Assembly (NCBI GenBank): GCA_001972305.1
Contig: BDDD01000923.1
Coordinates: 186,001-250,000, forward strand
Direction of reading: 5' to 3'
Source: Cephalotus follicularis
Lineage: Eukaryota > Streptophyta > Magnoliopsida > Oxalidales > Cephalotaceae
Length of the DNA stretch: 64,000 nucleotides
The number at the start of each line of letters is the position of its first letter. The stretch's first letter is position 1. Below the pieces are notes generated by a model. It saw nothing but the letters and a program-made list of their open reading frames with translations, searched no databases and was not told where the DNA came from. The position numbers and the translations under genes are program-made. Below are positions 1-64,000 of the stretch, in pieces.

Positions 1-4
1 GCAT

Positions 5-2977
5 GTGATAGCCGAGGAGGTGAGTAAGCTATTACAAGCGGGGTTCATCAGGGAAGTGCGCTATTCTGACTGGCTGGCGAAGTCGGTCCTAGTCAAGAAA
101 ACAAATGGCAAGTGGAGGATGTGCATTGACTTCACAGACCTCAACAAAGTTTGTCCTAATGATCACTTTCCTCTCCCCAAGATTGATCAGTTGGTAGATG
201 CGACCTCGGGGTACAGAATGTTAACCTTCTTGTATGCCTACTTGGGGTATAATCAAATCCCCATGTATGGGCCCGACCATAACAAGACATCCTTTATCAC
301 TGATAGATGCATGTACTATTACAAAGTCATGCCCTTTGGATTAAAGAATGTCAGGGCAACCTACCAACGGTTGGTCAACAAGATCTTTGAGCCTTAGATC
401 GAGAAAAACATGGAGGTTTATATTGACGACATGCTCGTCAAGACGCCAGCAAGGAGCCCCCATATTAAAGACTTGGAGGAAACTTTTGGGGTGTTAAGGA
501 GATATAAAATGAAGCTCAATCCCTCCAAGTGTACTTTTGGGGTCACCTCATGTAAGTTCCTCGGGTTCACGATCTCAAGCAGGGGAATAGAGGCCAACCC
601 GAAGAAAATTTCAGCAGTGCGGAGCATGAGGCCTCCTCAGACCATCAAGGATATACAGAAATTGAATGGAAGAATAGCAGCCCTGATCAGGTTTGTCTTG
701 AAGTCAACAAAGAAGTGTCTCCCTTTCTTTAAAGTGTTGAGAGATCCTAAGGGATTTTCTTGGTCAGAAGAATGTCAAGCAGCCTTCGACAAGTTGAAAG
801 AATACCTGGCTTCCTCTCCTCTGATATCAAAACCTAAGGACGGGGAGGACTTGTATTTGTACCTTGCGGCAACAACGGGCGTAGTGAGTGCAATGCTTGT
901 CAGGGAGGAGGAGAAAGTTCAAATACCAGTATATTATGTCAGCAAAGCCTTGAACGATGTTGAGGGGAGGTGTCCAGAGGTAGAAAAATTCGCCTATGCT
1001 CTGATCATAGCAGCAAGGAAGTTGAGGTCGTACTTCCAAGCCCATACTATCAAGGTCCTGTCCGACCAACCACTGAGACAAGTACTAGCAAAGCCAGACC
1101 TCTCGTAAAGGCTGATCAAGTGGTCGGTCGAATAAGCCGAATATGATGTAAAGATTGAAGCTAGACCGGCAATAAAATCATAATTCTTGATAGATTTTGT
1201 AGGAGATCATACACTTACGGAATGTATGGAAGAAGACACCTCTGAAGAAGAGAAGGGGTTATGGAAGTTGTCCGTAGATGGCTCATCATGCGTCTTCGAC
1301 AGTGGAGCAGGATTGGTGTTGACAAGTCCAGATGGGTGGACCATAGAGTATGCTATGAGGTTTGGATTCAAGGCCACAAACAATGAAGCCGAGTGGGAAG
1401 CTCTCATTGCCGGGCTGACAATAGCGAAGCACTTGGAGGTTCAAAAAATAGAAACTTCCAGTGATTCTCAGCTAGTAGTTGGTTTGGCGAGTGGTGAGTA
1501 TGAAGCCAGAGAAGATTCCATGGCTAAATACTTAGCATACTTTCAGAGTTTAAGGTCAGCCTTCCAAAAGATTAGAGTCTTGAATGTGCCTAGAGCAGAA
1601 AATACCCGAGCAAACCAGTTGTCCAAGTTAGCAACAGCGGAGGAGTTGCAGGGAACTAAAACAGTGCTGATGGACTACCTGGATAGGCCCACCATCTCGG
1701 GAGCAGACGTGATGGACATAGATGCACCACAGGAGCTGAACTAGATGACTCTATTCATCAATTGGCCGAGGAACGGGATTCTACCCGAGGACCCCGTTGA
1801 AGCAAGAAAACTGGTGTACAGAGCAAACAAATACCAGCTCCGAGAAGGGATCCTCTACAAAAGGTCTTTCTCCTATCCTTTACTGAGGTGTATGACTCCC
1901 CTAGAGGCCGATTATGCTCTAAGAGAAGTCCATGAAGGAGTCTATGACAATCACACGGGGGGCAGAACATTGTCTCACAAATTATTGAGGCAAGGCAATT
2001 TCTGGCCTACCATGCACCAGGATGCCATAGACTTCGTGAGGAAGTGCGATAGATGTCAGAGGTACGCCAATATAAGCAGGAGGCCCTCATAACCCCTGAC
2101 ATCCATCACGGCCCTATGGCCCTTTGCACAGTGGGGGATGGACTTCGTTGGACCATTACTAGTGGCAACTCGGCAGAGGAAGTTTCTCATTGTGGCAGTG
2201 GACTACTTCACCAAGTGGGTAGAAACTAAACCCCTGGCCACAATCACAGAGAAGAACACGGAGAGCTTCGTATGGAAATCGATCATCTGCAGATTTGGAG
2301 TCCCGAGAGTAATAGTCTCAGATAATGGGAATCAGTTCGATTGTCAGGCTTTCCATTATTTTTGCAAGGAATGAAGAATAGAGCATAGGTTAGCCTCAGT
2401 AGCCTACCCCCAGAGGAATGGTCAAGCTGAGGTGATCAACAGAGAAATCATTTCGGGTTTGAAGAAGCGCCTTGAGAATAGCAAGGGAAGATGGACAGAG
2501 GAGCTACCAAGTGTATTATGGGCCTATAGAACCACTCATCGGACCACAACTGGAGAGTCCCCATACAGCCTTTGTTTTGGAGTTGAAGCTATGATACCGG
2601 TGGAAATTGGTGTACAGACATTAAGAGTTGTACATTTCAGCGAAGAAAATAACGAAGAAGGGCTAAGGACCCTCCTCGAATTAGTGGAAGAGCTCAGAGA
2701 CAAGGCATTTATCCAAGTTGCAGCATACCAACAGAGGGTGGGCTATTACTACAACAAAAGGGTACACCCCCAACCACTAAGAGAAGGAGACCTAGTCCTA
2801 CGTAACTCAGCCATTGCAGATCCAACCGGTACTAGAGGAAAGCTAGCCCCTAATTGGGAATGACCATACAAGGTGAAGAGTGTGCTCCGCCCAGGAAGAT
2901 TCAAACTTGAAACTCTGGAGGGCAGGGAGATTCCTAGAGCTTAAAATGCTGAACATCTGAGGAAGTACTACCAGTGA
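5..2977 (+). pseudogene. Tat pol remnant of element A (RT, RNase H, aRNase H, integrase)
   Basis: Reverse transcriptase is recognisable from the start of the window: WRMCIDFTDLNK near 113-150, and the catalytic YIDDML near 419-436. The ordinary RNase H follows to about 1108. A second RNase H of archaeal type lies at about 1250-1640 (VDGSS, NNEAEWEAL, SSDSQLVVG), which is the known hallmark of the Tat lineage. The integrase zinc-binding part (HEGVYDNHTGG, CDRCQR) lies near 1930-2060, the integrase core (WGMDFVGP, DNGNQFD) near 2130-2350, and its C-terminal part runs to about 2970. It is broken, and the domain order is normal for gypsy elements. It is read as a fossil, not a working gene. Confidence 0.9.
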
Positions 2978-4012
2978 TTCTTTATAAGATGTACAAATTC
3001 AAAGATGTCAATAAGATTGAATTTTTTCTCAAAAAATGTGTACAAAGATCATAGTTCCAAGTTTGCAAGGGACCGGAAGCTCAATGTTCATATCCTTAAA
3101 CCCCTGAACAGCCGCTGGTCAACTCCCTCAACCATAAAGCTTTAATATAGGTGTGCCTGACCATGATCCCAATGGAGTATTTCAAGCAGACCTAGGTCTC
3201 AATTCAACAAAGCCTCCCGCCAGAGAAGCACAAAATATTCCCCATGAGGAGTACTAAAGACTCCCCACGATGAGCACTAAAGACTCCCCCGGAGGAGCAC
3301 TAAGGATTCCCCCTGATGAGCACTAAGGATTCCCCCCGAGGAGCACCTAAGACTACACACACAAAAAAGGCTTCTAAGGAAGCAATAAGACTCCCAAGGG
3401 AGCACACTCTAGTCAGTGTTTCAATGCTCGACCACAACCATATCATGTTTTGAGAGGCGAATCCATGAGAACTCGCAACGATCAAGTTCGTTGGACTAAG
3501 TACTTTGAAATAAGTGTCCCTACATGGACTGCAAGCTCAAACGACCTGGTTTAGAATATAACGGACCAGACGAGACCCTGCTCAACAAACCCATAAGAAC
3601 TTACCCGAGCAGACCTGCAACTTGGTCTATGAACACAACAGAACTCGTAAAGACTAAGTCTTATTATCTAAGCGCCTTGGAAATAAGGTGTCCTAAGGGG
3701 ACTACAGAGCTTGGGTAATTAGGCCTGAAAATTGTAAGGCCAAAACATAAAGTCTATGAAATAGACTAAGTTAAAGTCCCAAAGGGGAACAATGATGCTC
3801 AATTGAAGCTCAGGTTCTGTTACTTACGTTGTTATCCTAAGGGATTTGTGAGTATTAGTTAAAGCCTGAGCATTCAAATCAGAAAATAAAAGACACCCGA
3901 GATGAAAAAAGCTTTGTATTTCATTCATCAAAAGAAAATTACATTATAAAAGAAAGAAAAAAGTACAAGGCAAAGAAAAAGAAAAAAGAAAGCTACTCTA
4001 GTTTTCATCCCC
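2978..4012. other. Non-coding stretch between pol and the antisense gene of element A
   Basis: No gene is supported here. The sequence aligns by eye with 52123-53250 in element C and 31645-32244 in element B, with phrases on nucleotide changes such as GAATCCATGAGAACTCGCAA recurring in each. It begins with the post-pol sequence and holds a short tandem repeat at 3238-3352. It lies between the convergent ends of pol and the antisense gene, so both transcripts would be expected to end in or near it. No clear terminator can be read. Confidence 0.6.
3238..3352. repeat. Short tandem repeat, about 26-bp units
   Basis: About five imperfect units of the form GAGGAGCACTAAGGATTCCCC lie head to tail. 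One or two related units occur at the matching place in element C (about 52450-52500) and element B (about 31665-31720). This is therefore a family feature that has expanded most in this copy. Confidence 0.75.
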
Positions 4013-6702
4013 TTAAGGGATGTCATGTACAATAGGGGGAGGTGGTGGAGCATCTTCTTCTGTCGGAGGAGGCGGTGGAGGATCCTCGACTCTTTGGTCA
4101 GTTGGAAGAGGTGGAGGATCCTCACCCATAGGCTCGAGATGGAGATCCTCTATCACCAGCGTAGGAGGGTCCACAGCCACGCTCTCAGGAGTAGGATCCT
4201 CGGCATCAATGCGAGAGACAGGATCCACGTCCAAAGGCCCAAGGGTGGTCTCCTCGGTAGGGGCAGTGAAGGGAACCATATCACGACCATTGGACGACCA
4301 CCCCAGTTCCTGGGCATCACTCTGCTCCTCGTTAAAGGCTCGAAAAGCTTTCTCCTTGGCATCGTCAACTCCATCAGGAAAGAAGTCATATTCAGCCACC
4401 GAAGGCCCACAAATAATGGACTCCAACAGAATCTCAGGATGATATTTGACCATGTTTCGACAGGAATAAAATCCCGGACGAAAAAGGACCGAATACTTCC
4501 TGAGGAGCTCCTTGTTGAAATCCTCAGAGGCCTTGAAATTGTCTACGACATTGGTTATAGCATCCTGAAACTCCGTTGAAGCTCTGAAGTTCTCCATGGC
4601 CCTATCCTGAACATCTCGAAACTCCAAGCCTTGAAGTCAAGGATGGGTCTCTCCACAGCAACACTGGTTCGAGCATCTGCGAGTTCTTGGAGCTTCTCTA
4701 GTTTATCATTGTAAGCCTTCAGCTTTTCATTGAGGGTGATGCCCATGTTGACTGCTGTCAGCCTCAGCTTTTTCTCCCTCGTTAGATCTTGGAGGGCTTT
4801 ATCTCTCTCGGCAGTGATATGTTCCTGGACCCTAATCACATCCTCGAGTTGAGCCCGTAACACGTCCTACGACCTCTTGAGTTTGGCGTTTTCAGCCCCA
4901 ATTTGCTCAAGCATGGCGCTCTCCTGATCAGTCATCTCCATCAAGAGCTGGGCATCCACCATGCCCTAAAAAAAGGAATACAAGGTTAATGGGAAGTTGA
5001 AGGTTCACGGATAGCGAAAGGTTAGAAAAATATTACTAACCCTGAAGAAACTTTGGAAGAGGTGAGTCCAGAGGTGGCAAGTGTCCCACTCCTCCCTCAC
5101 TTCCAACTCATGGGGAAAGAGACCCGCCTTGCCCAGTGCAACGGTGACCCCTGGCGTCTTCAAGCTCACCCTTGACCTGCCAAGTCCTTTGAGAATCTTG
5201 CTGACCTTCTCCATCTCCCGGGAAGGATATGTGAGGGCAGGTTCTTGGGAACCCTCCTCATCTGATTTGTCCAGAGGCGCATCTCCCTCCTCTGTCCTCT
5301 GCCTCATCGACGGGTGAACAAGTTCGTCAGCAGTAGGCCGTTTACCCCGGGCAATCTCGGCCCTTGTCTCCAAAGTTCTTGCCTCCACAGTCACATTGGT
5401 CCTTGCCTCCTCGGTAACCCTGACCTGAACCTCCTCGGCCACCTCAGCCCTGGCCCTTGCATCCTCGGCACTTTTTCGAGCACGCTCCTCGGCCCTGGCC
5501 TTATCAGCAGCCACCTTGGCTGCCCCTTTTTGCGCCCCGGCAGTGGTTTTCTCGAGGGCCTTCTTTCTCTCAAGGGCCTTTTCTTCCTGAGGGCCTCTTG
5601 CCTCTGTTCCTCAGGATTCACCACCCTGACTTTCTCCCGGGCAGCCCTGACAACGTCCATGGTCGATTCTTGATTTGTCATCTCTGCAGGAGATAGCAAA
5701 GAAGTGGTTAGTAACACATCAAGAACAAATAATGAAGCAAAAATAAATACAAGACTCTAGAGGAAAGCAAAGTACGACTCTCCCCTTCAATGGTATCCGA
5801 GGATGCAAGTTCACCTCGGATATCCTGGTCTCTTCCTCTCTCAACCCCCATGGGAACCTCCTCTGCATCCAATTCCAGGCTAACCCTACTGCCCGGGGAC
5901 ATGCTTAGCTCAAGACTCCGCAAGCGGTCCTCAAACACCACCACAACCACTTCCTCGGACGCCAGAGTAGAAAGTCTCCCCAGGTCGGCCTTTTCTTTCC
6001 TGGTAAAAAACGTCATCTGGTTAAGACGCACGGTATCCACGGTGTTGTTCCACGAGCATGGTGTGAAACCGGGGAGATTCTTTACCATAAAGTATTTCTC
6101 CCTCCAGCTTTGACGGTCTTGGTGTTCTCCGCCAGCAGCTTGTTGCGTCCCACGCGAGATTTGAAGTAGAAGCCGCGCTTCTTAGGAGAGGCATTCAAGA
6201 TGTGGAATTCCTTAAACAACCCCATGGTGGCTGTCACCCCCGCCTCGAGGCACATCACTAGGAAGCCAATAATGAATCCCCAAGACTGGGCTTGTAGCAT
6301 AGAAGGGTGGATCTGGTAGTGTCTGAGGATGGTGATGGCAAAAGGATGTAGAGGAAGCCTCAACCCGTGCTCCAGAGCGTCTTGGAAGACCACAAAATAG
6401 CCATGTCTGCTCTCTGTAATTGTCCAGGGATCTGTTGGGATCTCAAGGTCCAGGCTGCCAGGGATGGAGTAATCTTTGACTAACTCAGCCAGCTTCTTCA
6501 AGCGTATTTTGGTCTGGTCAAAGTGGGTCCTAAAGATTTGGACCCCAGCCTTTGTCGCTGCGACATTAGGAGCCCCGACAGCCGAAGCCTCCATCTCCAC
6601 CTCCATATTGAGGGGACGCTCAGCAATGGTGACCCCCACGGATGCTCGGGCTACGTCTTCGGGACATTTGATAATCCTTCTGGTTTGTTTAGTCCTGGCC
6701 AT
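4013..6702 (-). pseudogene. Antisense gene of element A, Met-ARTKQT start, gypsy-type transposon domain
   Basis: Coding blocks on the minus strand run from 6702 down to about 4013, opposite to pol. The protein starts MARTKQTRR, like the histone H3 tail. An N-terminal domain follows (near 6450-6150: GYFVVFQDALEHGLRLPLHPF, read as its first 20 residues only, then HPSMLQAQSWGFIIGFLV). It resembles the plant 'putative gypsy type transposon' family (PF04195-like, recalled and not searched). A charged Ala/Glu/Arg-rich region that looks like a coiled coil lies near 5500-5200. A C-terminal block holds PGFYSCRNMVKYHPE near 4480-4430, and a Pro-rich tail ends it. A 75-bp intron-like segment (4966-5040, GT...AG on the minus strand) matches ones in elements B and C. 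Known Tat elements can carry antisense ORFs in this position, but their function is unknown to me. It is broken at a few places. Confidence 0.75.
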
Positions 6703-6930
6703 GGCTTCTCAGAGAGAGAGGAAGATGAGGATACAGTGGACATGTGAAACTTTGGGGAACTCAAACAAAAAATAATAACAAGCTGAAGAAATTTAATCAC
6801 CTGAGAGCTTGAGCGAAGAGGAAAACGAAGAAGTTAAGCTTGAAGATTAGGAAAGCAAGAGACTCACAGAGATCTAGGGTTTTTGGGAAAGCAAGAAAGC
6901 GTAAAGATTTTCCTCCCAAGAGAGAGGGGG

Positions 6931-6941
6931 TATTTAAAAAA
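6931..6941 (-). promoter_or_regulatory. TATA-like box of the antisense gene, element A
   Basis: On the minus strand this reads TTTTTAAATA, about 230 bp before the Met-ARTKQT start. Elements B and C have TTTAAAAGGC and TATAAAAGGC at the matching place. A likely splice donor (GTGATT, from about 6800) and a pyrimidine-rich run ending shortly before the ATG suggest an intron in the leader. This is the weakest of the three boxes. Confidence 0.45.
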
Positions 6942-7280
6942 CCTAGGGCTGCATCCAGGCCTTAGATTTCTTTTGATTTCAACGGTGGAGATTCCCCTGT
7001 CAAACCAGGTAGGGAAACGAAGGGGTTGTGCGTGGGCGCCGAAGCGTCAGGCGTGCAAAACCCTTCAACTTCGACGCAATGATGAGCATTAATTCAAAAA
7101 ATAATAAATAGAGGGAATGTTTGTCTTGTAGCGATTAATGACCAACATGGGCTAGGTTGTCAGGCCCAATGAAAGATCAGGCCCTCCTCATCCATGGACA
7201 ACAAACCCCAACCTTGGAGCCAAGCCATATATGCTCCCCATCCTCTGGCAAGCCCAAAGAATGGAGACCAGGGGGGCATA

Positions 7281-7778
7281 TGATACGGTAAAAATTCTGC
7301 TAAAAAGAATAGGGTCACGTGTCCTCAGGTCATGAGGACAGGTGTCCATTAGAGCCACTGACACGTGGGCAGACGTTACTAATTCACAGCATAGCACATA
7401 ATGGCCAGTTAGCACAAAATCCGGTGGAGATCAGGGAAATGTCCGTGATCCTCGGACATTTCCTTAGGGGATACACATCAACTCTGAAATCCATGCTCAA
7501 CGGTTACATTCCAAGGTTATAAATACTAGAATCAACGACATTAACCAGGTCAGCCATTTTTACATTATAAAGAACCTTGAATTCTTTGTGCAGTGTCTAA
7601 CTTAAGCATCGGAGTGTCCCCGGAAGTTCAACCTCCTGGACCTACAACCCGTTTGTTCGCTTGTGCAGGGACTATAATCACCATCAAATCTTCTTCTCGG
7701 GCATATTTCAGCGTTTCCTCCAACAAATCAAAGTCCTCCACGTGGGATACTGTTGAGGAAATGATTTTTGCATCAACA
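7281..7778 (+). repeat. 3' LTR of element A
   Basis: The LTR begins TGATACGG right after a polypurine tract (CCAGGGGGGCATA, 7268-7280) and ends GCATCAACA, giving 498 bp with TG...CA ends. The family is fixed by phrases shared with the LTRs of element C: AAATCCGGTGGAGA, TTTCCTTAGGGGA, CATCGGAGTGTCCC and TATAAATAC. The 3' flank begins ATGGT. The LTR holds no gene. Confidence 0.9.
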
Positions 7779-8298
7779 ATGGTGGATAACAATTTAGACA
7801 AAATTACATTTCAAATTAACAGACATTTATTATCACTAACTTAACCTGAGTTGATTTATCACTTAAACCCAAGTCTTTAACCCTATTCATAAATTAATTT
7901 GAGATTTAATATGAATGAGAGAAACAGAGATGAACAAGAGAGAAATAGTGATAGAAGAGAGATGTGAGAGGATGAGATGAAAGGGGGTTACCTACCTGAA
8001 ATGTAGTAGTTGTCATCAACAAAATATCAGAAAAGATCCAGCAATAGGAGAGAGTATTTTAACGTTTATTTATAAATATTATAATAATGAGGTATATAAA
8101 AATCAAATTATAAAAGAAAAAATGAAAGAGGGTAATATAACAATTATAAAATTATACTAACAGAAATAATAACGGTAACTTAACAGGAATGATATTGTTG
8201 TCTCATTTTTGAAACGTCAGGTGTTAAAAGTGTGATTTTGAAATTTCAGGTGCTAAAACGTTCTCTACTCTAAACCACAAAGGTTTATGAATAATGCT
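7779..8298. other. AT-rich intergenic DNA, no gene seen
   Basis: This stretch follows element A. It has no coding signal and no repeat that I could identify. Confidence 0.6.
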
Positions 8299-8592
8299 AA
8301 GAGAGTGTCCAAGGTCACTATTTTCTATAAGTTAACCCTGAATTTATATTTTTCAAATCTAATCGTTAAATATGATATACTATTTTTGTAGATCATGCAT
8401 ATCAATTTTTAAGTCATTCAGATATCTATAAGTGTGTTTTTAAATAAACAGATTTTTTAGAATATATGTAAAAATTATATAACGATCGAATTTGTTACGT
8501 GTAACCGAATGAATTAAAAATTGAGAGATTATATTTGAAAAATATAAATATGAGATTGATTCATGAAAGAGTATAACCTTAAATACTCTCTT
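8299..8592. mobile_element. Foldback MITE, long imperfect terminal inverted repeats
   Basis: The left arm starts AAGAGAGTGTCCAAGG and the right arm, read in reverse complement, starts AAGAGAGTATTTAAGG. Further in, both arms carry ATTTATATTTTTCAAAT followed by TAATC. The arms are about 65 bp each in a 294-bp AT-rich element with no coding sequence. The target duplication is unclear, so the superfamily is not assigned. It lies about 490 bp before the XXT5-like start codon. Confidence 0.65.
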
Positions 8593-8996
8593 TTGAAGAC
8601 TAACCTTAACCCAACTCAAGTTTTATTAATATTTTACCCAAATAATAAACATAGTGTGTCGGCCCGGGGTGGGTATGTTAAAAAATTTGGGATTTCCTCT
8701 CGTCTCGTATGCTATTTGTCGCACTGCCTCCAATCCATGTTTACAATTTAATACAACAAACAAATAAATAAAATCCGCTAAGTTATAACAGCACAGGACG
8801 GTGATTGGTTAGGACACATGCTTGTCTCCACTCACTCTGCCTTAACTCTCACCATGAACAACGTCCACACCACCGCCACTCTCTAGGTTTTTTTTTTTAA
8901 TTTCCACGCTCGCTTCCATTTTTAAACCATTTCAATCAAAGTCAATATCTTTACCAGGCCATGAATGATCTCCTTGTAATTAAAAATTATAACTTC
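8593..8996. other. Upstream region of the XXT5-like gene
   Basis: This is about 400 bp of AT-rich DNA with no ORF worth calling. An inverted CCAAT-type motif (GATTGGTTA, near 8801) lies about 200 bp before the TATA-like box. Confidence 0.5.
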
Positions 8997-9004
8997 ATAT
9001 AAAG
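8997..9004 (+). promoter_or_regulatory. TATA-like box of the XXT5-like gene
   Basis: ATATAAAG lies about 77 bp before the start codon. A pyrimidine-rich stretch near 9027-9042 (ACCTCTCTCTACAACACTC) is a plausible transcription start. The leader then contains a (GA)n run at about 9047-9068, which is common in plant 5' leaders. Confidence 0.55.
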
Positions 9005-9046
9005 ATTACATAGAAAAGCTTAGACCTCTCTCTACAACACTCTAGA

Positions 9047-9068
9047 GAGGGAGAGAGAGAGAGAGAGA
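9047..9068 (+). repeat. (GA)n microsatellite in the 5' leader
   Basis: A run of GAGAGA units ends about 12 bp before the ATG at 9081. GA repeats near plant start sites can bind BBR/BPC factors. Any such role here is inference. Confidence 0.7.
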
Positions 9069-9080
9069 CCAAAAGGCAAA

Positions 9081-10454
9081 ATGGGCCAAGAGTCGTTAGC
9101 AGCCCAGAAGAGAACCACCAGCGGTGCTGCCGTTACACTGCCGACAACCACAGCCAACGGCGGCGCCAGGGGTCGTACACTCTCCACCTCCGTCCCCCGT
9201 GGCAGACAGATCCACAAGACCTTTAACAACATCAAGATCACAATCCTCTGCGGCTTCGTCACCATCCTCGTCCTCCGCGGCACCATCGGCGTCGGCAACC
9301 TCGGCAGCTCCGACGCCGATGCCGTCAACCAAAATCTCGTCGAAGAGACCAACCGGATCCTTGCAGAGATCAGATCCGATTCCGACCCCGACGATCCCAC
9401 CGAACCCGAGATCAGCAACCCCAACATCACCTACACCCTCGGCCCCAAAGTATCCAACTGGGACCGCGACCGCAAGGTATGGCTCAATAACAACCCTGAA
9501 TTCCCTAACTTCGTTAATGGCAAAGCTAGGATCTTGCTTGTTACCGGGTCACCGCCCAACCCGTGTGACAACCCGATTGGGGACCATTATTTGTTGAAGT
9601 CTGTAAAGAATAAGATTGATTATTGTAGGTTACATGGGATTGAAATTGTTTATAATATGGCTCATTTGGATAAGGAGCTTGCCGGGTATTGGGCCAAATT
9701 GCCGCTGATTAGGCGTTTGATGCTGTCACACCCTGAGGTTGAGTGGATTTGGTGGATGGATAGTGATGCATTGTTTACTGATATGGTGTTTGAGATTCCG
9801 TTATCCAAGTATGATGGCTATAATTTGGTTGTTCATGGGTACCCGGATTTGATGTTTAATCAGAAGTCGTGGATTGCGTTGAATACGGGTAGTTTCTTGT
9901 TTAGGAATTGTCAGTGGTCGTTGGATTTGCTCGATGCTTGGGCTCCGATGGGGCCCAAGGGTGCTGTTAGAGAGGAGGCCGGGAAGATTTTGACGGCCAA
10001 TTTGAAGGGGAGGCCGGCATTTGAGGCGGATGATCAGTCTGCTTTGATATATTTGTTGCTTTCACAGAAGGATCAGTGGATGGACAAAGTGTTTCTTGAG
10101 AATCAGTACTATTTGCATGGGTATTGGGCTGGTTTGGTTGATCGGTATGAGGAGATGGTTGAGAAGTATCATCCGGGGCTGGGAGATGAGAGGTGGCCAT
10201 TTGTGACTCATTTTGTTGGTTGCAAGCCTTGTGGTAGCTATGGAGACTACCCTGTCGAGAGGTGCTTGAGCAGCATGGAACGGGCTTTCAATTTTGCCGA
10301 TAATCAGGTGCTTAAGCTGTATGGGTTTGGTCATAGAGGCTTGTTGAGCCCCAAGATCAAGAGGATCAGAAATGAGACGGTTACTCCTTTGCAATTTGTT
10401 GACAAGTTTGATATTCGTCGTTCAGTGCATGAGAACAGTGGTACACAGAGCTAG
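9081..10454 (+). CDS. XXT5: Xyloglucan 6-xylosyltransferase, XXT5-like (GT34)
   Basis: This is a complete single-exon gene of 457 residues. Enzymes of this family move xylose from UDP-xylose to the glucan backbone of xyloglucan in the Golgi, for the primary cell wall. The protein is a type II membrane protein: a Ser/Thr- and Gly-rich cytosolic tail (1-50), one membrane anchor (about 51-70, IKITILCGFVTILVLRGTIG), a variable stem, and the GT34 domain from about 148 to 400. The DSD metal and sugar-nucleotide motif is at 227-229 within WWMDSDALF. Other family blocks are GDHYLLKSVKNKIDYC, LNTGSFL, FEADDQSA and THFVGCKPCG. There is a possible N-glycosylation site at N115. The MGQ start, the KTFNNIKITILCGFV anchor and the length match my memory of Arabidopsis XXT5 better than XXT1 or XXT2. 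Its codons are GC-rich at the 5' end, unlike its AT-rich surroundings. No defect is seen. Confidence 0.93.
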   Translation: MGQESLAAQKRTTSGAAVTLPTTTANGGARGRTLSTSVPRGRQIHKTFNNIKITILCGFVTILVLRGTIGVGNLGSSDADAVNQNLVEETNRILAEIRSDSDPDDPTEPEISNPNITYTLGPKVSNWDRDRKVWLNNNPEFPNFVNGKARILLVTGSPPNPCDNPIGDHYLLKSVKNKIDYCRLHGIEIVYNMAHLDKELAGYWAKLPLIRRLMLSHPEVEWIWWMDSDALFTDMVFEIPLSKYDGYNLVVHGYPDLMFNQKSWIALNTGSFLFRNCQWSLDLLDAWAPMGPKGAVREEAGKILTANLKGRPAFEADDQSALIYLLLSQKDQWMDKVFLENQYYLHGYWAGLVDRYEEMVEKYHPGLGDERWPFVTHFVGCKPCGSYGDYPVERCLSSMERAFNFADNQVLKLYGFGHRGLLSPKIKRIRNETVTPLQFVDKFDIRRSVHENSGTQS

Positions 10455-12772
10455 TGGAAAAACCATGTCAATGTGTGATAATCTGTAGGTAATGTAATTC
10501 CTCAGTTAAGAACAGATTTACATTTTGATACCAGTTTACGTTCAAGTAAGTTTTGTTTGTTACACTGTCTTGGTGCTGCTTTTGGAACAGAAACAGTAGA
10601 ATTCTTTTATTGACATTAAATGCCTTTCAATTGTGTTTGAGCAATTTATGAAGGAAATTCACAGATCAATTCTGCTGTATAGTTTTCCTCTAATTATATT
10701 CTACTTTATGTTTTGGGCTATGATTTGTCAATCTCCCTGGATTCTCACATCTTCTTGTACGTAAATAATATCAATATTCTACTTGAAGCTTTATGGTGGC
10801 GCTGCTACAATCGACCAATAGAATTCAAATCTCTAGTTGGCACCTGTGTCTTGGTAAGATTTCCTGCCCTAGTGCAATTGAATCTACTGATCTTTCTTGG
10901 CTTAGATTATGAAATCGCTCATTATATTCTGGAAGATGGCTGTGTACCAAATTGTTGCATGCTTTGCTATGAAATATACAAAGTTTGCTTTTCTTTTCTC
11001 AGCATTGTAATTGCTTCTGATTAAGTATGTACCCTTTGGAATTTTGAAAGGGTAGTAAGTCATTTAAAAATACAACACTCTAGGGTCGGTTTGTACCCAA
11101 ACTGGTGGTGTCCTCTCTCTATAGATTGGGATTTTTGCACATTAGCCAGTCTGAAGCAATGTTCAACTAAAGAAGAATATTCTGTCCATTTTCATGGCTA
11201 GAAAGTAGTGCTGGAGTTTTTAAATGCTAAGATAAGATGCCTAGTCTCTGGATCTAAGATGAGTCGCTCTACAAATCTCCTGCTCATTCACCAAACTACA
11301 ACAACATACCGTATGCAAGTGTGGATGCCATCATTATAGGTTTCTCCGGTGTGAAGTGCTGCGAACAATATTAGATTCGATACTAAATCACTATAGATTG
11401 AATTTGTGTCCCCCTTTTCCTATGCTTGGGGTATGGGGGTGTTTGTGTACACTGCAATTATTTGCTGCTGGAAATCTACATTGTTATTTTGGGCATGTGA
11501 TTTTTCTAGTGCGCTAAGTAGAGCCTGACAGAATCATGTGGTCATCAGCAAATTGTAGGACTAATTTAGTGTAGAGAATACACTCAAAATGGTGGCCTAT
11601 GTGTGCAATCCCCTTCCTTTGTGGAAATTCTCCGACTCCTGGAGGGACTTGTAAAAACCAATTTATTTTTGTTTGCTTGTTTCAAAGCAATAATGTTTGC
11701 AATGCTATGGTGGGATTTTTTTTTTTTTTGGAAAAAGCTATGGTGGGATTTGTGGGAACACCAATTTTATTCTTTATCTATAATAAATGTCCTATATTAT
11801 AAACTATAGGACTCAAAAATTAGAGAGATGCAAATCCCAGATCAACTGTCATCGGTATCTATGCATGAGTCATTTAAGAGGGCACTTTGCCTGAGTGTTG
11901 GAAACTATTGTGAACATAAGTCTTCTTCTTCATAGTTGAAGTAGGGCATCATGTAGCAACTAATGACACTTAAAAATAGTTCCAAATTTTAACTTCCTAA
12001 AAGTGATCTCCTGTTTGGTTTTGATGCTCTCGGTGTTAAAAAGTTTATACTAACAACAGCTAAATTCCAGGCAGCAGAAATACCGGGGTGAATTTACAAA
12101 AAAAAAAAAAAATTCAATCTTGGTTTAGGAAAAGAGGATAGTAAGAATAGCTCAATAGGTAGTAGTAATAAAGCACTTTCCACATTTAATTGACACTGAA
12201 CAGAAGCATCCATACTAGTTATATGCATAAGTAAGCTCAAAAGTAGGTGACATGAAACAGAGGCAGAAGAGGAAATAAATCCCATATAATATTAGCATTT
12301 AAGTGTAGCAGCCTAGATTAATGCATCAATAAAATAGCATTAACAAAGCTAAAGTAGGATTAATACTTATGAATTACGATACCATATATAAGATTACGAG
12401 CAAATCTAAAAATAAGATGCAATCTGCCAAGAAAGTTAGGAACTTCAAACAACTGTTATCGGAAGCTTTAGATGGCAGTCCCCTGTTCAGCCATGTTCTT
12501 CATTCATGGGGTTCGGAACCATCAATTCAGAAAGGTATGTCCCATCACTTACCCTTCTGATAAGTGAAAACGGAATTCAGTTGGCAGTTCGTTCTCAGAA
12601 CAGATTAGCTGGGCGGACTGCTACCACCACAAGAAGCACGCCAAAATGAAATTTGAGGAACTAAAATTCAATCAACACCATTAGAACAGAACTCCTACCA
12701 TCAAGTTAAATATTGACATCAATAAGCAGAGATGGATTTGGCCAATTGATAAAACATGTTTCCCTTCTCCAA
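10455..12772. other. Intergenic DNA with the 3' ends of two convergent genes
   Basis: No coding region is supported. The left end should hold the 3' leader of the XXT5-like gene and the right end that of the minus-strand gene at 12773-13832. A poly(T) run near 11710 and a poly(A) run near 12099-12113 are present. Short ORFs here (for example 10713-11024) have no recognisable features. No transposon ends were found. Confidence 0.5.
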
Positions 12773-13832
12773 TCAGTTAGCCAATTTTGAGGCTGGAATT
12801 TTGTGATGGGCTAGCAGAACTTCATTCATTTGAACAATATGATGCAACAGTTGAATAATTTTCTGCAAATCACCCAAAAGCATAATTCAGCACAGGCAAA
12901 GCACATTAGAGGATGGGATTAACAGTTCAGTGGATATGTTTTGAAAGTCTGGATAAGGTTCCAGTTGTATAGTTTGGAGAACTGGGGGACTAGACTACTG
13001 GAGAGTAATTTTTCCTTTTAACGTATTGCCTTGATAACTATTGAATGAGGTAAAACCATAAATGTATATAAAACCATAAAAAGGCATAGTTCAATCCCCC
13101 ACCAAGTTTTTAAATAGATAAATAAAAACATTTTTTTTTCTTCAAGGGATGATAAAATCAAAACAAATTACAAACGGACATCAACAGTCCCAACACCATC
13201 TGCTAATAAAAAAGGCGATAAATAAAAACATGTTTGATATTTAACATTATAACGACACATTTGGGGACTATCTATAATCATGGATCTTCTTATTTATAAA
13301 TGACAATAACAGCTTCTACTTCTAGTTTTCTCGTAGGCATTTTCACAAACACCTTAATATAAAGTCATCATCAGTTAAAGTCATTTATGAAACCCAAGAT
13401 TACAAAACCAACCTCATCTCTCTCTTTAATGGCAACCATCAAACGATCCATGTTCAATCTGTCACGCGACTGCCGCCTCAGGCGCCTGGACAACCACCAC
13501 ATCGTGAGCATGAGCGCCACCCCGGCAGCAGGGAGAAATGACCAAACTGACCCTCGAGCAGAATCATCGTTATATGACCAAAACGAAGCAGCAATGCTAC
13601 AAATCTTGGCACGTAGGACCTCAAATCCAATACCCAAACACTTAATGGGGGATCGGGGTGGGGCCAACCGATATGCATCAAACTGTTTCTGCTTTTGTTG
13701 TTGTTGATTGGAGTGTTGTTGTGAGGGGATGTGGAGGTTTTCATGGTTGTTTGGAGGGAAGATGGACAAGTCATTGTTGTTGTTGTTCTTGTGAGAGCGG
13801 TCTTTGATTGCCACCAGTGACCATTCCTTCAT
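12773..13832 (-). CDS. Small plant membrane protein, two exons
   Basis: Exon 1 runs from 13832 down to 13413 and exon 2 from 12862 down to 12773. The 550-bp intron has GT at 13412-13411 and AG at 12864-12863, in phase 0. The product is 169 residues: an Asn/Gln-rich, probably disordered N-terminal half (about 16-50), a conserved-looking block (LRAKICSIAASFWSY, 73-87), one membrane segment (about 96-114) followed by basic residues (RRLRRQSRDR), then a short helical end. Exon 2 supplies KIIQLLHHIVQMNEVLLAHH, which continues IKERDE of exon 1 into a heptad-like pattern. The join resembles a plant family with R/KEKDEKISQLL...MNEIL endings that I recall only as uncharacterised. I give no function. 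Reading through the donor would instead give a short unrelated tail, which I think is wrong. Confidence 0.72.
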
Positions 13833-14813
13833 TTGGTTTTTTTTTTTTGGTAGTTGATGTTGATATTAATTGGTGATTTATGAATTCAAATGAGTTGCGC
13901 TTAAAAAGGGGGTAATGGATGTTACATTTAGAAAAATAAAATTGCATATCATAGATTTTTTGCAAATGTATCTACCAACTTTGGAAATATTTTTTATATT
14001 TACATTAACTTTCAAAGCTGTTGAGTATCTACATAAACTTTCAAATTTTATTCAATTAAAAGTTATTGATGTCATGTTATCGAACTCATAAATGAAAAGG
14101 GTCAGTGGTAACTTAAGAAGATATGATTGAATCACTTTTTAATAATTATAAATATAAAAAAAACTAATTAAAAAATACATAGAATAAAAAAATAACTAAT
14201 AAGGAAGGGTTTTGAAAATCGCAAAAGATCAAAGGTCAGTGAAAGCGTTTTTAAGATCCCCGTGTTAATTGTATTAAAAAGCGTTTTAAATTAAAGTTGA
14301 AATTTGATGTTTGTGTGTGAGAATTGAGAAACAGGTGTTATTATTCTGTGCAGGAAAGAAGTGTGAGAGAGGTAGAAAAAGGGGGGTTTGAAGGAATAAT
14401 GATGGGTATTCCTTCGGTCCGGATCAAACCGTCTCATGTTAGGGGAGATCAGTCTGGATTGTCTGAGTTACCGACAGTCCAGGCTAGCCAGAACGTTATG
14501 GGTCCAGGATCGGACCCATAACACGGTCTAGTTTGGGATCGGTGCAGAACTTTAATTTTAAAAAATAAAGACGCAACAGCTACAAATGTCGTTATTACGT
14601 TATGTGTGTTGCTGGTGCACCATTTAACAAAGCAGAAAATCAATTTTTTTATTTTATTTTTTCAAATTCATATTTATAAACTCTACAAATACCCTTCATT
14701 TTTATATTTTCAATCATAAATTCCTCTCGACTCTCAACTCTAAGTCTCTAGTGTCTACTCCTCTATCAATTTAATGTTTGAATTATATAATTATACATAC
14801 ATATTATAAGAAT
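13833..14813. other. Upstream region of the minus-strand gene, no other gene seen
   Basis: This is AT-rich DNA. It should contain the promoter of the gene at 12773-13832. A hairpin (TTATGGGTCC with its reverse complement) lies at about 14496-14522. No terminal inverted repeat of the hAT element could be fixed here. Confidence 0.45.
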
Positions 14814-15545
14814 ATGGACCATAATAGATCTGGAGGCCAAGGATCAAGCTCCGGTTCTGACGAAAGAAGACGACGGACACTTCATGATGTTTTTACTGGT
14901 CCAAACATGTAGTATTTTGATTCAAAGAATGTCGAAATTCCGAATATCATGCCACACCTGGATGTATACGATGATTACACTCAACCTCCATATGATTTGG
15001 AATTCAACCCCTTTGAGAACGCTAATAATGTTCAACACCACTTTGGCGCACAAGATGAACACAAAACACCCTCAGATGCAGTAGCTCCTGGGAACCAAGC
15101 CTCAGCATACTGAACAACCCGAAGTAGCTGTAATGTCGTCAGGTGCTGGTAAGCAAAAATATTATGTGGTTTGGCAATACATGGAGGTACGTGTCGTTAA
15201 CGGTGTTGAACGCGTCTTCTGCAAGGTATGTAACACGAAAAATTATGCTTTTAAGAAAGGTTACGGCACCGGCACCGGAACCTACATGAGACACTTAATG
15301 CCTTGTGCACAAGATAATGGTGTTATTCTTGGTGAACAAACTGAGTCTGTAGGAACCGGTGTTGGACCTAGTGGTTCCAATTTTAGTTTTTTCAATGATA
15401 TATACATGCAAAAGTTGGTTAATTATATAATCTGTATGGAATTTCCATTTAGCGTAGTTGATCATCCCATGTTTTGGGACTAGATCACAACGGGGGTTAA
15501 TCCCCTTGCCCAAATGATACAAAATCTTATTGAACATTTTCCGAA
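14814..15545 (+). pseudogene. hAT transposase fossil, N-terminal part with BED finger
   Basis: The reading begins at an ATG at 14814 (MDHNRSGGQGSSSGSDERRRR) and meets a stop at 14910. A later block in another frame, from about 15100 to 15483, contains a BED-type zinc finger: FCKVCNTKNYAFKK followed by GTYMRHLMPCAQ, with paired Cys and the His expected of plant hAT (RICESLEEPER-like) transposases. Homology then stops at about 15545, where the LTR of Copia I begins on the other strand. The dimerisation end of a hAT transposase in the same orientation is found at 40330-40590, so this is probably the other half of one element. It is a pseudogene, with an in-frame stop and at least one frameshift. 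Confidence 0.7.
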
Positions 15546-16620
15546 AAAACAAATTAAACTATGAAAATAAAATAAGCACACAAGAACAATCAAACAATTT
15601 AAGCAAAGAGAGAGAGAGTTAGAGACTGCAAACATGGATTTTATAGTGGTTTGACCAATCTCTTGCCTACGTCCACTTTTCCCAAAGACCTCCTTGAGTT
15701 TCCACTATCTTCCGAATATATTTTTAGGAGCTATTCGGCGCACATTTACACTTCTTTGTGATTGACCTCAATTACTTACAATTTTTTGGGTTCACTCCCC
15801 TATTACAATCAAAGATTACAAAGATGGTTTTGTGTTTGAAGATAACCTCTCAAAGGTTGAATATAGCTAGGTAATCACACAAATAATGGCTCTCAAATAT
15901 GATCACAATATAGACAATAAGGCACTTGAAAATAGCTTTGATATGAAATTGATTGATCTAAGTTACTCTTGTTGTAGTTCTTCTTATTTGATCTTGTTCT
16001 AGGACTCTATTTATAGTTTACTTCAGTTTGTAGCCATTGGAGAAGTAATAGAGCTGTTGGAGTTGCTTTGAAACTTGTCCTCTTAAAAAACGGCGTTGAA
16101 AAATAGTCCAATAATTGCTTCTCGCGCGCCAAGCGTCAACGGTATTGTTCTAAGCATCGACGCTTAGGCGACCGTTGTGAGTTTGAATTTGAAATTGTCT
16201 GCATAAAGCGCTGAAGCTTTGAAATTCTTGTCAACGGTTTGGCACAAAGCATTGACAGTTTCTTTAGAGCGTCGTCGCTTTGAGTCAATCAAAAGACCTT
16301 AAAAGTTTCTGTGCTAGACCGTTGATATAACGTCCTTAAGTGCTGACGCCTTGGCCTTAAGCGCTGATGCTTTCCTCTGACCGTCGACACTTTGAGCAAT
16401 TTCTCCTTAGCTTAAAAAGGTTCAACTGTTGACTCTTTGCTCATAACTTTTGTAGGTTTACTTAAGCGCTGACGGTTCTCATCACACCGTCGACGCTTTG
16501 CCCTGTTTTTGCACTTTCTTATTTTTTTTTGCAATGTTTAACTTTTCTTGCATAAAAAGAAACGATGTTAAATGCAAATATGTTATCATCAAAATTCGGA
16601 TTGAGACATAAATGTCAACA
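15546..16620 (-). repeat. LTR of Copia I
   Basis: On the minus strand the LTR starts TGTTGACATTTATGTCTCAA at 16620. It matches the start of the Copia II LTR at 25390. It runs about 1.07 kb and meets hAT sequence at about 15546; that end is approximate. Inside, at about 16120-16510, is a cluster of AAGCGTCGACGCTT-like palindromes. A motif typical of plant Copia LTRs (GTGGACGTAGGC...CCACTATAAAA) lies near 15640-15680. Confidence 0.75.
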
Positions 16621-16622
16621 AT

Positions 16623-16635
16623 CTCCCCCTTTTTG
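16623..16635 (-). other. Polypurine tract of Copia I
   Basis: On the minus strand AAAAAGGGGGAGA lies just before the LTR start, as expected for the plus-strand primer of a Copia element. Confidence 0.8.
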
Positions 16636-17081
16636 AAGATGAAAAAAATTTGCTACATTTTGGATAAGTTGAAAACATAAGAAAGTATTAAAAATTCATA
16701 AGTTAAAATTATAACGATATGTGCATTTGTAAAATATGAACTCCCCCTTAATATGACAAGAGTTACTTTGCATAATCCCCCTTAGTAAGACAAAGATTAT
16801 GTATCGTTTTTCAACTTTTCAACTCACCATTCTCCCCTTTACTATCCTCCCCATTTTTTGTATAACATCAAAAATGTAAGAAAAATAATAATTGTGAAAT
16901 CGTAAGAACAAATCATAATGCATTCATCAAACATACAACGTTTCCATAAAACACATCATCAAACATAACAAGATCATACATTGTTTACAAAACATTCAAA
17001 GCATAACTACCAATGTTTAAAAAGCACAAAATATCAAAACCTTCAAATTACAAGCAAGATGGAAAATGAAAATGCGGAAAC
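16636..17081. other. Non-coding 3' region of Copia I
   Basis: About 450 bp of AT-rich DNA lies between the env-like ORF and the polypurine tract. No gene is seen. Confidence 0.6.
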
Positions 17082-18140
17082 TCAATCGGCCATATGATCA
17101 TCTTCATTATCTCCATCCATATCGCTCATTTCATCGGTGCCTCCTTCTTCTTCTCTTTGGTTAGCTTGGTCTTCTTTGCTCGAGGATTGCCTCCACTCAA
17201 CCCGTTGAATCCCCATTTCTAAACCTTTGATCGCTCCCATAATTTCTTCAAATTGATTACTTGGCAAATTAACAATTGGAGTGGGGTCAACTTGCGGAGC
17301 CCTTTCTTCTTCACCTTGTACCACTTCTCCACCTTCTTCTTCTTCCCCAATTACCCTATTTGAATCTTCATCTCTAGGAATCCAAGTCCCAAGCCTTTTG
17401 TGTTTCTTGAACCCCATTCTTCCTAAGGTTCCATTTCCTAACTTGTCAGCACTTTGAAGTACATGGTGCACTTCTCCACTCAAGTCCACACCAAAATGCG
17501 TGAGGATCTTGGTTATTATATTGCTATAGGGTAACCTAGCGTTTTCTCTAGAATGCATTGCTTGCATATGGTTCAAGATAAGCTTTGGTACACAAATTCT
17601 TTGACCCGTAATGATATGGAACATTGTAAATGCTTTCATATGGGTCACTTCATCAAACCCACCGGTTTTAGGCAAAATATGAGTCGCTACCGCACGATAT
17701 AGGCATCTATGGTGAAGACTAAGATTCCTAGAGTACATCTTTTGCAACACTTGTGCGTTTTCACCAAATAACAAGTGCACACATTCTTCCTTTTTAAACA
17801 TACCATCAACCGCCCAATTTTGTTGGTTCCAAGCCCTAGTGCCATCATAAGGGATTTCTAAAATTGAAGCTAAGGTAGTAAAGTTTAATTTAATTTCTTT
17901 ATTCTTTACCCTAGTATATAAATTCACCGCCGAACTAGGAAGGATATTAACATAAAACTCCTTCATTAAATCCGGTTAATGAGGAAGATTAATTCTAAAA
18001 AGTGGGCCTAGTTCTTGGGCATTCAACCAATCGACTATGGGAAAAACCTCATGAATGCAAAAATCGAAGTCTAAAATCTTACCAACTAAGATTTTTCGTT
18101 CGTAATAGGATTCAGGATACCTTATAACTTGAGGGATGTC
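17082..18140 (-). pseudogene. Env-like / plant-transposon-type ORF of Copia I
   Basis: The largest open block is 17966-17082 (294 codons). Related sequence continues upstream to about 18140. It matches the ORF at 29276-30526 of Copia II along its length (for example THILPKTGGFDEVTHMKAF and LGRMGFKKHKRLGTWIPR). It has an acidic C-terminal tail. In Sireviruses an ORF in this position, after pol and in the same sense, is called env-like. No signal peptide, membrane anchor or other real envelope feature is seen. The domain resembles plant 'transposon protein' families. It is broken. Confidence 0.65.
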
Positions 18141-18344
18141 ATCGGTGAAGATTGTGCCTCAACATTTCTAGCCCTCATCTTTCTTCCAACGCTTTTTTCC
18201 TCATTGAGCCTTCTCCAATCTCCATATTTTTGGTTCTAGGCATTTTTGGTGATTGTGAGAGGTTTAGAAGTGATTTTCGGGGTGTGTTTGTCTTGAAATC
18301 TCCAGATAGGGGTTTTGGGTTTATGGTTTTGCATTTAATTTGAA

Positions 18345-18500
18345 TATCAGTCGACGCTTACTGTTATAAAACACGTCGAAAGCGTCGACGCTTTTTGGTA
18401 GAGCGGCATCGCTTTGCACAAGTCAAACCCTAAAATTGCAGTGTAAACCCCTAATGCTTTTAGTCTAGGCGTTGGCACTTTACTCTGTTTTCTGTCGAAT
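18345..18500. repeat. GTCGAC palindrome cluster before the env-like ORF (Copia I)
   Basis: Several AAGCGTCGACGCTT-like motifs lie between the end of pol and the env-like ORF. The same cluster occurs at the same place in Copia II (29021-29135) and in both Copia LTRs. Confidence 0.75.
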
Positions 18501-18591
18501 TCTCGATAACGCGATTTTATGAATGCAAATGATGCAAGAATGAACATATAAGCACATCAAGAAAAAACACATAGACATATAATCATACTAT

Positions 18592-18850
18592 TCACTCAAT
18601 TTCACACAAACCTAATTCCAATCTAAATTTTGAAAAAGTTTGTTCATCTAGGGGTTTAGTAAAGATGTCCGCAACTTGGTCTTGAGTAGGCACGAAAACT
18701 AGCTCAACATCTCCCTTTTCAATGCGATCTTTTATAAAGTGACATCTTATGTCTATATGTTTAGTCATAGAATGGTGTACGAGATTTTTTCCTAAGCAAA
18801 TTGCACTAGTGTTATCACACCTTATAAGCACTTTTTCAAAAGTGAAGCAA
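18592..18850 (-). pseudogene. Copia I pol end (RNase H)
   Basis: On the minus strand this reads IRCDNTSAICLGKN, TKHIDIRCHFIKDRIE and VADIFTKPLDEQTFSKFRLELG, which is the standard end of a Copia RNase H. The homologous end in Copia II is at 28650-28902. It is cut at about 18850, where the LTR of element B begins. Confidence 0.85.
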
Positions 18851-19625
18851 CGAGTCAGAGGAAGCTCATTAACTCCAGCGACAATAATAGGTGAACTCCT
18901 CCTCGGCATTAGTGCCGAGGAGTTCCCCCGTGGCGGCTTTGCAGAGGTCATCCTCCTCGGCACCAGTGCCGAGGACCTCCGCTTGGGCGTCCGTGCCGAG
19001 AACCTCCTCTCCAACTGTACTGTGGAAGACCTCTTCCTCGGACCATTGCGAGCAACACAATGCCCTCGGCACAAGCCCTTTAAGAAGCTCTTAACGTTGA
19101 AGACCTAGAAGCGGACAAGAGACCATAGGACCTATCTTTCTTCGCCCTCTACAGTCATCCTCCACAGGATGAGGCCTTGACATCCGCCTACATTCCATGG
19201 GTTTGTCTCCTCAGATATGGAAAGATAGGATATGGTAAAAGACCTATAAGGAAAGTACCAACAAATCCGGCGGAGATAAAGGGAAATGACCGAGATCCTC
19301 AGCATTTCCTTAGGGGATAACAATCACCTTCGTTTTTCATGCTCATACAGCCACCAACCAACTCTATAAATAACAGTTTCACAAACTGTACAAAGGTCAG
19401 CCCTTTTAGCACCCTAAAGAATCCAGTTTTCTCTGTGCATTTACTAACTTGAGCGTCGGAGTGTCCCCGGGAGAACAGCCTCCTGGACCTTCTACCTTTG
19501 TGCTATATTTGTGCAGGGATTCTCAACCATCAAAACACCTTTCTCGGACATATTCAAGCGTTTCCCTAAACAAATGAAAGTCCTCCACGTAGGGTACTGT
19601 TGAAGGGAGATTTTCTGTATCAACA
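18851..19625 (+). repeat. 5' LTR of element B, incomplete
   Basis: It ends CTGTATCAACA and is followed at once by the primer site. Its left end lies inside Copia I pol. Compared with the 869-bp 3' LTR of this element, about 95 bp at the beginning are not present. Two strong hairpins are inside: CTCCTCGGCA with TGCCGAGGAG, and CCTCGGCAC with GTGCCGAGG (about 18895-18975). Confidence 0.85.
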
Positions 19626-19645
19626 GTTGGCACCGTCTGTGAGAA
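19626..19645 (+). other. Primer binding site of element B
   Basis: TTGGCACCGTCTGTGAGAA follows the LTR directly. The matching site in element C is TTGACACCGTCTGTGGGAA. It is read as the tRNA primer site by position; the tRNA itself is not assigned. Confidence 0.75.
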
Positions 19646-19670
19646 ACGCAGCAAAAAGCCATCAAGAATC

Positions 19671-21790
19671 ATGTCTCCAAGAAAGAACATCAACAATTCT
19701 GGAGCCACCAACAGCCGACAACAAGAGATCCCACCTCCTCTTCCAAGGCAGGCCAAGTTGTGGCCCAAGAACAAGCTCCCGTCATTGGGGAGCAACTCAA
19801 TCAGCTCCTCCAAGGAATGGAGCGTCTCACAAATCTGTTTGCAACCAATCTAGCCAACCAGGCCCAGGCCAGATCTGTCCAAGCCAACAACCGAGGACAA
19901 AGCGGCGTTGACAGGCCAATGGTGGAGATGGGGCACCCCAGAGGTGCCAGGAGAAACTCGCCAAGAGGAGAGAGACTTCCTCCGAGGCAGTCAGGGGATA
20001 ATATTCCCTTGGGGAGGAGACTTGAGATCAATGCATCTCAGAGGGCAGAGTCCTCAACTGCCCGGGATCAGCCCAACGATCCCAGGAGAGAGCAACCAGA
20101 GCACCAAGCCATAGAGGTGGATCCCCAAGGGGAATCCAGGGGTGTAGAGAATGCACAAATGCGGTCTAATGCCCCACGCAGAGCAGCAACTGTCCAGGGA
20201 AGCATGGAAAATTGCGCGGCTACACTGACCGCAGGGTCACGTGTTTCTAGCAGGGTTAGAAACATTGAGGACGTGGAGCAAGCAATGAACAAAAGGCTTG
20301 CCAAGGTGGAAAGAAGGCTCTAAGGAATAGAGAAGCCAAAGGGATATCTGTCAAAGGTACGCAACCTTAGTGCCCACCTCTTTACACCTGAGATCATGAC
20401 GGAGCGTATTCCCAGTGGATTACGGCTCCCTAACCTTGATAAATACGATGGGACCACGGATCCCATTCAACATGTGCTTACCTACATTCAGACCATGTTG
20501 GTGCACCAGGCCTCAGACGCCACACTATGCCAAGGATTCCTGGCCACATTGACCGGAGTTGCCCAGTCATGGTTCTCTACCTTATCTCAGAGGTCGGTGA
20601 AGGATTTTGACTAACTTACGGAGCTGTTTGTCACCAAATTCCTCAACAGCACTACGTAGAGGAGGAACTCAATCCACCTAATCAATGTGGTGCAGGAGAG
20701 AGATGAGTCCCTGAGGGACTACCTCACCAGGTTCAACATGGAGTCTCTCACAGTGAAAGATCTAGAGTCGTCCTTCACCCTAGCAACATTAAACAGTGGC
20801 CTGAGGAACAGCTCGTCCTTCACCTTCTCCCTTTTGAAGAAATCCGCAGTGGACATGGAAGACCTGCTGAGGAGAGCAGAAATGTATGTCAATGCCGAGG
20901 AAGAGATGACGACCAGGAAACAGAAATCACCCTGGTCGGGCCATCAGGAGGAGAGAGGGGAGCATCCACAAAATGCTCTTGGGAAGAAGGAGAAGAGGAA
21001 GGAGAGGTCTGAATTGTCCAAGGAAGACCTAAGACACAAACTCTCCAGAAGAGAGAATTCACCCAGGGGAGGGGCACCTATCCCATCCTACAATAATTTT
21101 ACCCCCCTCATGGATACACGCACCAGAATACTTGTAGTGGAGGAAGATAAGGTCCTCATCCAATGGTCTGAGAAGATGAGGTCCCCAGCAGAGAAGAGGG
21201 ACACATAAAAATATTTCCGGTATCATCGTGACCACGAGCACGATACCGAGGAGTGCCGGCAATTGAAGAATCATATTGAAAACCTGATTCACAAGGGGCA
21301 CTTATGCAAGTATGTGGATAGAGATGCTCCCCAAGGAAGAAGGGATCAAAGAAGAGAAGAGGCTCATCGACAGCAACAGGAGCCGTGGCAACAACAACCC
21401 AGGGGTGTCATCCACACCATCTCTCGGGGGTCTCTTCTGGTGGCGACCACAAGAATGCCAGAAAAGCCTATAGGAGACAATCCATTGCTGTACAACAGAT
21501 TCATCACAGCAAAAGGCTGAGGAGAGGTGGAGATGAGGAGGTGATATCCTTCTCGGAGGTGGATTATCAGGGAGTACGTCTTCCTCATGATGATCCAGTG
21601 GTGGTAACTCTTCAGCTGACACTTTTCACTATGAAAAGAATTCTCATTGATAGGGGGAGCTCGGCCGATATCCTGTACAAGAACGCATTTGATTAGCTGA
21701 GGATATCGATCGACCAGCTAAAGCCCGTGAAGACCCCACTGGTTGTCTTTGCAGGGGAGATGGTCCATCCTCTGGGATCCATCGACCTAT
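19671..21790 (+). pseudogene. Gag and protease remnants of element B
   Basis: The start has SPRKNINNSGATNSRQQE. A capsid-type gag region follows (DKYDGTTDPIQHVLTYIQTM, near 20440-20500, and SLRDYLTRFNMESLTVKDL, near 20710-20765). Near 21210-21260 a Cys/His-like stretch (YHRDHEHDTEEC) resembles a degenerate zinc knuckle. Protease-like sequence with FTMKRILIDRGSSADILYK lies near 21625-21690, where the usual aspartic DSGSS is altered. It is broken. The corresponding parts of element C are at 42130-45790. Confidence 0.75.
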
Positions 21791-22009
21791 TCATACTTGC
21801 AGACACGGCCCATCGCCAGACCTAGGTAGAGATGACGTTCCTGGTGGTAGATACCCCAAGCCCATACAATGCCATAATTGGGCGACCGGGACTGAACTTA
21901 ATGGAGGCTATAGTGTCCACAAGACACTTATTGATGAAATTCCCTACAAGGTTTGGTGTAGGGGAAGCTAGAGGAGATCAACAGGTGGCAAGATAGTGCT
22001 ACAATACTA

Positions 22010-25000
22010 CCATACTAGAGAAAGGGAAGGACAAGGTACTCCCTATTGCAAATGTGGAGTTCAGAGGAGACGTGGAGTCTGAGCATCCACAGCCTGTTGA
22101 ATACGTGATCCAATTGCCCCTAGCAGAGGGCGACAATGAAAGAGTCTTCCAAGTGGGCTCACAGCTTGGAGAGGTGGAGAAGGGGGAATTAATAACATTC
22201 CTCCGAAATAACAAAGATGTTTTCGCCTGGTCGGCAGAGAAAGTCCCTGGGATCAACCCAAACGTAATGGTTCACAAGCTAAGTGTGGATCCAATGAGGT
22301 CTCCGACTAGGCAGAAGAAGAGGAACTTTGCTCCTGAGAGACAACAGGCAATAGCCGAGGAAGTGAGCAAGCTCTTGCAGGCAGGGTTCATAAGGGAAGT
22401 GCATTACTCAGACTGGCTGGCGAACCCAGTCCTAGTCAAGAAAGCAAATGGTAAGTGGAGGATGTGCATCGACTTCACAGACCTCAACAAAGCTTGTCCC
22501 AATGATCACTTCCCTCTCCCAAAAATAGATCAGTTGGTGGACGCGACCTCGGGCTACAGAATGTTGAGCTTCTTGGATGCCTACTCGGGGTATAATCAAA
22601 TCCCCATGTATGGGCTCGACGAGAACATGACAGTCTTCATTACAGACTAAGGGATATATTGCTATAAGGTCATGCCTTTTGGTCTGAAGAATGCAGGAGC
22701 GACGTACCAACGACTGGCCAATAAGATTTTTGGGCCATAGATTGGGAGAAACATGAAGGTCTACATCGATGACATGCTCGTCAAGATCCCATCCAGAAGC
22801 CCCCACATCAAAGACTTGGAGGAAAAATTTGAGGTACTGAGAAGGTACGACATGAAACTTAACCCATCCAAGTGTACTTTTGTGGTCACCTCTGGTAAGT
22901 TCCTCGGATTCATGGTCTCCAGCAGAGGAATAGAGGCCAATCCAGAGAAGATCTCAGCGGTTCAGAGTATGAGGCCTCCCCAAACCATCAGGGATGTTCA
23001 AAGACTGAATGGGAAGATAGCAACCCTGAGCAGGTTCGTTTCAAAGTCAGCAGAGAAGTGCCTCCCATTCTTTAAGGTGCTCAAGGATCCCAAGGGATTT
23101 TCCTGGTCAGACGAGTGTCAAGCAGCCTTCGACAAGTTGAAGGAATACATGTCTTCCCCTCCTCTGATATCAAAACCCAAGGACAAGGAAGACTTGTATT
23201 TGTATCTTGCAGCCACCTCGGGTGCAGTGAGTGCAGTGCTAGTTAGGGAGGAGGAGAAAGTTCAAAAGCTAGTGTATTATATGAGCAAGGCTTTGAATGA
23301 TGCTGAGGGGAGGTACCCAGAAGTAGAGAGGTTTGCCTATGCTCTGATCATAGCGGCCATAAAACTGAGGCCATATTTTCAAGCCTATACAATCAAGGTT
23401 CTGACTGATAAACCACTCAAACAAGTTCTTGCGAAGCCTGACACCTCAGGAAGATTAATCAAGTGGTTAGTCGAACTAGGCGAGTATGATGTGAAGTTCG
23501 AAGCCAGACCAGCCATCAAATCACAGGTCTTGGCCGACTTTGTTGGAGATAATACACCTACGGAGTGTATGGAAGATAACCCTTCCGAGAACGAGAGGGG
23601 GTTATGAAAGTTGTTCGTGGATGGCTTCTCTTGCAGCACTGGCAGTGGAGCAGGGCTAGTGTTAACTAGTCCAGATGGCTGGACGTTGGAGTACGCTTTG
23701 AGGTTTGGATTTAAAGTTACGAACAATGAAGCTAAGTGGGAAGCGCCGATAGCCGGGTTGACAATTGCAAAGCATTTGGAGGTGCAAAAGATAGAGGCCT
23801 CAAGTGATTCTCAGCTAGTGGTTGGTTTGGCGAGTGGAGAGTACGAAGCCCGAGAAGATTCAATGGCCAAATACTTATCCCATTTTTAGAGTTTGAAGTC
23901 AGGCTTCGAAGTTCTAAGGGTTTTGAAAGTTCCCAAAGCAGAGAACGCCAGAGCAGCCCAGTTGTCAAAACTAGCAACTGCCGAGGAGCTGGAGAAAAAC
24001 CAAACCGTGCTACTAGACTACCTGGACAGACCCACCATCTCTGAAGCAGATGTGATGGATATTGACATACCACAGGAGCCAAACTAGATGACTCTCTTTA
24101 TCAACTGGCTGAGAAATGGGATCTTGCCCGAGGACCCAACAGAGGCGAGAAAATTGGTGTACAGATCAAACAGATTCCAGCTCTGAGATGGGATCCTCTA
24201 CAAAAGGTCATTTTCCTTTCCTTGGCTGAGATGCTTGACTCCTTTAGAGGCTGATTATGCTCTAAGGAAAGTCCATGAAGGAGTTTGCAGAAGCCACACA
24301 GGAGGCAGGACATTGTCCCACAAGCTCTTAAGGCAAGGCTACTACTGGCTAACCTTGCACCAAGATGCTATAGACTTGGTGAAAAAATGTGACAAATGCC
24401 AGAGGAACGCAAACATAAGCAGAAGACCTTCTCAACCTCTGATGTTCATCACTGCCCCATGGCCCTTTGCACAATGGGGAATGGACTTCATTGGACCACT
24501 ACCCGTGGCGACATGTCAGAGGAAGTTTCTCATTGTAGCAGTAGATTACTTCACCAAGTGGGTGGAAGCAGAGCCTTTCGCCACAATCACAGAAGCAAAC
24601 ACATAGAGTTTCATTTGGAAATCCATTATCTGTAGATTTGGAGTCCCGAGGACAATAGTCTCAAACAATGGTAAACAATTTGACTGCCAGGCCTTCCGTG
24701 ACTTTTGCAAAGAGTGGAGAATAGAGTATAGACTTGCCTCAGTGGCCTACCCCCAGAGCAACGGTCAAGCCGAGGTGATCAACAGAGAAATCATTTCGGG
24801 CTTGAAGAAGCGCCTTGAAGATAGCAAAGGAAGATGGACAGAGGAGCTACCAAGTGTACTATAGGCATATAGGACCACTCCTCGGACCACAACTGGTGTG
24901 TCCCCATATAGTCTTTGTTTTGGGGCTGAAGCTATGATACCGGTAGAGATTGGTGTGCAATCACCAAGGATTGTGGACTTTACTGAAGAGAATAATGAAG

Positions 25001-25320
25001 AAGGACTTAGATGCCTCCTCGACTTAGTAGAAGAGCTCAGAGATAAGGCCGCCATCATAGTAGCAGCCTACCAACAGAGGGTGAGCCGTTATTACAACAA
25101 AAAGGTGAACCCCAGACCATTAAGGCAAGGAGATCTAGTCCTACGCAACTCAGCTTTTGCGGATCCAACCGGTACCAGAGGAAAACTAGCTCCCACCTGG
25201 GAAGGACCATACAAAATCAAGAGAGTGCTCCTACCAGGAACTTTCAAACTTGAAACTCTGGGGGGAAGGAAGATTTCCAGAGCTTGGAATGTCGAGCATC
25301 TGAGAAAATACTATCAATGA
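22010..25320 (+). pseudogene. Tat pol remnant of element B
   Basis: In order: reverse transcriptase (MCIDFTDLNKACPNDHFPLP near 22460, VYIDDML near 22756), pol RNase H (to about 23550), archaeal-type RNase H (about 23610-24000; NNEAKWEAPIAGLTIAK), integrase zinc-binding part (HTGGRTLSHKLLRQGYYW and CDKCQRNAN, about 24295-24410), integrase core (WGMDFIGP near 24475) and C-terminal part to 25320 (GPYKIKRVLLPGTFKLE). It aligns along its whole length with element A pol. It is broken at several places. Confidence 0.9.
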
Positions 25321-25389
25321 TTTTGTATAAGTTGTACAAATTCAAGACATCAATAAAAGTTGAATTTTTTCGAAATATTTGTTCAAGAT

Positions 25390-26230
25390 TGTTGACATTT
25401 ATGTCTCAATCCTAGTTTTGATGATAACATATTTGTGTTTAACAAAGTTTCTTGATGTGCAAGAAAACCATGGAATGCGCAAAACAGAACAAGAATTCTG
25501 CAGAAGCAGGGAAAACCGTCGACGCTTAGGAATAAAGCGTCAGCACTTTGAGCAACTGTCGAGACAAGGAACAAAGCGTCTACCAGTGAAGTGTTTGGAG
25601 AAGTGGAAGAAATAGCCAAACCGTCGATGCCCAAATTCAAGCGTCTGCGCTTTGATACAAAGCATCAGCGCTTTGAGACAAAGCGTCTGTCGATTAAACC
25701 AGCAAGCCCAATTGGAATTCAATTTGGCCTAAGCGTCGACGCCCAACCATAAGCGTCAGCGCTTTGAGCTACCGGTCGACCCTTGAACATAGAATGCCTG
25801 CGCTTTGACTCGACAATTTCAAATTGAGATCCCTAACGGTCACATAAGCGTCGACGCTTTGAAGGTGACGGTCGACGCTTTGAACGCAGAACAGAATTCT
25901 GACAGAGTTTTAATGAGCCGTCTTTTATGCAACCACTTGGAAGACAATAGCCAATGGATCTCTGAGGCAAAAAGATATAAATACAAAGATGTTTTGAAGA
26001 GAAGAAACAAGAGCAACACAAGAGATATCAAATTACAAAAGAATTCAAAGAAATCATACAACAAGCACTCAAATTCAAAGCTCATCTCAAAAGCTTTCAT
26101 TGTATATCTTAGCCCATATTTGTTCTCATTTATATTGAGTGATTCTATCTTGTAAAATCCAACCTTGTGAGAGGTTTAGATCAAAACATTATTTTATCTT
26201 CTTTGATTGTAATATAACGTATTCTAACAG
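25390..26230 (+). repeat. 5' LTR of Copia II
   Basis: It begins TGTTGACATTTATGTCTCAA, as the LTR of Copia I does. About a dozen motifs of the AAGCGTCGACGCTT type, many imperfect, are packed into 25509-25880. A TATA-like stretch (AGATATAAATAC) lies near 25974. The right end is approximate because no clear primer site was found. Confidence 0.7.
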
Positions 26231-27652
26231 TGAAATGGTAAGAAAAATTCTTAGGTGCTTGCCAAGGTCATGGATGCCGAAGGTCACCACGATTGAAGAA
26301 GCGAAGAATCTCAATGTCCTTCCATTAGAAGATCTTCTTGGGTCATTAATGACTCATGAACTATCAATGCAAAAGAAGGATGACGATGAAGAAAAGGAGA
26401 AGAAGAAGAAGAAGAAGATAGTTGCCTTAAAATCATCACAAACTGAAGATTCCGAGGATGATGATGATGATGATGAAGAGCTAGCATTTATAACAAGAAA
26501 GTTCAAAAAATTCTCTGCTAGCAAGAAGAAATTTGGTGGAAAGCCAAATAAGAAATTCCACCAAAAAGGAGAGTCAAGCAAGCTTGAAGAAATCATATGC
26601 TTCGAGTGCAACAAGCCGGGCACTACAAAATCGATTGCCCTCGCCTCAAGAAGAAGGACCTATTGAAGAAGAAGAAGAAGGCTATGATCGCAACATGGGA
26701 CGATAGTGATGAGTCTAGTTCGGATGAAGACTCAAATGAAGAAGTGACTCAAATAGCCTTGATGGCTTTAGAAGAACAATAAGAAGAAGAGAGCGATGAG
26801 GTAACATATGACGAACTTATTTTAGTAGTAGAAAAATATAGTTCTATGATTGCATCATTAAAGAAAAAGGTTAAGTTATTAGTAAATGAAAACGATGAAC
26901 TTAAATTGGCCAAGGAAGAAACCTCAAATGAAATTGAGGTAGACCTCCTAGAAAATGAAGTAGCATATCTAGTAAAGAAGAATAAAAATCTTAAGGAGGA
27001 AATAGAAGCTTTAAAGAAAACTTTCTCAAAGTTTTCTAATAGTAGTGAGAAGCTTGAAAATCTCATTGGCATGCAAAGATGTGTCTTTGATAAAGCCGGA
27101 CTAGGATATGAGGAAATGAACAATGTCAAGCCTTATCAAACATTTTTTGAAAGGAAAGAAAAAATAGAAAAAGAAAAGGTTGAAAAGGCTAAAATAAAAA
27201 AGAAAATTGTAAAAACAGTATGTGACTATTGTGGTAGAAATGAACATACATCTTTTACTTGCTTCCATAAAAAGAATGCCATGTTTAGGAAGAATTTGAT
27301 TAATTCTTGCAATTTTTGTGGCAAACATGGACACACATCCTCACAATGCTATCATAGGAAAAATGCCATAAATAAGAAAAGGATGAATGTCTTGTGTACA
27401 CATTGTGGTAAGTATGGTCATGCATTTTCATCTTGTTTTTATAGAAGAAATAATATGCATAAAAGAAGAGTAGTTGTTTCTTGCAATAATTGTGGTAATA
27501 ATGGCCATACCTCTACATCATGCTTTTATAGAGAGAATGTATTGAATAACTTGAACTTCTCTAGAATAAAAAGAAGTTGGGTTCCCAAAGGAACCATTTT
27601 GACTAACCCCAAAGGACCCAAGGTTTGTTGGGTACCTCAAACAAAAATTTGA
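26231..27652 (+). pseudogene. Copia II gag remnant with multiple zinc knuckles
   Basis: It starts with the UBN2-type gag end (VRKILRCLPRSWMPKVTTIE, LLGSLMTHELSMQ). A Glu/Lys/Asp-rich stretch, a first zinc knuckle (CFECNKPG, near 26599) and a coiled-coil-like region (about 26850-27060) follow. Then come four CX2CX4HX4C units: CDYCGRNEHTSFTC, CNFCGKHGHTSSQC, CTHCGKYGHAFSSC and CNNCGNNGHTSTSC, near 27222-27520. It ends GPKVCWVPQTKI. Most Copia gags have one knuckle, so five is unusual. It is broken in its first half; the second half (26846-27652) is open. Confidence 0.8.
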
Positions 27653-27667
27653 AATTTATGTTTGTAG

Positions 27668-28902
27668 GTGTGCTTGAAGGCATTATCCAAGAAGACACAA
27701 TGGTACTTGGATAGTGGATGCTCCAAGCATATGACGGGCGACAAGAGTCTCTTCGTCAAATATGATACAAAGGAAGGAGGAGAAGTAACTTTTGGAGACA
27801 ACGCAAAAGGGAGGATCAAAGGTGTTGGCTCCATAGGTAACAATAAAACTTCCATTCATAATGTTTTATTTGTTGATGGACTTAAGCACAATCTCTTGAA
27901 CATAAGCCAATTATGTGACAAGAATTGTAGAGTCGTATTTGAAAAAGACTCGTGCAAAGTGATAGATATAAATAATGATCAAATAATATTTATAGGACAT
28001 AGACATGGAAATGTATATGTGGTAGATATAGATGACTTAGTTAATATTAAATGTTTGGTTTCCATGAATGAAGATAGTTGGCTATGGCATAGAAGATTAG
28101 GTCATGTAGGTATGTCAACCATATCAAAACTTTTAAAACATGAGTTAGTTAAATGTCTACCTAAGATTAGCTTTGAAAAGGATAGAGTTTGTGATGCATG
28201 CCAATACGGAAAACAAACTAAAAAACTTGATAAGGATGAGCAAGGTAAGTCCATTGATCAAAAATTGTATAGAAGCATGATAGGATCATTGCTTTACTTA
28301 ATGGCAAGTAGGCCAGACATCTTGTTTAGTGTATGCTTATGTGCTAGATTTCAAGCATGTCCCAAAGAATCCCATTTGCATGCCGTAAAACGTATCTTTA
28401 AGTATTTAGCATATACACCGTCCTTAGGACTATGGTATCCTAGGGAATCATCCTTTGACTTGCACACTTACTCCGATGCCGACTTCAGAGGATATAAAGT
28501 AGATAGAAATAGCACAAGTGGCACATGTCAATTCTTAGGCAATATGCTCATTTCTTGGTTTAGCAAGAAACAAAATTCGAATATATTGCCGCGGGCAGTT
28601 GTTGCGCTCAAATCATGTGGATGAAGCAACAACTCCTTGACTATGGGTTTAACTTTGTAAAGGTGCCAATTAAGTGTGATAACACTAGTGCAATATGCTT
28701 AGGGAAAAACCCAGTTCATCACTCTAGAACTAAGCACATTGACATAAGATATCACTTCATAAAATATCATATAGAAAAGGGTGATATTGAATTAGTTTTC
28801 GTCCCGACCCAAGAACAAGTCGCGGACATATTCACAAAACCTTTAGATGAACAAACCTTTTCAAAATTTAGATTGGAATTAGGTTTGTGTGAAATTGAGT
28901 GA
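27668..28902 (+). pseudogene. Copia II protease and pol remnants
   Basis: The protease and GAG-pre-integrase part is clear (WYLDSGCSKHMTGD, HNLLNISQLCDK, WLWHRRLGHVGMSTISKL). Late pol with YRSMIGSLLYLMASRPDI and the RNase H end (CDNTSAICLGKN, VADIFTKPLDEQTF) are also present. The integrase core and most of reverse transcriptase were not found. It is a broken, shortened polyprotein gene. Confidence 0.85.
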
Positions 28903-29020
28903 ATGACATGTTTCTATGATTGTTGAGATTATATATGTTTGCTCAAAATGTTTGTTTTCTCATTTATGCATCATTTGCATTCATTCTCGCGTGCTTATGG
29001 AAAATCAGCAGAAAACAGAG

Positions 29021-29135
29021 CAAAGCGCTGACCGTTGTATTTAGAGCGTCAACGCTTTACACAAAATTAGGGTTCGAAATTGGGGAAATTGGTCTAAGCG
29101 CTGACGCTTACCCCCATTCCGTCGACGCTTTAATC
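29021..29135. repeat. GTCGAC palindrome cluster before the env-like ORF (Copia II)
   Basis: Motifs such as AAAGCGCTGACCG, GAGCGTCAACGCTTT, AAGCGCTGACGCTTA and CCGTCGACGCTTTA lie between pol and the env-like start codon. This is the same position as 18345-18500 in Copia I. Confidence 0.75.
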
Positions 29136-29275
29136 GCGTTTTTAGACAGAAAGCGCCGTCTGCCAAGCCTTTTTACACACAAACTCAAACCCTAACTTCT
29201 AAACACACTATCTCCGACGATTTTTTGGCGAAAAACACTCGAAAAACATAGATTAACCTTCATCAAACATCAATC

Positions 29276-30526
29276 ATGCCAAGAGCTAAGAACATTAAGG
29301 CTGGACAAGGGTCAAAGACAAAGAAGAAAACTCTTGGGCGCAAGGGCAAGGGTATTGACACCCAACCAGCCACTTCTGAGGTTGCTCCTTCTCTCCCTAG
29401 GTACCCTGAGGCTTACTTTAATAGGAAAATACTTGTAGGCAAGATTTTAGATTTTGATTTCTGCAATAATGAAGGGTTTCCTATTGTAGAGTGGCTTAGT
29501 GCTCAAGGGTTCGAACCCTTGTTTTCTATCAACTTACCTAGCTACCCTGAGCTCATTAAGGAATTTTATGTGCATATTTTGAGTAGCTCTATGGATAGTT
29601 TGAGCACTAAGGTAAAAGATAAGCAAATTGAGTTGACTTTAGATAGACTAGCAACTATTTTGAATGTTCCGAATGGTGGTGCGTGGGGTTGGAACCAACG
29701 GTCTTGGGTGGCTAGCCCAAATTTTGATCAACAGGACTATGTGCGAGTTCTCTTTGGTGAGAATGCTGATCATGTCCAGCGTATGTATACTAGGAATCTA
29801 AGTTTACACTATCGATTCCTACATCGTGCGGTATGTACGCACATTTTACCTAAAGCTGGTGGGTTCGATGAGGTAACCCACATGGAGGCCTACACAATGT
29901 ACCACTTGATCACTGGAAGAAAAATAAATGTTCCCTTCCTCATAATCAATCACATGAATGCAATTCACGACCGAGAGAATGCAAGATTGGGTTATAGCAA
30001 TATCATAACCAAGATCCTCCACTACTTCGATGTTGACCTCACTGGAGAAGTAAACCACCCTCTCCAAAGTGTTGACAAGCTTAGGAAAGGAACCCTTGGG
30101 AGAATGGGGTTCAAAAAGCACAAAAGGCTCAGAACATGGATTCCAAGGGAAGAGGACTCAAATCGAGTCGTTGAAGAGGAAGGAGAAGCTGAGATGGGAG
30201 AGGAAGCACAAAATTTACCAATAGAAGCTCCAGTTGAACAAACTCCGGATGTCAATCTTCCGAGGAGTAGGCTAGATGAGATTTTTGATGCAATCAAGGG
30301 ACTCCAACAGAATGTTGAGGAGATGAAAATGAATATGCAATCGATGAAACGACGACAAAAGAGAATGGCCAAGAAATTCGCTGAAACGAGCATTATAGAA
30401 TATGAAGGTCTTATCTCTTCATCCTCGAGCCACGACAATGACAACAGTCCCTCCGATGATGCATCAACCGACGACTTGGAGGGAGAGGACGGTGGTGACG
30501 ACGAGGACACCCGTATGGATGACTAG
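29276..30526 (+). CDS. Env-like / plant-transposon-type ORF of Copia II, looks whole
   Basis: This is a 416-codon open frame after pol and in the same sense. The N-terminus is basic (MPRAKNIKAGQGSKTKKKTL), perhaps nuclear-directing. The middle, about residues 40-300, is a globular domain shared with Copia I (EAYFNRKILVGKILDFDF, FLHRAVCTHILPKAGGFDEV, GRMGFKKHKRLRTWIPRE). After that come a coiled-coil-like segment (FDAIKGLQQNVEEMKMNMQS) and a Ser- and Asp/Glu-rich acidic tail. No membrane segment or signal peptide is seen, so 'env-like' describes position only. The domain resembles plant putative transposon proteins. It is unusual that it is open while the adjoining pol is broken. Confidence 0.75.
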   Translation: MPRAKNIKAGQGSKTKKKTLGRKGKGIDTQPATSEVAPSLPRYPEAYFNRKILVGKILDFDFCNNEGFPIVEWLSAQGFEPLFSINLPSYPELIKEFYVHILSSSMDSLSTKVKDKQIELTLDRLATILNVPNGGAWGWNQRSWVASPNFDQQDYVRVLFGENADHVQRMYTRNLSLHYRFLHRAVCTHILPKAGGFDEVTHMEAYTMYHLITGRKINVPFLIINHMNAIHDRENARLGYSNIITKILHYFDVDLTGEVNHPLQSVDKLRKGTLGRMGFKKHKRLRTWIPREEDSNRVVEEEGEAEMGEEAQNLPIEAPVEQTPDVNLPRSRLDEIFDAIKGLQQNVEEMKMNMQSMKRRQKRMAKKFAETSIIEYEGLISSSSSHDNDNSPSDDASTDDLEGEDGGDDEDTRMDD

Positions 30527-30754
30527 GCATATGCATTTCATTTTCTTTGCATTTTATGTTGATTTCTGCTATGGATGACCTTATCCTTTGTAGCTTGTTC
30601 AATTGGAAGTACTATTGTGTAATGTGAAATGACAATGTTGTGTTTTGATTTCAATGTGCATTGGTTTAAATGTTATGGATTTGGAATGCTTGGATCTGTA
30701 GTTTGTAATTTGCAGCTTGTACTATTGGAAGTGCTACTTGTTATGTAAATTCAA
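30527..30754. other. 3' tail of Copia II
   Basis: This is AT-rich non-coding DNA after the env-like ORF. It has two imperfect repeats of GTAGCTTGTTCAATTGGAAGT (about 30590 and 30715; only the first 20 bases are alike). No gene is seen. Confidence 0.5.
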
Positions 30755-31644
30755 GGATTTTTATTGATGGAATTGAAACAATAACAATCTAGGCTTTGTT
30801 CTACCCAAAAACCTTAGGAAACTAGCTACAAAACATTAAAAAAACTAAAGTAAAAATTGGGCAAAGGAAGAGGAATCGGCTGCTGTGTGTTTACTGCCTT
30901 CTACTGCTATCTCAATTATGTTCTCTCTTCTTGCGTTGCAATATATATATGCACATGTAGCCGACTAAACCTAAACATAAATTAAACACGTGGCTCCTTG
31001 GCGTTTTGAGGCTGGTTGCGTGCATGGGCTTTGATGCGCATGGATTCTGCATGCACGTTGATGGGCGTTAAGACTTATTGCATGAGGCGCTGCGCATGTG
31101 GGCTGCTGACTTGAGTCTATGTATTGCATGCATGGGCTGATTGAAGACTGCTGAATGCATGGACATCAACATGGATGCTGAAGACTTGTGAGTTGGTGAC
31201 TTTGCATGTGATTTTTGGCGTTGCATGCATGGGCTGCTGTTTTAGAATTGCAAATATGCAGGTGACGTCACGATGATGTAATTAGTGGGCTCCACGTGTT
31301 TTAACATTTGTTTTCTTACCATATCTCTTTATCGGATCTTCAAAATGAGTCGGCCCAAGAACTAAAAGTGCTCCAAATAATTTTATGAACAAAATGAGCC
31401 CAATATTCAATATCTTCTGAGCCTTAAATTTTAACTTCTCTCGCTTAAGTGAGTGCACTCTTTAACTGATTTTTGACTTCAAACCACATTAACTTGAAAA
31501 GTAATATTTTACCTTCATTTTTTTCTTATTCCGCCATAATCAAATAATACCTGAAAATCAAATAAACACCACCACAGTAGTCTATTCCAAGCATAAAAAT
31601 ATAACAAATAAATCATTAAAAACAACACATTTTTATGCTAAACA
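30755..31644 (+). repeat. LTR fragment, family of 43256-44827
   Basis: The left end (AAGGATTTTTATTGATGGA, GAAACAATAACAATCTAGGC) and the right end (ACAACACATTTTTATG, then CTAAACA) match the insertion at 43256-44827. The first about 650 bp of that family are absent. The central part differs: instead of GTCGAC palindromes it has a cluster of GCATGC motifs at about 31015-31240. After 31644 the 3' region of element B resumes. Confidence 0.65.
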
Positions 31645-32244
31645 TCCCTCAAACTATCAATAAAGACTCCTTCTAAGGAGCACCAAAAGACTTCCAAGGA
31701 AGCATTAAGAATCCTCAGGGAGTGAACTCTGGTCGACAACACCATGGGAACTTGTCCGACCAGACCAAAATCGTGTCTTGAAAGGCGAATCCATGGGAAC
31801 TCGTAACTATCAAGCTCGTTGTACTGAGCACTTTGAAACAAGTGTCCCTACGAGGACTGCAAGCTTAGATAACCTGGTTCATAACATGATGGACCAGACG
31901 ATATCCTGCTCGGCAAACCCATAGAAACTTGTCCGAGCATACCAAAGACTTAGTCTACGAACACAACAGAACTCGTAAAGACTAAGTCCTATTACCTAAG
32001 CTCTTTGCAAGCAAAGTGTCCTACGTGGATTACAAAGCTTAGGTGATCATATATATAAGTCTATAAGTTAGACTGGGATAAAATTCCTAAGGGAATTGTG
32101 AACATACACGTATATGCAAAGTTCAAACACACGATGTGAAAAGGTAAAGGAAAGATCCGAGAATACAAAAAACTCATTTTCCATTGATAGTTCATCAAAA
32201 GCTATTACAACTAAAAAGCGAGAATAAGAAAAACATAAGCTACA
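31645..32244. other. 3' non-coding region of element B
   Basis: It matches the corresponding regions of elements A and C (AGGCGAATCCATGGGAACTC, ACTAAGTCCTATTACCTAAG). No gene is seen. Confidence 0.7.
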
Positions 32245-34693
32245 TTAAAAGTTTGTTACAAGCAGACGACTAAGCCGTAGGAGCACCGCTGGAAGGATCA
32301 TCCTTTGGAGGGGGAGGAACGAAATCCACAGCCGTAGGATCTTGAGGAATGACAAGTTCCGAGGAAGGCACCAAAGATGAAGAGGCCAAGCCAGGATCCG
32401 AAGGAAGGATGGTTGCCTCTGGTGGCACATCATCACCTGCCTCCCCTCCCTCATCGACCACTAAGTTGGAGACAAGTCCAACTACCTCTTCTACTCCCTC
32501 GACCCCTTGGTCGGCTCTTTCTTCCAAGGCTTCCTTAGCCCTTACCTCCTCTGCCTCATAACCCTCGGGATAGTAGTCGAAGGCTTTGGAAGTCGAGCAT
32601 TAAGCAACCTCACCCAAAGGAACCTCGAGATGAAGAGTTACGATCCAGTTCCGGCAAGTGTAGAATCCCCGACGATAGTACTCGGCGGATTCCTTAAAGA
32701 CTTCATCACCAAAAGCTTCTGAAGCTTTGTAGCCCTCCACGGAGGCCTCCACCAAACACTGGAATTCGTCTGAAGACTTGAACTCCGTCAAGGCGTCCTC
32801 TACTGCCTTAGCCCGTCTCTCCTAATCCTTCTTGCGGTAGGCCTCGAACTTGTTGTCCAGACCTCGGAACCGCTCGCCGATATTGGAGAGGTCCTTTTGC
32901 AGTTGATCCCTCTCTCGGATGGCCTCGTTCCTCTCCTCCTCAAGAGATTCCTGGGTCTTGAGGACTTCCTCAAGTTGGGCCTTTGCCGAGCGAGAGGTCA
33001 CTGCGAGTTCCATCAACTCAGCCCTCACCTTGTCATACCTCTCTAGGATGATCGAAAAGTTCTCGACCAAGAAGTGATGGTCATTCAGAGCCTGCCAGAA
33101 AGGTGAAAAAGTCAGAGGAAAAGCAGTAGGCGTATTCCAAAAGAAGTAGAAGATATCAATTACCCTAAAGTGGCTTTTCAAGGAACTGTGGATCAAATTC
33201 TCGTTGTTCTAATCTTTCCTCGCTTTGAGCTCGTCCGGAAAGAGACACAAAGAGCTGAGAGCAAAGGGGACTCTGGGGTTGTTCAGACTTGTCCCCCCAT
33301 TCCCTACCACCTCCAGCTCCTCAATCATCTGCTCTACGTCGCGAGAAAGAGGCAGTATAATTAGGCTCCGAGAAGTCCTACCCAGAATAGATTCGAGCTC
33401 AGACTCTGAAATGCCCTTTCACTTCTTGCTCGGAGGCTCAGAAGGCGCATCCGAGGAATGCCCCCTTGCAGGCCTCTTGGCTCCTTTGTCCTTTGCCACA
33501 GCTGCAGCTTTCTTTATTTGTTTAGTCCCCTCGGCGATAGCCTTTGCTCTCTGTCTGGCCCCCTCGGAAGCTTCCTTTTCTTTTTGCTTCGCCTTCTCGG
33601 CAGTTGATCCTTGCTTGGATCCTTCGATAGGCGTTGGCTTCGTTATTTTGGTAGCCTTGAAGAGGGAATCAAAGTCGCGCCGAGAAGCCATTGCTACACA
33701 AAAAGAAGAGATCACAAGGTCAAGAGCATGGCAGTTAATAATGACAGAGCATATGAAATTAAAAAGCTCAAATTGGAGGAGATAAAGGCTTTATACAGTT
33801 TTTTCTCGGCACATGGGGCATGGGTCTATCTTAACCTCCCACTCCCTCTGAGATGTCCACCTCGGCTCCATCCAAGTGTAATCATTGGCTGGGGACCATG
33901 CTCAGCCCGGCCTGGAGCAGATGATCCTCACGCACCGTGGAATTCACCTCCTCGGGCTCCCGGGCCAGGAGTTTGTTGAGGTCCACTTTCTCCACCAAGG
34001 TCAAACGGGACCTCTTGTTCAGAGGTGGGGTATCATGGAATCACACAAGGGGGAGGGAGTGAATCCTTCGAAGTTTTTTTTTATCAAGAAGTACCTCCTC
34101 CTCCAATTCTTAATGGATTTGGTAGGGTTGAACAAAAGTTTTTTGACACCAGAACGGGACTTGAAAAAGTACCCGTGCTTTCCTGGCGAGGCCGAGAGGA
34201 CATAGAACTGTTTAAAAAGAGCCACGATCGTACTCACCTCTGACTCGATACACTTGACAAGGAAGCCTATTATAAAGCTCCAAGATTGAGGTTGAAGAAG
34301 AGAAGGATGGAGACAAAAATTCTCCAGGACCGAGATGGCAAAGGAGGGTACTAGAACCCTCAAGTTGTGAGAGAGCGCACATTCAAAGACCACGAAGAGG
34401 CCCTCCCTACTCTCTGTAACCATCCGAGAATCCGAGAGGAGACTAAATCTCAACCCATCAGGGAAGTTATACGTACAGGAAAGCTCTAGCACCTCATCGC
34501 GAGAGAGAGTGATAACACCAAAGCAATTCGAAGTTGGGTTGTTAGCCTCGGCGGTGGGGGCAACAAGGTCACCCACCGCAGCCCCTAGACTGCCTTCGGA
34601 GGAGAGGGAACTTTCGGTGGTGGGAGCCACCATGGCCAAAGGTTTGACTTCTAAGGGAGGAGAAGACCTACTGGTTTGCTTAGTTCTAGCCAT
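32245..34693 (-). pseudogene. Antisense gene of element B, Met-ARTKQT start
   Basis: On the minus strand the start is MARTKQTSRSSPP at 34693. A PF04195-like domain follows (GLFVVFECALSHNLRVLVPSF, first 20 residues alike, and HPSLLQPQSWSFIIGFLVKC), then a Lys/Glu/Ala-rich coiled-coil-like part (about 33715-33420), a further coiled-coil part (about 33090-32800) and a C-terminal block with YYRRGFYTCRNWIVTLHLE (about 32690-32620). A 72-bp intron-like segment (33092-33163) sits where elements A and C have theirs. The N-terminal 45 residues after ARTKQTSR differ from the other two copies. It is broken at several places. Confidence 0.72.
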
Positions 34694-34901
34694 TTACGCT
34701 AAAACGAAGAGAAGAAAAGACTAAAGAAAACCTAGCTCAAACTGAAACAGCGAGAAAACGACGAGCACTTACCAAGAACTTCGACAAGAAAATGGAAAAA
34801 CAAGGGAGATTGGGAAGCACTAGAGATTTGGCTAGCTCTCAGCAAAAAGATGGAGATTAGAAATGCAAAAGGTGAAGACTTTTTTCATTGAGAAAAAGAT
34901 G

Positions 34902-34911
34902 CCTTTTAAAG
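34902..34911 (-). promoter_or_regulatory. TATA-like box of the antisense gene, element B
   Basis: On the minus strand this reads CTTTAAAAGGCAT, about 215 bp before the start codon. A consensus splice donor (GTAAGT, from 34772 downward) and a pyrimidine-rich TTTTAG just before the ATG indicate a leader intron of about 70 bp. Confidence 0.6.
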
Positions 34912-35237
34912 ACCACAAGCTCGAATCCTAGCCCTCCAAGTCGAACAGATATAACGACTGAGGAATTAACCGTCCAATCAAGAACAGGAAACAAAGAGAC
35001 AGAGGAGGGAAATATGCAGAGCATGCCAAGTGTAAATCATGCCCTATACGCCACTTAAAAGTTTTTGATTTGGGCCAGCCATGCAAGTCCAGCAGCCGAG
35101 GAGGGTGTGAAGGAACCCAAACTTGATAGCTAACTAAGAATTTGAACGTCACAGCGTGGAGGCATGCCTGAGTGATAACTCTCAGCTTTGCTCCTCCTCC
35201 TCTGCCACTGTTAGAGAAGAAGGACCATGGGGGCATA

Positions 35238-36106
35238 TGATATGGGAAAAAATATATCTATACCAAGAACAACACGTGTCCCCTACAGGCGTGGCCAAGA
35301 CTCTAGGAACTTTAAGGCTTATATAAGAGCATGAGTAAGAGGAATCTCATTAACTCCAGCGAAAATAATAGGTGAACTCCTCCTCGGAATCAGTACAAAG
35401 GAGTTCCCCCGTGGAGGCTTTGCAGAGGTCGTCCTCCTCGACACCAGTGCCGAGGACCTCAGCTTGGGCGTCCGTGTCGAGAACCTCCTATCCAACTGTA
35501 CTGTGGAAGACCTCTTCCTCGAACCATTGCGAGCAACACAATGCCCTCGGCACAAGCCCTTGAAGAAGCTCTTAACGTTGAAGACCTGGAAGCGGACAAG
35601 AGACCATAGGACCTATCTTTCATCGCCCTCTATAGTCGTCCTCCACAGGATGAGACCTTGACATCCGCCTACATTCCAGGGGTTTATCTCCTCAGATATG
35701 GAAATATAGGATATGGTAAACGACCTATAGGGAAAGTACCAACAAATCCGGCGTAGATCAAGGGAAATGACCGAGATCCTTGGAATTTCCTTAGGGGATA
35801 ACAATCACCTTCGTTTTTCATGCTCAGACAACCACCAACCAACTTTATAAATACCAGTTTCACAAACTGTACAAAGGTCAGCCATTTTATCACCCTAAAT
35901 AACCCAGTTTTCTCTGTACATTTACTAACTTGAGCGTCGGAGTGTTCCCGGGAGAACAGCTTCCTGGACCTTCTACCTTTGTGCTCTATTTGTGTAAGGA
36001 TTCTCAACCATCAAAACACCTTTCTCGGACATATTCAAGCATTTCCCTAAACAAATCAAAATCCTCCACGTAGGGTACTGTTGAAGGGAGATTCTCTGTA
36101 TCAACA
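35238..36106 (+). repeat. 3' LTR of element B
   Basis: It starts TGATATGGG after the polypurine tract (CCATGGGGGCATA, 35225-35237) and ends CTGTATCAACA, 869 bp in all. It carries the extra hairpin block seen in the 5' LTR, more diverged here. TTTATAAATACC near 35844 may be the TATA box. Confidence 0.9.
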
Positions 36107-37835
36107 CTTGTGTATCCTAATCTAATTATCAAGCTGACTATGGTATGTATCCGAGTTGTCCTGGCCGAACTACTCTTGCTGGGTATATATGTTTACTGAG
36201 AATATGTAACGTTGTTGTAATGTATCTATGTTGATTATTAATGCGTATCCGAGAAGTCATTGTTATGTATTCCACCATTGATGCATTCTGACTAATCTAA
36301 GCAGGTATTGTGTGTGCTGTGTATATATATATATTTTCCTGACCAAACCACTAGAGTTGTGGTATTGTGGGTGTTGTGTATATCTTTTCTGACCAGACCA
36401 TGCGAGTTATGACCAGGGGCAGTGGCTATGGGGCATCTCTCGCAGTGTTATCTTGCCTCATTCTTTGGCAGTGTTGCCTGGTATTCTTCTGGGGAGTGAC
36501 TGTTTTGATACTGATTCTATTTCTCTACAGCCGAGCAACATCTCTATTTGTACAGTTGTAATACATTTTGATAATTTTAGTTGGGAGGTTATTCAGAGGT
36601 TCTCGGTAGTAGCTATTGTGCATATTCCGCTGAACATATTAGTATGTTATGCTATTGATATTAATACTCCTTTTCTATTTCTATTTTATGTATCTCAGGC
36701 TAAGAGCAATAATTATGAGACCTTTATAATAGTGTGCTCTTGCACTGTGTAGTGTTTATTGGTCTGATATATATATAGTCTTTGTGATAATAGTAGGGAC
36801 TGGTGCAGTTGAGTGGTTGGTCTGGGTTGGGGTATGGTATTCTTCTCTGGTGTTATTCTCTAATATTCTTCTATGGTATTCTACTATGGTTTGTACCCGA
36901 GCATGACATTTATTCTTTGATATTCTTTCTCTATTATTCCTCTTTGGCATTTTCCTTTGGCATGTGTGATTCTTAAACTGTTGTAAAGATGAGTTCTTTC
37001 TCTTTCATTTTGGTGACAGTCGGGCCTTGGGCAGTTTGAGTGTATGGTCTGTCTGGAGGTTCCATAGATATTTCTTCTTGTCAATTCTTGTCAACATTAT
37101 GCGGATTTCTTGGATTATTAAAGTGGTGACATCTACTATATTTCTTTCTCTTCTTATTACATTTTAACTGATTTTATTTCAGTCTAGTGATAATTAGGCA
37201 TGCTAGAGGAGTCTAGGCTGATAATTCAGATTAAGCTTTCATTCCTTCAGTGAGACTTTTGGGAATTTATTATTCATTGATCAGAGTTATGTATTTATCA
37301 TGTTTGTAATGGATATTATATTTAGTGGAACCTCAGAGATGATTGAGGAAGTGGACGTAGGCACCTTTTATGCCAAACCACTATAAAAAGTTTGTGTCTC
37401 TTCTTTATTTTTACTTTACTAATATTGATAGTAAATCTGACTAAATATAAAATTTTTAGTCTTGTGGCAAAACGGATGCTTGATTGAAATGAATATATAA
37501 ATATAAATGTCCCCTGACAGTTAATTGGTGCTGCTTTCTATCAGGTTCACATATTTTAGTTTTATGACAGTTAATTCTTTTATAAACAATTCTTTCAAGG
37601 GACGGTGGACAATTTATATTACATTAATAGCTTGTTTGACAGAGATATATTTTCTTCTTCTCTATTATGCAATGTGGGATGCCAAGTTGACTGGTCAACA
37701 TATATCCAAGTTCAAAGGTTTAAATACCCAGTGTTCAAGTAAGATTTATTGAAGGGTAAAGGAAATCAGCAAAATTCTGTCTACGTAACGGCTCGTTTGG
37801 AGATGGTTCGAGTAATGTTGGAACGGGTCGTTACA
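36107..37835. mobile_element. LTR-like remnant, unclassified
   Basis: This lies between the end of element B and the 5' part of Copia I. It has no gene. The right end GGGTCGTTACA is a common end of plant LTRs. Near 37353-37385, GTGGACGTAGGC...CCACTATAAAAA is a motif seen in plant Copia LTRs. A (TA)n run lies near 36324-36340. The left end is not defined, and no target duplication was found. Confidence 0.4.
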
Positions 37836-40330
37836 TTCTCCATGTATAGGCTCCTCCTTTTTGCTATCTTCTAGATTTAGCTTCTCAACTCCATTCTCAA
37901 TAAAATCTATAGAATCAACATTAATAACTTCTTTTGAAAGTTTTGGGTTAGATTCATAAAAAATTACATGCATAGATTCTTCAACAAGTAAAGTTCTTTT
38001 ATTAAAACATCTAAAAGCTCTACTAGTAGTTGAGTAAACTTACCAAGATGGTCTTTTCCGTTGTTATGGATGAAGCACTTACATCCGAAGGCATGAAAGT
38101 AACTAATGTTAGGCTTTCTCCCCCTCTATAATTCATATAGAGTCTTTTTGAGAATTGACCTTATTGATATTCAATGCAAGACATAACATGAAATATTTAT
38201 AGCTTTCGCCCAAAAATATTTTGGCAAATTGTTTTCATTTAAAAGAGTTTTACAAATTTCTTGTAAAGTTCTATTTTTCCTTTCAACAACCCCATTTTGT
38301 TGAGGTGTTCTAGGTGTAGAAATTCATGAATAAAGCCATTTTCATTGCAAAAGTTTTCAAAAAGATGATTTTCAAATTCTTTTCCATGATCAATTCTAAT
38401 AGTTAAAATAGAAGTATCATTTTATTTTTGAATAATTTTACAAAAGTTTGAAAATTCTTTAAAAGCTTCATTTTTGTGGACAAGAAAAATACTCCATGTA
38501 TATCTAGAATAATCATCAACAATAACCATAGCATATGATTTACCGCATAGACTTCTAACATCAATAGTTCCAAATAAATCAATATGCAATAGTTGCAACA
38601 TTCTAGTTGTAGAGACTATATCTTTTCTTTTAAAAGATGCTCTAGTTTGCTTGTCGTATTGACAAACGTCACATATTTTATCTTTTTTAAAACTAATTTT
38701 GGGAAGGCCTTTAACTAGTTCATGCTTTAAAAATTTTGAAATAGTTGACATACCGACATGTCCTAGTCTCCTATGCCATAACCAACTATCATCATTTATA
38801 GATACAAGACATTTTACATTTTGTAAATCATTTATATCTACAACATATACATTTCTATGTCTATATCCAATAAACTTAGTTTGGTTATTTTTTATATCAA
38901 TTACTTTACAAAAGTCTTTTTCAAAAATAACTCCACAATCCTTATCACATAATTGACTTATACTTAAGAGATTGTGTTTGAATCCATCAACACATAAGAC
39001 ATTATGAATGGAGGTTTGATCATTACCTATGGAGCCAAATCCCATGATCTTTCCTTTCGCATTGTGTTTGAGTCCATCACCGGTCATATGTTTGGAGCAT
39101 CCACTATCCAAATACCACCGCGTCTTCTTGGATAGCGCCTTCAAGCACATCTACAAAAAATAAATTCAAAATTTTGCTTGAGGTACCCAACAAATTTTGG
39201 GTCCTTTGGGGTTAGTTATAATGGTTTCTTTTGGAACCCATATTTTCTTAATTCTAACAAAATTTGAATTATGCAATATATTTCTCTTATAAAAACATGA
39301 AGAGGAGATATGACCTCGTTTACTACAATTATTACAAGTGACATTTACATTTATTTTATACATAACATTTCTCTTATACATGACATTTTTCTTATAGAAG
39401 CAAGAAGGAGACACATAACCATATTTACCACAATAATTACAAGTAATATTTACATTTTTCTTCTTTATAGAAACCTTTTCATTTTTATCCTTTTCAATAT
39501 TTTCTTTTCTTTCAAAGAAGTTTTGATAAAGCTTAACATTATTCATTTCTTCATATCCTAAATCGGCTTTATCAAAAACGCATCTTTGCATTCCTAAAAG
39601 ATTATCTAGTTTTTCACTACTATTTGAAAACTAAGTTTTCTTTAAAGCATCTATCTCAATTTTAAGATTTTTATTTTCTTTTTCTAAGAAATCTATTTCA
39701 TTTTCTAAAAAATCTATTTCAACTTCCTTTGAATTATTTTCTTTAGTCAAGTTAATCGATTTTAATTCATCATTCTCATTTGTTAAACTTTTGACCTTTT
39801 TCTTTAAGGAAGCTATGATAGAACTATATTTTTCGACAATAATAATGAGTTCATCGTAGGTTTATCTCATCATTTTCCTCTTCTTCTTCTTCCTCAATGG
39901 CCATGAAAGCCAATTGAGCCACTTCTTCACGTGAGTCTTCATCCAAACTTGACTCATCACTATCGTCCCAAGTAACGAGCATAGCTTTCTTCTTCTTCAA
40001 ATGCTCCTTCTTTTTGAGTATTGGGCAATCACTTTTGTAATGTCCCGGTTTGTTGCATTCGAAACATATGATCTCTTCAAGTTTGCTTGAATCTCCCTTT
40101 TGATGAATTTTGTTGTTTGGTCTACCACCAAACTTCTTTTTGCTAGCTAGGAATTTTTTTGAATTTCTTTATGATAAGAGCAAGCTCTTCATCACTCTCT
40201 CCTTCAGAATCTTCAATTTCGGATGATTTCAAAGCAACAATCTTTTTCTTTCTTTTTTCTTTTTCTTCATCATCATCCTTCTTTTGCATTGATAGCTCAT
40301 GGGTCATTAGAGACCCTAGAAGATCCTCAG
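37836..40330 (-). mobile_element. Copia I, 5' part (gag, protease, integrase remnants)
   Basis: On the minus strand, from 40330 down: gag (LLGSLMTHELSMQKKDDDEE), a Cys-rich zinc knuckle near 40060 (CFECNKPGHYKSDC-like), coiled-coil sequence, further CX2CX4HX4C knuckles (CNYCGKYGYVSPSC, CNNCSKRGHISSSC near 39450-39310), protease and pre-integrase (WYLDSGCSKHMTGD, WLWHRRLGHVGMSTISKF) and part of integrase (HIDLFGTIDVRSL, VIVDDYSRYTW). The orientation and sequence match the 3' part at 15546-18850. No 5' LTR is seen; at 40330 the sequence passes into hAT. It is broken. Confidence 0.78.
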
Positions 40331-40590
40331 CAATATCCAGTGCTTTCCACAATGGCAAGGAACTTGCTAACTTTTCCTGTTTCAACAGTTGCTTCGGAGG
40401 CCACCTTCTCAGCCGACGGTAAAGTGCTTGATGATCGACGCAGCAGACTCAATCCCAAGTCCTTGGAGCTCTGCCTTTGCCTTAAAGACTGGATTTTCCA
40501 AGACGCTCATATTGTTAAACTTACAGGCTCAGACACTTCCAATGACACATATGCTAAAAGAAATCTTGGCCCGCAAGAGTATAAACTGTA
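40330..40590 (+). pseudogene. hAT transposase fossil, C-terminal dimerisation domain
   Basis: The plus strand reads QYPVLSTMARNLLTFPVSTV, then ASEATFSADGKVLDDRRSRL, then LCLKDWI. This is the conserved dimerisation region of plant hAT transposases (PF05699-like). It has the same orientation as the BED-finger piece at 14814-15545. The frame ends in a stop near 40589. The catalytic middle of the transposase is not in the window. Confidence 0.85.
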
Positions 40591-40770
40591 AATGGCAAAA
40601 AGAAAAAACCTGTAAACTCCATGTCTGCAAGAGTATAAACTGTGAATGTCCAAATAAATAAATAGTAAACTCCTGGCCCACTAGAGTATAAACTGTGAAT
40701 ATCCAAATAAATAAATGGCAAACTCCTAGCCCACAATAGTCTAAACTGTGAATGACTAAATAAAAATAAA
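40568..40770. repeat. Tandem repeat, four units of about 50-55 bp
   Basis: The unit is close to AGTATAAACTGTGAATGTCC followed by AAATAAATAAATGGCAAACTCCT. Four imperfect copies overlap and follow the end of the hAT frame. Subterminal repeats are common in hAT elements, so it may mark the 3' end of this one. Confidence 0.75.
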
Positions 40771-41602
40771 CACATTTTAATCATTATATGTCCGGCAATT
40801 GTCCAATCACTATTTTACTTTATAATCTTCTCCAATGTAATCAATCGAATTTCAATTATATTTGTACTAATTTTTCACTTTTTTGTCTTTTTTCACAATA
40901 ATTAACTTTGTGTCTGAATCAAATAATTAAAATTAACAGTTAGCATTATTTTATATTAAATTATTTGTTTAACTGGAATTAACTTTAGGTAAACCCAATA
41001 TGAAAATCATCCAAATGTTGCCTGAAATTAATTAAATGAAATGTTCGGTTGAAGCTCATGAACCGCACATGCATCGTATTTGAACCTCTCTTAACAAAAA
41101 AAAATCGAACCAGGCCTGCATTGGCTACGGGCTGGACCAATCCAGTGGCAGAACCGACCAAGCTAACCCAATGCCCAACACTATGGAGTGCCATTAATTC
41201 TACCTAAATCTTAGGATAAAATTTGGTGCTTTTATTACATTATGCATCTTTGATTGATAATTTTAAAATTTTAAAAATAAAAATCATATTGATTTATCAC
41301 ATTCTTCAATATTAAAAAGCAATATTACGTTGTCATATCTACTCTTAGCGCGGGTTAGAAACTAGTTGTACTTAAAAGGAAAATATAATATATTTATCGA
41401 TTCTTACTTTAAGCATTCGTCACATCTTTTTTATTGAACTTATAATGTGTATTGAATTTGGTATTTCTATTTATATAGATATGCATAGCAAAAAAATTCA
41501 AATTTGGTGTATATATCGAACTCTTTCATTGATGCATAACAATTCCAATCCTATAATTTTCTCATATATAAAGAGTATCTTATTGAATAGAAACCATTAT
41601 AT
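40771..41602. other. AT-rich DNA, no gene seen
   Basis: This is probably the outer part of the hAT element and then older flank. A convincing terminal inverted repeat could not be fixed by eye. Confidence 0.45.
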
Positions 41603-41607
41603 ATATT

Positions 41608-42082
41608 TGATACGGGAAAAAGCCTGTATATTTTTAGTGCCACGTGTCCTCGGGAGAATATGTCAAGTGTCCTCCAGGGTTATTGACACGTGGTCGGGCG
41701 TTATTATTCAAAATCTGTCAAGATAACGCATAGTAATGTCATGGCGCCAAATCCGGTGGAGAATCAGGGAAATGCCCGAGATCCTAGGTATTTCTTTAGG
41801 GGAACGCATATCATCTCCGACTATCATGCAAGCCAGTTACAATCATCTTTTATAAATACAGGAATTGAAGACAAAAGACAGGTCCGCCATTTTCATACAC
41901 TAAAAGCACATTGTGATTGTTTTCTCTGTATCTGTCTAACTTAAGCATCGGAGTGTCCCTGGGAGTAAATCCTCCAGGGAAGACAATCCACCACCCATTC
42001 TCGGAGTAGCCGCAGCGTTTCTCCTAAAAAATCAAACCCTTACACGTAAGGGACTGTTGAGGGAAGGATTTTTGCATCAACA
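41608..42082 (+). repeat. 5' LTR of element C
   Basis: 475 bp, TGATACGGG to TTTGCATCAACA. TTTTATAAATACAGG near 41850 may be the TATA box. Compared with the 3' LTR it lacks about 50 bp near CTCCAGGG and has a few extra bases near its start. Confidence 0.95.
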
Positions 42083-42102
42083 GTTGACACCGTCTGTGGG
42101 AA
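42083..42102 (+). other. Primer binding site of element C
   Basis: TTGACACCGTCTGTGGGAA follows the 5' LTR directly, as in element B. Confidence 0.75.
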
Positions 42103-43666
42103 ACGCGGCAAAAAGCTATTAAGAATCATGCCTCCGAGGGAAAACAACAACAACCACTCAACGGCCGATGGCAGCCAGGATGCCACTGGAAACCAACCAC
42201 CTGCCATCGGCCAAGTTGTAGCCACAGAGCAAGCTCCCATCACTGGGGAGAAATTTAGTCAGCTCCTCTAGGGGGTGGAGCGCCTAACCAACTTGTTGGC
42301 AAATAATCTGGCAAACCCAAATCAGGTTGGACCTGCTCGGCCAATCGTCCGAGAACAATCTGGTCCAAGCAGGCCAGCCCTGGAGAACCAACGCCCCCGA
42401 GGGTAGAGGGAAACCCGTCGAGGAGGGGCATGCTCCCCCCAAGGTGGTCAGGGGTTGATACATCCCTGAGGAGGAGAGATGAGATTAATACATCTCAAAG
42501 GGTAGAGTCCTTAACTACCACGGATCATAGCAACGATCCTCGGCCCCGGTAACACGAGCAGGATCTAATGGAAGTGGATCACCCAGCGGGTGCCAAGGAG
42601 GTCCGAGCACGTTCCCATGCATCGCGTAGGACTGAGACAATGCGTGGGAGTAGGTCAGCACATTCAGCCACTTTGGCTGGGCAGTCACATGTTTTTAGCA
42701 AGACTAGGAACATAGAGGATGTTGAGCAAGCAATGAACAGAAGGCTTGCAGAGATGGAGAGAAGGCTCCAAGGAGCCGAGCAGTCAAAAGGGTACCTGTT
42801 CGAGGTACGAAACATCAGTGCAACTCCTTTCACTTCCAAGATTATGAAGGAGTGTATCCCTAGGGGATTCCGATTCCCGAGTCTCAAGGAGTATGATGGG
42901 TCCTCGGATCCGATTCAACACGTGCGCTACTACACCCAAGTCATGCTAGTGCACCAGGCCTCAGATGCGATTCTTTACCGAGGATTCCTGGTAACACTGA
43001 CTGGACCTGCCCAGTCGTGATATTCCACCCTACAAGAGGGGTAGGTGGCGAGTTTCGAGCAGTTTACGGAACTATTCATTGTCAAGTTCCTCAATAGCAC
43101 CAAGCAGAAGAGAAACTAAACCCATTTGATCAACGTGGTGAAAGGGAAAGATGAGTCATTGAAAGAATACCTCACCAGTTTCAACAAGGAGTCTCTCACG
43201 ATAAAATACATGGAGCCGTCATTCGCTCTAGCGGCACTAAACAGTGGATTGAAGGTGTTCACGATGAAAGAATGTTTTAAATTTATACCGCAAGTGCACG
43301 GTTGTGCAGTAATGGGTCGAACACTAAGAAACAAGTTAAACTAGTTATAATATATTCAACCTAGGCGAAGTATGAAAAATTTGAGGCAAACTATCAAAAA
43401 CTACTCATAAATATGAAAAATAAATTAAATAAACAAAACATGGAATGAAGGCGTCAACGCTTTGTCAAGGCGTCGACGTGTAAAACTACTGAATTAAATT
43501 AGATAGAAAATTAACAAAGAAAATATTGAACTAATTAAAGCAATAAATAAAACAGAATTAACGATGCAAGATAAAAGCGGTTTTAGGGAATAGAAACTCA
43601 CCATAGATTGTATTGAACAACTCACTTACTTGATTGATCAAACCTTGATAACCAATGGCAGCTAGG

Positions 43667-43818
43667 TTGATACAAAGTGCGACTGTGATGACAAGACGTA
43701 TGAGTAGTCATGCTAGGTCTATACGAAGTACGGCAGTGGAGGCAAGATGTATGAGTAGACATGCTAGGTCTATACGAAGTGTGTTCGTTGTGACAAACCG
43801 TATGAGTAGATTCCATTG
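43667..43818. repeat. Three tandem units of about 51 bp
   Basis: Each unit has the form GCTAGGTCTATACGAAGT, then a variable middle, then GTATGAGTAGACAT. They lie in the LTR-like insertion. Confidence 0.8.
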
Positions 43819-44227
43819 ATCGCGTTAAAAACCATTCATTCATCAACGTTCGTATTCACCAAAAAGATGTTTGTTGATTTTAATCAGACAGATAAAGTGT
43901 GTGTGAAGGTAGAAAATTGAAGAACAAATCAAAACTTTAAGGATTTTTATTTATGGAGTTGAAACAATAACAATCTAGGCTTGTTCTTCCTTAAAAACCT
44001 TAAAGGTTTAGCTACTAAACCTTGTAAATAGAAACTGAAGTTGATAAAGAAAAATTGGCTACAAAGCTTGTCACTAACTTTGTTCACACATTTTTTTTGA
44101 CCTAGCTTCCTCTATTTATACATAAAATCCCATGCAACAAGAAAAGGAAAAAGTTTTAACTTACTTAAATTTTTTGAAGGAAATAATTACAAGTTAAAAA
44201 CTTTTCAAATTTGCTGTCAGGTGTTGT

Positions 44228-44665
44228 AAGCGTCGACGCTTAAGTCTTGGGCGTCGACGCTTTGGTATTGCGTTGACGCTTTGATGTACTGAAAGCACTA
44301 AGCGTCGAAGTTAATCTTGCATAATGGGGCATAAATGAGTGTTAAGCGTCAATGCTTAAGTAAGGCGTCAACGCTTAAGTTGTGTAGCAGGATGGCGTTG
44401 ACGACTTCCTCTTTGCGCGTTAATGCGTAAATCTACTTTCCGAATTGTGCACTTTTGGCGTTGACGTCTAACTAATGGCGTTGACGTCTAACTGATCTTA
44501 ATGTTGAATTCCTAGCACGTTGACGCCAAAGTGATTGGCGTTGACGAAAATCATAAAATATGTAGAATTTGTTCATCCAAGAGCAAAGCGTCGACGCTTT
44601 CTTCGAATCCGTCAGCGCTTAAGAGTTAGGCGTTGATGCTTATGGTCTAGGCGTCGACGCTTAAC
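44228..44665. repeat. GTCGAC palindrome cluster in the LTR-like insertion
   Basis: At least ten motifs of the kinds AAGCGTCGACGCTTAAG, GGCGTCGACGCTT and GGCGTTGACG occur. They resemble the clusters in the two Copia LTRs, although the surrounding LTR is different. Confidence 0.8.
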
Positions 44666-46786
44666 TCCGTTTTCTACAGAATTTTACCAATTTAACTCAT
44701 TCTTCATGCACTTTGGTCTTTTTGGCCTTGAACCTAAAAATTAGCATAACACAACCAAAATAGTCTATTTCAAGCATACAAATATCACAAATAAATCATT
44801 AAAAACAACACATTTTTATGATAAACAGAAGGACAATACTCCCTTCACCTTCTCTTTGAAGAAGAAGCCCGCGATGGATATGGCAGACCTGCTGAGGAGA
44901 GCAGAGAAATATGTTAATGTAGAGGAAGCGATGGCCGCTAGGAAACAAAAAACTTCCTAGTCGGGTCATCAGGTGGAGAAAAGGGAGCACTCACGAAGTG
45001 CTCCCACGAAAAAAGAGAAGAGAAAAGAGAGGTCCAAGCTACCGAAGGATGACCTCAGGCACGAGCTTTCCAAAAGGGAGGAATCCCCAAAAAGGGGCAC
45101 ACCAATTCTGAGCTACAACAATTATGCTCCCCTTTTGGAAACTCACACCAAAATACTTGCAGTGGAGAAGGACAATGTCCCGATTCAATGGCCAGCACCA
45201 TTGAGATCAGTGCCAGAGAAGAGGGACTCGGATAAATATTGTCGGTACCATCGTGACCACAGCCACGATACCAAGAAGTGCAGGCATTGAAGAATCAGAT
45301 TAAGGACCTGATCCATAAAGGTCATCTACGCAAGTATGTTGACAGGAATGCTCCTCAGGAAATGAGGGAGAGCAGAGAGGAAGCTCCACAACAACCCAGG
45401 GAGCAGCAGCCCGAGGTGTAATCCACAGTATCTCTGGAGGGGTCGCGTCTGGTGGCGACCATAATAGGTCTCGAAAGGCCTATGCAAGACAAACATTTAC
45501 TGTGTAACAGTATCGGCATAGCAAAATGTTGAAAACTGGTGGAGATGAGGAGGTGATATCCTTCTCTGAGGCTGACTATGAGGGAGTACGTCTTCCTCAT
45601 GATGATCCAGTGGTGGTAACTCTTCTAGTGGAACTTTTCACTATGAAGAGGATCCTTATTGACAGCGGGAGCTCGACCGATATCTTGTACAAGCATGCCT
45701 TTGATCAACTAAGGATGCCGACCGACCAGCTTAAGCCTGTAAAAACCGCATTGGTCGGCTTTGTAGGGGAGATGGTCCATCCTTAGGGATCCATCTAACT
45801 GTCCGTGGTTGCTGGTACGGCCCCATACAGTGCCATAGTCGGGAGACCAGGTTTGAACTTGATAGAGGAAATAGTGTCTATGAGACACTTAGTGATGAAA
45901 TTCCTAACAAGGTTTGGCGTGGGGGAAGTTCGAGGAGATCAACAGGTGGCAAGGTAGTACAAAACTGCCATAATGGATAAAAGGAAAGAAAAAATACATC
46001 CCATTGCAAATGTGGAGCTCAGAGGGGATGTGGAGCCTGAGCGTCCACAGCCTATTGAGAAAGTTGTGCAAGTACCCCTAGAGGAGGGCAATGAAGAAAA
46101 GATTATCCAAGTTGGATCACAACTTGGAGAGGTGAAGAAAAGGGAACTTATAGCATTCCTCAGAAATAATAAAGATGTGTTTGCTTGGTCAGCAGAGAAG
46201 GTCCCCTGCATCAGCCCAGAGGTGATGGTGCACAAGCTAAGTGTGGATCCAATGAGGCCTCCGACCAAGCAGAAGAAAAGGAACTTCACTCCCGAGAGGC
46301 AACAGGTAATAACCGAGGAGGTGAGCAAGCTATTGCAAGCGGGTTCATCAGGGAAGTGCATTATTCTGACTGGTTGGCGAACACGGTCGTAGTCAAGAAA
46401 GCAAATGGCAAGTGGAGGATGTGTATTGATTTCACTGACCTCAACAAAGCTGGTCCGAAGGATCACTTCCCCCTCCCGAAGATTGATCAGTCGGTGGATG
46501 CGACCTCGGGTTACAGAATGTTAAGCTTCTTGGATGTCTACTCGGGATATAATCAAATCCCCATTACAGACCTGACGAGAATAAGATAGCTTTCATCACA
46601 GACCGAGGCATGTACTGCTACAGAGTCTTTCCCTTTGGATTGAAGAATGCTGGGGCGACCTACCAACAGTTGGTCAACAAGATCTTTGAACCCCAGATCA
46701 GGAAAAACATGGAGGTTTACATTGACAATATGCTTGTCAAGATGCCAGTAAGGAGCCCCCACATTAAAGACTTGGAGGAAACTTTC

Positions 46787-49277
46787 TGTTGGAATTAGGT
46801 GTCCCTGCAAGCCACGAGAGGCTACACGTACACTCTGATTCAATGTTCTTAGTTCCAGTTATGTTCTATTGTGCATATATTTATTTATATTGGCAAGAAT
46901 ATATGGCTCATCCCAACCAACCAAAAGCAATAGAATAGTTATTCTTAATTAACTGTATGCCATATATTGCCCTGTCACAACAAAGGGTTGGATCTCTCGC
47001 CAGGGAGGCCATGAGATTGAGATCCTTATTCCCTGTGACTAAACTTGTTCCAAGTCATAGGTTCACAATCTTAGGGCCATAGTAGAACCGTGTTAAAGAC
47101 TTGCCACATTAAGCTTGCTCCCAAGGAGGGAGGATGGATCATCTCATGGACCATTCAGTTTTATCCTAAAGCTAATATGGGGTGCATGCATGGTTGCATG
47201 ATGCTGAACCGACCCACCAATAGGATCCCTATTTGGATAGTCTATACCCATGTCAATAGGGGTTCCTATGGTCTCGGTAGTGTATAGTCTATGGTGACTA
47301 GTAGGTCCACACCTACGATGTTCCTTTGACCTGAGCGGCTAGCATGCATTGTGTGAGGACTGCTTGACTTTGATTTCTGTCTTCCCTAGCACTAGCCACG
47401 TGCTGGCAAAAGGGTTGTCTTTGGGTCTTGTGGAAGCTGCATTAAGATGTATGAGCTAGCGCACAACAAGGAATCGTCACACCCGGGCAGAGGGTGACCA
47501 GCTCTATTTGATCTATGTACGTTGTAGACTTTAAAGTCCTGATCAGGAAAAGGCAGACTGGAAACGAAAGGTTTCCGTGGGAGGTCTACAGTTAGTCTCA
47601 GTGCATTCACGGATTTTATAGTATCACGACTAAATCTAGGGGTGACATTCATCCAAACCCTAGACCATTGATTGGAGCTAAGTATGACGAGGGAAACACT
47701 ACACATATGTCGATGACTGGACAAAGCGACTGGTTATTCGGTCCTTGATTGATAGACGTGGTAATACACAAATCCAGGGGTGACTGGAAATCACACCGGG
47801 GCTATTCTAGTAGTCGGTGACTATTAAAGTAGTCGTACCAGATGACGAGGTGCTCTGGGAATTTATCATCATACTAGAGATCGACAGGCTTTCGGGTCGC
47901 GCCCGATTATTGGAAAAGTGGGGCATGCTGCACACATACTCGCTTGGTGGTAAAACTAGTTTTTAACTAGTATATATTAATTAGACATTTGTGGTTTGTT
48001 CATCTCTCCGTAATTTGCCTTTTTAATATATAGAGATTAAATGCCGGAGCATGATTTAATTTTATTAAATCAAATTAATGAAAGAGATAGTCTTTAATTA
48101 ATTGGGAGAGAAACAAAAGTTAAATTGAAAAAATTTTAAATAATAAAAGGAGAATGGAGTTTTTTAGCATAATGAGATTTTTTTCTTTTATGCTAATTGG
48201 ACTTAAAAAGGAATTTTTTAATTCTTTTTGTCCATGACACCCCAAAACACAGGGTGCGTTTTTGGCCAGGGGAGTTCAACGCGTTCAACGCGCAAGGAGC
48301 ACGCACGGCCGGGGAAGAAGACCGACGCTTCGCGCTGGTGGCCGGGATGAAGCGTCCGTTGGTCCACGGTATGCCTCCTCCCTTCTCTCTCCCGTTTTCT
48401 CCCTTCTTCTTCTCTATTTCTCTCTTATGGGCAGTGACTCATTTTTGCCGTCATGCTGCTCCCGGCGTCTCTTCCACCGTCGGTGATCACAGTGGGTGGA
48501 GCCCTTCCATGGCTCTATCCATTTTGATCTTAGTTTAGCATTTTCCCGGTCATTTTCTGGACGGTTTCCGTGCGTTGAGTAGACCCTGTTGACTCAGTGC
48601 GCCTTGCGCCGTCTAGTCTAGCGTGTTGGTATGTCGGGCTGAAGGAGTTGAGGTGTTTGGTGGCTTGGCGGCCGCTGATGGTGAACGGCGAGTCAACTCC
48701 GTGACTCGCCACCGACCGTTCTTAGAGTTCCAGGCCGAGTCTGGGCCACCGGTGTGAAGATAGGGTGGTGAGCATCCAAATATGTGAAGGCCGGTCAATG
48801 GCGAGTTGAACGAGATTCACTGAGTCAGAACTCAGTGAGTCGACGCCACTATTCGTCGTGTTACGGCGCGGTTCCCGGCAAGTCTCCGCCAACAATGGGT
48901 AGAGCTGTTTTTTTAGAGTCCAGTGGTGTCAAGATCGGACCTAACGTGGACTGTCAGAAATCCAGCGATGGTACTGGTGACCGGCTGTTGCTACTTCAAG
49001 CTTGTAGCGGCAAAGTGGTGGAGCCTACAACGTTGGTATAGTCGCTTCCCTTATGCTTTTATATATACCGATATGGTTTCGGTTTGGTTTTAATATGCAT
49101 GCTTGTTTTCGTTTTTGTTCGATTGAATATTAAACAAAGATCCTAGGCTTTTCTATTTGGTACTAAGATGTCAGTGTGAACCTTGACTTCCTGTCTTGAT
49201 ATTTTTGAAAAATTAAAATTATACACACTAGCGTCCTAGGACCAAATTGACCGGGAACCCTTGCCAGGTTTCCAACA
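46787..49277 (+). mobile_element. Long solo-LTR-like insertion, 2491 bp, target duplication CTTTC
   Basis: The ends are TGTTGGAATTAGG...GTTTCCAACA (TGTTGGAA inverted at the end as TTCCAACA), flanked by CTTTC at 46782-46786 and 49278-49282. No coding region of transposon type is found inside. The TGTTGGAA start recalls Copia LTRs of Angela/Tork type, but the length is great for one. The right half (about 48240-49040) is richer in G+C than the left. A non-autonomous element without coding is an alternative. Confidence 0.8.
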
Positions 49278-51104
49278 CTTTCGAGGTGCTGAGGAGATAC
49301 AAAATGAAACTAAATCCTTCTAAGTGTACTTTCGGGGTCACCTCTAGTAAATTCCCCGGATTCATGGTCTCAAACAGAGGAACAGAGGCCAATCCGGAGA
49401 AAATTTCTGCAATTCAGAGCATGAGGCCTCCTCAGACTATCAGGGACATACATAAATTGAATGGAAGAATAACAGTCTTGAGTAGATTTGTCTCAAAGTC
49501 AGCAGAGAAGTGTCTTCCTTTTTTCAAAGTATTGAGAGATCCTAAGGGGTTTTCTTGGTCGGATGAGTGTCAAGCAGCTTTCGACAAGTTGAAGGAATAC
49601 CTGGCTTCCCCTATTCTAATATCAAAACCTAAGGATGAGGAAGACTTGTATTTGTACCTTGCGACAACAACAAGCGCAGTGAGTGTAGTCCTTGTCAGGG
49701 AAGAGGAGAAAATTTAGAGGCCAGAATACTACGTTAGTAAGGCTCTAAATGATGCTGAAGGGAGGTATCCTGAAGTTGAAAATTTTGCTTATGCTCTGAT
49801 TATACCAGCAAGGAAGTTGAGGCCATACTTTCAAGCCCACACTATCAGGGTCCTGTCCGACCAACCACTAAGACAAGTCCTAGAAAAGCCAGATGTTTCG
49901 GGAAGATTGATCAAGTGGTCAGTCGAGTTGGGCGAGTATGACGTGAAGTTTGAAGCCAGACCAGCAATAAAATCTCAGGTCTTGGCTGATTTTGTAGGAG
50001 ATCATACACTTATGGAGTGTATGGAAGAAGACACCTCTGAAGAAGAGAAGGGGTTGTGGACGTTTTTCGTGGATGGCTCCTCCTGCATCTCGGACAGTGG
50101 GGTAGGATTGGTATTAACTAGTCCAGATAGGTGGACCTTGGAGTATGCTCTGAGATTCGGATTCAAAGCCACAAACAATGAAGCCGAGTGGGAAGCTCTG
50201 ATTGTTGGACTGACAATTGCAAAGCACTTAAAGGTTCAAAAAATAGAAGCCTCCAGTGATTCTCAGCTGGTAGTTGGTTTGGTGAGTGGAAAGTATGAGG
50301 CTAAAGAAGATTCCATGGCTAAGTACTTAGCACATATTCAAAGTTTGAAGTAGGCCTTCCAAGTGATTAGAGTCTTGAAGGTGCCTAGAGCAGAAAATGA
50401 CCGAGCAGACCAGTTGTCCAAGTTAGAGACAGCGGAGGAATTACAAAAAAATCAAACCGTGCTGATGGACTATCTGGATAGGCCTACCATCTAGGAAGTA
50501 GACGTGATATACATTGATGCACCACAGGAGCCAAGCTGGATGACTCCATTTATCAATTGGCTAAGGAATGGTGTTTTGCCCGAGGACCCTTCGGAGGCGA
50601 GAAAACTGGTGTACAGAGCAAACAGATATCAACTCCAAGATGAGATCCTCTACAAAAGATCTTTTTCTTTTCCTTGGCTGAGGTGTTTGACTCCCTTAGA
50701 GGCCGATTATGCTCTAAGGAAAGTCCATGAAGGAGTATGTGTCAACCACACAAGGGGTAGATCCTTATCCAACAAATTGTTGAGGCAGAGCTACTTCTAG
50801 TCGACCATGCATCAGGATGCCATAGACTTAGTGAGGAAGTGTGATAAGTGTTAGAGGAACGCTAATATAAGCAGAAGACCCTCAGAGCCTTTGACATCTA
50901 TCACGGACCCTTAGCCCTTTGCACAATGGGGGATGGAGTTCGTTGGACCACTTCCGGTAGCAACAGGGCAGAGGAAGTACTTGATTATGGCAGTGGATTA
51001 CTTTACCAAATGGGTAGAAGCCGAGCACCTGGCCACAATCACAGAGAAGAACATGGAAAGTTTTGTATGAAAATCAATTATCTGTAAATTCGGAGTCCCG
51101 AGGA

Positions 51105-51470
51105 TAGACCTGGCAAACGGGTACCCGTGGGTACCCGTGGGTACGGGTGAGAACGGGTTCACCCGTTGGGTAACGGGTAATAATTACCCGTTTCTTAACG
51201 GGTACAAAAACCAATACCCATTACCCGTAAAAATTACGGGTACCCACGGGTACCCGCGGGTACCTGCGAGTTTTAATACATTTTACAATGTGAGATAAAA
51301 TTTTGTGTACCCGTGGGTACCCGCGGGTACGGGTGACAACGGGTGTACCCGTTGGGTAACGGGTAAAAAATACCCGTTTCTTAATGGGTAGGAAAACCAT
51401 CACCCATTACCCGTAAAATTTGCGGGTACCCGCGGGTACCCACGGGTATGGGTAAATTTTGCCAGGTCTA
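51105..51470. mobile_element. hAT-type MITE with GGGTACCC repeats, 366 bp
   Basis: Terminal inverted repeats are TAGACCTGGCAAA and TTTGCCAGGTCTA. An 8-bp target duplication CCCGAGGA lies at 51097-51104 and 51471-51478, as hAT elements make. The interior is two similar blocks of about 150 bp (about 51115-51275 and 51305-51455), each a loose palindrome built of GGGTACCC and ACGGGTAA motifs. It has no coding region. It lies in the integrase part of element C. Confidence 0.93.
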
Positions 51471-52122
51471 CCCGAGGATAATAGTCTCAGACAACGGAAA
51501 ACAGTTTGATTGCCATGCCTTCCGCGATTTTTGCAAAGAATGGAGAATTGAGAATAGGCGTGCCTCGGTAGGCTACCCCCAGAGTAATGATCAAGCCGAG
51601 GTTATCAATAGAGAAATCATTTCGGGCTTGAAGAAATGCCTTGAAGACAGCAAAGATAGATAGACAGAGGAGCTACCAGGTGTATTATGGGTATATAGAA
51701 CTACTCCTCGGACCACAACTGGTGAGTCCCCATACAGCCTTTGTTTTGGAGCTGAAGCCATGATACCGGTGGAAATTGGAATGCAGTCACCAAAGGTTGT
51801 GCACTTCAGTGAGGAGAATACTGAAGAAGGATTGAGGAACCTCCTCGATTTAGTGAAAGAGCTCAGAGATAAAGCAGCCATCAAGGTTGCAGCCTACCAA
51901 CAAAGGGTAAGCCGTTACTACAACAAAAGGGTGAACCCCCGACCACTGAAGAAAGGAGACTTAGTCCTACGTAATGTAGCTATAGCAGATATGATCGGTA
52001 CTAGAGGGAAGCTAGCCCTTAATTGGGAAAGACCATACAAGATAAAGAGAGTGCTCCGCCTAGGAACATTCAAACTTGAAACTCTGGGGGGCAGTGCCGA
52101 GCATCTGAGGAAGTACTTCTAA

Positions 52123-53250
52123 TGATTCTTTGTAAGTTGTACAAAATTCAAGAATACCAATAAAGTTGAATTTTTCATCAAAAAGTGCTTCTCAAGATCA
52201 TAGTTCCAAGTTTTCAAGGGACCGAAGTCTCAATATTCATGTCCTTAAATCTCTGAATAGCCACCGATCGACTCCCTTAATCAAGAAGCTTTTATACAAG
52301 CATGCCCGACCATGCTCCCAAAGGAGCAATCAGAGTAGGTTTTGGTACAGGACCTGAGCTCTCCAAGTCTTAAGAAGACATAAAACACCTACGGGAGTAA
52401 AGAAAATATAGGCTAAAGTCTCGAACAGATCAAGGTCATAAGTTAGAAAGGACTCCTTCCGATGAGCGCTAAAGACTCCCACCCGAGGAGCACCTAAGAG
52501 TATATAAACAAAAGACCCCTAAGGGGGCAAACTTAAAAGACCCCTAAGGCGGAAAATGTAAAAAAACTTCTAAGGAAGCAATAAGACTCCCAAGGGAGCA
52601 AACACAGGTCAGCAATTCCATGAGAATTTATCCGACCAAACCCACATCGTGTCTTGAGAGGCGAATCCATAAGAATTCGCAACGATCAAGTTCGTTGGAC
52701 TGAGCACTTTGAAACAAGTGTCCCAATGAGGACTGCGAGCTCAGATGACCTGGTCTAGAATATAACGGATCAGACGAGATCCTACTCGGCAATCCCATAA
52801 GAGCTTGTCCGAGCAGACTTAACACTTGGTCTGCGAACACACAGGAACTCACAAAGACTAAGTATTATTACCTAAGCGCCTTTGAAATAAGGTGTTCTAA
52901 GGGGACTAGAAAGCTTGGGTAATTAGGTCTGAAAATTTTAAGGCCATAATATATAGTATATAAGTTAGATTAATCTGAAATTCCTAAGGGGAACTAGGGC
53001 GCTCGTATGAAGCACAAGTCGGGTTCTATTGCTTACTTTAAGTTATCCTAAGGGAATCGTAAGTATTCGATTGGAGCCCAAGCATACATACAATACAAAG
53101 AAAATAAAGAAGTGCGTAAAGAAAAGGCACAGAAATGGCGAAAACTCATTTTTATTGATACCTAGTAGAAAAGTACAAGTTACAAAAACAAAATTACAAG
53201 AAAAAGCAAAAATCTACTGTAGCTTTCATCCCCTAAAGGGATGTTGTGAA
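52123..53250. other. Non-coding stretch between pol and the antisense gene of element C
   Basis: It matches element A 2978-4012 closely. No gene is seen. Confidence 0.65.
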
Positions 53251-55597
53251 ACTCAGAAGAATTAGGCATGAAGGCATTGAGATGAGGAGGGCTCAGGACT
53301 TGATCCTTGGCTTCTCCCGAGAACAGAATCAGGGCACTCGGTCACTCAACCCCGGTTTGCTCCTCTACCTCCCGAGCCAAATGTTCTTGCTCCTCATAGG
53401 CCTCACTAGCTTCCCTTTCTTTGTCGTCAACACCCTAGGGAAAGAAGTCAAACTCGTTCATTCCCGGGTGGCAAACCACAGAGTCAAGGGAAACATCCAA
53501 TTGTCGAGCAATCAAGTTTTGGCAGGTGTAAAAGCCCCGACGATAGTACACTGTGAACTCTACGAAGACTTCATCATCAAAAACAGACGAAGCCTTGAAG
53601 TCCCCCACAACGGCCTCCATCATTGCTACAATTTCATCAGAAGTTTTGAAATCCAAGAGGGCTTTGTCTACCGCCTCCTTAGCCTGAGCCACTTCTCCGT
53701 CTCGGTAAGTGGAGAACTGCCTTTCAAGATCTCTATGCATTTCGCCCACACGCAAAAGCTCATGCTCAGTCTTCATCCTCTCGGTCTTTTCCTTTGCCAA
53801 TGCCTCGAAGGCCTGCCTCTTTTCCTCTAAGACGGACTCTTGAGCCTTAAGCACTTCCTCCAACTGTGCCCTAGCTTCCTTAGAGGATTTTTTGAGCTCA
53901 GCATTTTTCGTCTGAAGTTGGTCAATTGTTGCACATTCATCTTTGGCATTCTTGAGTAGGAGGTAACCATCGGCCATGGCCTGGAAAAGAAAATGTGGGA
54001 CCAAAAGCAAATTGAAAGTCTACACAAAGAAAAAATTAAAGGATGTTAGTAACCCTCAAGTTGCTCTAGAAGAGATGGGTCCATATTTGGCTGACCAACC
54101 AACCCTCCCTAGCCTCAGCCTCCGCGGGTAAGAGGCTTAACCTTTTGAGCTCGACAGCTAACCCCGGAGTTTTCAGGCTTACACCCGATTTACAGAGTTA
54201 AGTATATATCTCGTTAACCTAGCCGAGATCCACAGGCAAATCAGGGCAAACGGGTTAACGATGGGTCACTTCAAAAGCATGTTCGCGAGAGGCTCCCGCC
54301 CCATCTTTTCTTCCCTTGTGTTTCTTGGAGGCACGAGGAGGTGGATCGATGGTCGTGCATTTTCCACGGGCAATCTCAGCCCTAGTGGCCTCGGTCGCGA
54401 CAGCTGCAATAGCCTCATCGGCTTCTCTTCTCTCTGCTTCCTCGGCTGCCATCCGAGCAGCCCGTTCCTTGGCTCTCTACCTTTTATCCTGGGTAATGAC
54501 CCTTGACTTCCTCTGGGAAGCTCTCAAAACATCATCAGTGGAACGGTGATGAGCCATTGCTACATACAACAATGAAATTAGTTATTCAGAAGTATAAGTT
54601 ACATAAATAAGAGAGGACTGAGCAAAGAGCCAGAATTAGAGGAGATGAAGGCTTAATACAGCTTTCTCTCTCGGCCTCAGCCCGAGTTTCAGGTCCTTTT
54701 TGGCTGTCCTTAACTCTCTCTCTCTCTCTCTCTTTCTATGCCCGCTTGGTTCTCTTCCTCATCATCATGATGGAACCGTCGGCCCACGGACATGCTTAGT
54801 CCAACCCGACAAAGGCGGTCATCCTAGACAGTATGATTCACCCCTTCGGGTTCCAAAGCAGAGAGTCTTGCCAGGTCGACCTTCTCAGCCGATGATAGTA
54901 CTGACCTCTTGTTGAGTTTTTGAACATCTAAGGAGTTCGACCACAGACAAAGAGTGAAATCAGGAAGGTTTCTGACAAGAAAGTATCTCTCCCTCCAGCC
55001 CTAGACGAACTTGGTAGGCTCCACTAGAAGCTTCTTGGTCAGTCCAGGACGGGACTTGAAGTAGTACCCGCGCTTGCCAGGGGAAACTGCCAGAAGGTGG
55101 AACTCTTTGAAGAGTCCGACGGTGGCATCCACTTCGGATTCCAGGTATTTCACCAAAAATCCTATAATGAAGGCCTAAGACTGTGGCTGGAGCAGTGCAG
55201 GGTGGATCTTGAAATGCTCCAGGATCTCAATAGCGAAGGGTGGAAGTGGGAGTCTCAGATTGTGCTCCAAAGCATCCGAGAATACCGGAAAAAGCCCTGG
55301 CTTGCTCTCGGTCACTTCTCTGGGATTGCTCGGAAGGTCGTATACCAAGCCCCTTGGTAAGACATATTTGTGGGCTAGTGCTTTCACCTTCTCTCGGTTG
55401 AGCACTCTTTTTTCGAAATCGACCCTGAACACTTGGGTCCCCGTTCAGGTAAAGGAAGTTCCGGGAGCACCCGAGGCGGCAGCATCTATCTCAACCTCAG
55501 CGTCTAGAGGACGCTCAGCTATGATTACGCCCTCAATCAGGCGGCTCGCCACGTCCTGGTCGTCAACCTGTCTGGAGGTTTGTTTGGTTCTAGCCAT
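53251..55597 (-). pseudogene. Antisense gene of element C, Met-ARTKQT start
   Basis: The minus-strand start is MARTKQTSRQVDD at 55597. The following residues (IIAERPLDAEVEIDAAASGA) match the copy in element A (TIAERPLNMEVEMEASAVGA). The PF04195-like domain lies at about 55430-55130 (GLFPVFSDALEHNLRLPLPP, HPALLQPQS). Basic and Ala/Glu-rich parts lie at about 54550-54260, and a coiled-coil part at about 53970-53690. The C-terminal block (YYRRGFYTCQNLIARQLDVS) is at about 53550-53490. A 73-bp intron-like segment (53981-54053) is shared with A and B. It is broken at several places. Confidence 0.72.
54714..54733. repeat. (CT)n microsatellite
   Basis: A run of CT units within the antisense gene of element C. 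Confidence 0.8.
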
Positions 55598-55822
55598 TTG
55601 GGATTTCTAGAGAGAGAAAGAAGACGAACGGGCTGAGAGAAACCCTAAGGAAGGCCGGTTTGTTCTTCAAAAATAAATAAAATAGGGAAAGAAGCTCACC
55701 AGAAATTGTCGAAGAAGGCTAGGCGACAAACTGATTGGATTTCTGGAGATGACAAGAATAAAAAAATCAAGAACACTAGGGATTCAACGAAGCGTAAAGA
55801 GACTTCTCTGAGAAAACAATGC

Positions 55823-55832
55823 CTTTTATAGG
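55823..55832 (-). promoter_or_regulatory. TATA box of the antisense gene, element C
   Basis: On the minus strand CCTATAAAAGGCAT lies about 230 bp before the start codon. It is the best of the three antisense TATA boxes. A splice donor (GTGAGC, from about 55699 downward) and a CTCTCTCTCTAG acceptor 9 bp before the ATG suggest a leader intron of about 90 bp. Confidence 0.68.
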
Positions 55833-56118
55833 CGAGGGGTCAAATTCAGACCATTAGATCTCACAGTGGCTTAACGGTTGAGATCAAATCAATTAATTCG
55901 GGTGCAAAAAGTGACTAGTTAACGCACGGGAAATGAAAATACATGAGTGTTACGGACGTTTGCTCTTATTTTCTTAAAGTAATAACGAGGTTGGGCTAAG
56001 CAGTGCAGCCCAATTGCCAAATTAGGCTCAGTTTGTAAGTTAAAGCCCCGCTCAAAGCCAAGCCACGAATGGTCTCCATCCTCTGCCAAGTCTAAAAAAT
56101 GAAGACCATGGGGGCATA

Positions 56119-56608
56119 TGATACGGGAAAAATCATGTATATTTTCAGTTCCACGTGTCCTCGGGAGAATAGGCCAAATGTCCTCCATGGTTATTGACAC
56201 GTGATCGGGTGTCTGTCAAGATAACGCATAGTAATGTCATGGCGCCAAATCCGGTGGAGAATCAGGGAAATGCCCGAGATCCTCGGCATTTCCTTAGGGG
56301 AACGCACATTTCTAACTATCATGCAAGGCAGTTACAATCATCTCTTATAAATACAGGAATCGAAGACAAAAGACAGGTCCGCCATTTTCATACACTAAAA
56401 GAACATTGTGATTGTTTTCTCTGCCTCTGTCTAACTTAAACATCGGAGTGTCCCAGGGAGTAAACCCTCATGGACTTACGATCAGTTTGCATTCTTTGTG
56501 CATGGAAGACAATCCACCACCCATTCTAGGAGCAGTCACAACGTTTCTCCTAACAAATCAAACCCTTACACGTAAGGAACTGTTGAGGGGAGGATTTTTG
56601 CATCAATA
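56119..56608 (+). repeat. 3' LTR of element C
   Basis: 490 bp, starting TGATACGGG after the polypurine tract (CCATGGGGGCATA, 56106-56118), followed by the target duplication ATATT. It is copied at 59778-60272 by the duplication. Confidence 0.95.
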
Positions 56609-56613
56609 ATATT

Positions 56614-57582
56614 ATATTGACTTAAAAAACATTAATGATCTACATAAATAAATTATCAAACTCAAAAGTAAATTTTATAAAATCGTAAATCACATGTATG
56701 ATTGGACGAGCACCTAAAAAAAATTATTATTATTTAGTTGGATAAACAATAAGCTATTTTCATGGGTAAGTTTGGGCACAATACTGTACTAAAATTCGTC
56801 TATTTGGTCAAGTTAAGGGCATGTTATCCATGTCCGACCTAGTAAACTTAAGAGAAAATTCCTTGAAGGTTGCTCAGAGGTACCCTCATTTATTAGTTTG
56901 TGTTGCGTATTAACAAATTATTGTAGCAAAGTTGGTATCGCTGAGTAGGCCATAATTCTGTTTATACATAGTCATTTAAAAAGGGGTGATGTTACACGTT
57001 TTAACATTTTACCAATTTTTTTTATCACAGTTGATATGTCACTACACATACATATCACTTGGAGAATAAAACGTATGGATGAGTCATATTATTTTTCATT
57101 AGTGAATGAATGTGTACATGAGTAAGGTCACATCAATTGAGATGAAAAAATTGATAAAAGCATTAGAATGTGTCACATTACTCATTAAAAGTTAAAAACC
57201 ATTTAGATAATGAAAACAATAAATATCTGTCTTACGAGTTACCATTGACTTGTCTTTTATTTTTACCACATTTCCCTTCTTTACGATAACTTAAAGAAAT
57301 GAACTTAAATAAAGGGGCAACTTAGGTCCCATTTGATAATGTTTTTAATTTTTATGTTTTGTATCATTTTGTTTTCAAATTATGGAAACATGAAACACGT
57401 GTGATAATTATCATTGTGTTCAAAATTTTTGAAATAACAAACATGTTTCGTAACGACCAAAGAGAAAAATAAATACAAACATAAATCTTATCAATATTGA
57501 ATATATATACAAGTTTAAATATCAAACTAATAAGTCAAAATCACACAATTACACACACACACACCTCCCCAGTGTGTATGAG
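56614..57582. other. AT-rich flank of element C, no gene seen
   Basis: No coding region or transposon end was recognised. An (AC)n run lies near 57551-57564. It is repeated at about 60275-61245. Confidence 0.6.
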
Positions 57583-58162
57583 GAAAGTGAATATAATTGT
57601 CATAATATACAATCTATATACTTTTCACTTTAATTACTGGACCTACAGATTATATTTCATCAATTCAACCGTTGGATTAGATGTTTTATATGTATAGATC
57701 TAGTATGTCAAATTTCAAATCAATTAAAAATATCTAACTATTTCATATTTTCTTAAAAATTCAACCGTTTTATAATTTTTTTTATTTAGTATAAAAAATA
57801 ACATATTCAATGAATGATTAAAAGATATCCAAATGACTTAAAAATTGACATGCATACTTTATATAAGTAGAACATCTAATCCAACGGTTGAATTGATGAA
57901 ATATGATCCGTATTTTTGGTAATTACAGTGAAAAGTATATAACTTGTATATTATATTATGACAACAAATTATAAAACGGTTGAATTTTCAAGAAAAGATA
58001 AAATAATTAGAGATTTTCAATTAATTTGAAATTTGGCATGCTAGATCTATACATATAAAATATCTAATCCAACGGTTTGATTGATGAAATATGATCCGTA
58101 GGTCAAGTAATTAAAGTGAAAATTATATAACTTGTATACTATAACAACCATATTCACTTTTC
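57583..58162. mobile_element. Foldback element, arms of about 190 bp, copy 1
   Basis: The left arm starts GAAAGTGAATATAATTGTCA and the right arm, in reverse complement, starts GAAAAGTGAATATGGTTGTT. Both continue with CACTTTAATTACT, then TCATCAAT..AACCGTTGGATTAGAT and TCAACCGTTTTATAATTT. A third partial copy of the arm (AACATCTAATCCAACGGTTG) lies between them at about 57870-57960. No coding region. It looks like a long-arm MITE, perhaps Mutator-like. Confidence 0.75.
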
Positions 58163-58224
58163 TATATAAGTTAAAAATCAAATATATATGAATAAGAAAT
58201 AAGATATACAAATAAAAAAACTTT

Positions 58225-58790
58225 GATCGGATCACTGATTACCCGGTCTAGTCTAGACTAGATCATACCAATTTGGAACGGTATTGCGGGAATGATCTAA
58301 TCAAAGACTCGGGTCAATCAACTCATGTTCACTTGTCAACTCTAAGACCAGTCAACCCCGACCACCAGTTGGACCAACCGTATCGGGCCGAGTCTAATAA
58401 ATACGATAGTAAGTTGCAAGAGTATTATTGGATAAAATGGTCTAATGAATGATCCAGATCGATCAACCCTAGGTCATTGGTCAGATTGGCTATACTGTGC
58501 CTAGTATGATAATTTAGTATGGCAACGAATTGTAAGAATGTTATTGAACAAAATGGTCTAACGGAAGAACCGGTTAACTCCTGGACACTGGACTACTCGA
58601 GCCATGGTAGTGAGTTATAATGGTGTTATTGGACGAAAATGGTCTGATGAAAGACCTAGATCGGTCAACCTCGGATCATCGGTTAACTGTTAGACTGTTC
58701 AATCTCAAATCACCAATCGAATCTGTTGGATCGAGCATGATAACTATGATAGTGTATTACTAGAGTATTATTGGACAATATAAAAATTCA
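58225..58790. repeat. Degenerate tandem repeats of about 100-130 bp
   Basis: About four units share the core TTATTGGA(T/C)(A/G)AAATGGTCTAA and a GATCGATCAACC-like stretch. A perfect 16-bp palindrome (TCTAGTCTAGACTAGA) is near 58238. The first three units recur in copy 2 of the duplication. Confidence 0.65.
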
Positions 58791-58924
58791 TTTAAGTTTA
58801 GCCCGCATTTTTTTTTGCGATTTGAAAACTTTCAAACATATAAAAACATAAACAATATAATCAAAAGTGTTTTTTATTTTTTATTCAAAAAATTAAAAAT
58901 AACAAAAAAAAAAAAAAGAATGAT

Positions 58925-59618
58925 AAAAGTGAATTGTGTTGTGTTTACAATAATCTCTCAAAGATTGGATATGAAAGTGATAGCTTAGTGTAAGCTTTTG
59001 ATATTGATTTGAAAGATGTAGAATAGCTCTAGTGTTGCTTGGAAGTAATGTGTATTTGCTTGTTATCTCTTGATATGTTACTCGTGTAGAAATACCACAT
59101 TCTTTCTTTTATAGAGATCCTCCAACGGATCTATTTTTAGGCATTCAGACCAAATCCAGTCGGCTGAATTTTCCTTGCAGTCGGCTGGTAAAATGTTGTA
59201 CATTTGTAATTATAGCCGTTGGAGGGAGGCAGTCGGCTGGATGGACTGGGCAGTCGACTGGATGCCTGGGCAGTCGGCTGATGCTCTGTTCCAGCTGGCT
59301 GTTTGGGCTAGAAATTCGATTTTCAAAGCTACTGGTTGATTTGTGCATATCTTGGCAGTCGGCTGGAAAGCCTTGGCAGTCGACTGGATTGCCATGGCAG
59401 TCGACTGGCTGGAGTGCACCTGCAGATTCTGGGTTTGTTTGAAGGTCCAGTCGGTTGTTCATACTTGGGCAGTCGACTGGATTGCCTATTTCTGCAATAT
59501 AGAACCTTTGCAACACTTTCATTCAATGCAACCAAGTGAGTATATGATATCAAAATATGCATATAGGTATTTCTTGATTGTTACTTGTTTGTTAATTATC
59601 GAAACATAATCTTTAACA
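58925..59618 (-). repeat. Sirevirus-like LTR fragment
   Basis: On the minus strand it starts TGTTAAAGATTATGTTTCGA, comparable with the TGTTGACATTTATG start of the Copia LTRs. Like them it has a dense palindrome cluster (59155-59480), here built of CAGTCGACTGG. A CTATAAAAGAAAG stretch on the minus strand near 59110 may be its TATA box. No coding part is attached. The right end (in LTR terms) near 58925 is approximate. Confidence 0.5.
59155..59480. repeat. CAGTCGACTGG palindrome cluster
   Basis: About a dozen copies of GGCAGTCGACTGGATTGCC or GGCAGTCGGCTGGA occur at irregular spacing of about 18-60 bp. Confidence 0.85.
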
Positions 59619-59777
59619 CATTTAAAGGGATGGCAAAAAGCCAACAACGATGTTGGGCTAAGCAGTGCAGCCCAATTGCCAAATTAGGCTCAGTTTGTAC
59701 GTTAAAGCCCCGCTCAAAGCCAAGCCACGAATGGTCTCCATCCTCTGCCAAGTCCAGAAAATGAAGATCATGGGGGC

Positions 59778-60272
59778 ATATGATACAGAAAAAATCATGT
59801 ATATTTTCAGTTCCACGTGTCCTCGGGAGAATAGGTCAAATGTCCTCCATGGTTATTGACACGTGGTCGAGTGTCTGTCAAGATAACGCATAGTAATGTC
59901 ATGGCGCCAAATCCGGTTGAGAATCAGGGAAATGCCCGAGATCTTCGGCATTTCCTTAGGGGAACGCATATCATCTCCGACTATCATGCAAGGCAGTTAC
60001 AATCATCTCTTATAAATACAGGAATCGAAGACAAAAGACAGGTCCGCCATTTTCATACACTAAAAGCACCTTGTGATTGTTTTCTCTGCCTCTGTCTAAC
60101 TTAAGCATTGGAGTGTCCCCGGGAGTAAACCCTCATGGACTTACGATCAGTTTGCATTCTTTGTGCAGGGAAGACAATCCACCACCCATTCTCGGAGCAG
60201 TCACATCGTTTCTCCTAATAAATCAAACCCTTACACGTAAGGAACTGTTGAGGGGAGGATTTTTGCATCAAC
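59778..60272 (+). repeat. Copied LTR of element C
   Basis: It is an LTR of the same family with the same flanks as 56119-56608: GGGGGCATA on the left and ATATTATATTGAC on the right. Confidence 0.9.
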
Positions 60273-61245
60273 AATATTATATTGACTTAAAAAACATTAA
60301 TGATCTACGTAAATAAAATATCAAACTCAAAAGTAAATTTTATAAAATCGTAAATCACATGTATGATTGGACGAGCACCTAAAAAAAAATTATTATTATT
60401 TAGTTGGATAAACAATAAGCTATTTTCATGGGTAAGTTTGGGCACAATACTGTACTAAAATTCGTCTATTTGGTCAAGTTAAGGGCATGTTATCCATGTC
60501 CGACCTAGTAAACTTAAGAGAAAATTCCTTGAAGGTTGCTCAGAGGTACCCTCATTTATTAGTTTGTGTTGCGTATTAACAAATTATTGTAAAAAAGTTG
60601 GTATCGCTGAGTAGGCAAAAATTCTGTTTATACATAGTCAATTAAAAAGGGGTGATGTTACACGTTTTAATATTTTTACCAATTTTTTTATCACAGTTGA
60701 TATGTCACTACACATACATATCACTTGGAGAATAAAACGTATGGATGAGTCATATTATTTTTCATTAGTGAATGAATGTGTACATGAATAAGGTCACATC
60801 AATTGAGATGAAAAAATTGATAAAAACATTAGAATGTGTCACATTACTCATTAAAAGTTAAAAACCATTTAGATAATGAAAACAATAAATATCCTCTTAC
60901 GAGTTACCATTGACTTGTCTTTTGTTTTTACCACATTTCCTTTATTTACGATAACTTAAAGAAATGAACTTAAACAAAGGGGCAACTTAGGTCCCATTTG
61001 ATAATGTTTTTAATTTTTATGTTTTGTATCATTTTGTTTTCAAATTATGGAAACATGAAACACGTGTGATAATTATCATTGTGTTCAAAATTTTTGAAAT
61101 AACAAACATGTTTCGTAACAGCCAAAGAGAAAAATAAATACAAACATAAATCTTATCAACATTGAATATATATACAAGTTTAAATATCATACTAATAAGT
61201 CAAAATCACACAATTACACACAAACACCTCCCTAGTGTGTATGAG

Positions 61246-61824
61246 GAAAGTGAATATAATTGTCATAATATACAATCTATATACTTTTCACTTTAATTAC
61301 TGGACCTACAGATTATATTTCATCAATTCAACCGTTGGATTAGATGTTTTATATGTATAGATCTAGTATGTCAAATTTCAAATCAATTAAAAATATCTAA
61401 CTATTTCATATTTTCTTAAAAATTCAACCGTTTTATAATTTTTTTATTTAGTATAAAAAATAACATATTCAATGAATGATTAAAAGATATCCAAATGACT
61501 TAAAAATTGACATGCATACTTTATATAAGTAGAACATCTAATCTAACGGTTGAATTGATGAAATATGATCCGTATTTTTGGTAATTACAGTGAAAAGTAT
61601 ATAACTTATATATTATATTATGACAACAAATTATAAAACGGTTGAATTTTCAAGAAAAGATAAAATAGTTAGAGATTTTCAATTAATTTAAAATTTGGCA
61701 TGCTAGATCTATACATATAAAATATCTAATCTAACGGTTGGATTGATGAAATATGATCCGTAGGTCCAGTAATTAAAGTGAAAATTATATAACTTGTATA
61801 CTATAACAACCATATTCACTTTTC
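61246..61824. mobile_element. Foldback element, copy 2
   Basis: This is the duplicate of 57583-58162, with the same arms and middle copy. Confidence 0.75.
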
Positions 61825-62751
61825 TATATAAGTTAAAAATCAAATATATATGAATAAGAAATAAGAAATACAAATAAAAAAACTTTGATCGGATCACTGA
61901 TTGCCCGGTCTAGTCTAGACTAGATCATACCAATTTGGAACGGTATTGCAGGAATGATCTAATCAAAGACTCGGGTCAATCAACTCATGTTCACTTGTCA
62001 ACTCTAAGACCAGTCAACCTCGACCACCAGTTGGACCAACCGTATCGGGCCGAGTCTGATAAATACGATAGTAAGTTGTAAGAGTATTATTGGATAAAAT
62101 GGTCTAATGAAAGATCCGGATCGATCAACCCCAGGTCACTGGTCATATCGGCTATACTGTGCCGAGTATGATAATTTAGTATGGCAACGAATTGTAAGAA
62201 TGTTATTGAACAAAATGATCTAACGGAAGAACCGGTTAACTCCTGGACACTGGACTACCCGAGCCATGGTAGTGAGTTATAATTGTAAGAGCCCTAAATA
62301 TTATAAAATATATTTATTGGGCCTTGTAATTATTTTCCCACTTTTTGGGCTGGACCCGAATTTATTATGTATTTATTTGGGCCCTAATGGAGTATAATTT
62401 ATGAAAGTGGGCTAAAGGAATTATGTTATTTTCATTGGGCTGAATCTAATGGTGTAATTGGATTCTTGGGCTTTATTGTGGAAAGTGTAAAATGGCCAAG
62501 TGAGACTTTAATTTTGAAGCTGGCCCAAGCCCGAATTGGCAGCCTGCATCCCTTGAAATGTCATGAAAATTCTAGAGTCATCTATTGGTGACTATAAAAG
62601 GACAAGAGTGGCCATGAAACACGCCTTTGGCATTCTTCACATTTACATCCTCTAGAGAAATCGAGAGAAGTGAAGGAAGTGAGGTAATGGAGGTGAGGAC
62701 CTGCTGCTGGCAAAAAGGGAAGATGAAGCCAAGAAGAAGGGTCCCTGCACA

Positions 62752-62767
62752 TATATATATATATATT
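62752..62767. repeat. (TA)n microsatellite
   Basis: A short run of TA units within the LTR-like sequence. Confidence 0.8.
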
Positions 62768-63149
62768 TGTTGAAGGTATGTGCCATCCCCTGTGAAGTAA
62801 AGAAAGTAGAGCCAGTGTGAAGGAGAGGGAGACCACTTGAGGTGTGGAGATCCTTGGCAAGGAGCAGGAAGTCGATCTCCGTTCCCAACCACCTCCAGGT
62901 AGGTTGCTCTATACCCGAGTGCCTACCAGCGTGTATTTGTATGTAGTTATTTAGTGCGTTTTATTGCTTGTCTGCTGTGTGTGTGTCCTCTGCTCATTAT
63001 GCTTGTTTAAAGGCAGATGATATATATACATATAAATGCTAAATAATGGACTGCTTGATGTGATAATAGTGCACGTATATATGTTATATTTATATATGTT
63101 ACAATATAGAGAGGAAGAGAAGCAGAGCAGGCGTACGAAGGCGCCATCT

Positions 63150-63980
63150 CTGCTATACGTCCAAGAACGCACCCGCATTGGACGCCATAACCACCGCTGC
63201 TATGCCTTGAGGCGTTACTACTGTGTATGGGGTGCCCCGTGGTATGCCGAGATGCCACTACTATGTGCCTGGAGTGCAATCATCGTGCACCAGAGGTAAC
63301 GACGCGCCACTGTCATAGTGCAATGAGCCATTGGTAACATCCGAGGAACCCATAACGTGCGTCCGAGGTGCCATTGCTATGCACCCGAGATGCCCCGGTG
63401 CCGAGCACCCCTGAACGTACTAACGCGATGGTCCGAGAAGGCATACAGTGTCGTGCGTTATGCTCCATGACTGAGGACAGAGCAGTGGACGCATCAGCCA
63501 AGTGCAGAGGACACCACTCCTGTGCATGCATCCCATCCTCTGCAAAGTTTGTGGATCAATGCTTGTAGAGCCAAGACGCCGAGGTGCCATACCCTACGCC
63601 ATGGTATCATTGTGGAGGCGCGTCCGAGGAGCCAGGCATGCGTCCTCAGCATGCCAGACGTCGAGCTTCCCCACTGACCTCTGCAAGCAGGATGTGCGTG
63701 CCATGGCATTAAGGAGATGAGGCGTTGAGCTCTCCCTGGCCACCCAAGGATGCGTTGCAGCTTCCATGCACGCACCAGATGGTCCTCTGCCATGCGCCCA
63801 CTGCATGCGAGCTCACCCCTGTCCCCTGCATGTTCCTTCACCCACGCTGATGCCGAGGACACCATTGTCCTACATGCGCACTATCCACTGCCACCGTGAG
63901 CCGAGGTGCCATAGAGCGTGCCTCCAAGACGTCATTACAGCAGCGCCTAAGCTTACTAAGGCAAGCGCCATCCTCGGCCA
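63150..63980. repeat. Loose GC-rich repeats
   Basis: Motifs such as CCGAGGTGCCATTGCTATGC, GAGATGCCACTACTATG and CCGAGGTGCCATA recur at irregular distances. ORFs here come from the repeats and are not called. Confidence 0.5.
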
Positions 63981-64000
63981 TGGGACACCCTTGTCCTCTG

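Follow-up and report, generated by a model that had tools for sequence, protein, structure and literature searches.

The window analysed here, a stretch of 64,000 nucleotides of the Cephalotus follicularis genome, carries three retrotransposon elements, which we call A, B and C. Their pol pieces lie on the forward strand and comprise the end of a reverse transcriptase (RT) with RNase H in element A (410..1744; PF00078, PF17919, PF17917 and PF13456), RT and RNase H in element B (22054..23607; PF00078, PF17919 and PF17917), and only RNase H-type pieces in element C (49247..50353; PF17919 and PF13456). Self-BLAST revealed a pair of long terminal repeats (LTRs) in element B, the 5' LTR at 18852..19629 (+) being 93.6% identical to the 3' LTR at 35333..36110 (+). 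This pair frames both pol and a gene on the opposite strand, whose ATG (34693) stands 640 nt before the first base of the 3' LTR. Element B also contains, in the interval from pol to the antisense gene, a nested copia-type gag_pre-integrase piece (27668-28624, +). Beside element A, a 457-aa open reading frame (ORF) at 9081-10454 (+), with a match to the glycosyltransferase family PF05637 (E 6e-63), is probably a host gene. Two 2.65-kb direct copies at 55981-58624 and 59643-62286, 97% identical by self-BLAST, each contain a near-palindrome of ~590 bp (57581-58163 in the first).

On the reverse strand, each element has a gene whose predicted product opens like the tail of histone H3. Translation from 6702, 34693 and 55597 gave MARTKQTRR in element A (6676..6702), MARTKQTSR in element B (34667..34693) and MARTKQTSR in element C (55571..55597, also read in the sequence itself), in agreement with the original prediction. 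The frame that follows is open for 206 aa in A (6082..6702, -) and 224 aa in B (34019..34693, -); in C it survives as a remnant with three in-frame stops in the first 200 codons (54998..55597, -). The prediction had also held that the shared residues are written with different codons: five of the seven shared codons (A1, R2, T3, K4 and R8 in H3 numbering) indeed differ synonymously, with 0 residue changes, and those for Q5 and T6 are the same in all three window copies. Compared pairwise, these copies had a pS of 0.6-0.8 and a pN of 0 over codons 2-7 and 9, and a pN of 0.44-0.71 over codons 10-30.

Downstream of this start lies the domain PF04195 (Transposase_28, TRP28), at 6193..6393 (-) in element A (Pfam, E 1.7e-13) and at 34196..34393 (-) in element B (residues 101-166; E 6.3e-6). 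It was the only family found in the antisense proteins of A and B (P0001 and P0002), in which no histone family matched at E<=1; PDB chains gave 0 matches to P0002 at E<=10, and no histone fold was detected. The expectation of a gypsy-transposon-type domain rather than a histone fold after the start was thus confirmed for both proteins. A profile search against the PDB yielded nothing beyond ~25-residue matches to a kinase (best E 0.09), which we took as chance. An AlphaFold model of the domain (P0003 and 19 further rows) had a mean pLDDT of 44.5, too poor for use. The A and B proteins are ~42-45% identical overall; the two families keep the residues of the opening peptide while their next ~50 residues are unlike, which makes the peptide the conserved stretch within the N-terminal region, again as predicted.

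Judged by layout and domains, the elements are of the Retand type (Tat clade, Ty3/gypsy), with the known TRP28 antisense gene of that lineage. LTR-type RT and RNase H stand on the sense strand (RNase H-type domains only in C), and an antisense PF04195 ORF lies between pol and the 3' LTR (over the Pfam cut-off in A and B, with the LTR placement taken from B). The published Retand TRP28 antisense ORF (Vicient 2025, PMC11963269) occupies the same site, between pol and the 3' LTR, and has the same PF04195 domain. According to the available text of that paper, 97% of Retand clusters have an antisense TRP28 gene, TRP28 is predicted to bind DNA but has no known role, and the antisense protein of Grande, a relative, is nuclear.

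The H3-like start is widespread in the genome. Across the 1.577-Gb assembly, a degenerate DNA pattern for MARTKQT had 2551 exact matches, compared with 2 for the reversed control. All 28 of the pattern sites that were read (of 2551) were antisense genes of element families and 0 were histone H3 genes; these motif-chosen sites served only for gene identity, codon variety and the leader. A pattern for the domain core had 3469 genome matches (control, 0). Among 100 listed core sites, 37 were preceded on their own strand by a perfect MARTKQT pattern at a distance of 388-409 nt (control placements, 0); the remaining 63 may belong to families that lack the motif or to copies that have decayed. Conversely, of the 82 MARTKQT sites listed in the same contigs, 37 had an intact core.

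We then drew a sample of PF04195 loci blind to the start, consisting of 110 loci from the best 150 of 9886 candidates, and called a start recognisable if at least 5 of its 8 residues were present at the homologous place. The A-type domain (DALEHG) was found at 43 of the 110 loci, and 41 of these had a recognisable start (the misses were L073 and L105). Other domain types, mostly CYVDALKSGL-like, made up 65 loci, none with more than 4/8 motif residues, and L048 and L059 represent a further PF04195 type (2/110). The full 8/8 motif occurred in 31 of the 110 loci, against a maximum of 6 for shuffled motifs. Many of the other-type loci, which ranked highest by Pfam score, contained stops, and some had readable starts of the form MASPS.., MSSVP.. 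or MVSRT... A separate B-type sample, 20 loci spread down 150 scored matches, had a recognisable start in 20/20, with at least 6/8 residues in 19 and 8/8 in 10. The original prediction had named absence of the start from most related ORFs as evidence against itself; within families A and B the start is present in 61 of 63 loci, whereas for PF04195 antisense genes at large the prediction is not supported, as the start was seen in 0 of the 65 other-type loci.

The closest annotated proteins to those of the window are from Cephalotus follicularis, at 68-82% identity. Protein searches with E to 1e-3 and to 10 matched 18 distinct proteins and recovered no relative outside this species (one search at E<=1e-3 scored only the best 7998 candidates by word sharing), and no relative was present in the viral contigs scanned. 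As annotated, 0 of the 18 Cephalotus relatives have the motif start; three of them, aligned to the full genes, begin at later methionines.

We measured constraint in 41 copies of family A and 20 of family B, and in indel-free subsets of 34 and 14. Over codons 2-7, pN/pS was 0.146 (A) and 0.107 (B), compared with 0.41 and 0.32 over codons 10-39. In the indel-free copies of A, the ratio was 0.12 at codons 2-7, 0.307 at codons 10-60 and 0.134 from codon 101 on, the domain part, and the corresponding values in B were 0.069, 0.324 and 0.154; pN alone was 0.027 (A) and 0.041 (B) at codons 2-7 versus 0.069 and 0.097 at codons 10-60. Tighter constraint at the start than at its neighbours, on which the prediction also depended, was therefore found in this genome for both family A and family B, with pN/pS 2.6x (A) and 4.7x (B) below that of codons 10-60. 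Six-codon windows from codon 10 onwards had a ratio as low in 50/159 cases (A) and 13/116 (B), and a pN as low in 47 of 159 and 32 of 116, so that within a family the start is constrained like the conserved domain and not uniquely.

Over codons 2-7, families A and B differed with a pS of 0.948 and a pN of 0.053, while codon 8 had a pN of 0.886, and all four bases occur at the third positions of A1, T3 and T6 among the copies tallied. Residues were kept in 53 (A1), 59 (R2), 58 (T3), 60 (K4), 57 (Q5), 58 (T6) and 59 (R8) of the 61 copies. Neither R2 to K nor K4 to R occurred in any of the 61, though each is a single transition away. H3 position 7 varies among K, R, A and S, rarely others, and K9 is present in 0 of the 61 copies. 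Residue changes within codons 2-7 are confined to single copies or pairs, as expected from decay after insertion. The sequence of the start, its spread through the genome and the constraint on its amino acids are direct observations. They indicate that the H3-like sequence is kept by selection on its residues, the overlapping sense frame being the caveat to this.

That frame has its third positions in common with the antisense gene and is open for 100 codons in element A (6473-6772, +), 117 in B (34371-34721, +) and 143 in C (55179-55607, +), and it reads VC[L/F]VLA over the motif. Conservation of the start might accordingly be due to a sense-strand protein, or else to recent shared descent or a signal in the DNA or RNA. 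The sense frame is open at 3/3 window sites and for more than 100 codons in 27/34 A and 10/14 B copies, about as the antisense gene is (open in 26/34 and 11/14), and its pN/pS at codons 2-7 within families is 0.15 (A) and 0.12 (B), next to 0.12 and 0.07 for the antisense frame; the within-family pN/pS alone leaves the strand undecided. Between A and B, however, the sense frame fares worse (0.22 versus 0.04), because codon changes at T3 exchange Leu and Phe there. This comparison between families, the PF04195 domain and the location of the motif at the start codon favour the antisense gene, in whose frame both the domain and the motif start lie. The sense frame may be a second, overlapping gene, or its openness may simply follow from the antisense codons. 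As for descent or a nucleic-acid signal, all copies come from one genome and from related elements, and a CT-rich tract with splice-like signals adjoins the start; but between A and B the synonymous sites in codons 2-7 are almost saturated (pS 0.95, pN 0.05), and with all four third-position bases in use, neither recent descent nor a fixed signal in the DNA explains the conservation. We regard this group of explanations as very improbable.

A further origin to consider is capture of the start from a host H3 gene and its retention as a passive relic. Family B comes closer to H3 than A or C, with an exact MARTKQTAR start in 7/20 copies and a serine at the place of H3 S10 in 18/20. The similarity to H3 nevertheless ends after 8-10 residues, histone matches are nil, and so low a pN/pS across families would not be maintained in a relic, which makes this origin barely credible. 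Capture from H3 followed by selection, in contrast, is compatible with a mimic.

Whether the motif stands at the very N-terminus depends on the start codon. Consensus scores alone place a putative leader intron ahead of the ATG in each window element (all on the reverse strand): in A at 6705..6800, with donor CAG/GTGATT and a weak acceptor-like AG ending 2 nt before the ATG; in B at 34699..34772, with donor TTG/GTAAGT and an acceptor-like TTTTAG ending 5 nt before it; and in C at 55607..55699, with donor CTG/GTGAGC and an acceptor-like CTCTAG ending 9 nt before it. With a good donor defined as a score of 6 or more, a good 5' splice donor was found 62-107 nt upstream of the ATG in 10/12 copies (not all of them independent families, as winB, L005, L006 and L007 are alike), compared with 0 or 1/12 in three more distant upstream stretches used as controls. 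Best donor scores averaged 7.76 against a shuffled maximum of 4.09 (12 copies), and acceptor-like sites (score at least 5) ended in the last 30 nt in 7/12 copies versus 0 to 3/12 elsewhere. These signals suggest that a putative leader intron sets the ATG near the start of a second exon. TATA-like sequences did not cluster upstream of the ATG in 52 copies.

An in-frame upstream methionine lies in the same open frame in 44 of the 52 copies, so that the exact N-terminus is clear in some families only. These 44 comprise 41/41 copies of family A, in which the upstream ATG is 42 nt away across a serine-rich stretch, plus L001, L003 and L004. The window copies of B and C (winB and winC) and L002, L005, L006 and L007 have 0 ATG in the 130 nt upstream, and the upstream ATG of the window copy of A (winA) and of L008 is not in frame. 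In family A, 37/41 copies are without an AG in the last 45 nt before the ATG, which, together with the upstream in-frame ATG, means that the motif may be internal there. The leader codons of family A, however, had a pN/pS of 0.70 versus 0.15 at codons 2-7, so strong coding constraint begins at MARTKQT. This hints, though not decisively, at an untranslated leader, and translation may also begin at the upstream ATG of family A.

These results bear on a more ordinary account, in which the start is a conserved functional N-terminus (serving in nuclear import, in contact with nucleic acids or as a kinase site) whose likeness to H3 is coincidental and unrelated to H3 readers. The peptide is short and basic, and the Grande antisense protein is nuclear by the available text of PMC11963269; codons 2-7 are constrained like the PF04195 part, so ordinary functional constraint would do, and an internal position of the motif in family A would suit this account as well. 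A basic patch should, however, allow exchange of arginine and lysine, which is exactly what R2 and K4 do not show (0/61), and T3, Q5 and T6 are retained nearly as strictly while position 7 drifts. We estimate, with average residue frequencies, that a start of the form A-R-T-K-Q-T-x-R would arise by chance at ~1e-9 per protein. On this evidence we consider coincidence unlikely, if still deserving of serious attention.

We lean instead towards the antisense TRP28 protein being a selected mimic of the H3K4 tail. Minus its starter methionine, the protein would copy H3 residues 1-6 and 8 (A1 R2 T3 K4 Q5 T6 x R8), and in part of family B all of H3 residues 1-8 are copied; a poorly conserved linker would connect the tail with the PF04195 domain, for which DNA binding has been predicted by others. 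Methionine before alanine is normally trimmed from proteins, so ARTKQT would be left at a free N-terminus, the form recognised by PHD fingers, LSD1-like proteins and other H3K4 factors. We infer that the motif sits at such a free N-terminus and acts in the nucleus as a mimic of the H3K4 tail. Readers, writers or erasers of H3K4 would take the antisense protein for H3, and the mimic could either titrate these factors or, via its TRP28 domain, recruit them to the DNA of the element. If H3 residues 1-8 are copied under selection, this would point to a precise function, namely the engagement of H3K4 readers or modifiers.

The likeliest partners would be H3K4 demethylases of the JMJ14 or LDL1/2 type, or PHD-type readers of K4; this choice is the least sure step of the proposal, and we make it with considerable doubt. 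With such partners occupied, H3K4 methylation would stay high and RNA-directed DNA methylation (RdDM) of the element would be weakened. Consistent with such a route, the available text of PMC3820799 states that in Arabidopsis full RdDM at some loci depends on the H3K4 demethylases JMJ14 and LDL1/2, and that the Pol IV recruiter SHH1 has a preference for tails methylated at H3K9 and unmethylated at K4. Because K4 is fixed and K9 missing in the start, K4 enzymes or readers suit the mimic better than SHH1. The scenario in full, a plant retrotransposon clade with a dedicated antisense H3K4-tail mimic fused to a DNA-binding domain, with a spliced leader that frees the N-terminus, and subverting the host's reading or erasing of H3K4 so that the elements stay active, is one we offer tentatively, as a possibility that we would not yet call probable.

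Mimicry might also serve integration rather than escape from silencing, with the tail binding chromatin-bound readers and so tethering the pre-integration complex. Other plant Ty3/gypsy lineages find H3K9me through an integrase chromodomain, as described in the available text of PMC12786077 and PMC12477314; these chromovirus chromodomains are likewise a retrotransposon device acting through the H3 tail, but they read H3, whereas the antisense TRP28 protein would copy it, the opposite device, and would supply the H3 ligand side instead. The protein, however, comes from a separate antisense gene and not from pol, and we think a targeting role quite improbable.

As a mimic of the H3K4 tail, the antisense protein would join a known class of device. 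Histone mimicry occurs in viruses, and the C-terminal ARSK of influenza NS1 is reportedly one such mimic. Like the TRP28 start, ARSK reproduces a short part of the H3 tail, around K4, in a parasite protein; the start differs in opening its reading frame as the tail does in H3, in lying on the antisense strand of a retrotransposon, and in being longer, at 7/8 residues (8/8 in part of family B). SNAG-type N-terminal H3 mimics, found in host transcription factors, bind LSD1; they too are N-terminal peptides that replace the H3 tail, with sequences different from ARTKQT.

The words 'histone' and 'mimic' have 0 occurrences in the main text of PMC11963269, histones and mimicry have 0 in the available main text of PMC7264820 on these antisense genes, and no such H3-like start is described in the available text of PMC9043364. 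In the open-access literature searched, by title and the start of the abstract, we found no description of an H3-like start or of H3-tail mimicry by a retrotransposon, and of four exact starts only MARTKQT was found, whereas ARTKQTSR, ARTKQTRR and ARTKQTKR were not. What is new is thus an H3-tail start on an already known Retand antisense gene, which we did not find described in the texts searched; nor did the available portions of these open-access texts describe histone mimicry by a retrotransposon against its host's own silencing. If the mimic is real, TRP28, which occurs in the Retand elements of both monocots and eudicots, would serve to anchor a chromatin decoy, and H3K4 methylation would be linked with escape from RdDM. 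The role of the Retand antisense genes is described as unknown in the available text of PMC11963269, and the H3-like start suggests a testable one.

For the published Retand TRP28 ORFs, the main text of PMC11963269 describes no H3-like start, and in the Cephalotus genome it is present in some PF04195 types only. In the distant PF04195 family represented by L059, a longer open frame includes MARAKQTSE ~230 nt before the domain; this sequence is possibly a variant or ancestor of the motif, or else chance.
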